From Occultella gossypii (GTDB taxonomy: Bacteria; Actinomycetota; Actinomycetes; Actinomycetales; Beutenbergiaceae): DNA of 64,000 nt. Shown in pieces: positions 1 to 64,000 of this stretch. Position numbers and translations under genes: made by a program. Position 1 is the stretch's first letter. Each line of letters starts with the position of its first letter. The stretch lies in assembly GCF_019947135.1 (NCBI RefSeq), contig NZ_JAGSHT010000010.1:186001-250000 (forward strand), in the 5' to 3' direction. The notes beneath the pieces were generated by a model, which was not told where the DNA came from, did no database searches, and saw only the letters and a list, made by a program, of their open reading frames with translations.

Positions 1-1962
1 CGTCGTCTCATCGCAGAACCGATCAGACAGGTCGATCAGGTTGACTCCCGGCGGCGGCGCGCCCGCGGCCGCGGCCATGAGCGGGTCCGGCGGCAGCGAG
101 ATCGCCCGGTCGGTCGCGCAGTCCAGCGGATCATCGGTCAGCGCGAGGCAATCGGGCACGTTCTCGCCCTGGGTCCGTGGGACAGCCGCGATCACATGGA
201 CCTGGTGACCCTGCTCAACCCAGCCGGCCCAGACGGCGGCGAACCCGTCGACGGCCGGATCTGCCATTGGCGTTCCGGCAGGGGACTCGTACTCGTACGC
301 CGAGGAGTACGCGGTCGTGACGATGTCCGTGATCTCCGGGTGCGCGGCCAGCTCCGCCGTGACCGCGGCAACCCATTCCTCACACAGAACTCGAGCCTCG
401 TTCGTTTGCTCGCTGGGCAGTGTCCGGACAGCTTCGGAGGCGGGACAGCTCGTCTTGGTGTACGTGTGCACGCGCCAGTTCCGCTCCTGGCCGATGGTGT
501 CCAGTGCCGTGAACCATTGGGTCGCATGCGAGTCTCCAACGATCGCGATGACCCGCTCTGGGTTCGGGTCCGTGCTCCCGATCGTGCAGGTGTCGATCGC
601 GGCGGACGTCAGCCCTTGCTGGCATCCGCGGTAGGGCGGATCAGTGTTCTGCTGGGAGACCACTTCCGGCGCCGGCACCACAGGTCCCTCACCGATGACG
701 GATGCGCACCCGCTGTCCGTCCCGATCGCGGCGGGACCGAAGCAGTCCGTACCCGACGCTTCCTGGAACTGGATCCTGGCCTGTTCCTCACGCACGGACA
801 GCGACGAATTGATCCCGAGTCCCATGGCAACGACGACGACCATCCCAACCGCCGCGAACTGATAGGCATGCGACCTCGCCCCGGCCATCCAGCCAGTACC
901 CCGGAACCGGTCCTCGACGAGCGTCTTCGTCCCCCACGCGAGCACGATCGTGACCGCCGCGATGACGACCTTCTGCCAGGCCACAAGAGTCGTCCCCGTG
1001 ACGTACGGTACGACGACGATGATCGGCCAGTGCCACAGGTAGACCGAGTAGGAGATGTCGCCGACGAACTCCATCGGGCGCCGTGACAACCACCGCCCGG
1101 CACTCCACCAATGCGGCGTGGCGCCGGCCAGCATCACGGCGGCAGCCCCGAGGGTCGGGACTCCCGCGAGCCACCCGGGAAACTGCGTGGCGCCGTCGTA
1201 GACGAAAGCGCTGAACACGATCGCGGCAAGTCCGACGAGACCGATCACGGGGGCCCACCGCCGCGGGAGCCGCAGCGGCAAGAGTGCCAACAATGCGCCG
1301 ATCACGAACTCCCAGACTCGTGTCGGCGTCACGAAGTAGGCCGCGGACTGGTCCTGCGACGTCTGCACCACCGACCAGACCAAGGAGGCGACCCCGACCG
1401 TCCCGAGCACCGTGGCGAGAACCCTGCGTGGCGATCCCGTCGCACTCGAGTGTCGGAGCACGCCGACCGTGAGCAGCACCAGCAACGGCCAGAACACGTA
1501 GAACTGCTCCTCGACGGACAGCGACCAGAAGTGCTGCGCGACGGTTGGCACGTTGCCCTGGGCCATGTAGTCGACTGCGTCCGAGGCCAGCACCCAGTTC
1601 TGTACGTAGAGCGCGCTGGCACCGATCTGTCTGGCGGTCTGGCCCCAGAGGGTCTCCGGCACCCACAGCACCGTCGCCAGCGCCGAGACGGCGAGGACGA
1701 GCAGAGAGGCGGGCAACAGCCGTCGGATCCGGCGGGCCCAAAAGTTGAGCAAGGAGAGCGTGCCGCTGCGCTCGACCTCACGATAGATGTGTGCGGTGAT
1801 CAGGAATCCGGATATGACGAAGAACACATCGACGCCGACGTATCCACCTGGCAGGCGCAGTGGCCAGAGGTGATAGGCGACGACGAGGCCCACCGCTACT
1901 GCGCGCAAACCCTGGATCTCAGGGCGGAACCCGCCTCGGCCTTTGGCTCGTTCCGCCTGCAC
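1..1962 (-). CDS. Membrane O-acyltransferase with C-terminal SGNH domain (OafA/YrhL type), C-terminus off the window
   Basis: This is an acyltransferase-3 family membrane enzyme fused to a periplasmic SGNH hydrolase-like domain, the layout of proteins that O-acetylate surface polysaccharides or peptidoglycan. The N-terminus shows the family motif IQGLRAVAV with His31, then DVFFVISGFLIT, ARRIRRLLPA and QHFWSLSVEEQFY, with about ten hydrophobic segments to residue ~370. The SGNH part has the nucleophile block IVGDSHATQW near residue 470. The reading frame is open to base 1 (654 codons, ending in DRFCDETT), so the Asp-x-x-His block lies beyond the edge. The start is GTG at 1960-1962, chosen for the GGAGGA ribosome site at 1973-1978. 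It is divergent from the ABC exporter, which suggests that it acetylates the same polymer. The family is certain; the acetylated substrate is inferred. Confidence 0.9.
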   Translation of the reverse strand, partial: MQAERAKGRGGFRPEIQGLRAVAVGLVVAYHLWPLRLPGGYVGVDVFFVISGFLITAHIYREVERSGTLSLLNFWARRIRRLLPASLLVLAVSALATVLWVPETLWGQTARQIGASALYVQNWVLASDAVDYMAQGNVPTVAQHFWSLSVEEQFYVFWPLLVLLTVGVLRHSSATGSPRRVLATVLGTVGVASLVWSVVQTSQDQSAAYFVTPTRVWEFVIGALLALLPLRLPRRWAPVIGLVGLAAIVFSAFVYDGATQFPGWLAGVPTLGAAAVMLAGATPHWWSAGRWLSRRPMEFVGDISYSVYLWHWPIIVVVPYVTGTTLVAWQKVVIAAVTIVLAWGTKTLVEDRFRGTGWMAGARSHAYQFAAVGMVVVVAMGLGINSSLSVREEQARIQFQEASGTDCFGPAAIGTDSGCASVIGEGPVVPAPEVVSQQNTDPPYRGCQQGLTSAAIDTCTIGSTDPNPERVIAIVGDSHATQWFTALDTIGQERNWRVHTYTKTSCPASEAVRTLPSEQTNEARVLCEEWVAAVTAELAAHPEITDIVTTAYSSAYEYESPAGTPMADPAVDGFAAVWAGWVEQGHQVHVIAAVPRTQGENVPDCLALTDDPLDCATDRAISLPPDPLMAAAAGAPPPGVNLIDLSDRFCDETT

Positions 1963-1972
1963 GCCCAGCTGT

Positions 1973-1978
1973 CCTCCA
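1973..1978 (-). promoter_or_regulatory. Ribosome binding site fixing the acyltransferase start
   Basis: GGAGGA on the minus strand lies ten bases before GTG 1962. The frame stays open upstream with no ATG, so this site decides the start. Confidence 0.6.
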
Positions 1979-2143
1979 CGTTGTCGTATTCCTGGGCGAG
2001 CATAGCCCGCGGCACACCGTGGCCAGCCGCCTGCGGCATCGGGGCCTTCGGTTCGTCCTATCCTTGAGTGCTGGCCGCCGCTAGTCGAGTGCTGGCCGCA
2101 GCGCCGCAGTCCGGATCCCGACGTCACCGAGAGAGAGCCATCC

Positions 2144-3001
2144 ATGGCGAGTGTCACCGCGACCACCGCGCCGGCCGATGAACTCCATGTCTACGAGCCG
2201 CACAAAGCTGGCCTGCCGAAGTTGGGCCCCTACTTCAGGCAGCTCTGGTCCCGCCGGCAGTTCGCCGCCGAGTTCTCCCGCGCGGGGATCCGCGCAGCGA
2301 ACACGCAGACTCTCTTCGGTCAGCTCTGGCTGGTCCTCAACCCGACGCTCCTCGCGCTGGTCTATTACGTTCTCGTGAGCGTGCTCCGCCGGAACGCCGG
2401 CGGGATCGAGACCTTGGCACACATCACCTGCGGGCTCTTCCTCTTCTACTTCGTCTCGGGCAGCATCAGCCAGGGAGCTCAGTCCGTGACTGGTGGCGGG
2501 AAGCTCATCATGAACATGAACTTCCCCAGGTTGCTGCTGCCGTTCGCGGCTGTGCGGACGGCGTTCTTCCGGTTCCTGCCGACGCTGCCGGTCTACTTCC
2601 TCATCCACATCCTCGCCGGTGGGGTTTGGAGTCCGCAGATGCTGCTCGCGGTCGTGTTCCTCGGGCTGACCGTCATCTTCTGCATCGGGATGGCCGCGAT
2701 CTTCGCGACCGTCCAGGTCTACTTCCGGGACACCTCGAGCTTTCTGCCCTACCTCCTGCGCATCTGGCTGTACCTCTCGCCGGTGCTCTGGTTCGCCGAC
2801 GAAGCCCCGGAGCAGTTCAAAGACCTCATGGTGCTCAATCCGCTGTATTCGCTGATCGGCAGTTGGACCGACCTGCTGCTGCGCGGGATCATCCCCGAAC
2901 CGAAGATGTGGTTCGCCGCACTGGCTTGGGCGGTCGTCGCGTTCGTGGGCGGATCACTGCTGTTCATGTCTAGGGAGCGTGAGTTCACTGTCCGTCTCTG
3001 A
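2144..3001 (+). CDS. ABC-2 type polysaccharide/teichoic acid export permease (Wzm/TagG-like)
   Basis: This is the 285-residue membrane half of an ABC-2 exporter that moves undecaprenyl-linked polysaccharide or teichoic acid outward across the membrane. Residues 30-60 carry the amphipathic re-entry stretch typical of the family (LWSRRQFAAEFSRAGIRAANTQTLFGQLW), followed by about six hydrophobic segments and the late motif LYLSPVLWFADEAPE. The ATG at 2144 follows a purine-rich GAGAGAGA. The end overlaps the ATPase gene by 23 bases, so the two form one translational unit. Length matches Wzm/TagG (about 260-290). Whether the cargo is teichoic acid or a neutral polysaccharide cannot be told from this gene. 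Confidence 0.9.
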   Translation: MASVTATTAPADELHVYEPHKAGLPKLGPYFRQLWSRRQFAAEFSRAGIRAANTQTLFGQLWLVLNPTLLALVYYVLVSVLRRNAGGIETLAHITCGLFLFYFVSGSISQGAQSVTGGGKLIMNMNFPRLLLPFAAVRTAFFRFLPTLPVYFLIHILAGGVWSPQMLLAVVFLGLTVIFCIGMAAIFATVQVYFRDTSSFLPYLLRIWLYLSPVLWFADEAPEQFKDLMVLNPLYSLIGSWTDLLLRGIIPEPKMWFAALAWAVVAFVGGSLLFMSREREFTVRL

Positions 3002-3887
3002 TCCCCGATCGACGTCAGAATCGACGACCGCTGAGGCACCGGCCGAAACCATCATCCCTGCCGATGTGACAGCCGATCCGGTGCCCGAGGTCCCAGCCAA
3101 GCGATCGGTGACGCCCACCGAGCCTCCGGTCGTGTCCGTTCAGAACGTCTCCATCACCTACAGGACTACGTTCGAGGCCGCGCCCACGCTCAAGAGCACC
3201 ATCGTCCGCCTCGGCCGGGGGGAACGGCAGGTGAAGGTCGTCGACGCGATCAAGGACATGTCGTTCGACATCAAGCCAGGTACGTCGGTGGGCATCATCG
3301 GGGCGAACGGAGCCGGGAAGTCGACGCTGATGCGCGCACTTGCCGGAGTCTTGCCTCCCAGCCAGGGACGCATCGAGGTCCGGGGTCGGATCAGCGCGCT
3401 CCTCGCCCTCGGCGTCGGGTTCAATCCGAACCTCACCGGACGGGAGAACGTGATTCTGGGCGGCCTCGCGGCCGGACTGTCACGAAGCCAAGTCAACGAA
3501 CGCGCTGCCGAGGTCGCGGAGTTCGCCGAGATCGGCGACTTCATGGATATGCCGATGCGGACGTACTCCTCGGGTATGTATCAACGCCTGGCATTCTCGG
3601 TATCGGTGCACATGGATCCCGACATCCTGCTCGTGGACGAGGCACTCTCGGCCGGTGACGCAAGTTTCAAGGTCAAGGCGACCGCGAAGATGGCCGAACT
3701 CATGGAGGACGCCCGGGCGATGTTCCTGGTGTCCCACTCGCTCGGTTCGATACGCGAGATGTGCAACGAGGTGCTCTGGATCCACAAGGGCAAACTGATC
3801 ATGCAGGGCTCGCCGCGCCGGGCGATCCGCGCGTACACCAACTTCCTCAAGGTGGGCGAGAACGCCTATACCTTCGAGGACCTCTGA
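2979..3887 (+). CDS. ABC transporter ATP-binding protein for polysaccharide export (Wzt/TagH-like)
   Basis: This 302-residue ATPase is the partner of the permease just upstream. Walker A is GANGAGKST (108-116), the signature is YSSGMYQRLAF (196-206), Walker B is DILLVDEAL (215-223) and the switch histidine is in VSHS (251-254). The first 50 residues are a low-complexity Ala/Pro/Thr/Glu extension. The family motif FNPNLTGRENV (148-158) marks it as the Wzt/TagH branch. There is no C-terminal carbohydrate-binding domain of the kind Wzt uses for chain-end recognition, so it resembles TagH-like or short Wzt proteins. Start GTG 2979 is preceded by AGGGAG. Export of the locus's polymer is the expected role. 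Confidence 0.92.
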   Translation: MSSLSVSDPRSTSESTTAEAPAETIIPADVTADPVPEVPAKRSVTPTEPPVVSVQNVSITYRTTFEAAPTLKSTIVRLGRGERQVKVVDAIKDMSFDIKPGTSVGIIGANGAGKSTLMRALAGVLPPSQGRIEVRGRISALLALGVGFNPNLTGRENVILGGLAAGLSRSQVNERAAEVAEFAEIGDFMDMPMRTYSSGMYQRLAFSVSVHMDPDILLVDEALSAGDASFKVKATAKMAELMEDARAMFLVSHSLGSIREMCNEVLWIHKGKLIMQGSPRRAIRAYTNFLKVGENAYTFEDL

Positions 3888-3894
3888 CGGAAAC

Positions 3895-5010
3895 GTGCAC
3901 CAGTTCGATCTGTCCATCATCACCTCGGCGCATGACGTTGCCGACGCCCGGCTGCACCGTCAGGTCGCCGCCCTTAGACGCGCCGGAGTCAGCGTCGAGA
4001 TCCTCGGTCTCGGCGCCATGACGGACGGGCCCCAGGGCGCCCAGGTGCGAGTCTGGCCACGTCGACACGGCCTCCGACGTGCCTGGTTCGCGATGTCCCT
4101 GCCATGGCGGTCGCGAGGCCGCGTGGTGATGGCCTTGGATCCCGACTCATCGTTCGCGTCCTGGTTGGCCGCGAGACTCACCCGGAGGCGGGTTGTCAGC
4201 GACGTTCATGAGGACTATCGCGCCGTCCTCTCGGACCGTGTCTGGGCCCGGGGTATCCGCCGAGTCCCCGCTGCGGTGTGGGCCCGGCTGGGCATCTTCG
4301 CGGCAAGCCACTCCGACGCCGTGATCGTCGCCGATGTCCACCTGTTACCCGAATTGAACAACCGCGTGCTCCTGCGCAACCTCCCGGACCTGGCCATGCT
4401 GCCAGAACCGGCAGTTCCGCAGGCGCCGCCGCGAGCGCTCTACATCGGCGATGTGCGCGCGAGTCGCGGCCTGTTCACGATGCTCGACGCAATCGCCGCC
4501 GCCCCCGGCTGGCGGCTCGAGCTCATCGGTCCCATGGCCGATTCGGACCGGAGCCGGTACGAGGATCGCCTCGCCAGTGACCCCGATCTTGCCTCGCGGG
4601 TGCAATGGCACGACCGGCTCCCACCACAGGAGGCCTGGACAGCGGCGGCTGGTGCGAGTGTCGGGTTGTCGCTGCTGGACGACACGCCGGCGTTCCGGGC
4701 CGCCATGCCGTCCAAGGTCTTCGAATACCTCGCCACGGGTCTTCCAGTACTCACCTCCGCGCTCCCCCGGCCCGCCGAACTCGTCCGCTCCATCGGTGCC
4801 GGGGCTGTGGTCACCGGCGCGGCCGAGGCCGCCGAGGTGCTCGGCCGTTGGGCCGGTGAGCCTGACGACCTGGCCCGAACCCGCGAACGGGTACTCGCCT
4901 GGCGCACGAGCGAACTCGTCGGAGCCAAGCCCACAGCGGACTTCGTCAGCACCGTCACCAGCCTTGTCAACGACACATCCGGAACTGATTCCTCGGGGGA
5001 CAACGAGTGA
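3895..5010 (+). CDS. Glycosyltransferase, GT4-like
   Basis: This 371-residue GT-B fold enzyme is cytoplasmic and should add a sugar to the lipid-linked polymer. The N-terminal half has the opening ITSAHDVADARLHRQVAALR and VSDVHEDY (102-108), the His/Glu motif shared by the DxRVxK group of GTs in this locus. The C-terminal half has LYIGDVRASRGL and the donor-binding motif PSKVFEYLATGLPVL (272-286). It starts at GTG 3895, seven bases after the ATPase stop, and overlaps the next GT by four bases (GTGA), so it is co-transcribed with the exporter. Donor and acceptor are unknown. Confidence 0.85.
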   Translation: MHQFDLSIITSAHDVADARLHRQVAALRRAGVSVEILGLGAMTDGPQGAQVRVWPRRHGLRRAWFAMSLPWRSRGRVVMALDPDSSFASWLAARLTRRRVVSDVHEDYRAVLSDRVWARGIRRVPAAVWARLGIFAASHSDAVIVADVHLLPELNNRVLLRNLPDLAMLPEPAVPQAPPRALYIGDVRASRGLFTMLDAIAAAPGWRLELIGPMADSDRSRYEDRLASDPDLASRVQWHDRLPPQEAWTAAAGASVGLSLLDDTPAFRAAMPSKVFEYLATGLPVLTSALPRPAELVRSIGAGAVVTGAAEAAEVLGRWAGEPDDLARTRERVLAWRTSELVGAKPTADFVSTVTSLVNDTSGTDSSGDNE

Positions 5011-6683
5011 GCACACGCAAGCCACGGCTGGTCATCGTCGTACAGAGCAAGATCACCGGTGATTCCCGCGTGCAGAAGGCCGCGCTATCGGCAGCCCGGG
5101 CAGGCTGGGAGGTCGCCCTGCTCGGCTTCGACGGGATCGGCGGGGAGCCCAGATCCTGGCTCGGACCCGTTCGGGTGATCCGGCGCGGGATCGGGACCGC
5201 GCACCGCGACGCGTACGCTGCCCGGTGGCTCGAGATCCGCGAGCCCCTATTTCCAGGTGCCTATCGTCACTGGTCCGAGCGGGCCAACGCCGGCCGCAGG
5301 CTGAGCCGCCGGATCCGCCGGGAACGCAACCAGCTCCCCCAGGACGGAGGGATCACCGCGATCCTTCGGCGGTCGCTGCTCGAGGCGCGCCTGGTCGCTC
5401 CGCGCCTGACCCACAAGGTCAGGTCCTGGGGGGCCGGCAGCCATCACAGCGCACTCCCGGTCAAGGCTGCCGACGAGGTCACGTGGCGGGAGGATCTGCC
5501 CGCCTTCCTCGACTGGCGGGATGCGTTCGCACCGGCCCTGGTGACACTGGCCCCTGATCTGATCCACTCGAACGACCCTGCGATGATCGGTGTGGCGCAC
5601 GAGGCCGTCTCCGCTCTCCGAGCCCGTGGCCACGCGGTGGGTTGGATCCACGATCTTCACGAACACGTTTCCGCCGTGGACTGGGGCTCGGAGCGGATCA
5701 CAGCCGCCTACGTGGACCACGAGCGCGAGTACATCCAGGCACCCGACGCCCTGGTCACGGTCAGCCCGGAGATCGCGCTGATGCTCGCCGACGAGTACGG
5801 GCTCGATGAGCCACCGGCAGTCGTCCGAAATGCCCCGCTCGCCGATGTAAGCGTCGAGGATGCACCGAGCCTGCGCGAGCGAATCGGGCTGGCCGCGGGC
5901 GTCCCACTGATCGTGAGCAGCGGGTCCGTCGACCCTCGCCGCGGCCTTCACACCGTCGTCGAAGCGTTGGCGACCCTGCCGGACGTGCATCTGGCGATCG
6001 TCACGCGGGAGCCCGAGACCAGCGCCGGTCCGTTGCGTGATCTGCTGAAGAGCGCCGCGGCCCTCGGTGTCCGGGGTCGGGTGCACACCGCGCCCTACGT
6101 CCCGACGTTCCAGATCTCGGCGTATCTGTCCTCGGCCGACATCGGAGTGTTCGCTGGTATCCACTACCCGAACTACGAGGCATCACTGCCGACCAAACTG
6201 ACCGAGTACCTCCACGGGGGCCTGCCACTCCTGGTCAGCGACTTGGCCACACCGTCGGCGTTCGTGCGCGAGCACGGCGTCGGCGAGGTGTTCATCGCCG
6301 AGGACGCCGCCGACCTCTCCCGTGCCGTCAGTGCCCTTCTCGCCGACCTGGCGACCTACCGGGCAGCGATCACCGGGCCGCTGCTCGAGGAACTCTCGTG
6401 GCAGCACCAGGCCACCACGCTGTTGGACCTCTACACCAGCGTCAGCGGGATCGAACCGGAGGCGCCCACGGACCCGACGCCCTGGGAGGTGTCCGAGTCC
6501 GATACCGGTGCGCTCGACCCGTGGCCCGCCCTTGAGCCGGTCCACGATCCGCAGCCCGCCTCGGAGACGGTCGACGATCCGGACCCGGATGCCGACGAGA
6601 TCGATGCGGACGACGAGGTCGACGCCCTACGTCACCCGGAGGGCGCGCAACCCCGCCTGGAGGCCGTTGAGGATCGCGGCTGA
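5007..6683 (+). CDS. Glycosyltransferase, GT4-like with acidic C-terminal tail
   Basis: This 558-residue GT-B enzyme belongs to the DxRVxK group found repeatedly in this locus: GDSRVQKAAL at 18-27, WIHDLHEHVS at 213-222, and the donor-site stretch SLPTKLTEYLHGGLPLLVSD (393-412). After residue ~475 the catalytic domain ends and about 80 residues of Asp/Glu/Pro-rich sequence follow, predicted disordered. This tail is absent from the paralogues at 11037 and 12617. It starts at GTG 5007 in a GTGA overlap with the previous GT. The last 57 bases overlap, tail to tail, with the minus-strand gene ending at 6627. Donor unknown. Confidence 0.85.
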   Translation: MSTRKPRLVIVVQSKITGDSRVQKAALSAARAGWEVALLGFDGIGGEPRSWLGPVRVIRRGIGTAHRDAYAARWLEIREPLFPGAYRHWSERANAGRRLSRRIRRERNQLPQDGGITAILRRSLLEARLVAPRLTHKVRSWGAGSHHSALPVKAADEVTWREDLPAFLDWRDAFAPALVTLAPDLIHSNDPAMIGVAHEAVSALRARGHAVGWIHDLHEHVSAVDWGSERITAAYVDHEREYIQAPDALVTVSPEIALMLADEYGLDEPPAVVRNAPLADVSVEDAPSLRERIGLAAGVPLIVSSGSVDPRRGLHTVVEALATLPDVHLAIVTREPETSAGPLRDLLKSAAALGVRGRVHTAPYVPTFQISAYLSSADIGVFAGIHYPNYEASLPTKLTEYLHGGLPLLVSDLATPSAFVREHGVGEVFIAEDAADLSRAVSALLADLATYRAAITGPLLEELSWQHQATTLLDLYTSVSGIEPEAPTDPTPWEVSESDTGALDPWPALEPVHDPQPASETVDDPDPDADEIDADDEVDALRHPEGAQPRLEAVEDRG

Positions 6684-7043
6684 ACGATTCAGCCGACCGG
6701 CCCGCCACGCCAGCGGGACGGCGTCGGCGTCCAGAGCGACGATGACATCGGCGGACTCCAGAGCGCCAAGCGCTGCAGGGTTCCGGGCGCCGGCCCGCTC
6801 GAATCCCGCGGCATTGCTTCGGCGGAGCAGCACGTCGACAATATGACGCGGTGCCCGCTTGGCCGTCACCTTGCGCAGTGGTCGCAGCGGGCTCGCCGAG
6901 ACGACGATGACATCGACGCCCTCGATGGGCGCCGAACCGGCCAGCACCACGCACACGCGGACGTCGTCGGGCGCCTGCCGCACGAACTCCGGCACCGCGG
7001 CGGCACCATCCACTGCGCCGACCAGGAGCACGATCGACCTCAT
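6627..7043 (-). CDS. Small Rossmann-like protein, stand-alone version of a GT C-terminal domain
   Basis: This 138-residue protein has no family I can name. It opens with a beta-strand/glycine pattern (MRSIVLLVGAVDGAAAV), has a second strand region VCVVLAGSAPIEGVDVIVVS, and ends with SADVIVALDADAVPLAWRAG. Order and motifs resemble the ~200-residue C-terminal domain of the GT at 17408-19225 (VLVLANSPSG..., VRVLDIQRATSRLPL, TDVFYADSESLAIAWRLA). It overlaps the upstream GT at 7040 by four bases (ATGA), so the two are translated together, just as the fused version follows a paralogue of that GT. It may bind a nucleotide or assist the GT. Alternatively it is the remnant of a longer GT whose catalytic part was lost. 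Confidence 0.7.
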   Translation of the reverse strand: MRSIVLLVGAVDGAAAVPEFVRQAPDDVRVCVVLAGSAPIEGVDVIVVSASPLRPLRKVTAKRAPRHIVDVLLRRSNAAGFERAGARNPAALGALESADVIVALDADAVPLAWRAGRLNRSAAILNGLQAGLRALRVT

Positions 7044-8404
7044 CCGCGTGACTCCGACGGCGTCGTGGCCACATCCCGGAGCACCCGGAGCCGCGGTGCG
7101 AGCTGGCGGTCCCGGCGGAAACGGTCGGCGTACGCCCGGGCGGCGTCCCGCTGGGTCGCGTCAGCCGTCTGGGAGAGCTGCCAGCCGCGCCCGAGCGCCG
7201 CCGCGATCGCGGACGCGTCGATCGACTCGGTGGCGGTCCACAACGGATGGCCGTCCAGGACCGACGTCGCAGCACTCCTGGCGTCGTGGACGGAGACGAT
7301 CGGTTTACCGGTGGCGAGGTACTCGAACACCTTGCCGCTGGTCACATAGCGGCCGGCGCCCAGCGCCAGGACGAGCACGTCGACCCGGGAGTAGTAGTCG
7401 CCGACGTCCTGCTTGGGCACGGGACCGTCGTACGAGACCCCGATGGCACGCCCGCGCTCGATCGTTGCCAGCATCTCCGGATCCGGGACCGCGAAGTACC
7501 CGAGATAGCCCGCCAGCGAGAGGGTCGCGTGCGGCGGCAGCGATCCACGGCGTTTCGCCAGCTCCCAACCGTCGATGAGTGCCGCCAGTGGCACCATGCG
7601 GGTCATGGTGCCGAGGTACCCGAACCGCGGATGCGACCGGTCGCCGTCGCCGACCGTCATGGGCGACACTGCCGCACCCCGAGTCTCGGTGCCCGGCTCG
7701 TCGCCGCCGAGAAGTTCGGGATCCCAGCCGTTTGCGACGACGTGCATCCGATCCGCGTGCACTCGATAGCGGTCCGCATGCCAGTCGCGGATCGGCGCGT
7801 TCACGAACCAGATCTCACGAGCCCGCGCGATGAGGCGATCCTCCCATCGCCCGACTCTCGAGCGATGACTCGCCAGGGTCACGCCCGAGAACACATCGAG
7901 GGTCCATGCGTCGCGATAGTCGAGCACATAGGGCACCCCCTCCTCGAAGAGGGCGTCCGCCGCAGCGAAGGTCACATAGGGGTTCGCGGTCGCCAGCACC
8001 AGATCCACCGGGTCGGTCTCCTGGATGCGGCGGGCGGCTCTCTCCAGCGGCGCACGCCACGGACCGTATCCACGCTCGGGGAACGTCACGGTGTCCAGGG
8101 CCGCGCGCCACCGGTGCCATACCTGCGGCAGGTGCGCACGGAGCCACGAGTAGGTGCGGATATCCGCATCCTGCGCCGGCCACTCGAACGGGACCCGGAC
8201 CACGTCGATGCTCGGGTCGATCTGGGACTCCAGAGATGGATCGGTACCCGTGTACTGCTCGAACGTGTCCCGACCTGCAGTGAGCACCGTCACCCGCCAG
8301 CCCGACCTTGCGAACTCGTTCGCCGTGGCCAGCGCCCGATACACGCCGCCGCCGCGGCACGGCGGATAGCCCCACGCAACGTAGAGAAGGTGAGGTTGCG
8401 TCAC
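7040..8404 (-). CDS. Glycosyltransferase, GT4-like (paralogue of the enzyme at 16095)
   Basis: This is a 454-residue GT-B enzyme. It opens with HLLYVAWGYPPCRGGGVYRA, a family 4 acceptor-domain start, then shows LATANPYVTFAAADAL and LDYRDAWTLD in the middle and SGKVFEYLATGKPIVSVHD near residue 365. The enzyme at 16095-17411 is a clear paralogue (FPPSRASGVFRPLAMANHL, LATGNPWSAFEAGRI, LDYRDSWTLNQF, AGKTYEYMATGRPIVAIHS). It is transcribed away from the GT pair at 8516 and leads into the 138-residue gene. Sugar specificity is unknown. Confidence 0.87.
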   Translation of the reverse strand: MTQPHLLYVAWGYPPCRGGGVYRALATANEFARSGWRVTVLTAGRDTFEQYTGTDPSLESQIDPSIDVVRVPFEWPAQDADIRTYSWLRAHLPQVWHRWRAALDTVTFPERGYGPWRAPLERAARRIQETDPVDLVLATANPYVTFAAADALFEEGVPYVLDYRDAWTLDVFSGVTLASHRSRVGRWEDRLIARAREIWFVNAPIRDWHADRYRVHADRMHVVANGWDPELLGGDEPGTETRGAAVSPMTVGDGDRSHPRFGYLGTMTRMVPLAALIDGWELAKRRGSLPPHATLSLAGYLGYFAVPDPEMLATIERGRAIGVSYDGPVPKQDVGDYYSRVDVLVLALGAGRYVTSGKVFEYLATGKPIVSVHDARSAATSVLDGHPLWTATESIDASAIAAALGRGWQLSQTADATQRDAARAYADRFRRDRQLAPRLRVLRDVATTPSESRG

Positions 8405-8457
8405 GTCGTGGTCTTTCGGTCGGCGGGCCCGGCGTGGGTTCGATTCCCGGCCATCGT

Positions 8458-8463
8458 TACAAT
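8458..8463 (+). promoter_or_regulatory. Candidate -10 box of the 8516-19225 GT operon
   Basis: TACAAT lies about 52 bases before the ATG at 8516, in the 111-base divergent gap. No convincing -35 box is seen. It would drive the long plus-strand run from 8516 to 19225, where gaps between genes are 15 bases or less. Confidence 0.35.
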
Positions 8464-8515
8464 AGCGTGGCCGTGAGAGCAGGAGCGTGCCGCATCCTGA
8501 TCACCAGGAAGGGAA

Positions 8516-9784
8516 ATGGCCGTGACCGACTCGGGGGCGCAGGGACTGCGCCGTGTGTGGAGACGGGTACCGAAACCGCTCCGTGACCGGCTCCGGCCGC
8601 TGCGCGATCTCATCAAGAAGCCTGCTGTGCCCGCCGCACCCACACCGCCGGAGCCGACCGTCGAAGCGGCGCCGCAGCCACGACCGATCACACTCCCCGA
8701 AGGGCTCCAACCACGGCCGGTCCCTTCATCGGCTGGCATCCGGGTGTTCATCGGTCCGGCCAACCATGCGGGGCAGGGGTTCCAGTGGGCACGCGCCCTG
8801 GAACGCACGGCTGAGGATGTCTCAGCGGTCTCGTTCGCTCCCACGCGCGAGGCCGGGTTCTCCTTCGAAGTCGACTACACGGTGCCGGTAGGCATCTATT
8901 GGGACAACGAGATCTGGGCGCGGGATCAACTCGGGTACCTGACCGATTCATTCACCCACGTCGTCTTCGAGGCCGAGCAACCACTGCTCGGGGTCTTCAT
9001 GCGTGAGGACTTCAGCACCGAGGCAAGGTTGTTGCGAGATCGTGGCGTCCACATCGCCACGATCTGCCACGGCAGCGACATCCGACTCCCCAGCCGACAC
9101 ATCCAGGAGAATCCCTGGTCCCCGTTCCTGGTTCCTGGCTACCGCAAGACGAAGGAGCTCGAGGTACTGGCCCGCCTGAACGCCCGCCGCCTGGCTGAGC
9201 TCGAGGCTCCAGTGTTCGTGTCCACCCCGGATCTCCTGGACGACCTACCTTCCGCCACGTGGTGCCCGGTGGTCGTCGAGCCTCGGCGCTGGCGGGCTGA
9301 ACGCCCGGCGACGCATGCGCTACCCGTTGTCGTCCATGCACCGAGCCGTGCGGAGGTCAAGGGGACCGACCTGATCGAGCCCACGCTCGAACAGCTCCAC
9401 GCCGAAGGCATCATCGAGTACCGGCGGATCACGAAGATCCCATCGGCGAAGATGCCCGCCGTCTACCAGGCAGCCGACATCGTTCTGGACCAGTTCAGAA
9501 TCGGCAGTTACGGTGTGGCCGCCTGCGAGGCGATGGCGGCCGGATGCGTCGTGCTCGGCAATATCCGTGACTCAGTCCGTGAACACGTGGCGCAGAGCAC
9601 CGGTCTCGACGTTCCGATAGTCCAGGCCGACCCGGACACCCTGTCCACGGTGCTGCGCGACCTCCTTGATGCGCGAGAGGGCTGGCCCACCGTGGCAGCG
9701 GACGGTGTGAACTTCGTGGACCAGGTCCACGACGGCACCCGATCGGCCGAGGTGCTCGGTGCCTTCCTCGGGACGAGCCGATGA
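8516..9784 (+). CDS. Glycosyltransferase family 1-like, first copy of a tandem pair
   Basis: This 422-residue protein is read as a GT-B enzyme. Residues 1-75 are a basic, Pro-rich leader. The core starts IRVFIGPANHAGQGFQWARA and has ATICHGSDIRLPSRH, then a C-terminal donor domain with VVHAPSRAEVKGTDL and DQFRIGSYGVAACEAMAAG. The next gene has the same order with high identity (RLFVGPANFAGQGYLWARA, VIAHGTDVRLPSRH, DQFRLGSYGVAACEAMAAG), so they arose by tandem duplication. ATG 8516 is preceded by AGGAAGGGA; GTG 8522 is an alternative. The usual EX7E motif appears only loosely. Specificity is unknown. Confidence 0.82.
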   Translation: MAVTDSGAQGLRRVWRRVPKPLRDRLRPLRDLIKKPAVPAAPTPPEPTVEAAPQPRPITLPEGLQPRPVPSSAGIRVFIGPANHAGQGFQWARALERTAEDVSAVSFAPTREAGFSFEVDYTVPVGIYWDNEIWARDQLGYLTDSFTHVVFEAEQPLLGVFMREDFSTEARLLRDRGVHIATICHGSDIRLPSRHIQENPWSPFLVPGYRKTKELEVLARLNARRLAELEAPVFVSTPDLLDDLPSATWCPVVVEPRRWRAERPATHALPVVVHAPSRAEVKGTDLIEPTLEQLHAEGIIEYRRITKIPSAKMPAVYQAADIVLDQFRIGSYGVAACEAMAAGCVVLGNIRDSVREHVAQSTGLDVPIVQADPDTLSTVLRDLLDAREGWPTVAADGVNFVDQVHDGTRSAEVLGAFLGTSR

Positions 9785-11040
9785 GCAGACGCGACCGGTT
9801 GATCACGAGGTTGACCCGCGCGGTCGCAGACTCGCGCCGTCATCTGCCTGGGCCGCTTCGACGGCTCATCACGGCACTCAAGGATCGGCTCCCCCGCACC
9901 ACGGTCGAGCGTGCCATGGGCCGGGAGGTACGTGTGAGCACCGCAGCGGATGGCGAGGACGGTCGACCGGCGGTGCCCGACACGCCGGTCCGCCTCTTCG
10001 TCGGTCCGGCGAACTTCGCCGGGCAGGGGTATCTGTGGGCGCGGGCCGTCGAGCGATGCGTTCCGGGGGTGTCCGCAGTCTCGTTCGCCCCCCATGTGCC
10101 TGGAGCATTCGACTTCCCGGTCGACTACCGGGTGCCGCAGGCGACCTACCTCGACGATTTCGAGTTCCACGAACGCCACCTGGCGTACGTGCGTGGAGAG
10201 TTCACGCACGTGCTCTTCGAGGCTGCGCGGCCGTTGTTCGGGCGCTCCTATGGTCTCAATTTCCTGAATGAGTCGAAACTGCTGACCAAGGCCGGACTGG
10301 CTGTCGCCGTCATCGCCCACGGCACCGACGTCCGGCTCCCCAGCCGGCATGCGGCAACCTACGCCCACTCGCCGTTCCGGGGAGATCTGGTCCCTGAGAC
10401 ACCGCTGCTCGAGGATCGGGCGGTGCGCAACCTCGCCCGGATCGCAGCCTTCACCGGACCGGCGTTCGTCTCGACGCCCGACCTCCTTCTCGACCTCCCG
10501 TCCGCGACCTGGTGTCCGGTCGTCGTCGACGTGGACCGTTGGCACACGGCACTCCCACCGATGGAGCGCCGGATCCCGTTGGTGGTGCATGCGCCGAGCA
10601 AGAGTCACGTCAAGGGGACCGATCTGGTCGAGACGGCGCTCGAGGGGCTCGTGGCCCGTGGCCTCATCGACTATCGCCGGATCGAGGGCGTGCCCGCGGC
10701 AGAGATGACCAGGGTGTACACCGAGGCGGACATCGTGCTCGACCAGTTCCGCCTCGGCAGTTACGGCGTGGCCGCGTGTGAGGCCATGGCGGCCGGCCGC
10801 GTCGTGATCGGGAACGTCTCCGAGTTCGTCCGCGATCACGCCGCCGACGCATGCGGGACCGAGCTGCCGATCATCCAGGCGGACGGGACCGACCTGGCCC
10901 GTGTCGTCGAGAGCATTCTCGACGACCCTTCCGCCGCACGGGAGCGGGCGGCCGCCGGAATCCGGTTCGTTCGTGCCGTACATGACGGTGCCGCTTCGGC
11001 CGGTATCCTTCAAGACTTCCTCCAGGAAGGGCAGCAGTGA
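9781..11040 (+). CDS. Glycosyltransferase family 1-like, second copy of the tandem pair
   Basis: This 419-residue paralogue of the preceding gene overlaps it by four bases (ATGA). Landmarks are FVGPANFAGQGYLWARAVER, HVLFEAARPLFG, VIAHGTDVRLPSRH, VSTPDLLLDLPSATWCPVVV and VLDQFRLGSYGVAACEAMAA. The last two are almost the same in the first copy (VSTPDLLDDLPSATWCPVVV, VLDQFRIGSYGVAACEAMAA). The first 60 residues are basic and differ from copy one. Two retained copies suggest that they add related sugars at successive positions or recognise different acceptors; this is inference. Confidence 0.82.
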   Translation: MSRRDRLITRLTRAVADSRRHLPGPLRRLITALKDRLPRTTVERAMGREVRVSTAADGEDGRPAVPDTPVRLFVGPANFAGQGYLWARAVERCVPGVSAVSFAPHVPGAFDFPVDYRVPQATYLDDFEFHERHLAYVRGEFTHVLFEAARPLFGRSYGLNFLNESKLLTKAGLAVAVIAHGTDVRLPSRHAATYAHSPFRGDLVPETPLLEDRAVRNLARIAAFTGPAFVSTPDLLLDLPSATWCPVVVDVDRWHTALPPMERRIPLVVHAPSKSHVKGTDLVETALEGLVARGLIDYRRIEGVPAAEMTRVYTEADIVLDQFRLGSYGVAACEAMAAGRVVIGNVSEFVRDHAADACGTELPIIQADGTDLARVVESILDDPSAARERAAAGIRFVRAVHDGAASAGILQDFLQEGQQ

Positions 11041-12620
11041 CCTCGGATCGCCCGCCACACGTCGTCTACATGCCCGGCAACGACGTCCTCGTCGACGCCC
11101 GGGTCCTGAAGTACATCGCCAGCGCGGACTCCCTCGGGCTTCGGGTCACCGGGATCGGAGTCGTGCGCAAGGGGTACCACCGCAGTTTCGCCCTCGGCAA
11201 CGCCCACATCTTGGTGGAGCCGGTGCCGATCCCGCAGACTGCGGCCACGACCGCGCCCGCTGGGCGCCCATCGCTGGGCGTCGTGGTACGCGACCTCATC
11301 CGTCCCGACGCCGACACCCACGACCGGCTGGAGGCCCGCCGCCGTGCCACCGCGAAGCGTCGGCGCGGCGCCGCCCGCGCAGTCCGCGAACGCAAGCACG
11401 GGGCGCTCGCCTACCCGGTGGCCGTCTTCCACCAGGGTCAGATCGCGCTTGAGCGGGCCTACAACAAGGTCCTCGGGATTCGGGTCGGAGGTACTCCCGA
11501 ACCGGTGTCGGTCGCGGACATCACCGACCGGGACCAAGCCATCGCGCACTACCGCAAGCACCCCGAGCTGAGCCGCTGGCGCGAGGTCCTGCCCAACGCC
11601 CAGGCCGACGAGGAGTCGCTCGGACGACTCCTGGACGAACTGCGGCCGGACATCATCCACGTCCATGACGTGTTCATGCTCGGCGTCGCGGTGAACGCAG
11701 CAGACCGGGCCGCCGCGAGCGGTCGCGACGTCAAGCTCGTGTACGACGCCCACGAGTACATCGCCGGAGTCGCCGTGGTACCTGCGCTGACCATCGGGGC
11801 CTACTGCGATCTGGAGCGTGAGTTCGTACCGCGGATGGACCGCGTCATCACGGTCTCGGAACCACTGGCCGGTTGGCTGACGCGTGACTACGGACTCGAC
11901 CGCGCCCCGGACGTGGTGCTGAACGCCCCGATGGTGGGTGTGCCACCGGACGGCTTCCGAGACCTGCGCGACGTCGTCGGGCTGGCGCCGGACGTTCCGC
12001 TCATGGTCTATGGCGGCGGTGTGAACCGTGCCCGGGGGGTTCAGACCGCAGTCGCAGCACTCGCCGAACTCCCCGACATGCACCTCGCCCTCGTGACCAA
12101 TCGGCCGAACGGCCCCGTGACGAGAGAACTGCTCGCACAAGCCCGCTCGCTCGGAGTTCTGGACCGCTTCCATGTGGCCCCGTTCGTGCGGCCCGAGTAC
12201 GTGACGCACTACTTCCGGCGGGTCACGATCGGTCTGAGCACCCTGCTGCACGCGCCGAACCACGATGTCGCACTCACGAACAAGTTCTGCGAGTACCTGC
12301 TCGCGGGAATCCCTATCATCACCAGCGACACCCCCGCGCAGGCGGACATCGTCGCGGCCCGTGGCCTCGGCGGTGTGTACATCGCGGGGGACGTCGAGGA
12401 CCTCGTACGAGCGGTTCGGGAACTGCTACCGCGCGTGAACGAGGTTCGTGACCGCATCGCCGGGGACGCCGCGCTCCGTCACGAATTCTCCTGGGCCGCC
12501 CAGGTGGAGACCATCCGGGACGTGTACGCCGACCTCCTCGGTGCCCTGCCCGAGCAAGCCTGGACCGCCGACGCCACGAAGATCACCCACCTCGAACCGA
12601 GGGAGACCACGAAGCCGTGA
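11037..12620 (+). CDS. Glycosyltransferase, GT4-like (DxRVxK group)
   Basis: This is a 527-residue GT-B enzyme. The acceptor domain opens VVYMPGNDVLVDARVLKYIA, with the group's D-A-R-V-x-K motif, and contains IIHVHDVFMLGVAV and VYDAHEYIAGVAV around residues 203-245. The donor domain has VYGGGVNRARGVQTAV and ALTNKFCEYLLAGIPIITSD. A long charged insertion (residues ~75-140) separates the first strands from the rest, also seen in the copies at 5007, 12617 and 24110. The GTG start overlaps the previous stop (GTGA), and the end overlaps the next gene the same way. Donor unknown. Confidence 0.85.
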   Translation: MTSDRPPHVVYMPGNDVLVDARVLKYIASADSLGLRVTGIGVVRKGYHRSFALGNAHILVEPVPIPQTAATTAPAGRPSLGVVVRDLIRPDADTHDRLEARRRATAKRRRGAARAVRERKHGALAYPVAVFHQGQIALERAYNKVLGIRVGGTPEPVSVADITDRDQAIAHYRKHPELSRWREVLPNAQADEESLGRLLDELRPDIIHVHDVFMLGVAVNAADRAAASGRDVKLVYDAHEYIAGVAVVPALTIGAYCDLEREFVPRMDRVITVSEPLAGWLTRDYGLDRAPDVVLNAPMVGVPPDGFRDLRDVVGLAPDVPLMVYGGGVNRARGVQTAVAALAELPDMHLALVTNRPNGPVTRELLAQARSLGVLDRFHVAPFVRPEYVTHYFRRVTIGLSTLLHAPNHDVALTNKFCEYLLAGIPIITSDTPAQADIVAARGLGGVYIAGDVEDLVRAVRELLPRVNEVRDRIAGDAALRHEFSWAAQVETIRDVYADLLGALPEQAWTADATKITHLEPRETTKP

Positions 12621-14035
12621 GCAGCAAACATGTAGTGATGGTGGTGGCCAGCGGGATCGCGTCCGACGCGCGCGTCCGCAAGACCGCCGTCGCCGTGGCC
12701 GACCTCGGTCACCGGGTAACCCTGCTGTACGGCGAACTCGAGGCAACCGCGCCGGTGGAGGGCACCCTCGGCCCGGTCCGGACAGTCGGCCTGCCGGTCG
12801 CGTACACGCTCCGCGACGAGCAGGTCGAGCGCCGCCGTGCACGCCGCGCGTGGCGGCCGTCCTGGCCCGCCTACCGCGACGGCGACCAGGAGGAACTCGG
12901 TCGGACGGCGCTCAATACCCGCCGGGCCCGTACCGGCGACACCCCCGAGATCCTGTTCCGTCGCGGCATCCACTGGACCCGCCGCAGGGTCCGCGCCGCA
13001 CAGGACCCCGTCTTCCGGACCGCCTGGGGCAAGGTGGACGGCTTGCGAGCACGGTTCGTCGACCGGATCTGGCGCAGCGAACTGCCCAACATTGCGGATC
13101 TTGACCGGGTGTTCGCCGCCCGGATGGCCGCGGAGGCACCGGACATCCTGCACGTACACGACATCCACCTGCTCAGTGCCGGTGCTCGCGTCAAGCAGGA
13201 CAGCGCCCGCGCCGGCCGAAGCGTGAGCCTGGTCTACGACGCCCACGAATACATCCCCGGCACCGTGGCGCGAACGGTGATCGAGGAGAACGCGCTCAAG
13301 GCCATGGAGGCGGATCTCATCGAAGAAGCGGACGCGGTCATCACGGTGAGCGAGCCCATCGCAGAGGCTCTCCGTGACCGTTATGCCCTCCCAGACACCC
13401 CGAGCGTGGTGCTGAACAGCCCATCGCTGACGGTTGAGTCAACGTGCGACACGGATGTGCGCACGGCGTCCGGGGTCGAAGCCGGAACGCCGCTGGTCGT
13501 GTACTCCGGGGTCCTGAACGAGAAGCGCGGGCTGCCCACGGTGGTCCAGGCCCTCTCCCTGCTGCCCGAGGTCCACTTCGCCGTCGTCTGTGTCCCGGAT
13601 GCGAGCCACTGGCGTGCGGCCCTCCTGATGAAGGCAGCACGCAAGGCGGGCGTCGAAGATCGGGTCCACCTCATCGATCCGGTTGCGCCCGAGGAGATCC
13701 TCGCCTACCTGCGGACGGCCGACGTCGGGATCCATCCGCTCATCGCTGGGCTCCCGAATCATGAGATGGCGCTCCCGAACAAGCTGTTCGACTACCTGTT
13801 CGCCGGCCTACCCATCGTGGTGAGCGATCTCAAACTGATGGGCGCCTTCGTCCGTGAGAACCGGATCGGTACGACGTTCACGGCAAGTGATCACCGCGAT
13901 TGCGCAAGAGCTATCCGGGACGCCCTGGACAATGCAGACATCTACGGCGGTTCCGCACGGTCGGAGGAATTCACGGCCCGATTCTCCTGGGAACGCCAGG
14001 CGGAGCACCTGGCCCAGACGTACGCTGGGCTGTAG
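12617..14035 (+). CDS. Glycosyltransferase, GT4-like (DxRVxK group, sister of the enzyme at 24110)
   Basis: This is a 472-residue GT-B enzyme. It opens VVMVVASGIASDARVRKTAV, has DILHVHDIHLLSAG and VYDAHEYIPGTVARTV in the acceptor half, and LPNHEMALPNKLFDYLFAGL followed by PIVVSDLKLMGAFV in the donor half. The enzyme at 24110 carries nearly the same donor segment (IPNHEMALPNKLFDYVFAGL, PIVVSDLQEMGAFV), so these two are the closest pair in the group and may use the same sugar. GTG start in a GTGA overlap. The next gene follows after 15 bases with an AGGAGGG site. Confidence 0.86.
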   Translation: MSSKHVVMVVASGIASDARVRKTAVAVADLGHRVTLLYGELEATAPVEGTLGPVRTVGLPVAYTLRDEQVERRRARRAWRPSWPAYRDGDQEELGRTALNTRRARTGDTPEILFRRGIHWTRRRVRAAQDPVFRTAWGKVDGLRARFVDRIWRSELPNIADLDRVFAARMAAEAPDILHVHDIHLLSAGARVKQDSARAGRSVSLVYDAHEYIPGTVARTVIEENALKAMEADLIEEADAVITVSEPIAEALRDRYALPDTPSVVLNSPSLTVESTCDTDVRTASGVEAGTPLVVYSGVLNEKRGLPTVVQALSLLPEVHFAVVCVPDASHWRAALLMKAARKAGVEDRVHLIDPVAPEEILAYLRTADVGIHPLIAGLPNHEMALPNKLFDYLFAGLPIVVSDLKLMGAFVRENRIGTTFTASDHRDCARAIRDALDNADIYGGSARSEEFTARFSWERQAEHLAQTYAGL

Positions 14036-14050
14036 TAGGAGGGCTCCGCA

Positions 14051-16090
14051 ATGATGCACTCGGTGGTCGACGGGCCAACTCGGTTCGAGCGACGGTGGTT
14101 TCTGCGGCTGATGGTTGCCGCCCTGACCGGCCTGCTCCTGGCCGGCACGGGCGTCGTCAGCCAGTCGGCCGTCGCAGCCGTCACAGTCACGCTCGACGGA
14201 CGCGGATTCGGCCACGGGATCGGCATGTCCCAGTACGGCGCTGCCGGCCGGGCCGAAGCGGGCCAGGCCTACAGTCAGATCCTCGCTGCCTACTACCCCG
14301 GCACGACCACCGGATCGCTGGCGGACTCCCAGTCCGTCCGGGTCTGGATCCAGGGAGACACCGACCGACAGACCTGGGTCAGGGCGGAGCCGAACCTCTC
14401 GCTGCGTGTGGGAACCTCGTCGGTCGCGCTCCCGACAACGATCAGTGCCGGGACGGTCACGCTCTGGCGGCTCAGGCTCGTTTCCGGTGCCCTGGTGATC
14501 GAGGCGAACGTGAGCAACACCTGGCGCGCGCCCGGTGTGCCCGGCCTCAGCACGCTTCTCAGCGGTGCGACCGCCGCAGAATTCGTCGCCGGCGACGGCA
14601 CCGTGCAACTGGTCACCTCGACGTACCGCGAGTACCGCGGCGCCGTACGCGCGGTTCGAGTTCCCGGCTCGACCACGGACCTGCGCACAGTTGTGGTCTC
14701 GACCTATGCCAACTATCTACCGTCGGTGGTCACCTCGGAGATGCCGGCGAGCTGGCATATTCAGGCGCTTCGGGCGCAGGCGGTGGCGGCCCGTACCTAC
14801 GCCCGGTTCGACCAGGCCAGCAAGCCCACGTCCGCTTGGTACGACACCTGCGATACGACGTCATGCCAGGTTTTTCAGGGACTGGCGGACTACACCGCCG
14901 CGGGGACGCTCATACGCACCCATACCCATCCACGCACCATCAGCGCTGTGTCGGACACCTCGGGTGTGGTGCTGCTCTACGGCGGGACGCCCGCGTTCAC
15001 CCAGTTCAGCGCATCCAACGGCGGCTACTCGGTGCAAGGGTCTCGGCCCTACCTGACGGCGGCCGCGGACCCTTACGACGGATATGCACCGTGGCGGGTC
15101 ACGCTGACCGGGGCCCAGATCACGGCCGCGTATCCGAGCATCGGAGTGTTCCGGGATCTGACGGTCGCGCGCGACGGTCGCGGCCCGTACGGTGGCCGGC
15201 TCACCTCGGTCACGCTGACCGGCGGCCAGGGTGCCGTCACGATCACCGGGGCGCAGTTCCGGTCCGCGTTCGGCCTGCGCTCCACCCTGCTGTCGGTCAC
15301 GCTCGACGGTGTGCCGCTGAGTTCGCCCCAGCGCGACTGGAACGGTGATCAGCAGCCGGACCTGATCGCACGCGGACCCGACGGAGTTCTCTACGCCTAT
15401 CTCGGCAACGGTCCGGCGAGCTGGCGGTCACGGGTCCCGATCGGACGTGGCTGGCAGAGCATGGGCGCCATGACTCAGGTCTGGAACCTCTCCGGCACCA
15501 GGACCCCGGAACTGATTGCAATCCAACCCTCGACCGCCCAGCTGTTCGTGTACCCCGGTGACGGCCGAGGCGGTTGGGGCACGCCACGCGTGATGGGACG
15601 CGGCTGGCGCGGCTTCGACCAGTTCGTCGGTATCCAGGACTGGTCAGGGCCGGGCAGCACCGGACTGATCGTGCGGAACCGTACCTCCGGCACGCTGTTG
15701 TACTACGCAGCGAACGGCTCCGGAGGCCTGTCCCCCGGCGTCCAGATCGGTACGGGCTGGAACGGGATGGACATGATCTTCGCCGCCGGCGACTGGGACG
15801 GTGACGGCCATGCTGACCTCCTGGCCAGGCAAGCCGCGACCGGGTACCTCTACCTCTACCGCGGAAACGGGCGGGGTGGATTCCTCTCCGGGGCAAGGGT
15901 CGGTACGGGGTGGGGCACCATGGACGCCATGGTGGGCGCCGCGGATTGGGATCAGGACGGCACGGTGGACATCCTGGCCCGCGATGCCGCCACCGGCGCC
16001 CTCTGGTTGTATCCCTCCGATGGAGCCGGGTCCTTCCGTCCTCGCCAGCAGGTGGGCCACGGTTGGACAGGCTTCGACCTGGTTCGCTGA
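14051..16090 (+). CDS. Secreted SpoIID/LytB-domain protein with C-terminal FG-GAP repeats
   Basis: This 679-residue exported protein probably cleaves or remodels peptidoglycan. A signal peptide is visible: basic residues to 19, hydrophobic core LMVAALTGLLLAGTGVV, then an Ala-rich cleavage region near 42. The SpoIID domain has RGFGHGIGMSQYGA (51-64) and SEMPASWHIQALRAQAVAAR (229-248). Glu230 corresponds to the catalytic acid of SpoIID lytic transglycosylases. Residues ~430-679 form repeated FG-GAP-like units (DWNGDQQPDLIAR, DWDGDGHADLLAR, DWDQDGTVDILAR), a likely beta-propeller with Ca-binding Asp clusters. The amidase at 32481 has the same tail. In a non-sporulating actinobacterium the enzyme presumably works on vegetative wall; the propeller may bind the wall polymer (inference). 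Confidence 0.88.
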   Translation: MMHSVVDGPTRFERRWFLRLMVAALTGLLLAGTGVVSQSAVAAVTVTLDGRGFGHGIGMSQYGAAGRAEAGQAYSQILAAYYPGTTTGSLADSQSVRVWIQGDTDRQTWVRAEPNLSLRVGTSSVALPTTISAGTVTLWRLRLVSGALVIEANVSNTWRAPGVPGLSTLLSGATAAEFVAGDGTVQLVTSTYREYRGAVRAVRVPGSTTDLRTVVVSTYANYLPSVVTSEMPASWHIQALRAQAVAARTYARFDQASKPTSAWYDTCDTTSCQVFQGLADYTAAGTLIRTHTHPRTISAVSDTSGVVLLYGGTPAFTQFSASNGGYSVQGSRPYLTAAADPYDGYAPWRVTLTGAQITAAYPSIGVFRDLTVARDGRGPYGGRLTSVTLTGGQGAVTITGAQFRSAFGLRSTLLSVTLDGVPLSSPQRDWNGDQQPDLIARGPDGVLYAYLGNGPASWRSRVPIGRGWQSMGAMTQVWNLSGTRTPELIAIQPSTAQLFVYPGDGRGGWGTPRVMGRGWRGFDQFVGIQDWSGPGSTGLIVRNRTSGTLLYYAANGSGGLSPGVQIGTGWNGMDMIFAAGDWDGDGHADLLARQAATGYLYLYRGNGRGGFLSGARVGTGWGTMDAMVGAADWDQDGTVDILARDAATGALWLYPSDGAGSFRPRQQVGHGWTGFDLVR

Positions 16091-16094
16091 GCCA

Positions 16095-17411
16095 TTGCCA
16101 ACACTCGATCGGTCGTCGGATCGACCCCACCTCCTCCTGATCGCGCTGCATTTCCCACCGTCGCGCGCGAGCGGCGTGTTCCGACCGTTGGCGATGGCCA
16201 ACCACCTCGTCTCGACCGGCTGGGATGTCACCGTCGTCACCGCGACGAGGGACTTCTTCGAAGACGTCACCGGGTCCATGGACGACGACCTCCTGAAGCA
16301 CGTCGACCCCCGGGTCGTGGTGGAGCGAGTGCGTCTTCCGTCGGATCATCTCGTCACCGACATCCGTCGCATGAGTTGGCGGCGCGCTCACCTCCCGAAG
16401 GTCGTCGGTGCCTGGGCGAGGGCACGGGAGCGCGCCCTGTTCCCGGAGAAGTACAGTGCCTGGATCCCCGGGGTCGTGCGCAGGGCGTTCCGGGTCAATC
16501 GGCGCCGACCGATCGACGTCGTACTGGCGACCGGCAATCCCTGGAGCGCCTTCGAGGCCGGACGCATCATCAAGCGGTTGACGTCGGCCCGCCTTGTCCT
16601 CGACTACCGGGACTCCTGGACGCTCAACCAGTTCGCTGAGCGTGATGCATACGGACCCGACCACCGGGCCCGGGCCGCCGAAGGGCGAGTGATGGCCGCC
16701 GCCGACCTGATCGTCTTCGTCAACGAGCCGATGCGCGGGTGGCACGCGGACCGCTATCCCGGCGCCGCGAACCGGATGACCATCCTTGAGAACGGCTATG
16801 ACCCCGGCCTTCTGGGAGCGGTACCGTTCCGCCCGCCGAGTGACGAGCCACTGCGGTTCGGCAGCATCGGCACGATCACCGAGCACTGGCCGCATGAGGC
16901 CTGGCAGGGTTGGGACCTGGTGCGCACCGAGCCAGAGCTGGCCGGCGCCGTCCTCCATCTGTACGGTCACCTGGGCTTCACACCGAGCGCGGCGCCGGCG
17001 ATCAGGGCGATGCTTCCGGGGCCGCAGAGCCACGTTGTCTGGGAAGGGCCGGTGCCGAAGGCGGACCTAACGGGCGTCTACACCTCACTCGACGTCCTGG
17101 TGATGATGATCCCCAGCTCCCGGTACGTCACGGCAGGCAAGACCTACGAGTACATGGCCACCGGCAGACCGATCGTCGCCATCCACAGCCCGCAGACCGC
17201 GGCGGCGATCCCGATGCGCGGTTATCCGCTCGCCTTCCCATGCACAGACCTCAGCCCGGCGAGCGTGGCGAGTGCCCTCCTGGCAGCGGCGAGGCGCGCC
17301 CGCACGTTGACCCTCGACGACCACGAGGCCGCCATCGTGCACGCCGAGCAGTACCGGCGGGACGTCCTCCTCGAACCGTTCGAGACCCGAGTCAGAGGGC
17401 TGATCCGATGA
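16095..17411 (+). CDS. Glycosyltransferase, GT4-like (paralogue of the enzyme at 7040)
   Basis: This GT-B enzyme is about 438 residues. The fold starts HLLLIALHFPPSRASGVFRP, with LATGNPWSAF, LDYRDSWTLNQFAE, IVFVNEPMRGWHADRYPG and YVTAGKTYEYMATGRPIVAI following in the order seen in its paralogue at 7040-8404. The start is uncertain. I take TTG 16095, five bases after the SpoIID stop, because it leaves the usual short lead before the first strand; no good ribosome site is seen. ATG 16020, inside the previous gene, is the alternative. The stop overlaps the next start (ATGA). Specificity unknown. Confidence 0.8.
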   Translation: MPTLDRSSDRPHLLLIALHFPPSRASGVFRPLAMANHLVSTGWDVTVVTATRDFFEDVTGSMDDDLLKHVDPRVVVERVRLPSDHLVTDIRRMSWRRAHLPKVVGAWARARERALFPEKYSAWIPGVVRRAFRVNRRRPIDVVLATGNPWSAFEAGRIIKRLTSARLVLDYRDSWTLNQFAERDAYGPDHRARAAEGRVMAAADLIVFVNEPMRGWHADRYPGAANRMTILENGYDPGLLGAVPFRPPSDEPLRFGSIGTITEHWPHEAWQGWDLVRTEPELAGAVLHLYGHLGFTPSAAPAIRAMLPGPQSHVVWEGPVPKADLTGVYTSLDVLVMMIPSSRYVTAGKTYEYMATGRPIVAIHSPQTAAAIPMRGYPLAFPCTDLSPASVASALLAAARRARTLTLDDHEAAIVHAEQYRRDVLLEPFETRVRGLIR

Positions 17412-19225
17412 CGCCCGCGCCGACCGAGCAGACGCCGGCGCCGACTCGAGACGTGGTGATCGTCACGCCCTGGTACCCGACGCCTGGCGATCCGTACCAC
17501 GGCGTCTTCGTCCGGGACACGGTTGCGGCGCTCAGGATCCCCTCGTCGCGGATCCGGATCGTCCACCTCACCCGTCTGGCGCCGGACACGGCCGAGTCGA
17601 CACAGATCCTCGACACACCCGAGGGTCAGCTCCTGCGGATCGGTATCCCGATCCGACCGAGCACGGCACGCTCGGAGGTCGCCCGACTGCAGCGCGACGC
17701 GCTCCTCAGGTACGACGCGCTCGCCGGCGCCGAGGTCATCCACGCGCATGTGGGTCTACCGACAGGATGGGCCGCGGCAGCCGCCGCTCCGGCCGGCGTC
17801 CGCCTCGTGGTCACCGAACATGCCACATACCTGCGCGAGGAACTTCGGACCGTCACCGGCAGGAGGTCGTACGGGCAGGTTCTCGAGCGGCTCTCCGCAC
17901 TGCTGATGGTGGGCGAGGCCGAGGCGGAGCGGGTCCGGTCCCTGTATCCGCAACACGGCTCGCGGGTGGTCGCCGTCGGTAACCCGGTCCGAGGACCACG
18001 GCGCCCGGTGGCGCCACGGAGCCCTGGAGCACTCGACCGGTGGCTCTATATCGGTAACCTGATCCCGCGCAAGGGCGTGCAGGAGTTGCTCGAGTCGTTC
18101 GCGCTGTTCCACACTGACCGCCCGACCGCGCACCTAACCCTTGTCGGCGGTGGTCCACTCGAAACCGCCTTGCGCGAGCGTGCTGCCGAGCTCGGGCTCG
18201 CCGAGCGGGTGAGGTTCGCCGGGCCGCAGGAGCCCGAGGACCTCGCCGACCTGGCCAGCTGGGGTGACGTGCTCGTGCACCTGTCCGCGTTCGAGACCTT
18301 CGGGCTGACTCCCGTCGAGGCGGCCTTGAACGGGCTGGCAGTGGTCGTCACGCGATGCGGTGGCCCGGAGGAGACCCTGCTCGAAGCTGCCGCTGCCGGG
18401 GTCGTCCGGTTCGTGCCCGTCGGCGCGAAACCACAGGCCGTTGTCGCCGCGGTCCACTCACTCGAATCGTCGCCGCCCGACCCACACGCGGCCCGAGTCC
18501 TGGCGGATCTGTACGAACGCTACGCGGCTGGTCCGTGGGGGCATCGGGTCACCGAGATGCTTCAGCCCGCTGGAGCCGACACCGACGGCGAGGCGGAAAG
18601 GCTTGTCGTCGCTGATCCTCGGGTCCTGGTCCTGGCGAACTCCCCCTCCGGATGTCGCAAGGTGCGCGACCTCGTCCCGGCGACCCTACGCGGCGACGCC
18701 GCCCTGATGGTCATCACGAACCGGTCTTCGCTGACCGTTGCCCTCGACCGCCGGGTGCGCGTCCTCGATATTCAGCGGGCCACGTCCCGGCTGCCGCTCC
18801 ACCTCCTCGAGTCGACCATGCTTGTCGCACTCCCGCAACTGGCACTGGGTGCCCTAGAGGGACTGACCGGGATCGCCGGCGGGGCACCGGGCCGTGCCGG
18901 GCGCGCGGCCCATGCCATCCAACGGCGGGTAGGCAACGCACGCGCTGCCACCACCGGACTCGCCACTCGCATTCATGACCGAGTGCTCCACCCGATGATC
19001 TACGCCGTCACCGAACCCATCCCGAACGCCCGCTTCGTGATGCGTCACGGGCAAGCAGGCATCGACGACTTCGACCCGACCGACGTCTTCTACGCGGACA
19101 GTGAGTCGCTGGCGATCGCCTGGCGACTGGCGCGCGACCGTCCGGGGCTTCGCGTCGAGCGCCTACCTCGGACGATTGATTACTGGGATCTCGTCCGCCC
19201 GACGCCACCGGAGCCGGTCGGCTGA
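17408..19225 (+). CDS. Glycosyltransferase GT4 fused to an extra Rossmann-like C-terminal domain
   Basis: This 605-residue protein has two parts. Residues 15-380 are a canonical GT4 enzyme: VTPWYPTPGDPYHGVFVRD, VVTEHATYLRE, LYIGNLIPRKGVQELLESF, LVGGGPLE and the EX7E segment ETFGLTPVEAALNGLAVVV. From about residue 400 a second domain begins (DPRVLVLANSPSGCRKVRDL, VRVLDIQRATSRLPLHLLES, FDPTDVFYADSESLAIAWRL) that matches no GT fold I know and resembles the free-standing 138-residue protein at 6627. The fusion keeps the local order GT (7040/16095 type) then this domain. It is the last gene of the operon; the next gene converges on it after seven bases. Confidence 0.85.
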   Translation: MTPAPTEQTPAPTRDVVIVTPWYPTPGDPYHGVFVRDTVAALRIPSSRIRIVHLTRLAPDTAESTQILDTPEGQLLRIGIPIRPSTARSEVARLQRDALLRYDALAGAEVIHAHVGLPTGWAAAAAAPAGVRLVVTEHATYLREELRTVTGRRSYGQVLERLSALLMVGEAEAERVRSLYPQHGSRVVAVGNPVRGPRRPVAPRSPGALDRWLYIGNLIPRKGVQELLESFALFHTDRPTAHLTLVGGGPLETALRERAAELGLAERVRFAGPQEPEDLADLASWGDVLVHLSAFETFGLTPVEAALNGLAVVVTRCGGPEETLLEAAAAGVVRFVPVGAKPQAVVAAVHSLESSPPDPHAARVLADLYERYAAGPWGHRVTEMLQPAGADTDGEAERLVVADPRVLVLANSPSGCRKVRDLVPATLRGDAALMVITNRSSLTVALDRRVRVLDIQRATSRLPLHLLESTMLVALPQLALGALEGLTGIAGGAPGRAGRAAHAIQRRVGNARAATTGLATRIHDRVLHPMIYAVTEPIPNARFVMRHGQAGIDDFDPTDVFYADSESLAIAWRLARDRPGLRVERLPRTIDYWDLVRPTPPEPVG

Positions 19226-19232
19226 GGTCGGC

Positions 19233-20336
19233 TCAGCGGGTCAGGATGGATGCCCCCATCATGCGCAGCGGCGCATCAGCCGCGAAGAGTTGGGTGAGGT
19301 CCCGTGTCACGAGCGTCGCGGGTCGGCCGTGCCGGCGTCGCTGGAGTGCAAGCGAGATCAGCAGTTCCGCGTCGTCGCGTTGTCCGAGGATCTCGTCGAG
19401 GAGCCGGCGGTCGGTGATCGAGAGCACCGCCTCGACGCCCGGCGCGGCGTTGAGCAGACGGCGTGCCACTTTCGCGAGCGCGGCACGCTCAGAAGGCGTC
19501 CAGAACTCCGGATCCGTCCGATTGTGAACGGCACCGAACAGGTGGATTCGGATGTACTTCACGCATGCCGCGCGTCGCTGCTCCAACGACAGTTCCTCGA
19601 ACCACGGCTGCCGCACCAGATGCCGCAGGAATCTGAGCTCGGCCTTGATCGGACGCTGGACGTAGGTGACCCGGTCCCCCGCGTCCTCCCCGATCACGTA
19701 CGCCGGCCCCCACCGGTCGAACACGGTCTTCCCGCCGAACCACAGCCGGGTCACGAAGCCGACGTCGCCCCCCACCTGGGCGCCCTCCTCGAGCCGCAGA
19801 CCGAGTCGGATGATGGCGGCCCGGGAGACCAGCCCGAGAGGCGCGCTCCGGTACGAGAGCCGGTCGGCGACCGGATCCAGGTCCCTACGTCGGAGCGGTC
19901 GGGTTGGTGGGCTCCGAACGATCCTGTGCTCCAACCCCAGCACGAGACGAGCCATCACAGCGTCCGCGCCGGTCCGCCGCGCGAGCCAGAACCATGACGC
20001 GATCGCCCCGGGCAGCAGGGTGTCGTCCGAGCCCATGATGGAGACGTACTCCGCGGTCGCAGCGTCGATTCCCGCGTTGAAAGGTCCTGACGCGCTCCGG
20101 TGGGCGTCGGTGTGTTCGAGGAACCGGACCTTGTCGCGGTGATGGGCGTCGAGCAGTGGGCGGATCTCGTCGGCACCGATGTTGTGACAGACCACCGTGA
20201 GGCGAACACCCTCGCCGTTGCGGTCGAGCACGGATCTGACGGCCCGCGCGATCGGCCGCTCCCTCGAGTGGACAGCGATGATGACGTCGACCCCGACCTC
20301 GTCCGCCGGTTCGTCCACGGTGTCCGGTTCAACCAC
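19233..20336 (-). CDS. Glycosyltransferase family 2
   Basis: This GT-A fold enzyme is about 367 residues. The opening VGVDVIIAVHSRERPIARAV, a mid-strand LTVVCHNIGADEI, GPFNAGIDAATAEYVSIMGS and the DxD-like GSDDTLL identify family 2. There is no C-terminal membrane segment, so it is cytoplasmic. The frame is open to GTG 20408, but that would overlap the upstream GT by 80 bases. I prefer GTG 20336, which overlaps by eight; GTG 20318 is also possible. It forms a two-gene minus-strand unit with the GT at 20329. Linkage and donor unknown. Confidence 0.83.
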   Translation of the reverse strand: MVEPDTVDEPADEVGVDVIIAVHSRERPIARAVRSVLDRNGEGVRLTVVCHNIGADEIRPLLDAHHRDKVRFLEHTDAHRSASGPFNAGIDAATAEYVSIMGSDDTLLPGAIASWFWLARRTGADAVMARLVLGLEHRIVRSPPTRPLRRRDLDPVADRLSYRSAPLGLVSRAAIIRLGLRLEEGAQVGGDVGFVTRLWFGGKTVFDRWGPAYVIGEDAGDRVTYVQRPIKAELRFLRHLVRQPWFEELSLEQRRAACVKYIRIHLFGAVHNRTDPEFWTPSERAALAKVARRLLNAAPGVEAVLSITDRRLLDEILGQRDDAELLISLALQRRRHGRPATLVTRDLTQLFAADAPLRMMGASILTR

Positions 20337-21444
20337 GATGACCCGCTGCGGCCGCGGCGTAGGCAGCGACGTATCCGGCTCCCACGCGGGCAGCCGAGAA
20401 CGCGTCACCGATCGTGCCGGCGACGTCGGAGGCGTTCAGGTGCCGGGTCCGCCGCTCCGTCTCGACGATCGCGTCCGCGTACGCCTCGGCATCCTGGACG
20501 TCCACCAGGGTGCCGACCTCAGGGCGGATGTACTCCCCCTGCCCCCCGGTGGCGCCCACGACCACCGGCCGTCCGTGCACCAGTGCCTCTGCGGCCGAGA
20601 CGCAGAAGTTGTCCGCTCTCGTGGGCAGGAAGAACAGGTCTGCGGCGTCGAGCGCCGCCGAGACGCCCGCCGAGTCGGCGGTCCCGGCGAGTCGGATGAG
20701 GTGGCCGACCTTGCGCTTGCGAGCCCGCCGGACGACCTGGTCGTGCAACTCGCCGCCGCCCACCCACGTGAGCTCCGCCGTCACCCCCCGGCGCGCGAGC
20801 TCCGCGATCGTGTCGACGGCGAGGAGCGGGTCCTTGCGCTCGACGAGGCCGCCGACGGCGACCAGTCGCATCGGCGCACGTGGCCGCATCGGTCGTGGCG
20901 TGAGGTGTTCGCGCGGTGGCACTATGCATGGCACGACGGCGGTGGCCGCGTCGCCGCGGACGGCACGGATCGGGGCGGCGAGGTATTCACAGACCCCGGT
21001 GACGACGTCGGGCATCCGCAGCAGCGGCTTGAGCAGGGGCAGCGCCGCCCGCCCGGCCAGTGGAAGCGTCGCCGGCGTGGTGAGGCCGGACCAGTGCTCG
21101 GTGTGCACCCAGGGCACGTCGGGGCGGTGCATCCGGAACGGCAGGAGCGACGAGAACGCCATCGTGTGGACGACGTCCGCACCGGCTAGGAGTACGCCTA
21201 ACGAACGGGCGACGGTCAGGATATCGAGCGGGGAGCGGGTGGACATCGGCACCCGCCGGACCCGGATGCCGTTGTGCGTGAATGCACGAGAGCCGTCGTC
21301 CTGGTGCGGCGGGACGAGGTGCAACACGTCCACCGAGTCGATCCCCGGCCGCGCGGCGATCGCGGCCACGTCCTTCTCCACGAACGCGCCACTGCTGGTG
21401 GCGCGTTCGGTGGGGAACCAGGTTGTGACGGCGACGATCCGCAT
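20329..21444 (-). CDS. Glycosyltransferase, GT4
   Basis: This is a 371-residue canonical GT4 enzyme. It opens VAVTTWFPTERATSSGAFVE, has WVHTEHWSGLTTPA in the acceptor half, and VGGLVERKDPLLAVDTIAEL, WVGGGELHDQV and LPTRADNFCVSAAEALVHGR (EX7E region) in the donor half. The ending RPVVVGATGGQGEYI is typical of the family. It is the first gene of the short minus-strand pair 21444-19233, divergent from the toroid/epimerase pair that starts at 21563. The 118-base gap between them must hold both promoters, but I see no clear boxes. Confidence 0.87.
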   Translation of the reverse strand: MRIVAVTTWFPTERATSSGAFVEKDVAAIAARPGIDSVDVLHLVPPHQDDGSRAFTHNGIRVRRVPMSTRSPLDILTVARSLGVLLAGADVVHTMAFSSLLPFRMHRPDVPWVHTEHWSGLTTPATLPLAGRAALPLLKPLLRMPDVVTGVCEYLAAPIRAVRGDAATAVVPCIVPPREHLTPRPMRPRAPMRLVAVGGLVERKDPLLAVDTIAELARRGVTAELTWVGGGELHDQVVRRARKRKVGHLIRLAGTADSAGVSAALDAADLFFLPTRADNFCVSAAEALVHGRPVVVGATGGQGEYIRPEVGTLVDVQDAEAYADAIVETERRTRHLNASDVAGTIGDAFSAARVGAGYVAAYAAAAAGHRG

Positions 21445-21562
21445 ACGCTGAAACTATCCGATCGTCGAGGATGAGGCTCTCGAGCCCGTGCCTGTGTCGA
21501 TTCGACCTCGCGGTGTCTGAGAGACTTACGGTGCCCCCGGCCATCAAACCTCCTGGAGCGTC

Positions 21563-22648
21563 ATGCCCGCAACCATCCGCGCCACGGTCGGCGAGCTGCT
21601 GGACACCTACCAAGGTATGGATGGTTTCTCGACGGACGAACACCACGATGAAGTTCAGCAACACCCTATGGCCGAGGCCAAGTACGTCCTTGCCTGCGTC
21701 GAAATGTTCAGAAGCTCGCTCATGAGTGAGGACGAACTGACCACTCGCATGGTGGAGTCGTTGACGCGCCTCGAGGCTCATCGGGTGTGCGACGCCGGTG
21801 TTACCGGGTGGGGCCTCGGCTTCGCCTACGACGCCGGTTCGGCCGATGAGACGTATGTGATCACGACTGCACTAGTGCTCCACGCACTCCACAGCGTGGT
21901 GAGGTTCGCGCCCGCTGCGGCTCCTCCGGGATGGCACGAGCTGCTGCGGTCGGCCACTGGTTACCTCCTCCGGGCAGCGCGACTGGAGACTTCGGACGGT
22001 GACCTGATCGCCTACTCTCCGGGCAATGCTCTCCCGACCTACAACGTCACCGCGATGTGGAGTGGCGTCCTCACCCAGGTCGTCGGGCCGCGCCACCCCG
22101 ACGCGGCCAGCATCCGACAGGTGGCGAGCGACCTCCTGGGACGTCGCATCCCCGGGGGAGGTTGGACCTACGGACCCGGATCCAGCCGCGCAGACCTCCT
22201 TCACACGTGCTACATCGGCGTCGGGCTGACGATGGCGCTCGCCGACCGCACCGACGAGCTGGACCGCATGCTCCTTGAGGACATCCTGCGATTCAGCCGT
22301 GCCCCCATCTGGGTCGATCGTTACGATGTACACGCCCTCTCCGACCTCCTGACGGGTCAGGTGCCAGGACTCAAACGAACAGTTCACGTGGTAGATGGGA
22401 ACGCCCTGGTCGGCTTCGATGCACCCGCCCGGTCTTGGTCGATGGGCGAACTCCTTGTCGTCATCTCCGAGGCGGCTGCTCGCCCCACGACGGGACGCTA
22501 CTGGATGACCCAATTGCGCCCGTTGGCACGATCGACCATTGACGAGCAACTGCCAGAGACCTGGTTCCGACACTCGATGCACATAGCGCACGGCCTCGCG
22601 AGCACACTGCGCGTCCTTCGTGCGGATCAGGACCGACGTGCGGCCTGA
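21563..22648 (+). CDS. Predicted alpha/alpha-toroid protein of unknown function
   Basis: This 361-residue protein matches no named family I can assign. Its helices carry repeated aromatic/Gly motifs like those of alpha/alpha-toroid (terpenoid cyclase, prenyltransferase and lyase) folds: VTGWGLGFAYDAGSADETYV (80-99), followed by TTALVLHALH, and IPGGGWTYGPGSSRADLLHT (196-215), followed by CYIGVGLTMAL. There is no signal peptide or membrane segment, so it is cytoplasmic. It overlaps the C5-epimerase-like gene by a few bases, and both are visibly lower in G+C (about 60%) than their neighbours. A role on the same uronate-containing sugar chain, for example as lyase, epimerase partner or length sensor, is inference from pairing. 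Confidence 0.72.
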   Translation: MPATIRATVGELLDTYQGMDGFSTDEHHDEVQQHPMAEAKYVLACVEMFRSSLMSEDELTTRMVESLTRLEAHRVCDAGVTGWGLGFAYDAGSADETYVITTALVLHALHSVVRFAPAAAPPGWHELLRSATGYLLRAARLETSDGDLIAYSPGNALPTYNVTAMWSGVLTQVVGPRHPDAASIRQVASDLLGRRIPGGGWTYGPGSSRADLLHTCYIGVGLTMALADRTDELDRMLLEDILRFSRAPIWVDRYDVHALSDLLTGQVPGLKRTVHVVDGNALVGFDAPARSWSMGELLVVISEAAARPTTGRYWMTQLRPLARSTIDEQLPETWFRHSMHIAHGLASTLRVLRADQDRRAA

Positions 22649-24131
22649 CCTTCGCCGTTGGCTACGGGCACGCCGACGCCCGTCCGGGGCGATGCATCGA
22701 GGACCTGGCGAGTCGGTTGCTGCCTCGTCCGCGGATCGTCGAATCGACGCCGTCGAATACGAGCCGGATCGCTCGCCCGACATGCCCCCGTTCGTCCACT
22801 TCGCAAAGATGCAGGACTTCTACCGTTTCGAGTTCCTTCCTGACGGCTACCCCGGTCGCGCAGAGCCTGATGGGTCGGTCTTTCCACACCCCATCTATGG
22901 CACCTATGCACTCATTGACTACCTGAAACAGTATGCGAGGGAGCCACGACCGGAACTGCTGCACGCAATTTCGCGCGTCGCTCACGCCGCAATCTCGCGC
23001 ATGAGCGAGTTCAACAACTCCCTTGTGTTCTGGTACGAGGCGAATCCGAGCATTGGTGCCCGCCTCTATGCGGACCACTACTCCGGATTGACACAGGCAT
23101 ACTACGCAGTGCAACTGGCCCGAGCCGGCAGGGTTCTTGAGGACGCTGCGGTACGCGCTGCAGCGGAGTCCGTGTTCCGCAGCCTCCTGGTCCCAGCCGA
23201 AGACGGCGGCGTGCTTCACAGCACGCCGGCTGGCCCAGTGATCGCCGAAGTCCCACAGACGCCGAACAGTTGGATCCTGAACGGTTGGCTCTCGGCGCTC
23301 GCTTCTGTGCAGGAGTTCTCCGACATCACTGGGTTGGCGGAGGCCGGAGACCTCCTCCACGACAGCACTCGAACCATGGCACGCGTTCTCCACCTATATG
23401 ACGAACCGGTGAAGCGGACCAGCCGATACGGCCTGACCGGTTTCGTGTACCTTCGCCTTCGCTTCGAAAACCGCCCACAGTCCCTACAGGACGTGACCCT
23501 GTACATCGCCGGCGAGCGGGACATCGTACTCCCAGTCGGATCAGGCACGCGTTGGCAGCCCTACGTCTTTGCCGCGGACATGGTGGGCACCACTCCCAAG
23601 GCGACGACAGTTCGGTTCAACGCAGTCCTCTCGCTCGCGAGTGCGCCAGAACCCAACCGGGTCGGCTTCACGGCCATGACGGACCAGCCGGCAACGGTGA
23701 TTCTCGAGGTGATGCTCGGCACATACGAGCCGACTGCATCGTCACCCGTGAACGCTCAGTGGAAGGAAGCCGGCAGGACCACGATTCCTTCAGGGACCTC
23801 ACACTGCATCCTCGATATCCCGCAAGCCGTCGTCGACTCGACTGTCTATCCCACCAACTTCGCCAAGAGGATCGATGGGCAGAACGTCAACGTCTACCAC
23901 AGCATCCACATTCAGCGACTACGGCAGCTCCACGGTCGGACCGGCGTCGACGACCTCCGCACGTGGGCGGACAAGTGGCACGGATACATCACCGACTGGG
24001 CGACGATGCCGACGTACGCCGGGCTGGCCTTCCGGGACCCGATCAGTGGGAAGGTACGATCCGTGACGGACCAGCTTCCGCAGCCGAGTGGTTCTGGGTC
24101 GGGAACTGATCAGCCAGTCACGCGCAAGTAG
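22638..24131 (+). CDS. D-glucuronyl C5-epimerase family protein with a beta-rich insertion
   Basis: This protein of about 497 residues is homologous to the catalytic (C-terminal) half of animal heparan-sulfate glucuronyl C5-epimerase, which flips D-glucuronate to L-iduronate within a chain. Matches in order (numbering from GTG 22638): YGTYALIDY (87-95), SGLTQAYYAVQLARAG (149-164), NSWILNGWLSAL (210-221), VLHLYDEPVKRTSRYGL (251-267) and YHSIHIQRLRQL (420-431) followed by W447. The animal enzyme has LYD...IYDLRH and YHTTHINQLQLL at the last two places. Between these two motifs there are about 150 residues rather than roughly 30, an apparent beta-rich insertion. No signal peptide is visible, so it would act in the cytosol. 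GTG 22638 has AGGA just upstream; GTG 22620 and ATG 22692 are alternatives. The 3' end overlaps the converging GT by 22 bases. Confidence 0.8.
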   Translation: MRPDLRRWLRARRRPSGAMHRGPGESVAASSADRRIDAVEYEPDRSPDMPPFVHFAKMQDFYRFEFLPDGYPGRAEPDGSVFPHPIYGTYALIDYLKQYAREPRPELLHAISRVAHAAISRMSEFNNSLVFWYEANPSIGARLYADHYSGLTQAYYAVQLARAGRVLEDAAVRAAAESVFRSLLVPAEDGGVLHSTPAGPVIAEVPQTPNSWILNGWLSALASVQEFSDITGLAEAGDLLHDSTRTMARVLHLYDEPVKRTSRYGLTGFVYLRLRFENRPQSLQDVTLYIAGERDIVLPVGSGTRWQPYVFAADMVGTTPKATTVRFNAVLSLASAPEPNRVGFTAMTDQPATVILEVMLGTYEPTASSPVNAQWKEAGRTTIPSGTSHCILDIPQAVVDSTVYPTNFAKRIDGQNVNVYHSIHIQRLRQLHGRTGVDDLRTWADKWHGYITDWATMPTYAGLAFRDPISGKVRSVTDQLPQPSGSGSGTDQPVTRK

Positions 24132-25564
24132 AGCTCCCTCAGCTTGACCTCTTGGCTCTCCCAGGAGTACCCGTTCTCGAGCGAACTCCTTGTGATCGTC
24201 GCGCGATACTCGTCCAGCGATCCGAAGACCTCCTTGAGCGCCCTCGCGCAGTCGGCGGAATCACCGAAGGAGAATGTCTCGCCCACGCCGGTCCGCCGCA
24301 CGAAGGCGCCCATCTCCTGAAGGTCGCTGACCACGATCGGCAACCCGGCGAAGACGTAGTCGAACAGTTTGTTCGGCAGGGCCATCTCGTGGTTCGGGAT
24401 GTCACCGATCATCGGGTGCACCCCGACATCGGCGGAACGCAGATAGCTGAGCACCTCCTCGGGCTTCACAGGATCGAGCAGGTGCACCCGGTCGGCAACG
24501 CCGAGCTCGGCCGCTCGTCTGGCCAACTCGCGTGAGAGCTTGTGCGTCACGCTGGGGACACAGACGATGGCAAGGTGCATCTCCGGCATGAAGGTCAGTG
24601 CCTCGACCACGGTTGCGACGCCTCGTTTCTGTGCCGTCGAACCGGAGTACGCGAGGAGCGGCACATCGCTGGCCAGACCACAATCCGTGCGGATGTCTGA
24701 CGGCGCCTCCGCGATATCCCCGACCACTGGGGCGTTGAGAACTACCGTCGGACGGTCCCGTAGTCGGTAGACCCGTTGCAGAGCGTCCGCGATCGACTCA
24801 CTCACTGTGATGACCGAATCAGCAGCCCTGATGTAGTGCCTTTCCATCTGGGCCCACGCGCGTCGTTGCCGCTCGGAGGTACGCACCGCACCGACCACGA
24901 ACTCATGCGCGTCGTAGATCAACGTGGGCCGGGCTCTGTGTGCACGCATGTGGTTGGTGGCGTTGACCGCTGCCTTGAGGACGTGAGCGTCGTGAGCGTG
25001 GATGATGTCAGGCTTCTGCCGCCAGATCTCACGCGTGAAGGACAGGCTCAGGTCAGAGAACTGGGTCACCTCGTGACGCCAGTCCAGCCGCCGCGGAATG
25101 GCATCGGGATCGGACTGCTGCTCCCAGTACCGGCGGATGCGCTCTTCCCTGCGCCCTTGGAAGCGAACCCGCCATTCGAAGAACAGCCGGCGCAACCTGA
25201 GCACCGCGCGTACGGGACGCGGGTACCGAGACGCGCGCAACCCCGCCAGCGTGTTCTGGTAGCGAGCCCATTCGAGATCGGACTCCGAGATGAATCCGGG
25301 GAAACCCGACCGATAGGCCCGGCGCTCCCGCTCCAGCCTCGCCTTCGTGGCCGTCATCCCGTAGGGCAGCGGAATGCCCAATGTCGTGACCTCGCCGAGC
25401 CTGCCGCGAACTGGCTCCGTGATCCCTTGCAGGCCGTAGAGCAACGTCACATCAAACCCGAGCTGCTGGACGGACTGCGCGGACTTTCGAACGCGCGCAT
25501 CGGCAGCGATGTCGTGATTGACGATCATCACGACCTTCCGCCGATCACCCCGCTCGGCTCTCAT
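24110..25564 (-). CDS. Glycosyltransferase, GT4-like (DxRVxK group, sister of the enzyme at 12617)
   Basis: This GT-B enzyme is about 484 residues. It opens VVMIVNHDIAADARVRKSAQ, has IIHAHDAHVLKAAV and IYDAHEFVVGAV, then AYSGSTAQKRGVATVVEALT and IPNHEMALPNKLFDYVFAGL. Identity with the enzyme at 12617 is high along the whole length, including the basic linker around residues 80-140. I chose ATG 25564; the frame extends to GTG 25585 without a better ribosome site. Its G+C is somewhat low, like the toroid/epimerase pair it converges on. That may mean the three came together, or that the GT was copied later. Donor unknown. Confidence 0.85.
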   Translation of the reverse strand: MRAERGDRRKVVMIVNHDIAADARVRKSAQSVQQLGFDVTLLYGLQGITEPVRGRLGEVTTLGIPLPYGMTATKARLERERRAYRSGFPGFISESDLEWARYQNTLAGLRASRYPRPVRAVLRLRRLFFEWRVRFQGRREERIRRYWEQQSDPDAIPRRLDWRHEVTQFSDLSLSFTREIWRQKPDIIHAHDAHVLKAAVNATNHMRAHRARPTLIYDAHEFVVGAVRTSERQRRAWAQMERHYIRAADSVITVSESIADALQRVYRLRDRPTVVLNAPVVGDIAEAPSDIRTDCGLASDVPLLAYSGSTAQKRGVATVVEALTFMPEMHLAIVCVPSVTHKLSRELARRAAELGVADRVHLLDPVKPEEVLSYLRSADVGVHPMIGDIPNHEMALPNKLFDYVFAGLPIVVSDLQEMGAFVRRTGVGETFSFGDSADCARALKEVFGSLDEYRATITRSSLENGYSWESQEVKLRELYLRVTG

Positions 25565-25699
25565 AGCCTTCGGTACAAATGCCACAGTTCACGCCCCGTT
25601 GTCTCAGTGAAACGATTGTCATCCTAGGTGCTGCCGAATCGGTCCATTACCACGCCGGCCACCGGCCCGCTCGTTCACGGTGTTGGGTGCGTCACCAGG

Positions 25700-26830
25700 T
25701 CACTGCACCGACCGGGTCAGGCACGCCAGAGCAGACTCCCATGCGCTCACCTGAGTGCCCGCGGAGAGCTCCGATGCGGCTCCATGCGACGCCCACTTCC
25801 AGTCGCGGATCAGCCGTTCATCGAGGCCCTCCAGCGCATCGGCCAACGAACGCGGGTTGAAGCCCTCCGTAACCGCACCCAGAGAGTGCTCGCGCACGAG
25901 CGCCGCCATCTCGGGCGATGGTCCGACCATGATCCCGACGCGGGCCTGGACGTAGTCGAAGAACTTGTTCGGCAGGGTCCACTCGTAGTTGAACGTGACG
26001 GGCGGCAGCACGAACACCCCGACGTCGTAGTCGTTCAGTGTCCGGACCAGATCGGCATAAGGCACCGGGTCGTGCACGGTGACGCCGGGCACCCCCGCTG
26101 CCTGCGCCCGGATCTCTGCGAGGTATGTCGGGTCGTTCGGCATCAGGTACAGGTCGAGCGTCACATCGGCCCGTGTCAACCGCACGGCATCGATCATCAG
26201 CCCGAGGTCGCGGTTGCGGCGGGCGTTGCCGGAATGCACGAGACGCAGTGGCGTGTGCACCGGGGTCGGCTCAAGGTCGTGGAACGGGGTGGCGTTCGGC
26301 ACCACGGTCGCGTCGATGCCGAACTCCCGCAGGTACTCATCGGCCAGTCCCTGTCCCACGGTGGTCACCGACGCCGCCCGAGCGACGTACTCCCGGCAGA
26401 GCCAGCGGTAGTAGGGGGCCACGAACAGCCGCCAGCGCCAGGACTCCTCGTTCTCACGGGGTGCGTACTCGTGCAGGTCCACGTGCACCCCGGCTCGCGG
26501 GCGCAGGCTCAGCGCCAGCGGCACGGTGTCGGCGTCGTTGGCGAGGACCACGTCGTGGCCCCCCGTCGGCAGAACTGACCGCAGGTGCGCGATGACCGCG
26601 TTGGTGCGCTGCACGGCGCCATAGTGGCGCAGGATGAGGGCACGGCGGTCCTTGTGCCAGGCGACCAGGTGCGAGGGGATCTCATGGTGGGCCGCAACGC
26701 CGTCGGGCGCAGGCCCGTACCCGACCGTGGTCACGTCGTAGGTCTGCGTGAACAGACGAACCTGCTTGAGGACCCGCGCGTCCTCGTGGATGGGCGAGAA
26801 GGCAATGATCAGGAGCGACGGTCGGCTCAC
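25700..26830 (-). CDS. Glycosyltransferase, GT4-like
   Basis: This is a 376-residue GT-B enzyme. It opens LLIIAFSPIHEDARVLKQVR, so it shares the DARVxK motif of the locus in a shorter protein without the basic linker. It then has VLANDADTVPLAL, HVDLHEYAPRENEESWRW, VHSGNARRNRDLGLMIDAV and the donor-site stretch YEWTLPNKFFDYVQARVGIM. It begins four bases inside the end of the upstream GT and closes the minus-strand operon 30116-25700 led by the ABC flippase. The 114 bases after its stop hold nothing I can recognise. Donor unknown. Confidence 0.86.
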   Translation of the reverse strand: MSRPSLLIIAFSPIHEDARVLKQVRLFTQTYDVTTVGYGPAPDGVAAHHEIPSHLVAWHKDRRALILRHYGAVQRTNAVIAHLRSVLPTGGHDVVLANDADTVPLALSLRPRAGVHVDLHEYAPRENEESWRWRLFVAPYYRWLCREYVARAASVTTVGQGLADEYLREFGIDATVVPNATPFHDLEPTPVHTPLRLVHSGNARRNRDLGLMIDAVRLTRADVTLDLYLMPNDPTYLAEIRAQAAGVPGVTVHDPVPYADLVRTLNDYDVGVFVLPPVTFNYEWTLPNKFFDYVQARVGIMVGPSPEMAALVREHSLGAVTEGFNPRSLADALEGLDERLIRDWKWASHGAASELSAGTQVSAWESALACLTRSVQ

Positions 26831-28311
26831 GGCCCCGCCTGTAGGATGCGCCGATAGAGGCCGAGCAGGTGCTCGACCTCATGTTCCCAACTGAGGTCGG
26901 TGGCGGCTGCTCGCGAGGCCGCCCGGTACCGCTCGGGGTTCGCGAGCACCTTCGTCATCGCCGCCGCGAGATCCTCGGGCCGGTCAGAGTCGAAGACGAC
27001 GCCGACGGCGTACTCATTGACGATGCCTGCGGTGTCCGGGAGATCCGCGGCGGCGATCGGCAGGCCTGCGTGGATCGACTCGAACAGCTTGTTCGGCAGC
27101 GAGTAGTAGTAGCTCAGGCAGGTGGGTCGCACGTACACGACGGCAAGGTCGCCGTCGGCCAGCGCGTCCGCGACCTCGGCGGACGGGACCCTACCGACGA
27201 AATGGACCCGATCGCCAAGCCCTGCTGTGCGGGCGCGCGCGGCGAGTGGTTCGACGTAGTCGGGTTCGCCGTACCCGAGAAGCGCGAGGTGGACGTCGCG
27301 GTCCATCAGGGTCAGGGCCTCGATCGTCTCCTCGATACCGCGGTTCGTCGTGAGCCGGCCGCTGTATGCGATGACCTTGGTGTCCGCGGGTAGTCCGGCG
27401 AGGTCACGGAGACGGCCGGTGCCGGCCGCGTTCGGCCGGTCACGGCCCGCGGGGATATTCCGGACGAGCACCGGGAAGCGGTCCAGTCCGTAGGTGCGCT
27501 GGAGCCACCTGGCGATGCTCGGGGACACGGTGATGACCCCTGCGGCGCGGCGGATGGCGAGGCGCTCGATCAGATGCTCCACGTGGGGTGCCACCGGACG
27601 CTTGCGGACGTTGCGATGGCGCCACAGTTCGTGGGCGTCGTAGATCATGCGTGCGCCGGTGCGACGGGCGATCACCATCGCTGGAGCGAGTGTGTTGCCG
27701 TCGTTGGCGTGGACGATGTCCGGTCGCCAGCGCGGTACGGCTCCGACGGCCCCCGCCCAGTACACGGCGAGACTGACGGTCCGATAGACCTTGAGCCAGA
27801 GATCGAAGACCGTAGCGAACGCCCGGGCGCGCAAATGCGCGGTCTCAGTCGGTTCAACCAGCGGCGGCTGCGCCCCCGCGAACGCAGATTCCGGCGCGAT
27901 CGTGCTCTCCGTGCTAGACGGGCCGCGTGCCGTGGGGACCTCCGTCGCAGAAGCCTCATCGCTCTCGGCCGCGAGGGCGTCGTCGGCCTCCTCTGCCGGG
28001 CGTACCTCGCCACGTTCGGCGAGGCGGTTCACCCGCGCCATCACCCAGCGATGGGCACCGGCCAACCACGGCGCGGAGCGGGCCAGCTCGAACTCGGGCA
28101 GGCGCTCGAGTTCCACGCCGGTCTCGAGTCGTTCGGTCGTGACCGGGTAGCCCGAGCGGGACCGGGCCACTGCAAAGATCTTCACGACTGCACCGGCCGC
28201 GTGCAGGCTCGCCGCGGTCTTGAGCACCCGGGAGTCGGCGTGCGCATCGTTGTAGACGAGCACGGCGACGCGGGCGGGCCGGCCGTCGACCCGCAGGTCC
28301 TGCGCCGTCAC
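26827..28311 (-). CDS. Glycosyltransferase, GT4-like (DxRVxK group) with a disordered inter-strand insertion
   Basis: This is a 494-residue GT-B enzyme. It opens VAVLVYNDAHADSRVLKTAA, has DIVHANDGNTLAPAMVIARR, IYDAHELWRHRNV and VIAYSGRLTTNRGIEETIEA, and the donor stretch YSLPNKLFESIHAGLPIAAA. Residues ~85-150 are a Glu/Ala/Ser/Thr-rich insertion, likely disordered, replacing the basic linker seen in its paralogues. The frame is open upstream, but GTG 28311 overlaps the ABC transporter stop (GTGA) and gives the expected short N-terminus, so I use it. It is translationally coupled to the flippase gene. Confidence 0.85.
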   Translation of the reverse strand: MTAQDLRVDGRPARVAVLVYNDAHADSRVLKTAASLHAAGAVVKIFAVARSRSGYPVTTERLETGVELERLPEFELARSAPWLAGAHRWVMARVNRLAERGEVRPAEEADDALAAESDEASATEVPTARGPSSTESTIAPESAFAGAQPPLVEPTETAHLRARAFATVFDLWLKVYRTVSLAVYWAGAVGAVPRWRPDIVHANDGNTLAPAMVIARRTGARMIYDAHELWRHRNVRKRPVAPHVEHLIERLAIRRAAGVITVSPSIARWLQRTYGLDRFPVLVRNIPAGRDRPNAAGTGRLRDLAGLPADTKVIAYSGRLTTNRGIEETIEALTLMDRDVHLALLGYGEPDYVEPLAARARTAGLGDRVHFVGRVPSAEVADALADGDLAVVYVRPTCLSYYYSLPNKLFESIHAGLPIAAADLPDTAGIVNEYAVGVVFDSDRPEDLAAAMTKVLANPERYRAASRAAATDLSWEHEVEHLLGLYRRILQAGP

Positions 28312-30116
28312 TGTGGCTCGATCTCCCCGGTCAGGCCGGCCAGAGCAGCCTGCTGGGCGAAGTCCGCCTCGGCGGCGACGACCTCGTCGAACGTGCCGTG
28401 TGCCACGAGCTCCCCGTCGCGCATGAAGCACACGATGTCGCTGTGCCGGATCGTGGCGAGCCGGTGTGCGACCACGACCATCGTGACGTCGCCGCGCAGT
28501 TCGCGGATCGCCGAGGTCACGGCCGCCTCGGTGGAGGTGTCCAGGGCGCTGGTGGCCTCGTCCATGATCAGCACGAGGGGATCGTTGTACAGGGCCCGTG
28601 CGATACCGATCCGCTGCCGCTGGCCACCGGACAGGTTCAGCCCGCGCTCGCCGATCCGGGCGTGGATCCCGCCCTCGCGCGCCTCGATCACGTCAAGGAT
28701 CTGCGCCCGGGCCAGCGCGCGGCGGACCCGGTCGGAGTCCACCTGCTCCGGGATCCATGTCAGCGCCACGTTCTGCGCCACGGTGGAGTCGAACAGGGAG
28801 ACCTCCTGCGGCACGTAGCCCACGCGGGATCGCCAGTCGTCGAGCACGGTGCCCATCGGGGTCCGCCCGACCAGGATCTGCCCCGAACTCGGCTCGAGCA
28901 GACCGAGCATCAGGTCTACAAGCGTCGACTTGCCCGAGCCCGAAGCACCGACGAGCGCCAATGAGCTCCCGAACGGGAGCGTCATGCTCACCCCGCGGAC
29001 TGCCTCGGTCGATCCGCTCGGGTAGGTGAAACTCACATCGTCAAGTCTGAGTCGGTCCGCCTCGGCGGGGATCGGTGCGGTCGTACCCGCGGCGGGCCTC
29101 CCCTCGCGGCGCTGATCGCCCTTGCGGATCTCGTCGAGGACCTGCTGGGCGAACGGCATCGAGGCGCCGGTCTGCGCCATGATCGACTGGAATCGGGTCA
29201 GTGACGGCACGATCCGGAACCCGGCCACCCCGAAGAGTGCGACCGCGCTGAGGGCACCCGTGACTCCGTCCTGCAGATATCCGACGCCGCCCCCGATCGC
29301 GAGGCCGCCGATGAGGCCGGCCTCGAGGACGTAGCGGGGCACCACGCCCAGGAACGACATGTTCGCCCGGGCCTGCGAGCTCTTCAGACGCACTTTCCGC
29401 ACAACGCCCGCCACCTCGGGCCCCTTGCCGCGCAGGGTGATCTCCTTGAGCGAGTGCACCATCTCGCTGACCAGGCGGACCGAACGGGTGGAGTAGTTCC
29501 GGTTCACGCGGCCGGCCTCCACGGCCTTGCGGAGCACCCACAGGTACAGGAACGCACCGATGATGCCGAAGTACGCGATGGCCACGAGTGCGATCACCGG
29601 CTGGGCGATGATGAGAACCATCAGCACGGCCACGAACGTGAAGATCTCGCCGGACAGCATGGCGGCCGGAATGAGGACACCGGAAACGGTGGTGGCGACC
29701 CCAACGTCCGTGGAGCGGACCAGATCCGTGGAGTTGCGCCCGAGGCGGTCCGTCCACGGTGACTCGAAGAACGCGTTGAGGAGCTGGCTGCCGAGGTCCT
29801 GTTCGAACCGGGCGAACCGGCGGGTGGCGAAGTACTGCAGGGTGATCGCGCACACGCTCTTGGCGATGATCAGAGCCCCGACGATCACGAGCATGTTCCG
29901 AAAGTCGGCGGGCTCGCTGAGCGTCCAATCGAGGACCGGGACGGTCAGCTTGGTGCCGGAGATCATCGGGGCCATGGTGATCGCGAGCAGGCCTAGGGCC
30001 GCCACGTCGAGGATGGACAGCGCCGCGGACAGTGCGGCGAAGGTCACGATGAAGCGAGAACTCCCGCGCGGCAGCACGGCGAGCAGGTCACGAACGATGC
30101 GCCACAGGGCGGCCAT
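28308..30116 (-). CDS. ABC exporter with fused membrane and ATPase domains (MsbA/PglK-type flippase)
   Basis: This is a 602-residue half-transporter that works as a homodimer. The membrane domain covers residues 1-330 with six hydrophobic segments. The ATPase domain has Walker A GASGSGKST (390-398), signature LSGGQRQRIGIARAL (495-509), Walker B LVLIMDEATSALD (514-526) and the switch VVVAHRL. The EITLRGKGPE loop and overall layout fit lipid-linked oligosaccharide flippases such as PglK. It heads the operon 30116-25700 with two GTs, so it probably flips a short lipid-linked saccharide made by them, separate from the Wzm/Wzt system at 2144. A multidrug or lipid substrate is the alternative. Confidence 0.87.
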   Translation of the reverse strand: MAALWRIVRDLLAVLPRGSSRFIVTFAALSAALSILDVAALGLLAITMAPMISGTKLTVPVLDWTLSEPADFRNMLVIVGALIIAKSVCAITLQYFATRRFARFEQDLGSQLLNAFFESPWTDRLGRNSTDLVRSTDVGVATTVSGVLIPAAMLSGEIFTFVAVLMVLIIAQPVIALVAIAYFGIIGAFLYLWVLRKAVEAGRVNRNYSTRSVRLVSEMVHSLKEITLRGKGPEVAGVVRKVRLKSSQARANMSFLGVVPRYVLEAGLIGGLAIGGGVGYLQDGVTGALSAVALFGVAGFRIVPSLTRFQSIMAQTGASMPFAQQVLDEIRKGDQRREGRPAAGTTAPIPAEADRLRLDDVSFTYPSGSTEAVRGVSMTLPFGSSLALVGASGSGKSTLVDLMLGLLEPSSGQILVGRTPMGTVLDDWRSRVGYVPQEVSLFDSTVAQNVALTWIPEQVDSDRVRRALARAQILDVIEAREGGIHARIGERGLNLSGGQRQRIGIARALYNDPLVLIMDEATSALDTSTEAAVTSAIRELRGDVTMVVVAHRLATIRHSDIVCFMRDGELVAHGTFDEVVAAEADFAQQAALAGLTGEIEPQ

Positions 30117-30344
30117 GCCTCACCTCCGCCTCCTTCTCCGAACCTGAGCATCGGAGTCCGCACCAACGGACCCTCGGGACGCCAGCCTAGAACGCCGGCA
30201 CGGCTCCATCGCACGAACACATGCCGGGGAGGCTCCGGCACCCGGGGCGCCTGCGTGGCAGCGGACGCGCTTTCGGGAGTCCTTCGCACGCAATTTACGG
30301 CCGTCTGGTCGCTCCGGTGACACGATCTCAGGGTTCGCTCCGCA

Positions 30345-30350
30345 TAGGGT
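30345..30350 (+). promoter_or_regulatory. -10 box of the SGNH gene, leaderless
   Basis: TAGGGT ends six bases before GTG 30357 and there is no ribosome site. The transcript would begin at or very near the start codon. Confidence 0.45.
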
Positions 30351-30356
30351 GGCCCA

Positions 30357-31313
30357 GTGACCGTCGACGTCCGGAGGTTGATGGGGACCCGCACCGGTGC
30401 GATCCTCAGGGTGGTGGCCATGGGCCTTGTCCTGGCGATGACCTGCGTCGCCGGGAACCGGATCCTCGGCTCCGAGGGCGTGAAAACGGGTCAGGTCACC
30501 GCCGTTGGCCACGCGGTCACACAGGTCGGACGCCAGGGTGTGCCGAATGACCTGACGCCGTCTCTCGAGGAGGCCGGTGCCGACCAACCGAGCACGTACG
30601 GCACCGGTTGTCACCTGCCGGTTCCAGGGACCGCTCCGGTCGGGTGCACGAGTGGCTCGCAATCGGCACAACTCGACGTCGCTCTGTTCGGGGACTCCCA
30701 TGCGGCGAACTGGCACCCGGCTTTGGAAGCCCTCGCGGCGCGCGGGGACATGTACGTCACCTCTCACACCAAGAGTGGCTGCCCGGCCTACCATGTGTCC
30801 GACGACTACATGACCGAGCCGTATCCGGAGTGTGCAACCTGGCGCGAGGGCGTCCTCACCAGGATCGAGGCGGACCCGCCGGACATCGTGGTGATGTCCG
30901 GCCTCCCTCGGGGCACGGCGGCCCAAGTGCCGCTGCCGGAGTGGAGCGCCGGTATCACCGCGACCGTCCGAAGACTGTCGGTTGTCACCACCGTCCTGGT
31001 GGTCGCGGACACGCCGAACTTCGAGGTCGCCCCCGTCGCTTGCCTGTCCACCAACATGGACGACTATGGGGCCTGCGATCCGCTGCGGGCCGACGCGATC
31101 AATGACGAGTACGCCGCCGAGGAGCGGGCCGCGACAACGGCCGCTGGCGGCGCGTATGCAGACCTCACGGACCGCTTCTGCACGGACACTTGTCCTGTCA
31201 TCCAGCAGAACATCCTCGTGTACCGGGACGACCACCACCTGACCGCGACCTTCAGCGCCTCGATGGCGGACGTCCTCGGCGAGGCCATCACCTCGGCCCT
31301 CGCGACCTCCTAG
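30357..31313 (+). CDS. Membrane-anchored SGNH-domain protein (polysaccharide O-acetylation type)
   Basis: This 318-residue protein is the free-standing equivalent of the SGNH half of OafA-type acyltransferases. One membrane segment (residues ~16-33, ILRVVAMGLVLAMTCVAG) puts the rest outside the cell. Block I is VALFGDSHAANWHPALEALA, with Ser as nucleophile, and block V is YRDDHHLTATFSA, with the Asp-x-x-His. Six or more cysteines suggest disulfides. It has no acyltransferase-3 membrane domain, so it would need a partner to bring acetyl groups across, perhaps the protein at 1-1962, or it may act as an esterase. GTG 30357 lacks a ribosome site but follows a -10 box. Confidence 0.82.
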   Translation: MTVDVRRLMGTRTGAILRVVAMGLVLAMTCVAGNRILGSEGVKTGQVTAVGHAVTQVGRQGVPNDLTPSLEEAGADQPSTYGTGCHLPVPGTAPVGCTSGSQSAQLDVALFGDSHAANWHPALEALAARGDMYVTSHTKSGCPAYHVSDDYMTEPYPECATWREGVLTRIEADPPDIVVMSGLPRGTAAQVPLPEWSAGITATVRRLSVVTTVLVVADTPNFEVAPVACLSTNMDDYGACDPLRADAINDEYAAEERAATTAAGGAYADLTDRFCTDTCPVIQQNILVYRDDHHLTATFSASMADVLGEAITSALATS

Positions 31314-31314
31314 C

Positions 31315-32460
31315 TCAGCCGGCCGCTGCTCCGCCCGCACTCAGGACAACGTCCGCGCTCCGGCGCGCCACGGCTCGCAGGGAGCGATTGGCTTCGACCC
31401 AGCGGGCTAGACGGCTCCCCTCGTTGTCCGGGGGCTGGTGGTCCAGTGCGGCGATCATCGCCTCAGCCACGGCGTCGACGTCATATCGGCAGCGCCAGCC
31501 CATTCCCTCGCTCTCGAGGAGTTCGCCTGCTTCCCCCGGGCCTGCGTACACCACCGGCGTGCCCGTGCCCAGCGCGGCGAGCACCTTTGTCGGGAACGCG
31601 AAGTCGTATTTCTGCCCAGGTCGCAGCGACACGACGGCGGCCCGTGCCCCCCGCAGCCACGCAGCAGACTCCGCCGGGGGTGCAAGCAAGTGGAAGTCAA
31701 CCGACCTGGGCGCGAGGTCGCGCGCCAGATCCTGCAACCTCGGCCATGAACTTCCCTGCCCAAGGAACACCAGGCGCGCATCAGGGTGCTGCTCCAGCAC
31801 TTGCGGCATCGCCCGAACGAAGATGTCGGCGCCCTGCCACTCCGACGCCGTGCCGGCGTACAACAGGAACCTGCCCTCGCCCCGGGACTCGCCCTCGGGC
31901 GTGAACACGGTGGTGTCCACGCCATTCCCCACGGTGACCACCTCGCGGGCGCCAAGCTCGCGCACCCGGGCGGTGACGCCGTCGGACACGGACAGCACGG
32001 CCCGCGCGCCCCGCAGCACCGATCGCTCAAGAGCGCGCACAACCCCCACCACGAGCCGGGGCGCTCCGGTCGACTCGGTGGCGTCGGACCAGACGTCCGC
32101 CGCATTGTACACGTACGGGATCCGACGCAGTGCGCACACGAGACGAACCACTGCGCCGGTGGTCGGTGGCGGCTCGACCACCACCACCTCTGGTCGCGGT
32201 GTCAATGCTAGGCGGACCAGCAGTGGGAGGTCGAAGCTCATGTACTCCAGGTACCCACGCACGTACCCGGTGCGGTCGCGCCGCACGGGCCACCGGAGCA
32301 CCCGCAGTCTTGGCGTCCCACCCGGGTCGGTCAGGTCGGCGCCCTCCGGTGGAATGACCGTCAGAACCGTGACGTCCACGGCCTCGGCGAGCGCCGCCGC
32401 AAGTGCGGAGAGCCGGAACGACGCAGCGGAGACCTCCGGTGCGAAGATCCGGCTGACCAT
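31315..32460 (-). CDS. Glycosyltransferase, GT4
   Basis: This is a 381-residue GT-B enzyme. It opens MVSRIFAPEVSAASFRLSAL and has VVVVEPPPTTGAVV, YVYNAADVWSDATESTGA, LYAGTASEWQGADIFVRAM and LVFLGQGSSWPRL. The donor-site segment is FAFPTKVLAALGTGTPVVYA. The opening and the AADVWSDA motif resemble WcaI/WbuB-type GT4 enzymes. The frame is open far upstream into the amidase gene, but ATG 32460 lies 20 bases after the amidase stop and begins exactly at the first strand. It follows the amidase in one minus-strand unit and ends one base after the converging SGNH gene. Confidence 0.85.
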   Translation of the reverse strand: MVSRIFAPEVSAASFRLSALAAALAEAVDVTVLTVIPPEGADLTDPGGTPRLRVLRWPVRRDRTGYVRGYLEYMSFDLPLLVRLALTPRPEVVVVEPPPTTGAVVRLVCALRRIPYVYNAADVWSDATESTGAPRLVVGVVRALERSVLRGARAVLSVSDGVTARVRELGAREVVTVGNGVDTTVFTPEGESRGEGRFLLYAGTASEWQGADIFVRAMPQVLEQHPDARLVFLGQGSSWPRLQDLARDLAPRSVDFHLLAPPAESAAWLRGARAAVVSLRPGQKYDFAFPTKVLAALGTGTPVVYAGPGEAGELLESEGMGWRCRYDVDAVAEAMIAALDHQPPDNEGSRLARWVEANRSLRAVARRSADVVLSAGGAAAG

Positions 32461-32480
32461 CGCTACCCCGGACCGGCGGC

Positions 32481-35450
32481 TCAACTCACCTCGGCACCGC
32501 TCGGCACCGTCCCGACCAGTCGTCCCGACAGGAATCGGCCGAGACCGTTGCCGGGATACAGCATGATCTGGCCGGACGTGGTTACCGCGACGAGGTCCGA
32601 GACCCCGTCGGATGTGACGTCGTTCACCCCCACGAGCGAGTTGAACGAGCCCCAGCCGGAACCGATCTCGGTCGGTCCGACCGCCAAGCCTGCGCCCGTT
32701 CCGTTGTAGAAGTGCAACCGCGTCCCAGCGCGGGCGATCAGGTCCACGGCACCGGCACCGTTCCATTGGCCCACGTTGGCAAGTTGGTAGATGCTCGGTG
32801 CGTTCGTCATGACGAGGACGCTCGGGCTGAACGTGCCGGTCGGGGTCGCCGAGTAGAGCCAGGCCTTGGCGTCGGCGCGGCTGTACGCCACGATGCCCGG
32901 CAGTCCATCACCGCGCCAGTTGCCCGCCCCGACGATCGCGTCGAAGCTCTGCCACCCATTGCCGATCTGGGTACCGGTGGCGGCGAAGCGTCCGCCACCG
33001 GTGCCGAGGTGGAGCATCAGAGCGCCGCTCGCGCGGCGGACGACCAGGTCCGCCCGACCATCTCCGTTCCAGTCGCCCACGGGCACCACGTCCAGGTCAC
33101 TGGCGGCCACGGTGATCCCGGTGGGTGTGAGTTCGGCGTATCCGGGCGCTACCGCTCCGTACGTGGCGCGGTACAGCACCCCGCCGGTGTCCAACCGATA
33201 GAAGATTCTGCCCGCGGATCGAGCACCGGCATCCAGGATCATCGTGGTGCCGTTCCAGCCCGTGTCGAGGACGCCTCGCGGCCGGACAGTACCGGTGCCG
33301 CTGCCTGGATAGATCAGGAGTTCGCCGGCCTGCGAGACAGCGACCAGGTCGGACCGGCCGTCACCGGTCAGGTCGGCGACCCCAGCGGTGGCCGTCACGC
33401 CGTTCCAGGATGAACTCACAGTCACAGTCCCAGTTATCGCACCGCGGCCGTTGGAGGAGTATGCATAGAGGTGCCCGTTCGAACCGTGGACACCGAGGAT
33501 CGTGGGTCGACCACCGATGAATCCATCGGCCATCGAGATGGACTCCATACCGTTCCAACCGGAACCGATCTGAACACCTCTGTGGAAGTTGCCCCGCCCG
33601 TCAGAGGCGTAGAGCCACAGAGTGCCGTTCGTGTGCCGGGCCAGGAGGTCGAGGTGCCCGTCCCCATTCCAATCGTCACCCCCGATGAGGAGGTTGAACG
33701 CGGTCCACCCCCAACCGACTCGGACGCCGTTGCTCACGCTGCCGTCGGGGCGTCCTGCATACAGGAGCAGGCTGCCGTCGGCGGTTCGCAGCATCATGTC
33801 GACCGTGCCGTCGCCGTTCCAGTCGCCGGCGATGGTCGTGCGCGATGGTGTCCAGCCATGGCCGATCCGCTCGACGGTCCAGTCCAGTGTTGGCGCGGTG
33901 GACATGAGAGAGACGTTGGTCCCCTGCCGCACCACAAGATCTGCGGCTCCGTCCCCGTCCAGGTCCCTGTTCAGCTCGCGGTCCGAGAACGAGCCCTGAT
34001 ACGCCGCGATCCGATTCTTCAACTCATCCAACCGCGAATACATGTACTGCCCGGGGCAGGTCGTCTGTTTCGCGTCCCGGTGCCCCACAATTCGGTTCCA
34101 GGTGTTCCCGTCGAACGTCGTCGTACCGTGCGGGGTGGTGCCGTGGATCGACAGCTTCCACGCGGCCACCCGGGCGACCATGTCGAACAGCGCGGTGGGC
34201 ACGGCAACCGTGTCGTAGTTCCCGATCAGGGAGATGCCGGCCATGTTGCCGTTGAGTCCCGTGGCGTGGGCGCCGATGATCGCCTGGTCGAGGCCGCCGT
34301 AGCGTCCCTCCCAGGCTCGGCCGAACCGGTCGACGAGGACGTTGTAGCCGATGTCCCCCCAGTCCCGGCCCCATTCCTCCGCGTGGTAGGCGTAGATGCC
34401 ACGCAGGATCGAGGGCACCTGGCTGGACGAGTAGCCGTTCACGCCCGCAGTGTGGTGGATATCGATCCCCGTGACTCGGCCCACTTCCGGTGCCCAGGTC
34501 CGGATGCTCTCGTCGGCGCCCCACTGGGCTCGCGAGTAGATCGTCGGCCGCGCCGTCGCGGTCGTGGACATGGCGGCGGCGGTCACGGGAGCCGAGTCGG
34601 CCGTGGAGGTGCCCGGGTCGATGACGGAGAGGTTCGCACCGGTGGGCGCGGCCTCGGCGGTCGTGAGCCTGACCTCGATCTGGCTCGCGTCCACGACGGC
34701 GAGCGGTTCGGTGCCCTGACGGTCGGTCAGGTCCTCGTCGGCGAGCCGGTTGTCGATCTCCAGCTCCTCCCACTCCGTCCAGCCGTCGGTGGTCAGAGTG
34801 CGCACGTCGACGGCGAGGTCGGCCGGCGCCCCGGCGTCCCAGGTCACGCCGACGACGGCGAGCTCGGGGGTGTCGGCCGCGGCGATCACGACGGTGTCGG
34901 TGGACTCCGGGGAGTCTGTCTCGGGAGCCTCGGTCGGCTCGTCCGCCGGAGCCTCGGTCGTCTCCGGCTCCTCGGTGGACTCGGGCTCCTCGGTTGCCGC
35001 CGGTGCCTCACTCTCCGGGGCCTGCGTCTGGCCACCGTCGGTCGCTGTCAGCTCCTCAGCTCCTCCGACCGTGTCGTCGGTGCCGTCCTCGGCGTCGGTG
35101 AGGCCCTGCGACTGGATCCCGAACGGCGCCGCCTCATCGGTCTCAGCAGGCTCGTCGCTCGTGGCCGCCTCGTCGGTCCCTACGGCGCCACCGGACTCCG
35201 CCGTGTCACTCTCCTCCGCCGGAGCGAACGTCACGAGATCCACCTCCGACTCCACCGGATGGGCGTCGTCGGAGACCTCAGCGGTGATCTCCTCGGCGCT
35301 CGGGACGTCTTCCGATTCGACGGCCGGCTGGTCGGCCGGTGCGTCGTCGGGTTCGGCCTGGGCGGGTGCGCCGACCAGGAGTGCCAGGACCAGGGAGGTG
35401 GAGGTGGTTGCCACGATTGCGGACAAGGTACGACGACGGGCCGGGCGCAT
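32481..35450 (-). CDS. Secreted N-acetylmuramoyl-L-alanine amidase (PGRP/amidase-2) with acidic linker and FG-GAP repeats
   Basis: This 989-residue exported wall hydrolase should cut the amide bond between muramic acid and the stem peptide. It has a signal peptide (residues 1-32, cleavage near APAQA), then about 150 residues of Glu/Asp/Thr/Pro-rich linker. The PGRP domain spans ~300-490: SRAQWGADESIR, IDIHHTAGV (His332/333), VGHRDAKQTTCPGQ (His457, Cys465), so the zinc ligands are present. Residues ~495-989 are about nine FG-GAP-like units (DLDGDGAADLVVR, DWNGDGTVDMMLR and so on), forming a propeller. The layout resembles actinobacterial amidases that carry VCBS/FG-GAP tails. ATG 35450 follows GAGGTAG. 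Its tail is like that of the SpoIID protein at 14051. Confidence 0.92.
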   Translation of the reverse strand: MRPARRRTLSAIVATTSTSLVLALLVGAPAQAEPDDAPADQPAVESEDVPSAEEITAEVSDDAHPVESEVDLVTFAPAEESDTAESGGAVGTDEAATSDEPAETDEAAPFGIQSQGLTDAEDGTDDTVGGAEELTATDGGQTQAPESEAPAATEEPESTEEPETTEAPADEPTEAPETDSPESTDTVVIAAADTPELAVVGVTWDAGAPADLAVDVRTLTTDGWTEWEELEIDNRLADEDLTDRQGTEPLAVVDASQIEVRLTTAEAAPTGANLSVIDPGTSTADSAPVTAAAMSTTATARPTIYSRAQWGADESIRTWAPEVGRVTGIDIHHTAGVNGYSSSQVPSILRGIYAYHAEEWGRDWGDIGYNVLVDRFGRAWEGRYGGLDQAIIGAHATGLNGNMAGISLIGNYDTVAVPTALFDMVARVAAWKLSIHGTTPHGTTTFDGNTWNRIVGHRDAKQTTCPGQYMYSRLDELKNRIAAYQGSFSDRELNRDLDGDGAADLVVRQGTNVSLMSTAPTLDWTVERIGHGWTPSRTTIAGDWNGDGTVDMMLRTADGSLLLYAGRPDGSVSNGVRVGWGWTAFNLLIGGDDWNGDGHLDLLARHTNGTLWLYASDGRGNFHRGVQIGSGWNGMESISMADGFIGGRPTILGVHGSNGHLYAYSSNGRGAITGTVTVSSSWNGVTATAGVADLTGDGRSDLVAVSQAGELLIYPGSGTGTVRPRGVLDTGWNGTTMILDAGARSAGRIFYRLDTGGVLYRATYGAVAPGYAELTPTGITVAASDLDVVPVGDWNGDGRADLVVRRASGALMLHLGTGGGRFAATGTQIGNGWQSFDAIVGAGNWRGDGLPGIVAYSRADAKAWLYSATPTGTFSPSVLVMTNAPSIYQLANVGQWNGAGAVDLIARAGTRLHFYNGTGAGLAVGPTEIGSGWGSFNSLVGVNDVTSDGVSDLVAVTTSGQIMLYPGNGLGRFLSGRLVGTVPSGAEVS

Positions 35451-35633
35451 GAGCTACCTCACAATGACGGGATGGTTCGGGTCCAGAGTGCCAGAAGCGC
35501 GGTCGGCGCACCTTCGGCGCCGCGCCGAGGGCCGCCCTCCGCGGCCCCCGGCACGATCCCCGTCCCCACCCCCTGTGACGAACCACGCGCGGAGAACGTT
35601 GAGTCGTGGGCTGGGCGGATGTCGCGGCCCTGC

Positions 35634-35639
35634 CACAAT
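35634..35639 (+). promoter_or_regulatory. -10 box of the GT2/DUF2304/LCP unit, leaderless
   Basis: CACAAT ends six bases before ATG 35646, without a ribosome site. The first base differs from the TANNNT consensus. Confidence 0.35.
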
Positions 35640-35645
35640 GTCCGC

Positions 35646-36320
35646 ATGCGCGCGAACGACGACACCTGGCTCGTGGTGCCGTTGTACAACGAGGCCACCG
35701 TGATCGGCGACGTGATCCGGGCGGCCCTGCCGACGTTCGCCAACATCGTCTGCGTGGACGACGGCTCCACGGACTCCTCCGCGGCCGCGGCCCGCGCGGC
35801 GGGCGCGCTGGTGGTCCATCACGCCACCAACCTGGGCCAGGGTGCCGCCCTGCAGACCGGCATCTCCTACGTGGTCACGCAGACCGACGCCGCCTACCTG
35901 GTCACCTTCGACGCGGACGGCCAGCATCAGGTCTCCGACGCCGAGGCGATGGTTGCCCTGGCCCGCGAGGAGGACCTGGCGATCGTGTTCGGCTCACGGT
36001 TCCTCGACGACCGCACGAAGGCCGGTTTCCTGAAGAAGGTCATCCTGAAGACGGCCGTGTGGGTGACGAACCAGAGCACCGGGCTGCGCCTGACCGACGC
36101 CCACAACGGCCTGCGGGTGATCCGCCGGGACGCGGCCGCTCGGGTGAACCTCATCCAGAACCGGATGGCGCACGCCAGCGAGATCGTCCTCCAGTTGGGT
36201 CGGACGCGGCTGCCCTGGCGTGAGTACCCCGTGCACGTGCTGTACACGGAATACTCCAAGGGCAAGGGACAGTCCGTCCTGAACTCGGTCAACATCCTCG
36301 TCGACCTGGTGTTCAAGTGA
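35646..36320 (+). CDS. Glycosyltransferase family 2, dolichol-phosphate-mannose-synthase-like
   Basis: This is a 224-residue GT-A enzyme. WLVVPLYNEATVIGDVI, VCVDDGSTDSS, NLGQGAALQTGI and VTFDADGQHQV (the DxD) place it with the DPM1/polyprenyl-phosphate glycosyltransferases, which load a sugar onto decaprenyl or undecaprenyl phosphate on the inner face of the membrane. There are no C-terminal membrane segments. DUF2304 and a polytopic DUF6541-like protein follow, a common neighbourhood in which the membrane partners handle the lipid-linked sugar. The frame runs open far upstream, antisense to the amidase gene; ATG 35646 is chosen because the fold begins there. Confidence 0.88.
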   Translation: MRANDDTWLVVPLYNEATVIGDVIRAALPTFANIVCVDDGSTDSSAAAARAAGALVVHHATNLGQGAALQTGISYVVTQTDAAYLVTFDADGQHQVSDAEAMVALAREEDLAIVFGSRFLDDRTKAGFLKKVILKTAVWVTNQSTGLRLTDAHNGLRVIRRDAAARVNLIQNRMAHASEIVLQLGRTRLPWREYPVHVLYTEYSKGKGQSVLNSVNILVDLVFK

Positions 36321-36348
36321 GCTGTCGTCAAGTGAGGAGGTAGGCGCC

Positions 36349-36801
36349 ATGGAGAAGATCTGGATCCAGCTGATCCTGCTCGTGGGCGTCGCCGTCGTGG
36401 CGGTGACGCTGACCCGATCCACCGCGGACGCACGCCACCAGGCGGTGCGCCGGGTGCTGTTGGTCGGCTTCGTGCTGGTGGCTGCCTCGGCGATCCTGTA
36501 CCCGACGTTCCTGAGCCAGCTCGCCCGCCTGGTCGGGGTCGGCCGAGGTACCGACCTCGTGCTCTACGCCCTCGTCATCGCGTTCCTCTCCTACGTGGCC
36601 ACGATGTACCGGCGGATGAAGATGATGGACCGGCAGGTCACGGCGCTGACCCGCGAGATCGCCCTCGCCAAGGTGCGCCTGGAGCAGGCCGGCTACCCGA
36701 CCGGCCCGACCGAGACCATCGATTCGGCACCGCCGCCCGCCCTTGAGCCGGCCCCCGGGCCGACCCCCACCGGGACCGACCCCGCAGAGCGGCGGCCCTG
36801 A
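36349..36801 (+). CDS. DUF2304 membrane protein
   Basis: This 150-residue protein has three hydrophobic segments (residues ~5-22, 38-58, 64-85) followed by a charged helix (MKMMDRQVTALTREIALAKV) and a Pro-rich end. This is the layout of DUF2304, a family regularly encoded next to polyprenyl-phosphate glycosyltransferases of the GT2 type. The helix may dock the soluble GT2 to the membrane (inference). AGGAGG lies at 36331-36336, before ATG 36349. The next gene starts five bases after its stop. Confidence 0.85.
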   Translation: MEKIWIQLILLVGVAVVAVTLTRSTADARHQAVRRVLLVGFVLVAASAILYPTFLSQLARLVGVGRGTDLVLYALVIAFLSYVATMYRRMKMMDRQVTALTREIALAKVRLEQAGYPTGPTETIDSAPPPALEPAPGPTPTGTDPAERRP

Positions 36802-36805
36802 CCAC

Positions 36806-38788
36806 GTGCCCACCACCAACGCCTTCCTCGCGCTGGCAGTGTTCGGATTCGGGATCCTGCTGCTGTACGCCCCCGGGGTCCTCACCCTGCGCCTCGTCGG
36901 CCTGCGCGGGCTGAGCCTCGCCGCGCTGGCTCCGCCGGTGACGATCGCGGCCCTGTCCCTGACGGCGATCCTGACCCGGTTCGCCGGGAAGGACTGGGGT
37001 CTGGTGCCGGCCACGATCGGCCTTGCCGCCACGTTCGGCGCGGCCCTGGTGCTGCGTGCCCTCGGCATCGTGCTCACCCCCGAGCACGTGCCTGGCGCCC
37101 GGAGGTTCAAGACGGTCCTGGTCGTCGGCCTGGCGGCCGGCCTCATCCTCGCGGTGGTGCCGGTCGCCGTCGGAGCCGGCGGCGTGGACTCCCTGCTGCA
37201 ACGCTGGGACGCCGTCTATCACCTGAGCGCACTGCGACTCATCGAGGAGACCCGGTCGGCATCGTCGCTGACCGTCGGCGCCCTGTCCTACGGGACCGGA
37301 CAGGCACACGTCTACCCGGCCGGGTGGCACGCCTTCGCGTCCCTGTTGCCGCTGTCCAGCCCGACGGCGGTGCTGAACCTTGCCGGGACGCTCACCGCCG
37401 GTCCGGCGTGGGTCTTGGGCTGCGCGGCGCTGGCGCGCCGCGTGTGGCCGCAGCTGCCGCCCGCACCGGCCCTGGTGGGTTTCGCCGCCGGGCTGATCAC
37501 GGCCACCCCGATGAGCCTGTGGGTCGGGTGGGGGCACCTGCCGAACGCGGCGGCGCTCGCGATGACCCCCGGCGTGCTCGCGTTCGGGATCGGCGTCCTG
37601 GAACGGGCCGGCGTCTCGGCGACGGCTCGGTTCGGGTCCGGCGTCGATCCAGCCGGTTCCCCGGGCCCGGGCGGGGTGACCATCGGCTGGCAGCAGCACG
37701 CCGCCGGTGTGGTGGTCCTCGCCGCCGGAGCCGTCGGCCTGGGGCTGACCCACCCGAACGCCTTCCTCGCCCTCGCGGCCCTGGCGTTGCCGGTGGCCGT
37801 GGTCGCCGTGGACCGGATATCCCGCACGGCGTGGGCCTCGGGACGACGCCCGGCGGCCGTCGTGCTGCCCGCTGTGGTGGCCGTGCTCACCGTGGGTGGC
37901 GCGCTCGCATTCGTCAAATCCCCACTGGCCGGCGCCGTGACCGGCTACGTCGGTGACGAACCAGACGGCCCCGGCGCCGCCGTCGGGGCGGTCCTGATCG
38001 GCTGGTACGAGCTGTGGCCGCACGTGGTGACCGCAGCGGTGGTCATCGGGGCCCCGTACGGCGCGGTGCTGGCGTGGCGTCGTGGCGCGCCGTGGTCGGC
38101 AGGCATGCTCGCGGTGGTGTGGCTGCTGTACGTCGATGCCGCCATGGGCGGACCGACCGGGGTCTCCGCGCTCTGGTACACGAGCCCCGCGCGGGTGAGC
38201 GTGGTCACCGCAATGGTGACCGTGGTGCTGGCCGTCGGCGCCCTGGTGCACGCGGGCGCCGCGGCTGCCCGCCGGTGGCCGGCCGAACGCAGCCGGGCGA
38301 TCGCGGCCGGCGCCCTCGTGGTGCTGCTCGCCGCGGCGATTGTCGCGTCGTCGGTGTACAAGGCCGAGCGCACCGCGAAGCTCTACGACCCGGCTGCCAC
38401 CGGCGTGCCCCGGTTCGTGACTGCCGCCGAGTTGGAGATGCTCGCCGACCTGGACCTCGAGCCTGGTGCCGCGGTGCTCGGCAGCCCGTTCTCCGGTGCA
38501 CCGCTGTTGTACGGACTGCGCGGGGTGCCGGTGGTGTTCCCGATCGCCGGGCAGGTGTGGTCCCCGGCCCAGCAGACCATCATGGACGGTCTGGACGACC
38601 TCTCCGACCCGGAGGTCTGTGCGGCGCTGGAGGACCTCGGCGTGCGGTACCTGTACCAGGACTCCCGCCCGTACCAGGCGTCCGGCGACTATCAGCGGCT
38701 GGACGACCTCGAGGTGCCCGGTTCGGAAGTCGTCGCGGAGGCGGACACGGCCCGGATCCTGCGCCTGCCGGACTGCGCGGAAATGTGA
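36806..38788 (+). CDS. Large polytopic membrane protein, DUF6541-like (possible GT-C)
   Basis: This 660-residue protein has about twelve hydrophobic segments in residues 1-520 and an extracellular soluble end of ~120 residues (from VYKAERTAKLYDPAATGVPR). The early outside loop holds LLQRWDAVYHLSALRLIEET, where W-D-A-x-x-H near the second segment resembles the acidic acceptor loop of GT-C enzymes. Actinobacterial proteins of this size beside GT2 and DUF2304 are annotated DUF6541. Transfer of a polyprenyl-phosphate-linked sugar outside the membrane is a reasonable guess, not shown. I use GTG 36806; an in-frame start at 36743 would overlap DUF2304 by 59 bases. Confidence 0.8.
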   Translation: MPTTNAFLALAVFGFGILLLYAPGVLTLRLVGLRGLSLAALAPPVTIAALSLTAILTRFAGKDWGLVPATIGLAATFGAALVLRALGIVLTPEHVPGARRFKTVLVVGLAAGLILAVVPVAVGAGGVDSLLQRWDAVYHLSALRLIEETRSASSLTVGALSYGTGQAHVYPAGWHAFASLLPLSSPTAVLNLAGTLTAGPAWVLGCAALARRVWPQLPPAPALVGFAAGLITATPMSLWVGWGHLPNAAALAMTPGVLAFGIGVLERAGVSATARFGSGVDPAGSPGPGGVTIGWQQHAAGVVVLAAGAVGLGLTHPNAFLALAALALPVAVVAVDRISRTAWASGRRPAAVVLPAVVAVLTVGGALAFVKSPLAGAVTGYVGDEPDGPGAAVGAVLIGWYELWPHVVTAAVVIGAPYGAVLAWRRGAPWSAGMLAVVWLLYVDAAMGGPTGVSALWYTSPARVSVVTAMVTVVLAVGALVHAGAAAARRWPAERSRAIAAGALVVLLAAAIVASSVYKAERTAKLYDPAATGVPRFVTAAELEMLADLDLEPGAAVLGSPFSGAPLLYGLRGVPVVFPIAGQVWSPAQQTIMDGLDDLSDPEVCAALEDLGVRYLYQDSRPYQASGDYQRLDDLEVPGSEVVAEADTARILRLPDCAEM

Positions 38789-38877
38789 CCGGGGTCTCCG
38801 GCCTGCACAGAACCTCCCCTGGAACGGCGCGGCTGGTCCGCCGGTCCGGTGCCGGGAATCCGTACGATCGTTGATCG

Positions 38878-40059
38878 ATGCCTTCCACCGAGAACTCCCC
38901 GCGCCCTGCCCATGGTCGGCGCCGCGCACCGCGGCACAGCCGGCGACTTCGGCGCACCCACGTGCTGCGTGGGGTGCTGCTCGCGCTCATCGGCGTGGTC
39001 GCGTTCACCGGCACCGGGGCGGCCCTCGCCTACAACTCGTTGCAACGCAACATCGACCAGCACGACCTCTCCGCAATCCTCGGCGACGAGCGTGAGAGCG
39101 AGGCGGCGCAGCCGGGCGACCCGGCCGAAGGTCGTGCCTACAACCTGCTGGTCCTCGGTTCGGACACCCGGGTGGGCGACAACGCCGACTACGGCGAGGC
39201 CGAGGGGCAGCGTTCGGACACCACGCTCGTGGTGCACATCTCCGCGGACCGGTCCCGGGTGGACGTGATCTCGATCCCGCGTGACCTGATCGTGGACATC
39301 CCCAGCTGCCCCCTGCCGGACGGTTCCTCGACCGGCGAGTCCTCCGACCAGCGCTTCAACGCGGCCTTCGCCTACGGCGGCCAGACCGGTGACACGGCCT
39401 ATGCCGCAGCCTGCGCGATCCTGACCGTGGAGGAGATGACCGGCCTGTTCATCGACGACTTCGTCGTGGTGGACATGGAGGGATTCAAGGACATGGTGGA
39501 CGCCATCGGCGGCGTGGAGATGTGCTTCGAGGAGGCCATGGTCTCCCCGGAGGCCAATCTGGACATCGCCGCGGGCTGCCAGACCCTCGACGGCGAGACC
39601 GCCCTCGCCGTGGCTCGGGCCCGCAAGGGCGTCGACGACGGCAGCGACATCAGCCGGATCGGCCGCCAGCAGGAGCTCCTGACGGCGATGGTCGAACAGG
39701 TGATGGCGAAGAACCTGCTCACCGACTCGAGCGCGCTCTACCAGTTCCTGCAGGCCGCGACCGCGTCGCTGAGTACCAGTGACGGCATCGGCAACATCAC
39801 CTCGATGGCTGGGCTCGCGTACTCACTCAACGGCGTCGGGATCGACAACTTCACGTTCGCCACCGTGCCGTTCGACTGGTCCGGAAACGTGGTCCTCCAG
39901 AACGCCGACTCCGAGGCGCTCTGGGAGTCGGTGGTGGCCGACCAGCCGCTGGTGCTGCCGCCGGACCCCGAGGCCACCGACGGCACCGCGACCGACGGCT
40001 CCGGGACCGACGGCACCGCGACCGACGGTGGCACCGGGGACGAGACCGGCCAGGGTTGA
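38878..40059 (+). CDS. LCP family protein (wall glycopolymer-peptidoglycan ligase), first of three
   Basis: This is a 393-residue LytR-CpsA-Psr protein. LCP enzymes transfer lipid-linked glycopolymers onto peptidoglycan on the outer face of the membrane. It has a basic N-terminus, one membrane helix (~32-52), and the LCP domain ~85-270 with NLLVLGSDTRVGD, GQRSDTTLVVHISADRSRVD, VISIPRDLIVDIP and RARKGVDDGSDISRIGRQQE. The paired Arg and Asp residues that bind pyrophosphate and metal are in place. The tail is a Thr/Asp/Gly repeat. A TACGAT -10-like box ends nine bases upstream of ATG 38878. Together with the two following paralogues it forms an LCP array next to the export locus. Confidence 0.93.
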   Translation: MPSTENSPRPAHGRRRAPRHSRRLRRTHVLRGVLLALIGVVAFTGTGAALAYNSLQRNIDQHDLSAILGDERESEAAQPGDPAEGRAYNLLVLGSDTRVGDNADYGEAEGQRSDTTLVVHISADRSRVDVISIPRDLIVDIPSCPLPDGSSTGESSDQRFNAAFAYGGQTGDTAYAAACAILTVEEMTGLFIDDFVVVDMEGFKDMVDAIGGVEMCFEEAMVSPEANLDIAAGCQTLDGETALAVARARKGVDDGSDISRIGRQQELLTAMVEQVMAKNLLTDSSALYQFLQAATASLSTSDGIGNITSMAGLAYSLNGVGIDNFTFATVPFDWSGNVVLQNADSEALWESVVADQPLVLPPDPEATDGTATDGSGTDGTATDGGTGDETGQG

Positions 40060-40132
40060 GCGCCCGCTGCGTCCGTCCCGGGGCACAACATCCCCGGACC
40101 GGCACGTCGACCGAAGCGCCGGCGATGAGACG

Positions 40133-41563
40133 ATGGAAGCGATGAATCGGCAGCCCAGCAGGCCTCGCGCCCGCCACGCCGCGCCAAGCGGACGGCGCCG
40201 CGCCGACGTCGGCCGTGCCCGCACCCCAGTCGCCGCCGCAACCGCATCCGGCACGACCGTCGAACGCGACATCGTTGGCTCGCAGCGGCGCACACCGGCC
40301 AACAACCACGCGCTCGCCGGGGTGCGCCACGCCCGTAGGCGTCGGCGCCCACGCCGGCACACCGCTCCCCTGGCCGCGCTCGCAGTGGCCCTGTTCGCCA
40401 TCAGCGGCGCGGGCCTGGTCTACGACGACCTGAACCGCAACATCGGCGGGACGGACGTCGAGCCCCTGCTCGGCACCGATCGGCCGGAGCCGGCGCCGCC
40501 ACCGGTCGACGGCTCCGCCGGCACCGCGGTGAACCTGCTCCTGGTCGGCTCCGACGACCGGTCCGGGGAGAACCAGTCGATCGGCGGCGGCAACGTCGAG
40601 TCCGGGATCCGCTCGGACACCGTGATCGTCGCGCACATCTCGGCGGACCGGTCCCGGGTGGAGCTGATCTCGATCCCCCGCGACTCCTGGGTGGACATCC
40701 CCGCCTGTGAACTGCCCGACGGCTCGATGTCCGCACCGACCACCGGGAAGTTCAACAAGGCCTTCCACCAGGGCGGGCAGACCGGCGACGTCGGGTACGC
40801 CGCGGCCTGCACGATCCGCACCATCGAGTCCCTCACCGACGTCCGCATCGACGGCTTCGTCGCCGTGGACTTCGGCGGGTTCGTGGACATGGTCGACGCC
40901 ATCGGGGGCATCCCGATCTGCATCCCGGAGGATATCGACGACGACAACGCCCACCTCCAGCTCAGCGCGGGCGAACAGGTCCTGGACGGCACCCAGGCCC
41001 TCGGCTACGCCCGGGTCCGCAAGTCGATCGGCGACGGCAGCGACATCGGGCGCATCGGCCGGCAGCAGGCGCTCCTGGGCGCCACCGTGCGCCAGGTCCT
41101 GAACCAGAACGTGCTCACCGACGCGCCCCGGCTCTACCAGTTCCTCGACGCCGCGACGGCGTCCCTGACCACCAGCTCGAACTACGCCTCGATCGCCGCG
41201 ATGTCCGGCCTCGCGTACTCCCTGCGGGGCCTGGACTCGGACGACATCTCGTTCGTGACCGTGCCGGTCGTGGACCGCGGCGACGGCGCGAACGTGCTCT
41301 GGACCGACGCGGCCGACGAGATGTGGGAGGCGGTCGCCGCCGACCAGCCGCTCACGATCGAGGGTGCCGAGTCCGACGCGGACGATGCGGACACCGGCTC
41401 GCAGCCCACGGACGGGGCCGCCGGAACCGGCACGGACGCCACCGACCCGGCGACGGATCCGAGCGCACCGGCGACCGACGCCGCGTCCTCCCAGACCACA
41501 CCCACCCCCGGACCTACCCTCGAGGGAACCACCGCCGACGACGGGAGTGCCCAGTGCGGGTGA
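40133..41563 (+). CDS. LCP family protein, second of three
   Basis: This 476-residue LytR-CpsA-Psr protein has an ~85-residue basic, Ala/Arg-rich cytoplasmic leader. A membrane helix (LAALAVALFAISGAGLVY) follows, then the LCP domain with NLLLVGSDDRSGENQ, RSDTVIVAHISADRSRVELI, SIPRDSWVDIPACELPDG and YARVRKSIGDGSDIGRIGRQ. The tail is Asp/Thr/Pro-rich. It is more like the first LCP than the third: both have the cysteine pair around IPxCxLPDGS and the GGQTGD segment. The frame is open back to 39779, but ATG 40133 starts after the previous stop; ATG 40142 is an alternative. It overlaps the third LCP gene by ten bases. Confidence 0.92.
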   Translation: MEAMNRQPSRPRARHAAPSGRRRADVGRARTPVAAATASGTTVERDIVGSQRRTPANNHALAGVRHARRRRRPRRHTAPLAALAVALFAISGAGLVYDDLNRNIGGTDVEPLLGTDRPEPAPPPVDGSAGTAVNLLLVGSDDRSGENQSIGGGNVESGIRSDTVIVAHISADRSRVELISIPRDSWVDIPACELPDGSMSAPTTGKFNKAFHQGGQTGDVGYAAACTIRTIESLTDVRIDGFVAVDFGGFVDMVDAIGGIPICIPEDIDDDNAHLQLSAGEQVLDGTQALGYARVRKSIGDGSDIGRIGRQQALLGATVRQVLNQNVLTDAPRLYQFLDAATASLTTSSNYASIAAMSGLAYSLRGLDSDDISFVTVPVVDRGDGANVLWTDAADEMWEAVAADQPLTIEGAESDADDADTGSQPTDGAAGTGTDATDPATDPSAPATDAASSQTTPTPGPTLEGTTADDGSAQCG

Positions 41564-43032
41564 GCCGAGACGAGCCGTTCGACAACGAACGGGAGCCCGA
41601 GGCCGCCTCCAGCGACCCGTTCGCGGATGCGCCTCGGCGCACGGCTCCGGGCCGCAAGCCGGCCCGCGGCGCCAGCCGCGCCCGCACCGGCGGCTCGGCG
41701 CAGCCCGTGGCGGCCACCCGCGGAGGCGAACGCGCGAGCGCTCGGTCCGCTGCGCCGTCGGGAGGTTCCGCGCGCGTGCCGGAGCGCAGCGTGCGCCGCA
41801 CGCCGTCGGGCACCGGCAAGGCTTCCCGTCCGGCCGCCGGAGCCGACGCGCCGCCGCCCAGTTTCGCCCCCGGCTCGGGCGAACGCACCGACCGTCCGAG
41901 CGGCACCGGACCCCGCCCGTCCGCGAACGCGACCCGGGTGATGCCGGTGCAGGGTGGCGAGAGCACACCCCAGGTGCGGCGCCCGCAGCGCCCCGCCGGC
42001 GACCCGGCTCGGCGGGCGAGCGGCGCCCGCCCGCCGGGGAGCACCCGCCCGCCGGACGGTCCAGCGTCACAGACTGAGCCGAAGGCCCGCAAGCCGCGCC
42101 GGCGCGGGCGCCGGATCGTGGCCGTGCTCGCGGTCCTGCTCATCCTCGTGCTCGCCTGGCCGGTCGGCATGCTGGTCTGGGCGAACGGGAAGATCCAGCA
42201 CACCGACGCCCTCGCAGCCAGCACCCTGAGCACCCCCGGCACCACGTACCTGCTGGCCGGTTCGGACTCGCGTGCCGACGGCCAGCTCTCGGGCGACACC
42301 ACCGAGGGTCAGCGCACCGACACGATGATCCTGATCACGGTGCCGCCGAGCGGCGCGACCTCGATGATCTCGCTGCCCCGGGACACCTACGTCGACATCC
42401 CGGGCTACGGCGCGAACAAGCTCAACGCGGCGTACGCGTTCGGAGGACCGGAACTACTGGTCTCGACCGTGGAGGGGCTCACCGGCATCGAGGTCGACCA
42501 CTACGTGGAGATCGGGATGGGCGGGGTCGCGAACGTCGTGGACGCCGTCGGCGGCGTGGAGCTGTGCCTCGACTACGACGTGAGCGACGCGGACAGCGGC
42601 CTGGAGTGGACGGCCGGCTGCCACGTCGTGGACGGTGAGACCGCGCTCGCGTTCGCCCGGATGCGCAAGGCCGACCCGCTCGGCGACATCGGCCGCACCC
42701 AGCGCCAACAGCAGGTGATCCAGGCGGTGACCTCCGCCGTCGCACAGCCGTCCTTGGTGTTCCAGCCCGGTGAGCAGGTGCGCCTGGCCGACGCCGGCCT
42801 CGCTGCCCTGCTCGTCGACGAGAACACCGGCATCATCGACATGGCCCAGATGGCGCTCGCGTTCCGGGCGGCGACCGGGCCCGACGGCGTCCGCGGCGCA
42901 CCACCGATCTCCGACCTTGCTTACCGGCCGGGCGGTATCGGCGAGACCGTCCTGCTCGACCCGGACCGGGTGGACGCGTTCTTCGCCGCGGTGGCCGACG
43001 GCACGGTCACCACGGCGGACCTGAACTCCTAA
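41554..43032 (+). CDS. LCP family protein, third of three, with long disordered leader
   Basis: This 492-residue LytR-CpsA-Psr protein has ~180 residues of Arg/Pro/Ala-rich, probably disordered, cytoplasmic sequence before the single membrane helix (IVAVLAVLLILVLAWPVGML). The LCP domain has YLLAGSDSRADGQLSGDTTE, GQRTDTMILITVPPSGATSM, ISLPRDTYVDIPGYGANKLN and FARMRKADPLGDIGRTQRQQ. It lacks the extra cysteine loop of the first two and looks like a generic LCP, so it may serve a different polymer. Start GTG 41554 has GGGAG six bases upstream; GTG 41560 is an alternative. The DNA here is among the richest in G+C in the window. Confidence 0.92.
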   Translation: MRVSRDEPFDNEREPEAASSDPFADAPRRTAPGRKPARGASRARTGGSAQPVAATRGGERASARSAAPSGGSARVPERSVRRTPSGTGKASRPAAGADAPPPSFAPGSGERTDRPSGTGPRPSANATRVMPVQGGESTPQVRRPQRPAGDPARRASGARPPGSTRPPDGPASQTEPKARKPRRRGRRIVAVLAVLLILVLAWPVGMLVWANGKIQHTDALAASTLSTPGTTYLLAGSDSRADGQLSGDTTEGQRTDTMILITVPPSGATSMISLPRDTYVDIPGYGANKLNAAYAFGGPELLVSTVEGLTGIEVDHYVEIGMGGVANVVDAVGGVELCLDYDVSDADSGLEWTAGCHVVDGETALAFARMRKADPLGDIGRTQRQQQVIQAVTSAVAQPSLVFQPGEQVRLADAGLAALLVDENTGIIDMAQMALAFRAATGPDGVRGAPPISDLAYRPGGIGETVLLDPDRVDAFFAAVADGTVTTADLNS

Positions 43033-43082
43033 CGAGCCGGACCGGCGCGCCGGGACACACGCTCTATGGTTCGCTGGTCGGC

Positions 43083-43502
43083 ATGACCCATGTGAACGAT
43101 CCCGCCGTCGTGCGGCGGTTGCTGACCACCCCCGGCCGCTGGGCCGTCGTGGGCCTGTCCTCGAACACCGTACGCGCGGCGTACGGGGTCGCCCGCTATC
43201 TGCAAGGGAATCTCGGGCAGCAGATCGTGCCCGTGCACCCGAAGGCGGAGACCGTTCATGGCGAGCCCGGATACGCGACGCTCGCGGACGTACCGGGCGA
43301 CATCGACGTCGTCGACGTGTTCGTGAACGCCTCGCTCGCCGGTGACGTGGTGGACCAGGCGATCGCCCGCGGGGCCAAGGCGGTCTGGCTGCAGCTGGAC
43401 ATCATCGACGAGGCGGCCGCCCGCCGCGCGGCCGATGCCGGGCTGGACGTCGTGATGGACACCTGTCCGGCGATCGAGGGACCGCTGCTGGGGCTGGGCT
43501 GA
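43083..43502 (+). CDS. CoA-binding domain protein (YccU-like)
   Basis: This 139-residue small Rossmann protein has the succinyl-CoA-synthetase-alpha-type CoA-binding fold. RWAVVGLSSNTVRAAYGVAR holds the nucleotide loop, IVPVHPKAETVHGEPGYATL is the signature region, and VFVNASLAGDVVDQAI plus AVWLQLDII complete the fold, with a Cys-Pro near the end (VMDTCPAIEG). YccU-like proteins bind CoA; their physiological role is not settled. It stands alone: 50 bases separate it from the third LCP gene, and it converges on the next gene. The frame ends 24 bases before the converging stop. Confidence 0.88.
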   Translation: MTHVNDPAVVRRLLTTPGRWAVVGLSSNTVRAAYGVARYLQGNLGQQIVPVHPKAETVHGEPGYATLADVPGDIDVVDVFVNASLAGDVVDQAIARGAKAVWLQLDIIDEAAARRAADAGLDVVMDTCPAIEGPLLGLG

Positions 43503-43526
43503 CGGCTCGGTCGGGCCAGCCGCCCC

Positions 43527-44237
43527 TCAGCGCAGCAGGTAGCTGGTCGGCTTCCCGCCGGGCTTCGCGGAATCGATCACCACGGCCCCGTCGCTCAGCT
43601 CGGTGCCGGTGCCGAGCATCGGTCCCTGGGGCGTGCCAGGGAAGATCTGGGACAGCGGCACCAGGCCGCCGACCACCCCGGCCCTGCGCGCGGCCTTCTC
43701 CCACTCGGTGACCTGAGGCCCGGCCTGGACGACCTGGCGCTGGATCGCCTGGGCCAGGTCCGCATTCGCCTGCACGCTGAGCGAGGGGTGGGTGAGGATC
43801 TGCACGGGCCGCGGCGGGGACTTGCGGTCCGCGCGGACGCTGAGCCCGATCGGGGTGCCGATCGCCACGTAACCGCGGCGGCGGAACGCGTCGTAGAGCT
43901 TGCGCTGTGCCGCCTGACGCGAGATCAGTGCGTACCCGAGCACGAGCAGCCCGAGGGTGACGAGAACAACGGGCCCGTAGACGACCAGGTACAGCCAGTA
44001 GGAGACCGCCTGGCCCTCACCGTTGGTGGACCAGAACACCCGCCAGAACAGCGGTGAGCCGATGGTCGAGAGGTCGTTGTCGAGGGTGCGGAGCGTGGAG
44101 CGCAGGTTCCACAGCGCGAGCAGGCCCCCGAGAACCAGGCACATGGTCCCGAAGGCGGTGGAGCCGCGGCTGATCTTGACCCGCTTGGCGAACTGCCTGG
44201 GATCGCTCAGTTCCTGGTGCAGGGTGGTGATCGACAT
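43527..44237 (-). CDS. Membrane protein of unknown function
   Basis: This 236-residue protein has two clear membrane helices (FGTMCLVLGGLLALWNL and YWLYLVVYGPVVLVTLGLLV) and a cytoplasmic C-terminal half with LYDAFRRRGYVAIGTPIGLS and PVQILTHPSLSVQANADLAQ. I do not recognise the family; similar two-helix proteins of unknown role are common in Micrococcales genomes. ATG 44237 has no ribosome site but a TACTCT box eight bases upstream. The frame extends to 44711 opposite the lipoprotein gene, which I treat as chance. The neighbours give no functional link. Confidence 0.75.
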   Translation of the reverse strand: MSITTLHQELSDPRQFAKRVKISRGSTAFGTMCLVLGGLLALWNLRSTLRTLDNDLSTIGSPLFWRVFWSTNGEGQAVSYWLYLVVYGPVVLVTLGLLVLGYALISRQAAQRKLYDAFRRRGYVAIGTPIGLSVRADRKSPPRPVQILTHPSLSVQANADLAQAIQRQVVQAGPQVTEWEKAARRAGVVGGLVPLSQIFPGTPQGPMLGTGTELSDGAVVIDSAKPGGKPTSYLLR

Positions 44238-44245
44238 GGCTCGGG

Positions 44246-44251
44246 AGAGTA
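44246..44251 (-). promoter_or_regulatory. -10 box of the 43527-44237 gene, leaderless
   Basis: TACTCT on the minus strand ends eight bases before ATG 44237, and no ribosome site is present. Confidence 0.4.
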
Positions 44252-44336
44252 GCGGAAGCCGCGCGGGCGCTGCTCGGACGTACCAGGGACAGGACCGCCC
44301 CTCACGCATGGGGCGATGACCCACGGCGGGCGCGTC

Positions 44337-44342
44337 TATCGT
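44337..44342 (+). promoter_or_regulatory. -10 box of the lipoprotein gene, leaderless
   Basis: TATCGT ends seven bases before ATG 44350. This supports ATG 44350 over the in-frame GTG at 44341, which overlaps the box. Confidence 0.4.
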
Positions 44343-44349
44343 GGAGTCC

Positions 44350-44796
44350 ATGGCCACCACCCCGCTCCGGTCCCGGATCGCCGCCCTGCTGCTGGCTCTG
44401 CTCGCAGGAGTCGGCGTAGGCGCCCTCAGCGGCTGCGACGCGATCTCCGGTGCCGCCGGGGACGCCGTCGAACGCGCCATCGAGGAGGCCGTGGACGGCC
44501 TCGACCTCAGCGACGGGCTGCCCGAGGGCTTCCCCGCGGAGGTCGTCGTGGTGGAGGGCCCGGCCCGTGGCGCGGCCCGCACCGACGCCGACGGCGTCAC
44601 CACCTGGGTGGCGCTGGTGACGGCGGCCGACTCCGGCACCGTCGCGCGCAGCACCCTGGAGGACGCGGGCTTCGAGGTCGACAACGTGGTCACCCACGAC
44701 GCCGGGCTCATCGCTCAGCTCAGCTCCGACGCCCACGACGTGAAACTGATCGCCTCCGACACCCGGGTGGTCTACGTGGTGACGCCGGTCGGCTGA
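44350..44796 (+). CDS. Small lipoprotein of unknown function
   Basis: This 148-residue protein has a lipoprotein signal peptide: RSRIAALLLALLAGVGVGAL followed by the lipobox LSGC, with the lipidated Cys at residue 29. The mature part has a helix rich in Ala/Glu (AAGDAVERAIEEAVDGLDLS), then a beta-rich domain (AEVVVVEGPARGAART, TTWVALVTAADSGTVAR, VRYVVTPVG-like end), about the size of a small ligand-binding or assembly lipoprotein. I do not recognise the family. It is monocistronic, with a leaderless-type promoter. The next gene begins 89 bases later. Confidence 0.78.
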   Translation: MATTPLRSRIAALLLALLAGVGVGALSGCDAISGAAGDAVERAIEEAVDGLDLSDGLPEGFPAEVVVVEGPARGAARTDADGVTTWVALVTAADSGTVARSTLEDAGFEVDNVVTHDAGLIAQLSSDAHDVKLIASDTRVVYVVTPVG

Positions 44797-44885
44797 GGGC
44801 GCCGGGATCACCGGAGTGGCATCGCCACGGGCGCGACTCGCCGCCGCTAAGGTCGGAGGATCCGCAGCACCTGTAGGAGCCCGTT

Positions 44886-45674
44886 ATGAGCAGTCAGACC
44901 GACGATGGTCACGGCTCGATCCGGGGTGCGTCGCCGGCTCCTGACGACGGTGCCCGCGACCTGGATCTGCGCGCCCTCATCGTCATCCTGATGGCGGGCA
45001 CCCTCGCCCTCGTCGCGATCAACCTGGTGCTGAAGGCGCTGTCCACGCCCGAGCGCCCGGCGCCGTACGTGGGCCTGTTCGACGTGAACCTCGAGACGAA
45101 CATCCCCACGATGTGGAACGCTGCGCTGCTGCTCGGCGTCGGGACCGCGTGTCTGCTCGTCGCGGGACTGGAGCAACGCCGGCGACGGACCGGCTGGATC
45201 GTCGCGGCGGTCCTCAGCCTGGCCCTGGCCACCGACGAGGTGCTCAAGCTGCACGAGCGGCTGCGCACGGTGGGCGCCTGGCTGCTCGAGAACACGCCGG
45301 CTTCCCTTCCCACGTACTCCTGGGTGTTGCCCGGCCTGGTGGTGGCGCTCGGCGGAATCGCGTTGGTCTGGTGGTGGACCGCCCGCAAACCGCACCACAC
45401 GTCCTGGCTGCTCCGGATCGCAGTGCTCCTGTACGGCCTCGGAGCCGTGGTGGTCGAGGCGTTCTCCGGATGGATCGAGGGCGCCTACGGGGTCGGTGCC
45501 GCCTATGCCGCGGTGACGGCCCTGGAGGAGGGTCTGGAGATGAGCGCCTGCATCGTTGCCGTCGTGGCCGCCCTGAGGATGCTCCGGGTCCTGGACCTGC
45601 AGTCCGGGCCGCGGGCGTTCTTCATCCCCGAGGCAGACCCGGGTGCGGCGGCCCCGGTAGCCGCCGGCGCCTAG
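44886..45674 (+). CDS. Polytopic membrane protein of unknown function
   Basis: This 262-residue protein has six to seven hydrophobic segments: IVILMAGTLALVAINLVL, MWNAALLLGVGTACLLVAGL, WIVAAVLSLALATDEVLKL, WVLPGLVVALGGIALVWWW, LLRIAVLLYGLGAVVVEAFS and ALEEGLEMSACIVAVVAAL. Acidic and His residues inside the helices (LATDEVLKLHERL, TALEEGLEMS) recall metal- or quinone-handling membrane proteins, but I cannot name a family. ATG 44886 has GTAGGAG upstream. It converges on the DUF1361 gene after eight bases. Confidence 0.78.
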   Translation: MSSQTDDGHGSIRGASPAPDDGARDLDLRALIVILMAGTLALVAINLVLKALSTPERPAPYVGLFDVNLETNIPTMWNAALLLGVGTACLLVAGLEQRRRRTGWIVAAVLSLALATDEVLKLHERLRTVGAWLLENTPASLPTYSWVLPGLVVALGGIALVWWWTARKPHHTSWLLRIAVLLYGLGAVVVEAFSGWIEGAYGVGAAYAAVTALEEGLEMSACIVAVVAALRMLRVLDLQSGPRAFFIPEADPGAAAPVAAGA

Positions 45675-45681
45675 TGCGCGC

Positions 45682-46398
45682 TCATGACCCGCGGGCGTGC
45701 TCGATCAGGATCAGACCCTCGATCACCGGGCCGGCGACCGCCAGGTACATCAGCCCCAGGAACAGCGTGTACAGCACGACGAAGGCCACACTGCTGCGCA
45801 GCCGGCCGGGCTCACGCAGGTGCGTGGCCACCTTGCGCACCAGCGCGGGCGGGTGCCGCACGTCCCAGCTGTTCAGCCGCACGTACCGGCCCAGGTACAT
45901 CCCGAACGAGACCGCGAGCAGGATCGCCACCACGATCAGCCTGGGCACGGCGGCCTGCAGCGGCGCCGCCACGTCCCCGTAGACCAGCAGCACGAACAGC
46001 AGCTGGGCCAGGAACACGTTGAGCACGGTGTTCAGCACCCCGGACATCGCGAGCGTGATCACCTGCACCACGTCGAACCACATCGGCACGCTCTCCTGCT
46101 CGCGCCGGTGGGACATGTTGAGCTCGGTGATGAGGTAGCCGGCGTTCGGCAGCAGGAGCAGCCAGACCACCCCGAGGACCAGACCGACGGCCAGCGCGAG
46201 CCAGCCCTGCACCAGCGCGACCAGGATCGGCACCACGAACACGAGCGCGCCCATCAGCAGCACCGGCGCGACCGAGAGCATCACGTTCCACAGCATCGGC
46301 GTGTAGAGCCGTGCCCGGAACATCGGGCCGCGCAGCAGGATCAGGGCGAGCGCGAACACGTTCATGCCCGCGACACCGACGAGCAGGCTGGTCAGCAT
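45682..46398 (-). CDS. DUF1361 membrane protein
   Basis: This 238-residue protein has about seven hydrophobic segments and the family's two marker motifs: LLLPNAGYLITELNMSHRR in the middle and GMYLGRYVRLNSWDVRHPP near the end. DUF1361 proteins are widespread membrane proteins of unknown function. AAGGAG lies ten bases before ATG 46398. It is followed on the same strand 33 bases downstream of purE and may be read from the purK promoter. Confidence 0.88.
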   Translation of the reverse strand: MLTSLLVGVAGMNVFALALILLRGPMFRARLYTPMLWNVMLSVAPVLLMGALVFVVPILVALVQGWLALAVGLVLGVVWLLLLPNAGYLITELNMSHRREQESVPMWFDVVQVITLAMSGVLNTVLNVFLAQLLFVLLVYGDVAAPLQAAVPRLIVVAILLAVSFGMYLGRYVRLNSWDVRHPPALVRKVATHLREPGRLRSSVAFVVLYTLFLGLMYLAVAGPVIEGLILIEHARGS

Positions 46399-46431
46399 GG
46401 GCGCCCTGCTCCTTCGACCGGGCCGGCCGGC

Positions 46432-46956
46432 TCAGGCGCCGAAGCCGGTGCGCTGCGTGCGCGAGGCGCGCAGCCGCGCGCCCTTGTCCAGGGCGGCCTG
46501 ACGCAACCCCTCCTGGAAGGTGACCATCTTCTCGCGGAGCGCGGCGGCGCCGTCGTCGGCCCCGGCGGCGAGGATCCGTACGGCGAGCAGCCCGGCGTTG
46601 CGGGCCCCACCCACGGACACGGTCGCCACCGGCACCCCGGCCGGCATCTGCACGATGGACAGCAGCGAGTCCATCCCGTCCAGGTGCTTGAGCGGCACCG
46701 GCACCCCGATCACGGGCAGCGGTGTGACGGACGCGAGCATCCCGGGCAGGTGCGCGGCTCCCCCGGCGCCGGCGATGATCACGCCGACCCCCCGCCCGGC
46801 GGCCTCCTGGCCGAACGCGATCATGTCCTGCGGCATCCGGTGGGCCGAGATCACGTCCACCTCGGGTTCGAGACCGAACTCCGCGAGCGCATCGGCGGCC
46901 TCCTTCATCACGGGCCAGTCCGAATCGGAGCCCATCACCACGGCGACGGTATTCAT
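46432..46956 (-). CDS. purE: N5-carboxyaminoimidazole ribonucleotide mutase
   Basis: This 174-residue class I PurE converts N5-CAIR to CAIR in de novo purine synthesis. [17 protein letters not shown] at the start, [11 protein letters not shown], and [20 protein letters not shown] with [18 protein letters not shown] are the family's substrate-binding motifs, including the active-site His in SAHR. The length is normal (about 160-175) and it works as an octamer. GGGAGG lies before ATG 46956. It overlaps the purK stop by four bases (ATGA), so the two enzymes of consecutive steps are made together. Confidence 0.96.
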
Positions 46957-48086
46957 GCGGGGGTCCCTCCCAGGATCGTGGTTGCGGCACGGGCCCGACG
47001 GCGGACCTCGGCCAGGTCCGTGCCGGTCACCGTCACGTGGCCCAGTTTGCGGCCCGGACGGACCGACTTGCCGTAGAGGTGCACCTTCGCGTCCGGGAAG
47101 GTCGCCATCAGCTCCGGGTAGGCCGAGGCCGGGTCCACGAGCTCGGAGCCGAGCAGGTTCACCATGACCGACCACGGCGCGGTGGCGCTGGTGTCCCCGA
47201 GCGGCAGGTCGAGCACGGCCCGCAGGTGCTGCTCGAACTGGCTGGTCACGGAGCCGTCGAGGCTGAAGTGGCCGCTGTTGTGCGGGCGCATCGCGAGCTC
47301 GTTGACGAGCAGCACGCCGTCGGCAGCCTCGAACATCTCGACGGCGAGTACCCCGGTCACGTCCAGGCCCTCGGCGATCGTGCGGGCGATGTCCAGCGCA
47401 TCCTCGGCCACGTGGACGGGCAGGTCCGGCGCCGGGGCGATCACCTCGGCACACACCCCGTTCGCCTGGATGGTCTCCACCACCGGCCAGGTGGCCACCT
47501 GCCCGCTCGGCCGGCGCGCGACGAGCGCGGCCAGCTCCCGGCGGAAGGCGACGCGCTCCTCGACGAGGATCTGCCCGTGGTCGGTATCGAACCAGTGCGC
47601 CGCCTCGGCGGCGTCGTGCACCACGAGCACGCCCTTGCCGTCGTAGCCGCCGACCGGGATCTTCGCGATCACCGGCCAGCCGACGCGGTCGCCGAACGCG
47701 GTCAGCTCCGCGGGGGTGGCAACCGCCGCCCATCGCGGGCACGGCACCCCGAGCTCGGTGAGCCGGGTGCGCATGACGATCTTGTCCTGGGCATGCCGGA
47801 GGGCCCCCGGGCCGGGCTGGACGTTCACGCCGTCGGCGATGAGCCGGGTGAGCAGGTCCTGCGGCACGTGCTCGTGCTCGAACGTGAGCACGTCGGCGCC
47901 CGCCGCGACCGCGGCGACTGCCTCGAGGTCCCCCGCCGCGCCCACCGGAGCGTCCGGAATGACCTGCGCCGCCGCGCCGTCGGCCGCTTCCACGAGCGCG
48001 CGCAGATGGATCTGCAGCGCCCCCGCCGGCTCGGCCATCATGCGTGCCAACTGCCCGCCCCCGACGACGGCTACCACTGGTCCCAT
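46953..48086 (-). CDS. purK: N5-carboxyaminoimidazole ribonucleotide synthase
   Basis: This 377-residue ATP-grasp enzyme makes N5-CAIR from AIR, bicarbonate and [23 protein letters not shown] opens the preATP-grasp domain; [84 protein letters not shown] and [20 protein letters not shown] follow in the usual order. The frame continues to 48467, but ATG 48086 starts at the first strand and lies eight bases after a TACGCT box, so it is probably leaderless. It is divergent from the GtrA gene over 34 bases. Confidence 0.96.
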
Positions 48087-48094
48087 GGGGGTCC

Positions 48095-48100
48095 AGCGTA
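48095..48100 (-). promoter_or_regulatory. -10 box of purK-purE, leaderless
   Basis: TACGCT on the minus strand ends eight bases before ATG 48086. It lies back to back with the plus-strand box at 48109 in a 34-base gap. Confidence 0.4.
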
Positions 48101-48108
48101 ATGGCGGG

Positions 48109-48114
48109 TATCCT
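48109..48114 (+). promoter_or_regulatory. -10 box of the GtrA gene, leaderless
   Basis: TATCCT ends six bases before GTG 48121, with no ribosome site between. Confidence 0.42.
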
Positions 48115-48120
48115 CGACTG

Positions 48121-48690
48121 GTGACCTCGTCCCCATCCGCGGCTCCGAACGAGACGCCCCGAGCCGTGCCGATGTGGCGCGACCGGGCCCGTCTGTGGGC
48201 CTGGTTCAGCGAGATGATGCGGTTCGGGACCGTCGGGCTGATCGCCTTCGTGGTGGACACCGGGCTGTTCAACCTGCTCCGGTTCGGCCCCGGCGAGCTG
48301 CTCGGGCACAAGCCGCTGACGGCGAAGGTCGTCTCCGTCACGGTGGCGGTGCTCGTCGCGTGGCTGGGCAACCGGTACTGGACGTTCGCCGCCAAACGCA
48401 GCCGGGAGACCGCCGCTGCCCGCAGCCGCGAACTCATGCAGTTCGCCCTGGTGAACGTGGCCGGCATGGCTATCGGCGTCGGCTGCCTGGCCGTCTCGCA
48501 CTACCTGCTGGGGTTCACGTCACCGCTCGCGGACAACATCTCCGCCAACGGGGTCGGCCTCGTGCTTGGCACGATCTTCCGGTACCTCGCCTACCGGTAC
48601 TGGGTGTTCACGAGCGTGACGGACGCGGACGCCGAGCAGGCGGACATCCCGGCCGCTGCCCGTGCCCCCCAGGCCGACCTCCCCCGCTGA
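48121..48690 (+). CDS. GtrA family membrane protein (lipid-linked sugar flippase)
   Basis: This is a 189-residue protein with four membrane helices: [59 protein letters not shown] and [20 protein letters not shown]. The repeated N-R-Y-W-T-F / Y-R-Y-W-V-F ends mark GtrA. GtrA proteins are thought to flip polyprenyl-phosphate-linked sugars for wall polymer decoration, so it may supply the GT2/DUF6541 module at 35.6-38.8 kb. The frame runs open from 47716, antisense to purK; GTG 48121 with its -10 box gives the normal GtrA length. Confidence 0.88.
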
Positions 48691-48691
48691 C

Positions 48692-48756
48692 ACAGAACCT
48701 TGTTCCTGAGACAGACGGGTACAAAGTTCTGACTCAGGCGTAACCCTCTGTCTCAG
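48692..48756. terminator. Nested inverted repeats between convergent genes (bidirectional terminator or REP-like element)
   Basis: Two stems share this 83-base gap between the GtrA and histidine kinase stops. CAGAACCTTGT (48692-48702) pairs with ACAAAGTTCTG (48721-48731) with one mismatch, and CTGAGACAGA (48706-48715) pairs with TCTGTCTCAG (48747-48756). No T-run follows. The alternative pairings look like a mobile-palindrome type repeat or a Rho-independent-like bidirectional stop. Confidence 0.55.
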
Positions 48757-48772
48757 CGGCCGCGGCCCCGCC

Positions 48773-50104
48773 TCAGCGGCGTCGACGCCGGCGGCCGACC
48801 ACCACGAGCGCGCCGGGCGGCAACACGACGTCGGGGTCGAGCCGGGGCGGCACCGCGTTCAGGAAGATCGCGAAGACCGGCGGGCGCCGCTGCGCGAGCT
48901 CCAGCCGCCCACCGTCGGCGGTGACGAGCGTGCGGGCCAGGCCGAGCCCGAGGCCGGTGCCCTTGCCGGAGGTGACGTGCCTGTCGAAGATCTTCGGCGC
49001 CAGCTCGTCGCTGACCCCCGGGCCGTCGTCGGCCACCTCGATCACCACCCCGCTCTCGGCGCTGTCCCGGGTCGGTCGGACCCGGACCTCGGTGGTACCG
49101 GCGCCGTACTTGAGGGAGTTCTCCAGCAGCGTCGACAGGACCTGGGCGAGGGCGCCCGGGGTGGCCAGCACGGCGGCGTCGCCCGGGTCGCCGAACGTGA
49201 GGGTGCGCCTGGCCCGCTTGAACGTCGGGACCCATTCCTCCTGCTGCTGGGCGAAGATGTCGGCGACGTGCAGGGCCTCGGTGGTGCCGCCGTCGGCCTT
49301 GCGGGCGGACTTGAGCAGGTCGTCCACGACGTGCACCAGGCGCTCCACCTGGTCGAGCGAGATCCGCGCCTCCTCCCGCACCTCCTCGTCCTCGGAGAGC
49401 ATCTGGATCTCCTCGAGGCGCATCGAGAGGGCCGTGAGCGGGGTCCGCAGCTGGTGACTGACGTTCGCGGCGAACTGGCGCTCGGCGGCGATCCGGCCGG
49501 CGAGCCGGTCGCTGGTGCGGCTGAGCTCGGCGGCGACCAGGTCGATCTCCTCGACCCCGGACTTCTCCATCCGGGGGCGCACCTGGCCGGACCCGATCTG
49601 CTCGGCGGAGGCGGCCAGGTAGATCAGTGGAGCGGCGAGCCGGCGGGCCGACCACACCGCCACCAGCGCGGCCACGCCGAACGCGACCACGGAGGCGATG
49701 ATCACGAGGATCACCACCTGGGCGCCGCGCCAGAAGAGGGCGGACGCAGCGATCGCGACCTCGACCCGGGCGCCCGAAGGTGTGTTCTGCGAGACCGAGA
49801 ACGTCTTGTCGTCGATCTCCGGCCCGGCACTGTAGACGGTGCCGTCGACGTCCGTCACGGTGATCCGGACCGGGATCCCGGACTCCTCGTCGACGACCCA
49901 GCGCTCGAGCATCTCGTCGTCGAGAGGCGTCTCGAACGCGATCCGGGTCTCCACGGCGCGCGAGACCGACTGGGTCCGCAGCTGCATGTTCTGCGCCACG
50001 CTCTCGCGGACCATCAGTGCTCCGAAGACCGCCATCGGGCCGCCGAGCAGGAGCACCGCGACGGTGACCGCCGCGATGGTCGCGGTCAGGACACGTCTTC
50101 GCAG
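48773..50104 (-). CDS. Two-component sensor histidine kinase, probable CTG start
   Basis: This is a membrane sensor kinase of about 443 residues. It has an N-terminal helix (RVLTATIAAVTVAVLLLGG), a ~75-residue extracytoplasmic sensor region with VTVTD-type beta strands, a second helix (VVILVIIASVVAFGVAALVA), a HAMP linker, the phospho-acceptor SHQLRTPLTAL (His217) and an ATPase domain with LLENSLKYG, DDGPGV and GKGTGLGLGLA. ATG and GTG are absent where the protein should begin; the first GTG (50056) would remove half of the first helix. CTG 50104, one base after the regulator's stop and behind GGGGAG, gives a normal MRRRVLTAT start. The basic C-terminal tail (GRRRRRR) is unusual. The signal is unknown. 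Confidence 0.88.
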   Translation of the reverse strand: MRRRVLTATIAAVTVAVLLLGGPMAVFGALMVRESVAQNMQLRTQSVSRAVETRIAFETPLDDEMLERWVVDEESGIPVRITVTDVDGTVYSAGPEIDDKTFSVSQNTPSGARVEVAIAASALFWRGAQVVILVIIASVVAFGVAALVAVWSARRLAAPLIYLAASAEQIGSGQVRPRMEKSGVEEIDLVAAELSRTSDRLAGRIAAERQFAANVSHQLRTPLTALSMRLEEIQMLSEDEEVREEARISLDQVERLVHVVDDLLKSARKADGGTTEALHVADIFAQQQEEWVPTFKRARRTLTFGDPGDAAVLATPGALAQVLSTLLENSLKYGAGTTEVRVRPTRDSAESGVVIEVADDGPGVSDELAPKIFDRHVTSGKGTGLGLGLARTLVTADGGRLELAQRRPPVFAIFLNAVPPRLDPDVVLPPGALVVVGRRRRRR

Positions 50105-50105
50105 G

Positions 50106-50789
50106 TCAGTGCTCCCCGTTCTCGAACCGGAAGCCCATGCCCCGCACGGTGGAGATGTACCGGGGCGCGTTGGCGTCGTCGCCGAGCTTGCGGCGCAGCC
50201 AGGACACGTGCATGTCCAGCGTCTTCGTGGAACCGTTCGGGTCCGAGGCCCAGACCTCGCGCATCAGCGAGTCCCGGGACACCACGGCGCCGGCTTCCCG
50301 CACAAGTACCCGGAGCAGTTCGAACTCCTTGGCGGTCAGCTGGAGCTCCCGCTCGCCCTGGAAGGCCCGGTGCGCGGCGATGTCGACGCGGACGTCCTGG
50401 GAGGCGATCTCGTCCTCCTCGCCACCCTCGCTCCCGGCCCGACGCAGCAGCGCCCGCACCCGTGCGAGCAGCTCGGCCAGCCGGAACGGCTTGGTCACGT
50501 AGTCGTCGGCGCCGGCGTCCAGGCCCACCACCAGGTCGACCTCGTCCGCGCGCGCGGTGAGCACCAGGATCGGCGTGGTCAGCCCCTGGTTGCGGACCCA
50601 CCGGGCCACGTCGAGGCCGTCCATGTCGGGTAGGCCGAGGTCGAGGACGAACAGGTCGGCCTGAGCCGCTTCGTCGATCGCTCCGCGTCCGGTGCCGTGC
50701 ACGGAGACGGTGTAGCCCTCGCGAGTCAGAGCCCTCGCCAACGGCTCGGCAATGGCCGGGTCATCTTCTGCTAATAGAACTCGGGTCAC
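50106..50789 (-). CDS. OmpR/PhoB-family response regulator
   Basis: This is a 227-residue DNA-binding regulator. The receiver domain (1-120) has the acidic pair LLAEDD, phospho-acceptor Asp50 in FVLDLGLPDMDG, ILVLTARA and VTKPFRLAEL. The winged-helix domain follows, with LTAKEFELLRVLV, WASDPNGSTKTLDMHVSWLR and ISTVRGMGFRF. It is paired with the kinase directly downstream, one base apart. GTG 50789 follows TAGCAT after six bases, with no ribosome site, so the pair's message is probably leaderless. Targets are not visible in the window. Confidence 0.94.
   Translation of the reverse strand: MTRVLLAEDDPAIAEPLARALTREGYTVSVHGTGRGAIDEAAQADLFVLDLGLPDMDGLDVARWVRNQGLTTPILVLTARADEVDLVVGLDAGADDYVTKPFRLAELLARVRALLRRAGSEGGEEDEIASQDVRVDIAAHRAFQGERELQLTAKEFELLRVLVREAGAVVSRDSLMREVWASDPNGSTKTLDMHVSWLRRKLGDDANAPRYISTVRGMGFRFENGEH
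50112..50117 (-). promoter_or_regulatory. Ribosome binding site for the CTG start of the histidine kinase
   Basis: GGGGAG on the minus strand overlaps the last codons of the response regulator and lies seven bases before CTG 50104. No site precedes GTG 50056. Confidence 0.45.
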
Positions 50790-50795
50790 TCGCCC

Positions 50796-50801
50796 ATGCT
50801 A
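50796..50801 (-). promoter_or_regulatory. -10 box of the two-component operon, leaderless
   Basis: TAGCAT on the minus strand ends six bases before GTG 50789; no ribosome site is present. Confidence 0.45.
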
Positions 50802-50823
50802 ATGCCACGAACTGGCGAAGCGC

Positions 50824-51861
50824 TCATTGTGCCCAGTCGGATGTGGCGTGCCGCGCCAGCCGGACCGGCCTCACCTCACCCAGTCCGTGCACGTCCACGG
50901 GCTTCAACTCCTCGAACGAGAACATCGACGCGGAGTCCATGCCCTCCAGCAGTGCGGCGCTGACGTCGTCCATCAGGATCGAGGCCGGCCCGGCGAGGTC
51001 GCTGAGCCTGGAGGCGAGGTTCACGACGGGGCCGAACACATCGCCGGACCGGGACAGGACCCGGCCCCACACCACCGAGCCCCGGATCGGCAGGCCCCGC
51101 GCGTCCATCACGTCGAGCAGGCCGGTCGCGACCATCGCGCCGGTCTCGAGGTCGTCGGCGACGAACAGCACGGCGTCCCCGATCGTCTTGACGACCCGGG
51201 CGCCGTGGGCTGCGATGACGTCCCGGGCCCCGGACTCGAAGACCTGCATCAGTGACGAGAGCTCGGTGGGCGCCAACCGGGCCGCGCGGGAGGTGTAGGA
51301 GATGATGTCGATGAACCCGATCGCACGCTCCAGGGGGAGCCGGTCGGTGGTTGCGGTGTCCTTGCTGAGGGCGACGTCCTTGTCCATCCGGGCCAGCAGG
51401 GCAGCCAGCTGACGGCGCCACACGTAGCCCAGTTGGTCGCGCAGCACGGGGCCGATCACCGCGAGCCGGTCGAGCACCACGAGACGGGCGCTGGTGTCGT
51501 CGAGGCGGTACCGGTGCCGGGCGTCGGCGACGAGCGACTCGACCTGCCACAGCACCAGCCGGTCCATCGAGTGGCCCTGCGCACGGACCAGGTCCTGCGC
51601 GGTCTCCAGGTTCACGGCGTCGGTGAGGACCAGGTCCACGATCGCCTTGAGCCCGTCGACGTCCACCTGGGTGAAGTGCTTGACGCCCTCGGGCACGTCG
51701 GCGAAACCGAGGGAACGCCAGTAGACCCGCAGCACCTGGGTGGGGATCCCGACGGCGGCCGCCATCTCCGCGACGTCGAGCGTCGGCGGACCGCCCAGCA
51801 GCCGTTCCTCCTGGTCGCGGATCGTCGATCGCTCCGGGCGCGGCTCGGTGGACTCAGTCAC
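50824..51861 (-). CDS. Class III adenylate/guanylate cyclase with MerR-like N-terminus
   Basis: This 345-residue cytoplasmic protein ends in a cyclase homology domain (~175-335). The metal-binding Asp185 (GFIDIISYT) and Asp229 (VKTIGDAVLF), purine-specifying Lys225, and the transition-state pair Asn281/Arg285 (GPVVNLASRL) are all present, so it should be active, forming two sites per homodimer. Residues 28-80 look like a MerR-type helix-turn-helix (DVAEMAAAVGIPTQVLRVYW), followed by a helical linker. Such pH- or ligand-sensing regulatory N-termini are common in actinobacterial cyclases. GTG 51861 follows TAGCCT after six bases, so it is probably leaderless. Product (cAMP more likely) and signal are unknown. 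Confidence 0.9.
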   Translation of the reverse strand: MTESTEPRPERSTIRDQEERLLGGPPTLDVAEMAAAVGIPTQVLRVYWRSLGFADVPEGVKHFTQVDVDGLKAIVDLVLTDAVNLETAQDLVRAQGHSMDRLVLWQVESLVADARHRYRLDDTSARLVVLDRLAVIGPVLRDQLGYVWRRQLAALLARMDKDVALSKDTATTDRLPLERAIGFIDIISYTSRAARLAPTELSSLMQVFESGARDVIAAHGARVVKTIGDAVLFVADDLETGAMVATGLLDVMDARGLPIRGSVVWGRVLSRSGDVFGPVVNLASRLSDLAGPASILMDDVSAALLEGMDSASMFSFEELKPVDVHGLGEVRPVRLARHATSDWAQ

Positions 51862-51867
51862 GACCCG

Positions 51868-51873
51868 AGGCTA
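51868..51873 (-). promoter_or_regulatory. -10 box of the cyclase gene, leaderless
   Basis: TAGCCT on the minus strand ends six bases before GTG 51861; no ribosome site is present. Confidence 0.4.
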
Positions 51874-51878
51874 TCGCC

Positions 51879-52715
51879 TCACCCCAGGCGAACATGCGCG
51901 ACGTCCCCGGCGTGCACGTGCCGTGCCCCGTCCCCGGTACGCACCACCAGCGCGCCGTCGTCCGCGAGGCCGGTCGCCTCCCCGTGCACGGCCGGCCCGG
52001 TGGGCAGGTCCACGCGCACCTGGGTGCCGAGGGTCACCACGTGGGGCCCGACGGCGGAGCGTGGGTCCGTGGTGATCGCCGGGTCGGCGAGCACGTGCGC
52101 GAGCGACGCGACGATCCGCTCGGCGAGGGTCTGCGCGTCGGTCTCGATGCCGACCTCGGCGAGGGTCCCGGCCCACGGCACCGGCAGGGACGCACCGGCG
52201 AGGTTCACACCGATGCCGAGTACCACCCCGGTGCCGTCCGGGAGCACCTCGGCGAGCAGCCCGCCGACCTTGCGGAGCCGGTGCCAGTCGGGCAGGTCCT
52301 GCGCGCCATCCGTGTGGACCAGGTCGTTCGGCCACTTCAGGGCAAGTCGGCTACCCAGCGCAGCGTCAGTGACCGTCCCTCCGACCGCTGCTACCGCCTG
52401 CTCCTTTCCCGCCTCGTCAGGCTCGCCGGCCACCGGCTGCCCCGCTGCCGCGCGCAGCACGGCGACCCCGGCGAGCAGCGGCAGCCACGACCACTGCTCG
52501 CGGGGCCGGTCCGGGCGCAGCACCACCGAGAACGTGAGCGCCGTATGGGCATCGGTGTCCCAGGACCGGCCGGTGCGGCCACGGCCGCCCCGCTGGTGCC
52601 GGGCCAGGATCCCGGACAGGTGCGGCCAGGCTTCGGGCTCGGCCGTCGCGGCCTGGAGCAGGTCGGCGTTCGTGGAGCCGGTCGACTCGACGATCCTCAG
52701 GTACGGCTGGTTCAT
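51879..52715 (-). CDS. birA: Biotin--[acetyl-CoA carboxylase] ligase
   Basis: This 278-residue monofunctional (class I) biotin protein ligase activates biotin to biotinyl-AMP and attaches it to the carboxylase carrier lysine. STGSTNADLL, GRGRTGRSW (44-52, adenylate-binding loop), LALKWPNDLV (~124-133, with the catalytic Lys) and VVLGIGVNL are intact. The C-terminal SH3-like domain is present, and there is no N-terminal DNA-binding domain. A ~25-residue insertion (around AGEPDEAGKEQ) precedes KWPNDL. ATG 52715 is preferred over an in-frame start at 52760. Its substrate subunit partner accD/pccB lies 10 kb away at the right edge; the genes between look inserted. Confidence 0.93.
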   Translation of the reverse strand: MNQPYLRIVESTGSTNADLLQAATAEPEAWPHLSGILARHQRGGRGRTGRSWDTDAHTALTFSVVLRPDRPREQWSWLPLLAGVAVLRAAAGQPVAGEPDEAGKEQAVAAVGGTVTDAALGSRLALKWPNDLVHTDGAQDLPDWHRLRKVGGLLAEVLPDGTGVVLGIGVNLAGASLPVPWAGTLAEVGIETDAQTLAERIVASLAHVLADPAITTDPRSAVGPHVVTLGTQVRVDLPTGPAVHGEATGLADDGALVVRTGDGARHVHAGDVAHVRLG

Positions 52716-52762
52716 CCGCCCAGCCTGCCATCGGAGGTGGCCGGTCGCCGATCCACCCACAC

Positions 52763-52803
52763 CGTTGCGTCACTGACCCGGCAGACGGATCAGTGACGCA
52801 ACG
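52763..52803. repeat. Perfect 14-base inverted repeat
   Basis: CGTTGCGTCACTGA (52763-52776) and TCAGTGACGCAACG (52790-52803) are perfect complements around a 13-base loop. It lies between birA (start 52715) and the XRE gene (start 52913), upstream of both. It could be a hairpin-type repeat element, a terminator for antisense transcription or an operator; there is no T-run. Confidence 0.75.
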
Positions 52804-52912
52804 CTGCGGACGCAGTTGTCGTTCGGCCGGTCACGCCGAGATGTCGGTAGTCGGTGGCAGGGTCTCTGCCAGCGCAGGATCGATCGTGAATCGAGCGAGC
52901 TGGGAGGCGACG

Positions 52913-53692
52913 ATGGAGTCGGTGCAGGAACGGGCCGCGTGGGTGGCCGAGGGTGTCGAGGTCTGGAAGGCGCGGGCACGCCTGGCTGCGCTCGATTGGG
53001 CGGCGGTCGGGCCGGTTCGGTTCGGCGACGTTGACGTTGAGGAGCGGTCCGCGGAGTCCGACGGCGCGGCGGGGCGGCCGGAGTTCGACGTGGCCGGACA
53101 CGTGCTGCGGGCTCGGCGGCGAGGGGACCTGAGCCAGCGTGAGCTCGCCATACTGCTCGGGGTCTCGCAGTCCACGGTGAACCGCTACGAGCAGCCCGGC
53201 GCCGACCTCGCGGTGGGACGGTTCGCGCAGGTGCTCGCCGAGGCAGGGCTTCGGCTGGCGGTCCTCGACGAGACGGGAACCGAGATCGAGCCGGTGTCGG
53301 CCCGGGAGGTCAGGGACAATGGCGGACGTCGGTTTCCCGCCCACCTGGATGTGTTCCCGCCGGACCAGGTGCCGTCGCACCGGATATCTCGTCCGAGGTA
53401 CGACCGGATGCCGACAAAGGCCTGGTGCCACCACCGATCGACGCGAGACTGCTATCGCGCTGTCCGCGCCGACGAGATCGACCACCCCACCGTGGACGAG
53501 CTCGCCCGGCGCCGCTGGGTGCTCACCTGTCGCCGCCTTGAGGCACGCGTGATCCGAACGGCGGAACGCAGGCTGCGCGTCGCGGCCGCTAGCGTGTGGA
53601 CGTCCGGAACCTCGGCCGCGATCCTGCGACATCGGGAGCACCTGGCACGGGCCTCGGCGAGTTCGCAGCGGGCGCACCCGGATGTGCGGTGA
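52913..53692 (+). CDS. XRE-family helix-turn-helix protein
   Basis: This is a 259-residue DNA-binding protein. A helical N-terminus (WVAEGVEVWKARARLAALDW) precedes a Cro/CI-type domain at ~62-115 (HVLRARRRGDLSQRELAILL, VSQSTVNRYEQPGADLAVGR). The C-terminal half is Arg-rich, with RRFPAHLDVFPPDQVPSHRI, DEIDHPTVDELARRR and several Cys/His, and matches nothing I recognise. The frame is open from 52793, but ATG 52913 has GGGAGG seven bases upstream and avoids coding through the inverted repeat. There is no toxin partner next to it, so an orphan regulator is more likely than an antitoxin. Confidence 0.8.
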   Translation: MESVQERAAWVAEGVEVWKARARLAALDWAAVGPVRFGDVDVEERSAESDGAAGRPEFDVAGHVLRARRRGDLSQRELAILLGVSQSTVNRYEQPGADLAVGRFAQVLAEAGLRLAVLDETGTEIEPVSAREVRDNGGRRFPAHLDVFPPDQVPSHRISRPRYDRMPTKAWCHHRSTRDCYRAVRADEIDHPTVDELARRRWVLTCRRLEARVIRTAERRLRVAAASVWTSGTSAAILRHREHLARASASSQRAHPDVR

Positions 53693-53756
53693 GCGACCGG
53701 ACAGGCGGCGGTGAGCGGACCCACCCGCCTGGCTCGCGAGGGCGGTCCGATGGTGC

Positions 53757-53762
53757 TAGACC
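53757..53762 (+). promoter_or_regulatory. Weak -10-like box before the secreted protein at 53769
   Basis: TAGACC ends six bases before ATG 53769; the last base departs from the consensus T. No ribosome site is present. Confidence 0.3.
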
Positions 53763-53768
53763 CAATCC

Positions 53769-54284
53769 ATGGCTGCCCGTTCGACGCTCGAGGACGTGCA
53801 CCCGTTGGACGCGGGTCCCAGATCGGTGCTGATGCGCCGGATCGGCACCGCGGCCCTGGCGCTGGTCCTGCTCGCGGCGCTGGGCGGTTTCCTCGGCGAC
53901 CGCGAGTCGACCGCCTCCGCGCAGGCCGAGGGCTACACCCTCACGGTGACCACGGCCGCCGCCGCGCGACCGGGTCAGGACGTGCCGTGGCGGGTCCAGG
54001 TGAGCAGTCCCGAGGGCTTCGGCCCGGAACTCACCATCGCCGTGACCGCCGCCTACCTCGAGATCTACGAGACCCAGGGGTTCCACCCCGAACCCAGCGC
54101 GACCACGCGCGACGGCGAGTGGCTCTACCTGACCTTCGATACGCCGTCGGGCACCACGTTCGTGCTCGACTACGACGCCTACATCCAGCCGAACGCGAAC
54201 GTCGGCCGCAGCGGCGTGGTGGCGCTCGTCACCGGCGACGCCCGGGTCGCCGAGGTGCCGATCCGCACCGTCCTGTTTCCCTGA
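53769..54284 (+). CDS. Secreted beta-sandwich protein of unknown function
   Basis: This 171-residue protein has an N-terminal hydrophobic segment (IGTAALALVLLAALGGFLG) after ~25 polar residues, then a beta-rich outer domain (YTLTVTTAAAARPGQDVPWR, FGPELTIAVTAAYLEIYETQ, WLYLTFDTPSGTTFVLDYDA). This is the pattern of an Ig-like domain anchored in or released from the membrane. It lies 39 bases before a DUF421 membrane protein on the same strand. That gene pairing recurs in actinobacteria as far as I recall, but I cannot assign a function. Confidence 0.75.
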   Translation: MAARSTLEDVHPLDAGPRSVLMRRIGTAALALVLLAALGGFLGDRESTASAQAEGYTLTVTTAAAARPGQDVPWRVQVSSPEGFGPELTIAVTAAYLEIYETQGFHPEPSATTRDGEWLYLTFDTPSGTTFVLDYDAYIQPNANVGRSGVVALVTGDARVAEVPIRTVLFP

Positions 54285-54323
54285 GCCTCGTCCCGCTCAG
54301 CCACCGGTAAGGAGCCGCCCGAG

Positions 54324-54803
54324 ATGGACATCGTGATCCGCGCCGCCGTCATCTTCCTGTTCCTGTGGTTCATCACCCGGGTGGTGGGTCGCTCGACACT
54401 GGGTGAGCTGAGCTCGTTCCAGCTCATCGTGTTCATCACCATGGGTGACCTGGTGCAGCAGGCCGTGACCCAGCAGGACTACTCGGTGACCGCCGCGGTG
54501 CTCGCCGTCGGCACCTTCGCGATCCTGACGATCGCGATCTCCTGGGTGAACGCACGGTGGCGCCCCGCCGCGCGGGTCACCCACGGGCTGCCCGTGGTGG
54601 TGTTCGCCGACGGCGAGCCGGCGCTGCCGGTGATGCGGCGGGAACGGCTCAGCCTCGACGACTTCATGGCCGCCGCGCGCGGCCAGGGGATCACGTCGTT
54701 CGCGCAGATCCGGCTGGCCGTGCTCGAGACGAACGGCCAGCTCTCGTTCATCACGGCCGAAGGACCGGAGGCCGGCGCCCCCGAAGAGCCGCAGCCAGGC
54801 TGA
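54324..54803 (+). CDS. DUF421 (YetF-like) membrane protein
   Basis: This is a 159-residue protein with three membrane helices (AAVIFLFLWFITRVVG, LSSFQLIVFITMGDLVQQAV, VLAVGTFAILTIAISWV). A cytoplasmic domain follows, with VVFADGEPALPVMRRERLSL, DDFMAAARGQGI and QIRLAVLETNGQLSFI, the standard DUF421/YetF layout. It is shorter than Bacillus YetF (about 230) because only one copy of the soluble domain motif is present. TAAGGAG lies before ATG 54324. The function of the family is unknown; the upstream secreted protein is probably its partner. Confidence 0.87.
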   Translation: MDIVIRAAVIFLFLWFITRVVGRSTLGELSSFQLIVFITMGDLVQQAVTQQDYSVTAAVLAVGTFAILTIAISWVNARWRPAARVTHGLPVVVFADGEPALPVMRRERLSLDDFMAAARGQGITSFAQIRLAVLETNGQLSFITAEGPEAGAPEEPQPG

Positions 54804-54863
54804 GCACGCCCATGCGCACCCTGCGCCCGCACTGGATCGGGTGCGGCCTCGAGGCCGACGCGG

Positions 54864-55544
54864 TCACCCCTTCGGCGCCACGGGTTCGTGGCCCAGTCGC
54901 AGGCGTTCGACGGCGTCGTCCAGGTGTTCCGTCAGCAGCGCCAGCAGTTCCTTGCGCGGAGCCGAGCGCACGGCCTCACGCAACGCGACGTGCTCGCGCA
55001 CCTGCTCGCTCAGGTCCGGGTAGGTGGTCTGCAGGGCACCCAGGCACATCCGGGTCTCGACCAGCAGCGTGCGCAGGGCGCGCATCAGCCGGGGGCTCCC
55101 GGCGCTGCGCACCAGGGTCTCGTGAAAGGCCTGATCCGCATCGGAGACGGCAGCGGCGTCAGTGCGCTCGGCGCCCGCGCGCATCGCCACGAGCGGAGCC
55201 TCCAGGGCGGTGTAGGCCTCGTCCCGTCGGCCGTCGAGGATCAGCTCCGCGGCGCCACGCTCGATGATGGATCGGCTGCGATAGACGTCGATCATGTCCT
55301 CGAGGGACAGCTCCGGTACGAACGTGCCGCGATTGCGGATGCTGTACAGGATCCCTTCGGAGACGAGCCGCTGCATGGCCTCACGCAACGGTCCGCGCGA
55401 TACCGCGAAGTGCCTGACCAGCTCCGCCTCGCCGAGCTGCTGGCCCGGCGCGAGGGCGCCGGAGGTGATGGCCGCGCGCAACTGCTCGGCGATCAGCTCC
55501 GCGGTCGAGCGGCTGTTCACCGGCTCCATCTGATCGAACGCCAT
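54864..55544 (-). CDS. GntR-family regulator with FCD ligand domain
   Basis: This is a 226-residue repressor-type protein. The winged helix (~10-75) has IAEQLRAAITSGALAPGQQL, EAELVRHFAVSRGPLREAMQ and LVSEGILYSIRNRGTFV. The all-helical FCD domain follows, with VYRSRSIIERGAAELI and the metal-ligand His residues in DADQAFHETLV and ...EHLDDAVERL. ATG 55544 has AGGAGAGG upstream and is preferred to 55598. It is the last gene of the minus-strand operon 57057-54864. The ATTGT-NN-ACAAT dyads at 57102 and 61307 are of the TTGTN-NACAA type bound by many FCD regulators, so it probably controls the whole 55-63 kb cassette (inference). Confidence 0.9.
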   Translation of the reverse strand: MAFDQMEPVNSRSTAELIAEQLRAAITSGALAPGQQLGEAELVRHFAVSRGPLREAMQRLVSEGILYSIRNRGTFVPELSLEDMIDVYRSRSIIERGAAELILDGRRDEAYTALEAPLVAMRAGAERTDAAAVSDADQAFHETLVRSAGSPRLMRALRTLLVETRMCLGALQTTYPDLSEQVREHVALREAVRSAPRKELLALLTEHLDDAVERLRLGHEPVAPKG

Positions 55545-55594
55545 CGACTCGCCTCTCCTGTGAACATCCGCATTTGTCTGGTGCACGCCCGCCA

Positions 55595-56305
55595 TCAACC
55601 CACCGCACGCCTGAACAACCGACCGAGCCGCGGGTGGGAGCGGGCGAGGCCGGCCAGACGTAGACCCTCCCAGACGCTCACCTGGTTCGCCGTCAGCACC
55701 GGCCGGCCGATCCGCTGTTCGAGGGCCATGACCTCTCGGAGCGTGTGCATGGCCGTGTCCGGGATCAGCATGGCCTCGGCGTCGGGGTGGTCGTTGTCCG
55801 TCGCGAGCTCGAGGACCTGGTCCCCGGTGAGCGTGGCGACCTCCGCTGCCGTGTGGATCCCGGCACTGGACATGGACACGATCTCGATCCCGGCCGCGGC
55901 CAGGAACTGGCCGAACAGGGTCGCGACGTCCGTCGGATAGCTCGCCACCACCGTCACCCGGCGGATCCCCAGCGCCTGAAGGGCGTGCACGAACGCGAAG
56001 CTGGTGCTCGAGGCCGGCACCCCGGCCACGGCGGCCAGCGCGTCGGCCTGTGCGCGGGCGCCGTCGGGTCCGAACACGAAGCTGCCGGAGGTGCAGGCCC
56101 AGATCACCGCGTCGGGCTGCGCCCGTTCGAGCTGCCGCGCTCCCTCGGCGAGCCTCGCCGGGCTGCCCAGGTCCAGCAGCTCGGGGACGGCGTGCAGGTC
56201 GGTGCCGTAGACGTGCGCCACCGGCAGGTGCACGCCGAGCAGGTCCGCCGCGAACGGGTAGTCGTCCTCGGCCGCGTGGTCGGGGTAGATGAAGCCGACG
56301 GTCAT
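55595..56305 (-). CDS. Asp/Glu racemase superfamily enzyme (maleate isomerase/AMDase-like), one active-site Cys missing
   Basis: This 236-residue protein has the two-lobed fold of Asp/Glu racemases, maleate isomerase and arylmalonate decarboxylase. The N-lobe cysteine is present in VIWACTSGSFVFGP (Cys71). At the C-lobe position, where the neighbour at 56302 has VSCTNL, this one reads IPDTAM, with Asp183 instead of Cys. It therefore cannot do two-cysteine chemistry and may be a decarboxylase, a lyase or a non-standard isomerase. The common end RPVLTANQVSVWEGLRLAGL is kept. It overlaps its paralogue by four bases (ATGA). Confidence 0.85.
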   Translation of the reverse strand: MTVGFIYPDHAAEDDYPFAADLLGVHLPVAHVYGTDLHAVPELLDLGSPARLAEGARQLERAQPDAVIWACTSGSFVFGPDGARAQADALAAVAGVPASSTSFAFVHALQALGIRRVTVVASYPTDVATLFGQFLAAAGIEIVSMSSAGIHTAAEVATLTGDQVLELATDNDHPDAEAMLIPDTAMHTLREVMALEQRIGRPVLTANQVSVWEGLRLAGLARSHPRLGRLFRRAVG

Positions 56306-57057
56306 GGACTCTCCTGTCTGAAGACGTCCCGGAGCCAGTTGCCCGGTCCCATCATCGGCAGTCCCATCCGGCCGAGGCAGGCCCAGATCGTCAGTTGGTT
56401 CGCGGTCAGCACGGGCTTGCCGAGGTCGCGTTCCAGGGGCGCGATCAGGTCATAGGTGGGCAGGTTCGTGCAGCTGACGAAGACCGCTTCCGAACGGGGA
56501 TCGTCGGCGGCGATGATCCGCTCGGCGACGGTGCGGTAGTTCACCTTCCAGATGCCGCCGCCGAGCCCGAGGAAGTCGGAGCGAACCACCTCGGTGCCGA
56601 GCTCGCCGAGGAAGTCGTGCAACCGGTCGGTGAGTGGCTCGTCGTACGGGGTGAGGACCGAGACCCGGGTCAGAGCGAGCGCCCGGATCGCTTCCATCAA
56701 CGCTCCCGACGTGGTCAGCGCCTTCGGTGCGCCCGCCTCGAGGATCGCCGCGCAGAGCTCCTGCTCGTAGGCCACCCCGTGGATGAAGCTGCCCGAGGTG
56801 CACAGGAAGGCCACCACCTCCGGCTCGACGTGCAGCACATCCCGGGTGGCACTCATCAGGTGCCGCCGGTCCGAGACCAGCTCGGCCATGGCCAGACTCA
56901 CCGGCACCGGTTCATACGGGGTGCGAGCCAGGTGGAGGCTCACCTCGAGTGGTGTCCAGCGCCACAGCTCCCGCTCCAGGGCAAGGTCGAACGGCGCGAT
57001 GACCCCGATTCCGCGTTGTAGCAGCGGACCCTCGAACTCGAGGCTGCTCAGTTCCAA
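56302..57057 (-). CDS. Asp/Glu racemase superfamily enzyme (maleate isomerase-like), both Cys present
   Basis: This is a 251-residue enzyme with both catalytic cysteines: Cys86 in VVAFLCTSGSFIHG and Cys196 in AVFVSCTNLPTYDL. With its length and the RPVLTANQ-type ending (KPVLTANQLTIWACLGRMGL), it fits maleate cis-trans isomerase or EutA-like proteins better than amino-acid racemases. The start is TTG 57057 with GGTGAGG ten bases upstream; there is no ATG/GTG nearby in frame. It is the first gene of the minus-strand operon with its Cys-deficient paralogue and the GntR regulator, and is divergent from the dehydrogenase at 57141. Confidence 0.86.
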   Translation of the reverse strand: MELSSLEFEGPLLQRGIGVIAPFDLALERELWRWTPLEVSLHLARTPYEPVPVSLAMAELVSDRRHLMSATRDVLHVEPEVVAFLCTSGSFIHGVAYEQELCAAILEAGAPKALTTSGALMEAIRALALTRVSVLTPYDEPLTDRLHDFLGELGTEVVRSDFLGLGGGIWKVNYRTVAERIIAADDPRSEAVFVSCTNLPTYDLIAPLERDLGKPVLTANQLTIWACLGRMGLPMMGPGNWLRDVFRQESP

Positions 57058-57089
57058 TAGCGGGCCTCACCTTCGTTCAGCCGCTTCGG

Positions 57090-57140
57090 TAGTATCGACA
57101 GATTGTTGACAATACTACGAGCCTTCCCTAGGTTGTCAAT
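57090..57140. promoter_or_regulatory. Probable GntR operator in the divergent promoter 57057/57141
   Basis: ATTGT-TG-ACAAT (57102-57113) is flanked by TAGTAT (57090-57095) and ATACTA (57112-57117), giving a larger dyad. A second half-site TTGTCAAT (57133-57140) touches the ATG of the dehydrogenase gene. The core matches the site at 61307 in the other divergent gap of the cassette. Confidence 0.6.
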
Positions 57141-58127
57141 ATGTCGATTCGCCCGGTCGTGGTGGTGCTCCACGACGGCCGTGCCCCGCGCGCCGAGGCC
57201 CTGGCGCCGGTGGCCGCACATGCCGAGATCCGATACTGCGACGAGTCCCAGCTGGCCGGTTCGCTCGTGGGTGCGCAGGTGCTGTTCGTCCATCACTTCC
57301 TCAGCAACGCGGTGCCCGGCGCGTGGCACGCGGCCGACTCGCTGCAGTGGCTGCACATCGCCGCCGCCGGCGTGGACCCGGTGATGTTTCCCGAGATTCG
57401 AGCCAGTGAGGTGGTGGTCACGAACTCACGCGGCATCTTCGACGTCGCGATCGCCGAATACGTCCTGGCTCAGATGCTCTCCTTCGCCAAGGATCTGCCC
57501 GGGTCCTGGCACCGGCAACGCTCCCACACCTGGCAACACACCGACTCGCAGCGACTGGCCGGGTCAACGGCGCTGGTGGTCGGCACCGGCCCGATCGGGC
57601 GAGCGATCGCGCGGCTGCTCGGAGCCGTCGGCGTCGAGGTCCGTGGCACCGGCCGCCGCGCCCGGACCGGCGACCCGGACTTCACCGCCGTGGCCGCGGC
57701 GGAGGACCTCGCCACCGAGCTCGCCCGAGCCGACTGGGTGATCGCGGCGGCCCCGCTGACCGACCTCACCCGGCACCTGTTCGACGCGGACGCGTTCGCG
57801 GCGATGCGCCCGGGTGCCCGATTCATCAACGTGGGCCGCGGGGAACTGGTGCGCACCCCGGACCTCCTCGAGGCGCTCCGCAACGGGACCATCGCCGGCG
57901 CTGCGCTGGACGTGCTCGATCCCGAACCACTGCCGCGCGAGCACCCGCTCTGGGAGGCACCGAACGTGGTGATCACCGCTCACCGGTCGGGGGACGTGCT
58001 CGGCTGGCGGGAGGAACTGGTGGCCCTGTTCGCCCTGAACTTCCAGCGGTGGATCACCGGGGCAACACTGATGAACGTCGTCGACAAGAACCTCGGATAC
58101 GTGCCGAGCGAAGGAGCCGCACCATGA
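57141..58127 (+). CDS. D-2-hydroxyacid dehydrogenase family protein
   Basis: This is a 328-residue NAD(P)-dependent enzyme of the D-isomer-specific family, interconverting a 2-hydroxyacid and a 2-oxoacid. The cofactor loop is VVGTGPIGRAIARLLG (GTGPIG, 148-153). The catalytic residues Arg233 (NVGRGELV), Glu262 (LDPEPLP) and His281 (ITAHRSG) are present. The partner binding the nicotinamide phosphate, TGRRART (170-176), has two Arg, suggesting NADPH use. ATG 57141 touches an operator half-site. The stop overlaps the amidase start (ATGA), so the substrate may be related to the amidase product. Confidence 0.9.
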   Translation: MSIRPVVVVLHDGRAPRAEALAPVAAHAEIRYCDESQLAGSLVGAQVLFVHHFLSNAVPGAWHAADSLQWLHIAAAGVDPVMFPEIRASEVVVTNSRGIFDVAIAEYVLAQMLSFAKDLPGSWHRQRSHTWQHTDSQRLAGSTALVVGTGPIGRAIARLLGAVGVEVRGTGRRARTGDPDFTAVAAAEDLATELARADWVIAAAPLTDLTRHLFDADAFAAMRPGARFINVGRGELVRTPDLLEALRNGTIAGAALDVLDPEPLPREHPLWEAPNVVITAHRSGDVLGWREELVALFALNFQRWITGATLMNVVDKNLGYVPSEGAAP

Positions 58128-59491
58128 ATCCCGTGGAGATGACCGCCGTCGGCCTGGCCACCGCCTACTCCAGCGGTGACCTGTCCCCGGTCGAGGCCAC
58201 CCGCGCCGTACTCGACGCCATCGAAGCCCGGGACCCGGAGCTGAACGCCTACTGCCTCGTCGATCCCGAGCGCGCGCTCACGCAGGCCGCCGAGTCCGAG
58301 CAACGGTGGCGCTCCGGACACGCCAAGGGCCTGCTCGACGGCGTCCCGGTCTCGATCAAAGACGTGTTCCTCACCAAGGCGTGGCCGACCCGGCGCGGAT
58401 CACGTGCGATCGCTGCCGACGGTCCGTGGGAGGTGGACTCCCCCGCCGTGGCCCGGCTGCGCGAGGACGGCATGGTGCTCCTCGGCAAGACCAACACCCC
58501 GGAGATCGCCTGGAAGGCGGTCACCGACAGCGCCCTCACCGGCATCACGCGCAACCCGGCGGATCCCTCGAGGACCGCGGGCGGCTCCTCCGGCGGCAGT
58601 GCGGCAGCCGTCGCCGCCGGCCTGGGCCCCGTCTCGATCGGGACCGACGGCGGTGGCAGCATCCGGATCCCGGCCTCGTTCTGCGGGGTGGTCGGCTTCA
58701 AGCCCACCTACGGCCGGGTGCCGTTGTACCCGGCCAGCCCGTTCGGTCCGCTCGCCCATGCGGGACCGATCACGCGCACCGTGGAGGACGCCGCGTTGCT
58801 GATGGACATCATGGTGCTGCCGGACCATCGCGACCCCACCGCGCTCGCGCCGCCGCGCACCACCTACCGCAGCGAGTTCAATCGTGAGGTCACCGGCATC
58901 GGCGTGGCCTACTCCCGGGACCTCGGCTACGTCCGAGTGGATCCGGAGGTGGGTGAGATCGTCGATCGGGCGGTCGCTCGGCTCGACGAGGCCGGCCTGC
59001 CGGTGACGGCGATCGACCCAGGGTTCACCGACCCGCTCGAGGCGTTCGACGTGCTCTGGGCCGCCGGTGCCGCCGCGATGCTGAACCGGATGCCCGGGGC
59101 TGCCGAGACCCTCGACCCTGGCCTGGCCGCGGTCTGGCAGCGGGGCCGGAGCCTCAGCGCGGTCGACTACGTCGACGCCCGCGCGGTCGCGGCCGAGCTG
59201 GGGATCCGGATGGGCGCGTTCCACCGCACCCACAACCTCCTGCTCACGCCAACCGTGCCGATCCCCGCGTTCGAAGCCGGGCATGACGTGCCGCCCGGCA
59301 GCGGACTGACCGGCTGGCCGCAGTGGACCCCGTTCAGCTATCCGTTCAACCTGACCCAGCAGCCGGCCATCAGCATCCCGGTGGGCACCACCGCGGCGGG
59401 GCTGCCGGTGGGCCTGCAGATCGTCGGCCCGCGGCATTCCGACGACCTCGTCCTGGCCGTGGCGCGGTTCACCGAGTGGCTGTTGGGCTGA
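58124..59491 (+). CDS. Amidase signature family hydrolase
   Basis: This 455-residue enzyme has the Ser-cisSer-Lys triad. Lys79 is in VPVSIKDVF, the Gly/Ser-rich core is TAGGSSGGSAAAVA (151-164), and the nucleophile Ser179 is in GTDGGGSIRIPAS. It ends TPFSYPFNLTQQPAISIPVG, the usual family signature. The enzyme hydrolyses C-N bonds of amides. It is not in a gatCAB cluster, and the catabolic neighbours suggest a small-molecule amide. The frame is open from 58049, but ATG 58124 has GAAGGAG upstream and couples it to the dehydrogenase. Confidence 0.92.
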   Translation: MNPVEMTAVGLATAYSSGDLSPVEATRAVLDAIEARDPELNAYCLVDPERALTQAAESEQRWRSGHAKGLLDGVPVSIKDVFLTKAWPTRRGSRAIAADGPWEVDSPAVARLREDGMVLLGKTNTPEIAWKAVTDSALTGITRNPADPSRTAGGSSGGSAAAVAAGLGPVSIGTDGGGSIRIPASFCGVVGFKPTYGRVPLYPASPFGPLAHAGPITRTVEDAALLMDIMVLPDHRDPTALAPPRTTYRSEFNREVTGIGVAYSRDLGYVRVDPEVGEIVDRAVARLDEAGLPVTAIDPGFTDPLEAFDVLWAAGAAAMLNRMPGAAETLDPGLAAVWQRGRSLSAVDYVDARAVAAELGIRMGAFHRTHNLLLTPTVPIPAFEAGHDVPPGSGLTGWPQWTPFSYPFNLTQQPAISIPVGTTAAGLPVGLQIVGPRHSDDLVLAVARFTEWLLG

Positions 59492-59500
59492 GTCCCCGGG

Positions 59501-60046
59501 TCAGCCCCGGGCGAAGCTCAGCCGTTCCCCCTCCACACCCCGCAGCCAGAGGTCGCTGCAAGCGGCCGCGACGTCCTCGAGGCCCGACTCGATGGTGGCG
59601 AACACGTTGCCCGGCACCCATCCGACGTCCCCGTTGAGGAGCAGGTTGTTGCGTCCGTAGAAGATCGCCAGGTCCGTCGCCCCCTGGGCCGCGTGTGCCT
59701 CGGATCCGGGCTCGTAGCCGTACGCCGCGTTGCCGATCTCCCAGGGCTCGAAGTCGAACAGGCAGACATCCCCCGGGATCGGGGTGACCGTGGGATTCTC
59801 CCGCCGGGGTGCGCTCAGGCGTGGGATCAGGGTGTAGACCTCGTTGCGCGCGTACTTGGCATGGAACGCGTCGCCGGACTGCGGCAGCGCGTCCCAGACC
59901 GCGGCGCTGGTGCCGGGGGCCTCGTCGTCGAGCAGTCGGGCCCGGCAGCTGGCGCCGCGGGCCTCCAGGGTGATCGTGATGTAGCGGGCCACGGGAACCT
60001 CCGGTCGGGACGGGGCGAGCAGGGTGGTCGGGTCGGGCCGGCTCAC
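59501..60046 (-). CDS. DUF3830 protein (cyclophilin-like fold)
   Basis: This 181-residue protein shows the DUF3830 marks: YITITLEARGASCRARLLDD at the start, PQSGDAFHAKYARNEVYTLI, the VTPIPGDVCLFDFE strand and a C-terminal FYGRNNLLLNGDVGWVPGN. The family has a cyclophilin-like beta barrel and is found in catabolic clusters with amidases and Asp/Glu racemases; its reaction is not known to me. The GTG start overlaps the aminotransferase stop (GTGTGA), so the pair is coupled. The true start could be the GTG/ATG-poor region near VARYITI, about 19 residues in. Confidence 0.85.
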   Translation of the reverse strand: MSRPDPTTLLAPSRPEVPVARYITITLEARGASCRARLLDDEAPGTSAAVWDALPQSGDAFHAKYARNEVYTLIPRLSAPRRENPTVTPIPGDVCLFDFEPWEIGNAAYGYEPGSEAHAAQGATDLAIFYGRNNLLLNGDVGWVPGNVFATIESGLEDVAAACSDLWLRGVEGERLSFARG

Positions 60047-61284
60047 ACCTCGGTGAGGACATCCGACCAGATCGACAGTGCGGTATCGACCTGATCGGCG
60101 GAGACCACCAGTGGCGGGATCATCCGGACCACGTTCATGTGGGCGCCGCAGGTGAGCAACAGCAGCCCCTTGACGGCGGCGAGCTGCTGGGCGGCCGTGG
60201 CTCGCTCCCGGTCCGGCTTGCCGTCATCCGTGGTGAACTCGGAGCCGACCAGGAGGCCGAGTCCACGGACGTCCCCGATGGCGTCGCCGGCGGTCCGGCG
60301 CGCACCGTCGAGCAGCTGGGTCCCGCGCTCCGCGGCATTGGCGACCAGATGTTCGTCCTCGATCACCTCGAGGGTGGCGATGGCCGCCGCGCAGGCGACG
60401 GCGTTGCCACCGTAGGTGCCGCCCTGGGAGCCCGGCCAGGCCTTCGCCATCAGCTCCGTCGATGCGGCGATGCCGGACAGCGGGAAGCCGCTGGCCAAAC
60501 CCTTCGCCATCGTGATGATGTCCGGTGTCACCCCGAAGTGCTGGTGGCCGAAGAACTTCCCGGTGCGCCCGAACCCGGTCTGGATCTCGTCCATCACCAG
60601 CAGGATCCCGTGGGCGTCGGCCCGCTCACGCAGCCCCTGGAAGAACCGGGTGTTGCCCGGCACGTAGCCCCCTTCGCCGAGCACCGGCTCGACCACGAAT
60701 GCCGCCGTCTCCGCCGGGGCGCAGATGGTCGCGAAGATGTAGTCGAGCTCGCGCAGCGCGAAGTCGGTGGCCTCCTGCTCGGTCCAGCCGTACCGGAACG
60801 CGGTGGGGAACGGTGCCACGTGCACACCGGCCATCAGTGGCGAGAACCCTGCCGAGAACCGGGTGCCGGACGTGGTCATGGACGCTGCGGCCACGGTTCG
60901 GCCGTGGAAGCCGCCGTGGAAGACGATCACGTTCGGCCGGCCGGTGGCCTGCCGGGCGAGGCGTAGGGACGCTTCGACGGCCTCGCTGCCGGAGTTCGCG
61001 AAGAACACCGAGTCCAGGCCCGCGGGCAGCACCTCGCCCAGCCGGCTGGTGAGTTCCAGCAACGGCTGATGCAGCACCGTCGTGTACTGCCCATGGATCA
61101 GGGTGGCCACCTGCTGCTGGGCGGCACGGACCACGTGCGGGTGGCAGTGGCCGGTGCTGGTCACGCCGATGCCCGCGGTGAAATCCAGGTAGCGCCGACC
61201 GTCCGTCCCGTAGAGGTAACAGCCCTCACCGCGCTCGGCGATGACGGGGGTGGCCTGCGCCAGGCGAGGCGAGAGCTGAGTCAT
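60043..61284 (-). CDS. Class III aminotransferase, 4-aminobutyrate aminotransferase-like
   Basis: This is a 413-residue PLP enzyme of the omega-amino-acid aminotransferase group. NSGSEAVEASLRLAR (97-111) binds the cofactor phosphate, VFHGGFHGRT stacks on the ring, VVEPVLGEGGYVPG and VMDEIQTGFGRTGKFF follow, and Lys261 in TMAKGLASGFPLSG forms the Schiff base. The best match is GabT-type; beta-alanine or other omega-amino acids are possible substrates. ATG 61284 is preferred over 61329, which would run through the operator at 61298-61318. It is divergent from the aldehyde dehydrogenase, which would oxidise the semialdehyde it makes. Confidence 0.9.
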   Translation of the reverse strand: MTQLSPRLAQATPVIAERGEGCYLYGTDGRRYLDFTAGIGVTSTGHCHPHVVRAAQQQVATLIHGQYTTVLHQPLLELTSRLGEVLPAGLDSVFFANSGSEAVEASLRLARQATGRPNVIVFHGGFHGRTVAAASMTTSGTRFSAGFSPLMAGVHVAPFPTAFRYGWTEQEATDFALRELDYIFATICAPAETAAFVVEPVLGEGGYVPGNTRFFQGLRERADAHGILLVMDEIQTGFGRTGKFFGHQHFGVTPDIITMAKGLASGFPLSGIAASTELMAKAWPGSQGGTYGGNAVACAAAIATLEVIEDEHLVANAAERGTQLLDGARRTAGDAIGDVRGLGLLVGSEFTTDDGKPDRERATAAQQLAAVKGLLLLTCGAHMNVVRMIPPLVVSADQVDTALSIWSDVLTEV

Positions 61285-61297
61285 GACACCATCCCAA

Positions 61298-61318
61298 CAT
61301 TGTCGGATTGTCGACAAT
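61298..61318. promoter_or_regulatory. Probable GntR operator between the aminotransferase and the aldehyde dehydrogenase
   Basis: ATTGTCGACAAT (61307-61318) is a perfect palindrome with an extra half-site CATTGTCGG (61299-61307) next to it. It is the same ATTGT-NN-ACAAT core as at 57102, in the 77-base gap between the two divergent starts. Confidence 0.65.
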
Positions 61319-61361
61319 AGGTCTATCATGAGTGGCTGGTCGAAGGCAATGGAGGCAGGCG

Positions 61362-62810
61362 ATGCTGGAGCCCGACGCGATCGCGTCCGTACCCACGGAT
61401 CTGTTCATCGGTGGTGCGTGGCAGCGCACCGCTCGCCGGATGGATGTGGAGGACCCGTCCACCGGCGAGGTGCTGTGCACCGTGGCCGACGCCGATCCGG
61501 GAGAGGCCGCCGGCGCGCTCGATGCCGCCGTGGCCGCGCAGGCCGGATGGGCCAGCACGTCGCCGCGGGCACGTAGTGAGATCCTCTCCCGCGCGCACGC
61601 CCTGGTGCTCGAACACGCGGATCGGCTGGCGCTGATCATGACGCTGGAGATGGGCAAGCCGCTGACCGAGGCCCGCGGCGAGGTGGTCTATGCCGCCGAG
61701 TTCCTGCGCTGGTTCGCCGAGGAGGCGGTACGCGTCGACGGCGGCTATATGAGTGCGCCCGGTGGTGGGTCCCGGTTCCTGATCACCCGCCAGCCCGTGG
61801 GGCCGTCCCTGCTCGTGACGCCGTGGAACTTCCCGTTGGCGATGGGCGCCCGCAAGATCGGCCCGGCCCTGGCCGCGGGCTGCACCTGCGTGATCAAGCC
61901 GGCACCGCAGACTCCGCTGTGCACGCTGGCCCTGGTGGACCTGCTGACCGAGGCCGGCCTACCCGCCGGGGTGGTGAACGTGATCACCACCAGCCGCGCC
62001 GCGGACGTGATGACGCCGCTCATCCTGGACGGCCGGGCCCGCAAGCTCTCCTTCACCGGCTCGACCGCCGTCGGCAAGCACCTGCTCGAGCTCTGCGCCC
62101 GCACCGTGATGCGCACCTCGATGGAACTCGGTGGCAATGCCCCGTTCCTGGTCTTCGACGACGCCGATCTCGACGCCCCCGTGGCCGGTGCCCTGGCCGC
62201 GAAGATGCGCAACATCGGCCAGGCCTGCACGGCGGCGAACCGCATCCTGGTGCACCGCACGGTGGCAGCGGAGTTCACCCGCCGGCTCACCGAGCGGATG
62301 GCGGCGCTGCCGATGGGTCGAGGCGTGGCGGACGGGGTGGTGGTGGGCCCACTCATCGACCGGGCCGCCGTGGACAAGGTCGCCGCGCTCGTCGCCGATG
62401 CGACCGGACGCGGCGCACAGGTGCGCACCGGCGGTACGCGCGCCGAGGGCGCCGGCAATTTCTACCCGGCCACGGTGCTCACCGGTGTTCCCGACGATGC
62501 GCGGCTGTGCCACACCGAGATCTTCGGCCCGGTGGCGGCGATCTCGGAGTTCGACACCGAGACCGAGGCCGTCCGCCGCGCCAACAACACCCCGTACGGC
62601 CTGGTCTCCTACGTGTTCACCGAGGGCCTGGCCCGCGGACTGCGCGTGAGTGAGGCCCTGGAGGCCGGCATGGTGGGCCTCAACCTCGGGGTGGTCTCCA
62701 ACCCCGCCGCACCGTTCGGTGGGGTGAAGGAGTCCGGGCTGGGCCGCGAGGGCGGCCGGGTCGGCATCGAGGAGTTCCTGGAGACGAAGTACATCGGCGT
62801 CCCGGCCTGA
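61362..62810 (+). CDS. NAD(P)-dependent aldehyde dehydrogenase, succinate-semialdehyde type
   Basis: This is a 482-residue aldehyde dehydrogenase. The signature TPWNFPLAMGARKIGPALAA, cofactor loop FTGSTAVG (231-238), general base Glu255 (SMELGGNAPF) and nucleophile Cys289 (NIGQACTAANR) are all present, as is the ending PFGGVKESGLGREGG. The sequence is closest in feel to GabD/SSADH enzymes. With the divergent aminotransferase it would take an omega-amino acid to its dicarboxylate, such as GABA to succinate. ATG 61362 has GGAGG seven bases upstream; an in-frame GTG/ATG at 61332 has none. Confidence 0.91.
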   Translation: MLEPDAIASVPTDLFIGGAWQRTARRMDVEDPSTGEVLCTVADADPGEAAGALDAAVAAQAGWASTSPRARSEILSRAHALVLEHADRLALIMTLEMGKPLTEARGEVVYAAEFLRWFAEEAVRVDGGYMSAPGGGSRFLITRQPVGPSLLVTPWNFPLAMGARKIGPALAAGCTCVIKPAPQTPLCTLALVDLLTEAGLPAGVVNVITTSRAADVMTPLILDGRARKLSFTGSTAVGKHLLELCARTVMRTSMELGGNAPFLVFDDADLDAPVAGALAAKMRNIGQACTAANRILVHRTVAAEFTRRLTERMAALPMGRGVADGVVVGPLIDRAAVDKVAALVADATGRGAQVRTGGTRAEGAGNFYPATVLTGVPDDARLCHTEIFGPVAAISEFDTETEAVRRANNTPYGLVSYVFTEGLARGLRVSEALEAGMVGLNLGVVSNPAAPFGGVKESGLGREGGRVGIEEFLETKYIGVPA

Positions 62811-62873
62811 CCACCGAGGGAGTGTGCCACCGCACCGCGGGGCCTGCCGGTGCGGGAGTGCCCGGCGGGCACC

Positions 62874-62879
62874 TACTGT
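62874..62879 (+). promoter_or_regulatory. -10 box of the DUF4345 gene, leaderless
   Basis: TACTGT ends seven bases before ATG 62887; no ribosome site is present. Confidence 0.42.
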
Positions 62880-62886
62880 GGGTCGC

Positions 62887-63291
62887 ATGCGCCCGGTCAC
62901 ACCAGCAGAACGCACGGCACTGCTCGCCACGATCGCCACGCTGGGCGCGGTGCCGGTGGCCACGGGTCTGTCCGCCATGATCGGTGGGCCGGCGGCTGCA
63001 CCCGGCGGCGGGCCGACCACCGCCAGCGTGGACAGCGAGTACCGGTTCGTGAACCTCTTCTGGGCCGCAGCCGGCGGAACGCTGTGGTGGTCGTTGCGCC
63101 GCCCGGAGCAGCGGTCCGCCGTCACCCGGTCCGTGCTCGGTCTGGCGGCCGTCGGTGGGATACCGAGGCTGCTCTCGGTGCGCAAGGTGGGCCGTCCGCA
63201 CCCGGTGTTCCAGGGGGCGTTGGTGCTGGAGCTGGTGGTGGTGCCGCTCGTGCTCGGCTGGCATCGCCGGGTGATTCGCCCCAGTCCGTGA
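62887..63291 (+). CDS. DUF4345-like small membrane protein
   Basis: This is a 134-residue protein with four hydrophobic stretches (ALLATIATLGAVPVATGLSA, FVNLFWAAAGGTLWW, VLGLAAVGGIPRLLSV, FQGALVLELVVVPLVLGW). The conserved TASVDSEYRFVNLFWAAAG between helices one and two carries the Asp/Glu-x-Arg-Phe pattern of DUF4345 proteins, whose role is unknown. The frame is open from 62824, but ATG 62887 has a -10 box at the leaderless distance and yields the normal family length. It is separate from the cassette and from accD. Confidence 0.75.
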   Translation: MRPVTPAERTALLATIATLGAVPVATGLSAMIGGPAAAPGGGPTTASVDSEYRFVNLFWAAAGGTLWWSLRRPEQRSAVTRSVLGLAAVGGIPRLLSVRKVGRPHPVFQGALVLELVVVPLVLGWHRRVIRPSP

Positions 63292-63321
63292 GTCACTGAC
63301 TGCGCGTCCCGTCGGCTGACC

Positions 63322-63338
63322 TTGTAGGGATCCCACAA
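63322..63338. promoter_or_regulatory. Palindrome upstream of accD/pccB, candidate operator
   Basis: TTGTAGGGATCCCACAA is a near-perfect dyad (one unpaired base on the left arm) about 57 bases before the -10 box of the carboxylase gene. A G/C-only hairpin (GGGGCCCGGCCCC, 63340-63352) follows at once. Confidence 0.5.
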
Positions 63339-63394
63339 CGGGGCCCGGCCCCGACACGTCGCCTCCCCGAACCGCGTTGGCGATCTGTGACAAC

Positions 63395-63400
63395 TACAGT
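63395..63400 (+). promoter_or_regulatory. -10 box of accD/pccB, leaderless
   Basis: TACAGT ends seven bases before GTG 63408. The overlapping ATG at 63405 is followed at once by a stop, so GTG is the start. Confidence 0.45.
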
Positions 63401-63407
63401 GCCTGAT

Positions 63408-64000
63408 GTGACTTCTTCCGACGCCCCCGATCTGACCACCACTGCCGGCAAGATCGCCGATCTCGATGCGCGCAACGAGAAGGGTCCTCGGTCCCTGGCG
63501 GCCGTCGCGTCCGAGAAGCAGGCGGCGCGTGGCAAGCGGTCCGCGCGGGAACGCATCGAGGGCCTGCTGGACGAGGACAGCTTCGTCGAGCTGGACGCCT
63601 TCGCCACCCACCGCTCCAGCAACTTCGGCCTGGACGCCAAGAAGATCCCGGGCGACGGCGTCGTGGTCGGGTACGGCACCATCGATGGCCGGCAGGTGTG
63701 CATCTACTCCCAGGACTTCTCCGTGTTCGGTGGGTCCCTCGGCGAGGTGCACGGTCAGAAGATCACGAAGGTGATGGACCTCGCCCTACGCACCGGGGTG
63801 CCGCTGATCGGGATCTCCGACGGTGGTGGCGCCCGCATCCAGGAGGGCGTCGCGGCGCTGACCCAGTTCGCGGAGATCTTCCGCCGCAACGTGGCGGCGT
63901 CCGGGGTGATCCCGCAGATCTCGCTGATCCTCGGCCCGAGCGCCGGCGGCGCCGTCTACTCCCCCGCGCTCACCGACTTCATCGTGATGGCGGACCAGAC
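63408..64000 (+). CDS. Acyl-CoA carboxylase beta subunit (acetyl/propionyl-CoA carboxyltransferase), partial
   Basis: Only the first ~197 codons are in the window; the frame is open at the right edge. The sequence is that of the actinobacterial AccD/PccB carboxyltransferase: [80 protein letters not shown] and [20 protein letters not shown], the last forming part of the N-terminal acyl-CoA-binding oxyanion hole. It transfers the carboxyl group from biotin to acetyl- or propionyl-CoA for malonyl/methylmalonyl-CoA supply. birA lies 10.7 kb upstream. GTG 63408 is used because the earlier ATG is blocked by a stop. Confidence 0.92.

Follow-up and report, generated by a model that had tools for sequence, protein, structure and literature searches.

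A domain-inserted homologue of glucuronyl C5-epimerase in a teichuronic-type polymer locus of Occultella gossypii

Two overlapping genes and their families

The window is the whole 64,000-nucleotide stretch of Occultella gossypii DNA that was analyzed, from position 186001 to 250000 of contig C32 (G000:C32:186001-250000), in a genome of 5.84 Mb. Two overlapping genes within it are the subject of this work:

21563..22648, plus strand: TOR, 361 aa, no known family, predicted to be mainly helical (poor model)
22638..24131, plus strand: EPI, 497 aa, ATG start at 22638, homologue of the PF06662 uronosyl C5-epimerases

In the list of open reading frames, EPI begins at a GTG at 22620; the 497-aa reading uses the ATG at 22638. 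The two reading frames overlap by 11 bases. A preliminary description of this DNA had placed both open reading frames at these coordinates and had noted that EPI overlaps an unrecognized second protein, and both points hold. The nearest named record is from Occultella glacieicola (NZ_SMNA01000003.1), with 83% identity across the epimerase.

EPI matches PF06662, the D-glucuronyl C5-epimerase family, with an E-value of 9.7e-19 and 68 bits against a Pfam cut-off of 23.3. This profile search had been proposed in the preliminary description, and its result agrees with the family named there. No other Pfam family scored above cut-off. A PDB search with the EPI sequence alone found nothing, and a family profile of eight rows (three proteins of the insert-bearing type described below and five other members) was needed for a match. 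With this profile, the search finds the glucuronyl C5-epimerase GLCE of zebrafish (E 5e-44) and human (E 3e-42), the structures concerned being PDB 4pw2, 4pxq, and 6hzz. Neither protein has a strongly hydrophobic segment at its N-terminus, where the best 19-residue mean hydropathy over the first 60 windows is 0.05 for EPI and 0.74 for TOR. The control, the SpoIID-domain protein at 14051, reaches 1.87 in this crude test of simple hydropathy. The earlier statement that no signal peptide is seen on either protein is in line with these values.

TOR has no match in Pfam or NCBIfam, and no chain in the PDB reaches an E-value under 0.5. Its structure model is poor (mean pLDDT 42.6, two sequences in the alignment), and with this poor model as the query the Foldseek matches are weak, the best being to a non-toroid at E 0.12. 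An alpha/alpha toroid, as named for this protein in the preliminary description, is only a tentative reading at this model quality. TOR is seen in two of 99 relatives and two of 396 sampled genomes of the order, both times in the window genome and O. glacieicola (G003). In the latter, it adjoins EPI in the same order. Another candidate identity, a degenerate PF06662 paralogue with HSMHI in place of HSIHI, was rejected at hhalign probabilities of 2.6% and 0.1%. TOR is probably a polymer-handling partner. The overlapping frames and the order shared with O. glacieicola would also suit a single complex of TOR and EPI, with TOR either holding the substrate or serving as a second catalytic half. This arrangement is compatible with the other readings given below but seems unlikely, as TOR shows no profile similarity to the family rows and has no match in the stretches examined around the EPI genes of two other genomes (G751 and MAG62).

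Catalytic residues and an inserted domain

The catalytic residues of GLCE are named at five positions in the available text of PMC13308652, and in the human chain E, Y, N, Y, and Y count to 499, 500, 510, 560, and 578. Alignment gives the following features of EPI:

23247..23249, plus strand: E204, equivalent of human GLCE Glu499
23250..23252, plus strand: V205, aligned with GLCE Tyr500 (Tyr not conserved in EPI)
23280..23282, plus strand: N215, equivalent of GLCE Asn510
23427..23429, plus strand: Y264, equivalent of GLCE Tyr560
23430..23894, plus strand: insertion of 155 residues between Y264 and Y420, with predicted strands at residues 267-393
23895..23897, plus strand: Y420, equivalent of GLCE Tyr578

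Four of the five catalytic residues are therefore aligned in EPI. The preliminary description had read the catalytic motifs of the animal enzyme in their order. This stands for the equivalents of Glu499, Asn510, Tyr560, and Tyr578, but not for Tyr500, where EPI has V205. The catalytic tyrosines had also been given as one point on which the assignment might fail; by sequence alignment, those of Tyr560 and Tyr578 are present and that of Tyr500 is replaced by Val. Two of the motifs proposed need correction. The Tyr560 equivalent is Y264, which lies within SRYGL and not in HLYD, and YGTYALIDY is not a conserved motif among the family rows.

The loss of Tyr500 is not peculiar to EPI. In an alignment of 36 rows, nine have Val in this column, six of them insert-free bacterial members, and the catalytic Glu is absent from nine insert-free rows, so the PF06662 family is variable at the Glu499/Tyr500 site. 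The insert-type protein of G751 has Tyr in the Tyr500 column. All four insert-type proteins, even the one with 30% identity to EPI, retain E204, N215, Y264, and Y420, and W132, Q153, P206, and G216 are invariant in the eight rows of the family profile. The 36-row alignment left out two contig-edge fragments (L021 and L027), two duplicates (L001, which is the L042C6 gene, and L009, which is the L004 gene), partial matches to the EPI profile, and phylum matches without retrieved loci.

A new finding, absent from the preliminary description, is a beta-rich insertion that separates the last two catalytic tyrosines. The spacing from Y264 to Y420 is 155 residues in EPI and in the proteins of O. glacieicola and MAG62, and 152 in that of G751. 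The equivalent spacing in the other 32 of the 36 rows, human and zebrafish included, is 9-17 residues, with 17 in GLCE. The four insert-type proteins form a single clade (bootstrap 100, SH-aLRT 99) in a tree from which the insert was excluded. In the structure model of EPI, built on a shallow alignment of three rows and only fair in quality (mean pLDDT 55.9), the insert holds strands at residues 267-393 and the rest is mostly helices. Foldseek with this model gave no match at E 1e-3 or better. The weak matches it returned were for the most part (alpha/alpha) sugar enzymes; GLCE ranked 37th, at E 0.03. The most likely role of the inserted beta domain is to help bind the substrate at the cleft.

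These features could also belong to a protein that keeps the fold and is not an epimerase, but is uronate-binding, lyase-like, or otherwise altered, its cleft blocked or reshaped by the insert. The Val at Tyr500, the size of an insertion that adjoins two catalytic tyrosines, and the weak Foldseek matches to mostly other sugar enzymes all point that way. The retention of the other four residues in every insert-type protein, at identities as low as that of G751, argues against such a loss of function and makes it improbable. EPI is probably an active uronosyl C5-epimerase of some kind.

The polymer locus and its predicted sugar pathway

EPI sits in a teichuronic-type locus with two ABC exporters, and the glycosyltransferases and two exporters reported around it in the preliminary description are found there. 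Five enzyme types of the UDP-ManNAc3NAcA pathway are encoded outside the window, at C32:180536-185750, 23-28 kb upstream of EPI. The features of the locus within the window are as follows:

2144..3887, plus strand: second exporter, an ABC-2 membrane protein at 2144-3001 (below the Pfam cut-off) and an ATPase at 2979-3887
19233..20408, minus strand: GT2 glycosyltransferase, among the ManNAc3NAcA genes in two same-genus genomes without EPI
20329..21444, minus strand: GT4-type glycosyltransferase, likewise among the ManNAc3NAcA genes in those two genomes
24110..25585, minus strand: GT4-type glycosyltransferase, with only paralogue matches of about 32% identity in the two genomes without EPI
25700..26830, minus strand: GT4-type glycosyltransferase (weak Pfam scores), in the shared polymer gene set
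26827..28431, minus strand: GT4-type glycosyltransferase, in the shared polymer gene set
28308..30116, minus strand: fused ABC exporter with a matched ATPase domain and an N-terminal part read as the membrane domain
31315..32766, minus strand: GT4-type glycosyltransferase, in the shared polymer gene set
38878..40059, plus strand: LytR-CpsA-Psr protein, which also adjoins polymer genes in the two same-genus genomes (G001 and G002)

LytR-CpsA-Psr proteins are involved in the attachment of wall polymers. The fused exporter is 86% identical in both same-genus genomes without EPI. At 22001-26000 the GC content drops to 0.63-0.64 from 0.69 in both flanks, and it dips at 2001-4000 as well. The dip at 22001-26000 would fit a later acquisition.

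The acetylation step belongs to the UDP-ManNAc3NAcA pathway, and the hexapeptide acetyltransferase upstream of the window has the lipopolysaccharide acetyltransferase 3mqg as its best match (E 6e-40). The best PDB match of the 2-epimerase is UDP-2,3-diacetamido-2,3-dideoxy-glucuronic acid 2-epimerase at E 7e-102, with the next kind at 6e-67. These two are the firmest of the predicted pathway assignments; the oxidoreductase and the aminotransferase are placed by family. The oxidoreductase is of the Gfo/Idh/MocA family, and "WbpB-type" is only a label for it because no chain named WbpB is among its PDB matches. The DegT aminotransferase has WbpE among its matches (E 3e-59), with seven chains ranking higher. 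Apart from the acetylation step, the enzyme types of this pathway are described in the available part of PMC10622841. The dehydrogenase is one of three PF00984 genes in the genome and the single one near the window. It is nearest to UDP-ManNAc dehydrogenases, with 255 bits as opposed to 141 bits for the highest-scoring UDP-glucose model, has 4r16 as its best structure, and passes no equivalog cut-off. No UDP-glucose dehydrogenase is found in the EPI locus.

The connection between the upstream genes and those around EPI is seen in two genomes of the same genus that lack TOR and EPI. In G001, the set lies within 18 kb, in the order dehydrogenase, glycosyltransferases 19233 and 20329, 2-epimerase, glycosyltransferases 25700 and 26827, exporter 28308, glycosyltransferase 31315, oxidoreductase, aminotransferase, acetyltransferase, and genes 36743 and 38878. 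In G002, four of the five pathway genes follow the same order to the contig end, and the dehydrogenase was not seen. Because the EPI-flanking glycosyltransferases and exporter are interleaved with pathway genes in these genomes, the flanking genes would belong to the ManNAc3NAcA pathway. In the window genome, further glycosyltransferase genes, TOR, EPI, and glycosyltransferase 24110 lie in between and separate these parts.

The uronic acid at hand is thus more likely of the 2,3-diacetamido type, since the nearby dehydrogenase is ManNAc-type and all five pathway enzyme types are present. The preliminary description put forward an iduronate-containing polymer, heparosan-like or teichuronic; a locus of teichuronic type is supported, and an iduronate or heparosan polymer is not favored by this gene content. 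A diacetamido-uronate substrate is favored over GlcA by the locus, and not proven.

Distribution, proposed role, and meaning

Bacterial members of the family were called rare in annotation in the preliminary description, but the family is not rare: 31 of 396 genomes sampled from the phylum, the window genome included, carry PF06662. Matches to the EPI profile are found in eight of 396 sampled genomes of the order and cover most of the length in three: the window genome, O. glacieicola, and G751. MAG62 (L010) holds a fourth insert-type member. G751 belongs to another family, and its insert-type protein is 30% identical to EPI. There, a dehydrogenase, acetyltransferase, aminotransferase, and oxidoreductase lie 3-7 kb to one side of the epimerase gene and a 2-epimerase 11 kb to the other, the whole set falling within 3-12 kb of it. 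Of the pathway genes, the O. glacieicola stretch examined takes in just the acetyltransferase and a portion of the aminotransferase. In MAG62, the epimerase gene is among unrelated genes with no polymer locus, and a close relative of the oxidoreductase is on another contig.

Proximity to the pathway oxidoreductase or pathway genes was seen in three of four insert-type genomes against none of three insert-free PF06662 genes, numbers that are small and include two genomes of one genus. The insert-free genes compared with the oxidoreductase were those of the window genome (different contig), G022 (2.4 Mb apart), and G043 (0.36 Mb apart). Near-full-length acetyltransferase matches at 70% identity or more occur in 11 of 24 genomes. 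The ManNAc3NAcA set was rejected as a predictor of EPI, and co-occurrence of the two alone proves little because the set is much wider than EPI.

A separate observation concerns a protein next to the epimerase. The protein directly before the G751 epimerase is 61% identical to the one directly after that of O. glacieicola, which bears an SGGKDS motif. This motif is presumably asparagine-synthetase-like, and the protein might amidate uronic acids; Pfam, NCBIfam, and PDB gave no match supporting the asparagine-synthetase-like reading. Matches to this protein occur in 14 of 396 genomes of the order, and those in G003, G751, G655, and G722 reach E 1e-90 or better. In G722 it is near all five pathway genes without EPI, and the G655 stretch examined has only distant relatives of the dehydrogenase and 2-epimerase (31%) and no EPI.

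The window genome encodes a second, insert-free PF06662 protein on contig C6, which is a built-in comparison for EPI within one genome. Its gene clusters with those of a Wzy-type protein, a Wzz-type chain-length protein, and glycosyltransferases. A UDP-glucose-dehydrogenase-like gene lies about 15 kb away and was likened by eye to one on contig C33, which scores best with UDP-glucose dehydrogenase models though below their cut-offs. A GlcA-to-IdoA step would be expected in the C6 cluster. The contrast with the C32 locus is not clean, because the C6 cluster also has a DegT aminotransferase (39% identical to its C32 counterpart) and a UDP-GlcNAc-type 2-epimerase (31%). The C32 oxidoreductase and acetyltransferase have no match within the 32 kb searched.

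EPI itself may have the ordinary specificity of its family, turning GlcA to L-IdoA in the polymer of its locus with UDP-GlcA from the C6 or C33 dehydrogenase. The family name is consistent with this, both GLCE and the RED65 enzyme discussed below act on GlcA (PMC13308652, in the text available), and the extra glycosyltransferases of the locus could add GlcA. The two UDP-glucose-dehydrogenase-like genes would provide the precursor, but the C6 gene lies near the insert-free paralogue in a polymer cluster of its own, and the one PF00984 gene close to the window is ManNAc-type. With the insert-type clade recurring beside diacetamido-uronate genes in G751, conversion of GlcA by EPI is somewhat unlikely.

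In the preferred reading, given a probability of about 0.5, EPI is a domain-inserted uronosyl C5-epimerase of the cytosol. It would work on a teichuronic-type polymer that is still linked to its carrier and awaits export by an ABC transporter, and its likely substrate is a 2,3-diacetamido-uronic residue. The pathway, whose five enzyme types are present in the gene content, would make UDP-ManNAc3NAcA from UDP-GlcNAc, and the flanking glycosyltransferases would assemble the polymer on its carrier in the cytosol. By alignment to GLCE, EPI would take off and put back the C5 proton of a uronic residue in the glycan, with E204, N215, Y264, and Y420 as its active-site set. If this residue is ManNAc3NAcA, the outcome would be a change from D-manno to L-gulo. 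The ABC exporter would then move the altered polymer out, and the LytR-CpsA-Psr protein would tie it to the wall. On this view, EPI would have been added to a teichuronic-type locus of actinobacteria that already had a uronic sugar of its own, of the UDP-ManNAc3NAcA type. A more specific proposal, which we put forward tentatively, is that EPI founds a subfamily that converts C5 of D-ManNAc3NAcA to give L-GulNAc3NAcA in carrier-linked teichuronic acid in the cytosol, with the insert reading the diamino sugar. Such an enzyme would match alginate epimerization at the polymer level while using a GLCE-type catalytic domain.

Among known systems, EPI resembles animal GLCE in its PF06662 helical catalytic domain with four catalytic residues in order. 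It differs in the Val at Tyr500, in the length and beta-rich nature of its insert, in the lack of a visible export signal, and in the sugar pathway of its locus. In GLCE, the beta domains come before the helical domain, as the available text of PMC13308652 describes. The same source describes a bacterial glucuronyl C5-epimerase from Bermanella marisrubri RED65, with the GLCE mechanism by alignment and assayed on O-desulfated heparin; going by this description, EPI is likewise a bacterial family member. It also describes Agl32 of Halobacterium salinarum, which carries out C5-epimerization of a lipid-linked glycan before export and lacks the GLCE catalytic residues. EPI is proposed to act similarly on a carrier-linked glycan before export, but unlike Agl32, as described there, it has four of the five residues.

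The Utr locus of Streptomyces griseus encodes a dehydrogenase, oxidase, aminotransferase, acetyltransferase, and 2-epimerase for UDP-ManNAc3NAcA together with glycosyltransferases (PMC13274773, available part). The sugars of Utr teichuronic acid are inferred there to be D-configured, and no C5-epimerase is among the Utr proteins described in that part. By this description, the EPI locus shares the five-enzyme set with Utr and differs in having a C5-epimerase homologue. A limited search found no literature linking a C5-epimerase with teichuronic acid, and none on PF06662 or on diacetamido "guluronic acid" with WbpI; absence elsewhere is not claimed.

The alginate C5-epimerases AlgG and AlgE are beta-helix proteins. 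A D-manno to L-gulo change made by EPI at the polymer level would be chemically parallel to theirs, and their family differs from that of EPI. One bacterial glucuronyl C5-epimerase is identified in the available text of PMC13308652, where polymer-level sugar conversion is called rare.

EPI may flip a sugar that is not known as a substrate of its family, because its locus seems to make a rare diamino sugar acid and not glucuronic acid. If this is true, a GLCE-type enzyme with a domain set into its catalytic part and a probable substrate other than glucuronate would extend the chemistry known for the family, and it would be a source of L-configured diamino uronic acids. A teichuronic-class wall glycan is reported as a receptor of antibacterial particles in the part of PMC13274773 available, and EPI would then give actinobacteria an added way to change a wall glycan of this receptor class.

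SGGKDS-bearing protein and its neighbor

The insert-type epimerase homologue is adjoined by an SGGKDS-bearing protein in both Occultella glacieicola (stretch L009) and G751, a genome of another family.

L009:11733-13469, SGGKDS-bearing protein
G751:C5:147882-149603, SGGKDS-bearing protein
G751:C5:150989-152491 (L070/L071), minus strand, 501-aa protein that belongs to no known family, its gene converging on that of the G751 epimerase

The two SGGKDS proteins share ~60% identity across the two families. Pfam and PDB gave no supporting match for this protein, and no match to it was found in the window's genome. The 501-aa protein is 53% identical to a protein adjoining the SGGKDS protein in G722, where the insert-type epimerase does not accompany it.

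A second PF06662 protein

The window's genome encodes another PF06662 protein in addition to the epimerase homologue. This protein is insert-free and is found on a different contig (G000:C6, L042:14362-15273), where its gene belongs to an exopolysaccharide cluster that also encodes Wzy- and Wzz-type proteins. A UDP-glucose-dehydrogenase-like gene lies ~15 kb away.

The polymer region

Local GC is 0.63-0.64 at 22001-26000 versus about 0.69, and this lower stretch spans the partner protein, the epimerase homologue, and the next glycosyltransferase. Three long coding frames of the region (196-1086, 1111-2067, and 7247-8476) gave nothing above the Pfam cut-off. The region also encodes other domain proteins.

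14051-16090, large protein, FG-GAP repeats and a SpoIID domain
32481-35450, large protein, FG-GAP repeats and an amidase domain
30357-31313, SGNH domain protein

The SGNH domain protein may serve the polymer locus as an esterase or in O-acetyl transfer.
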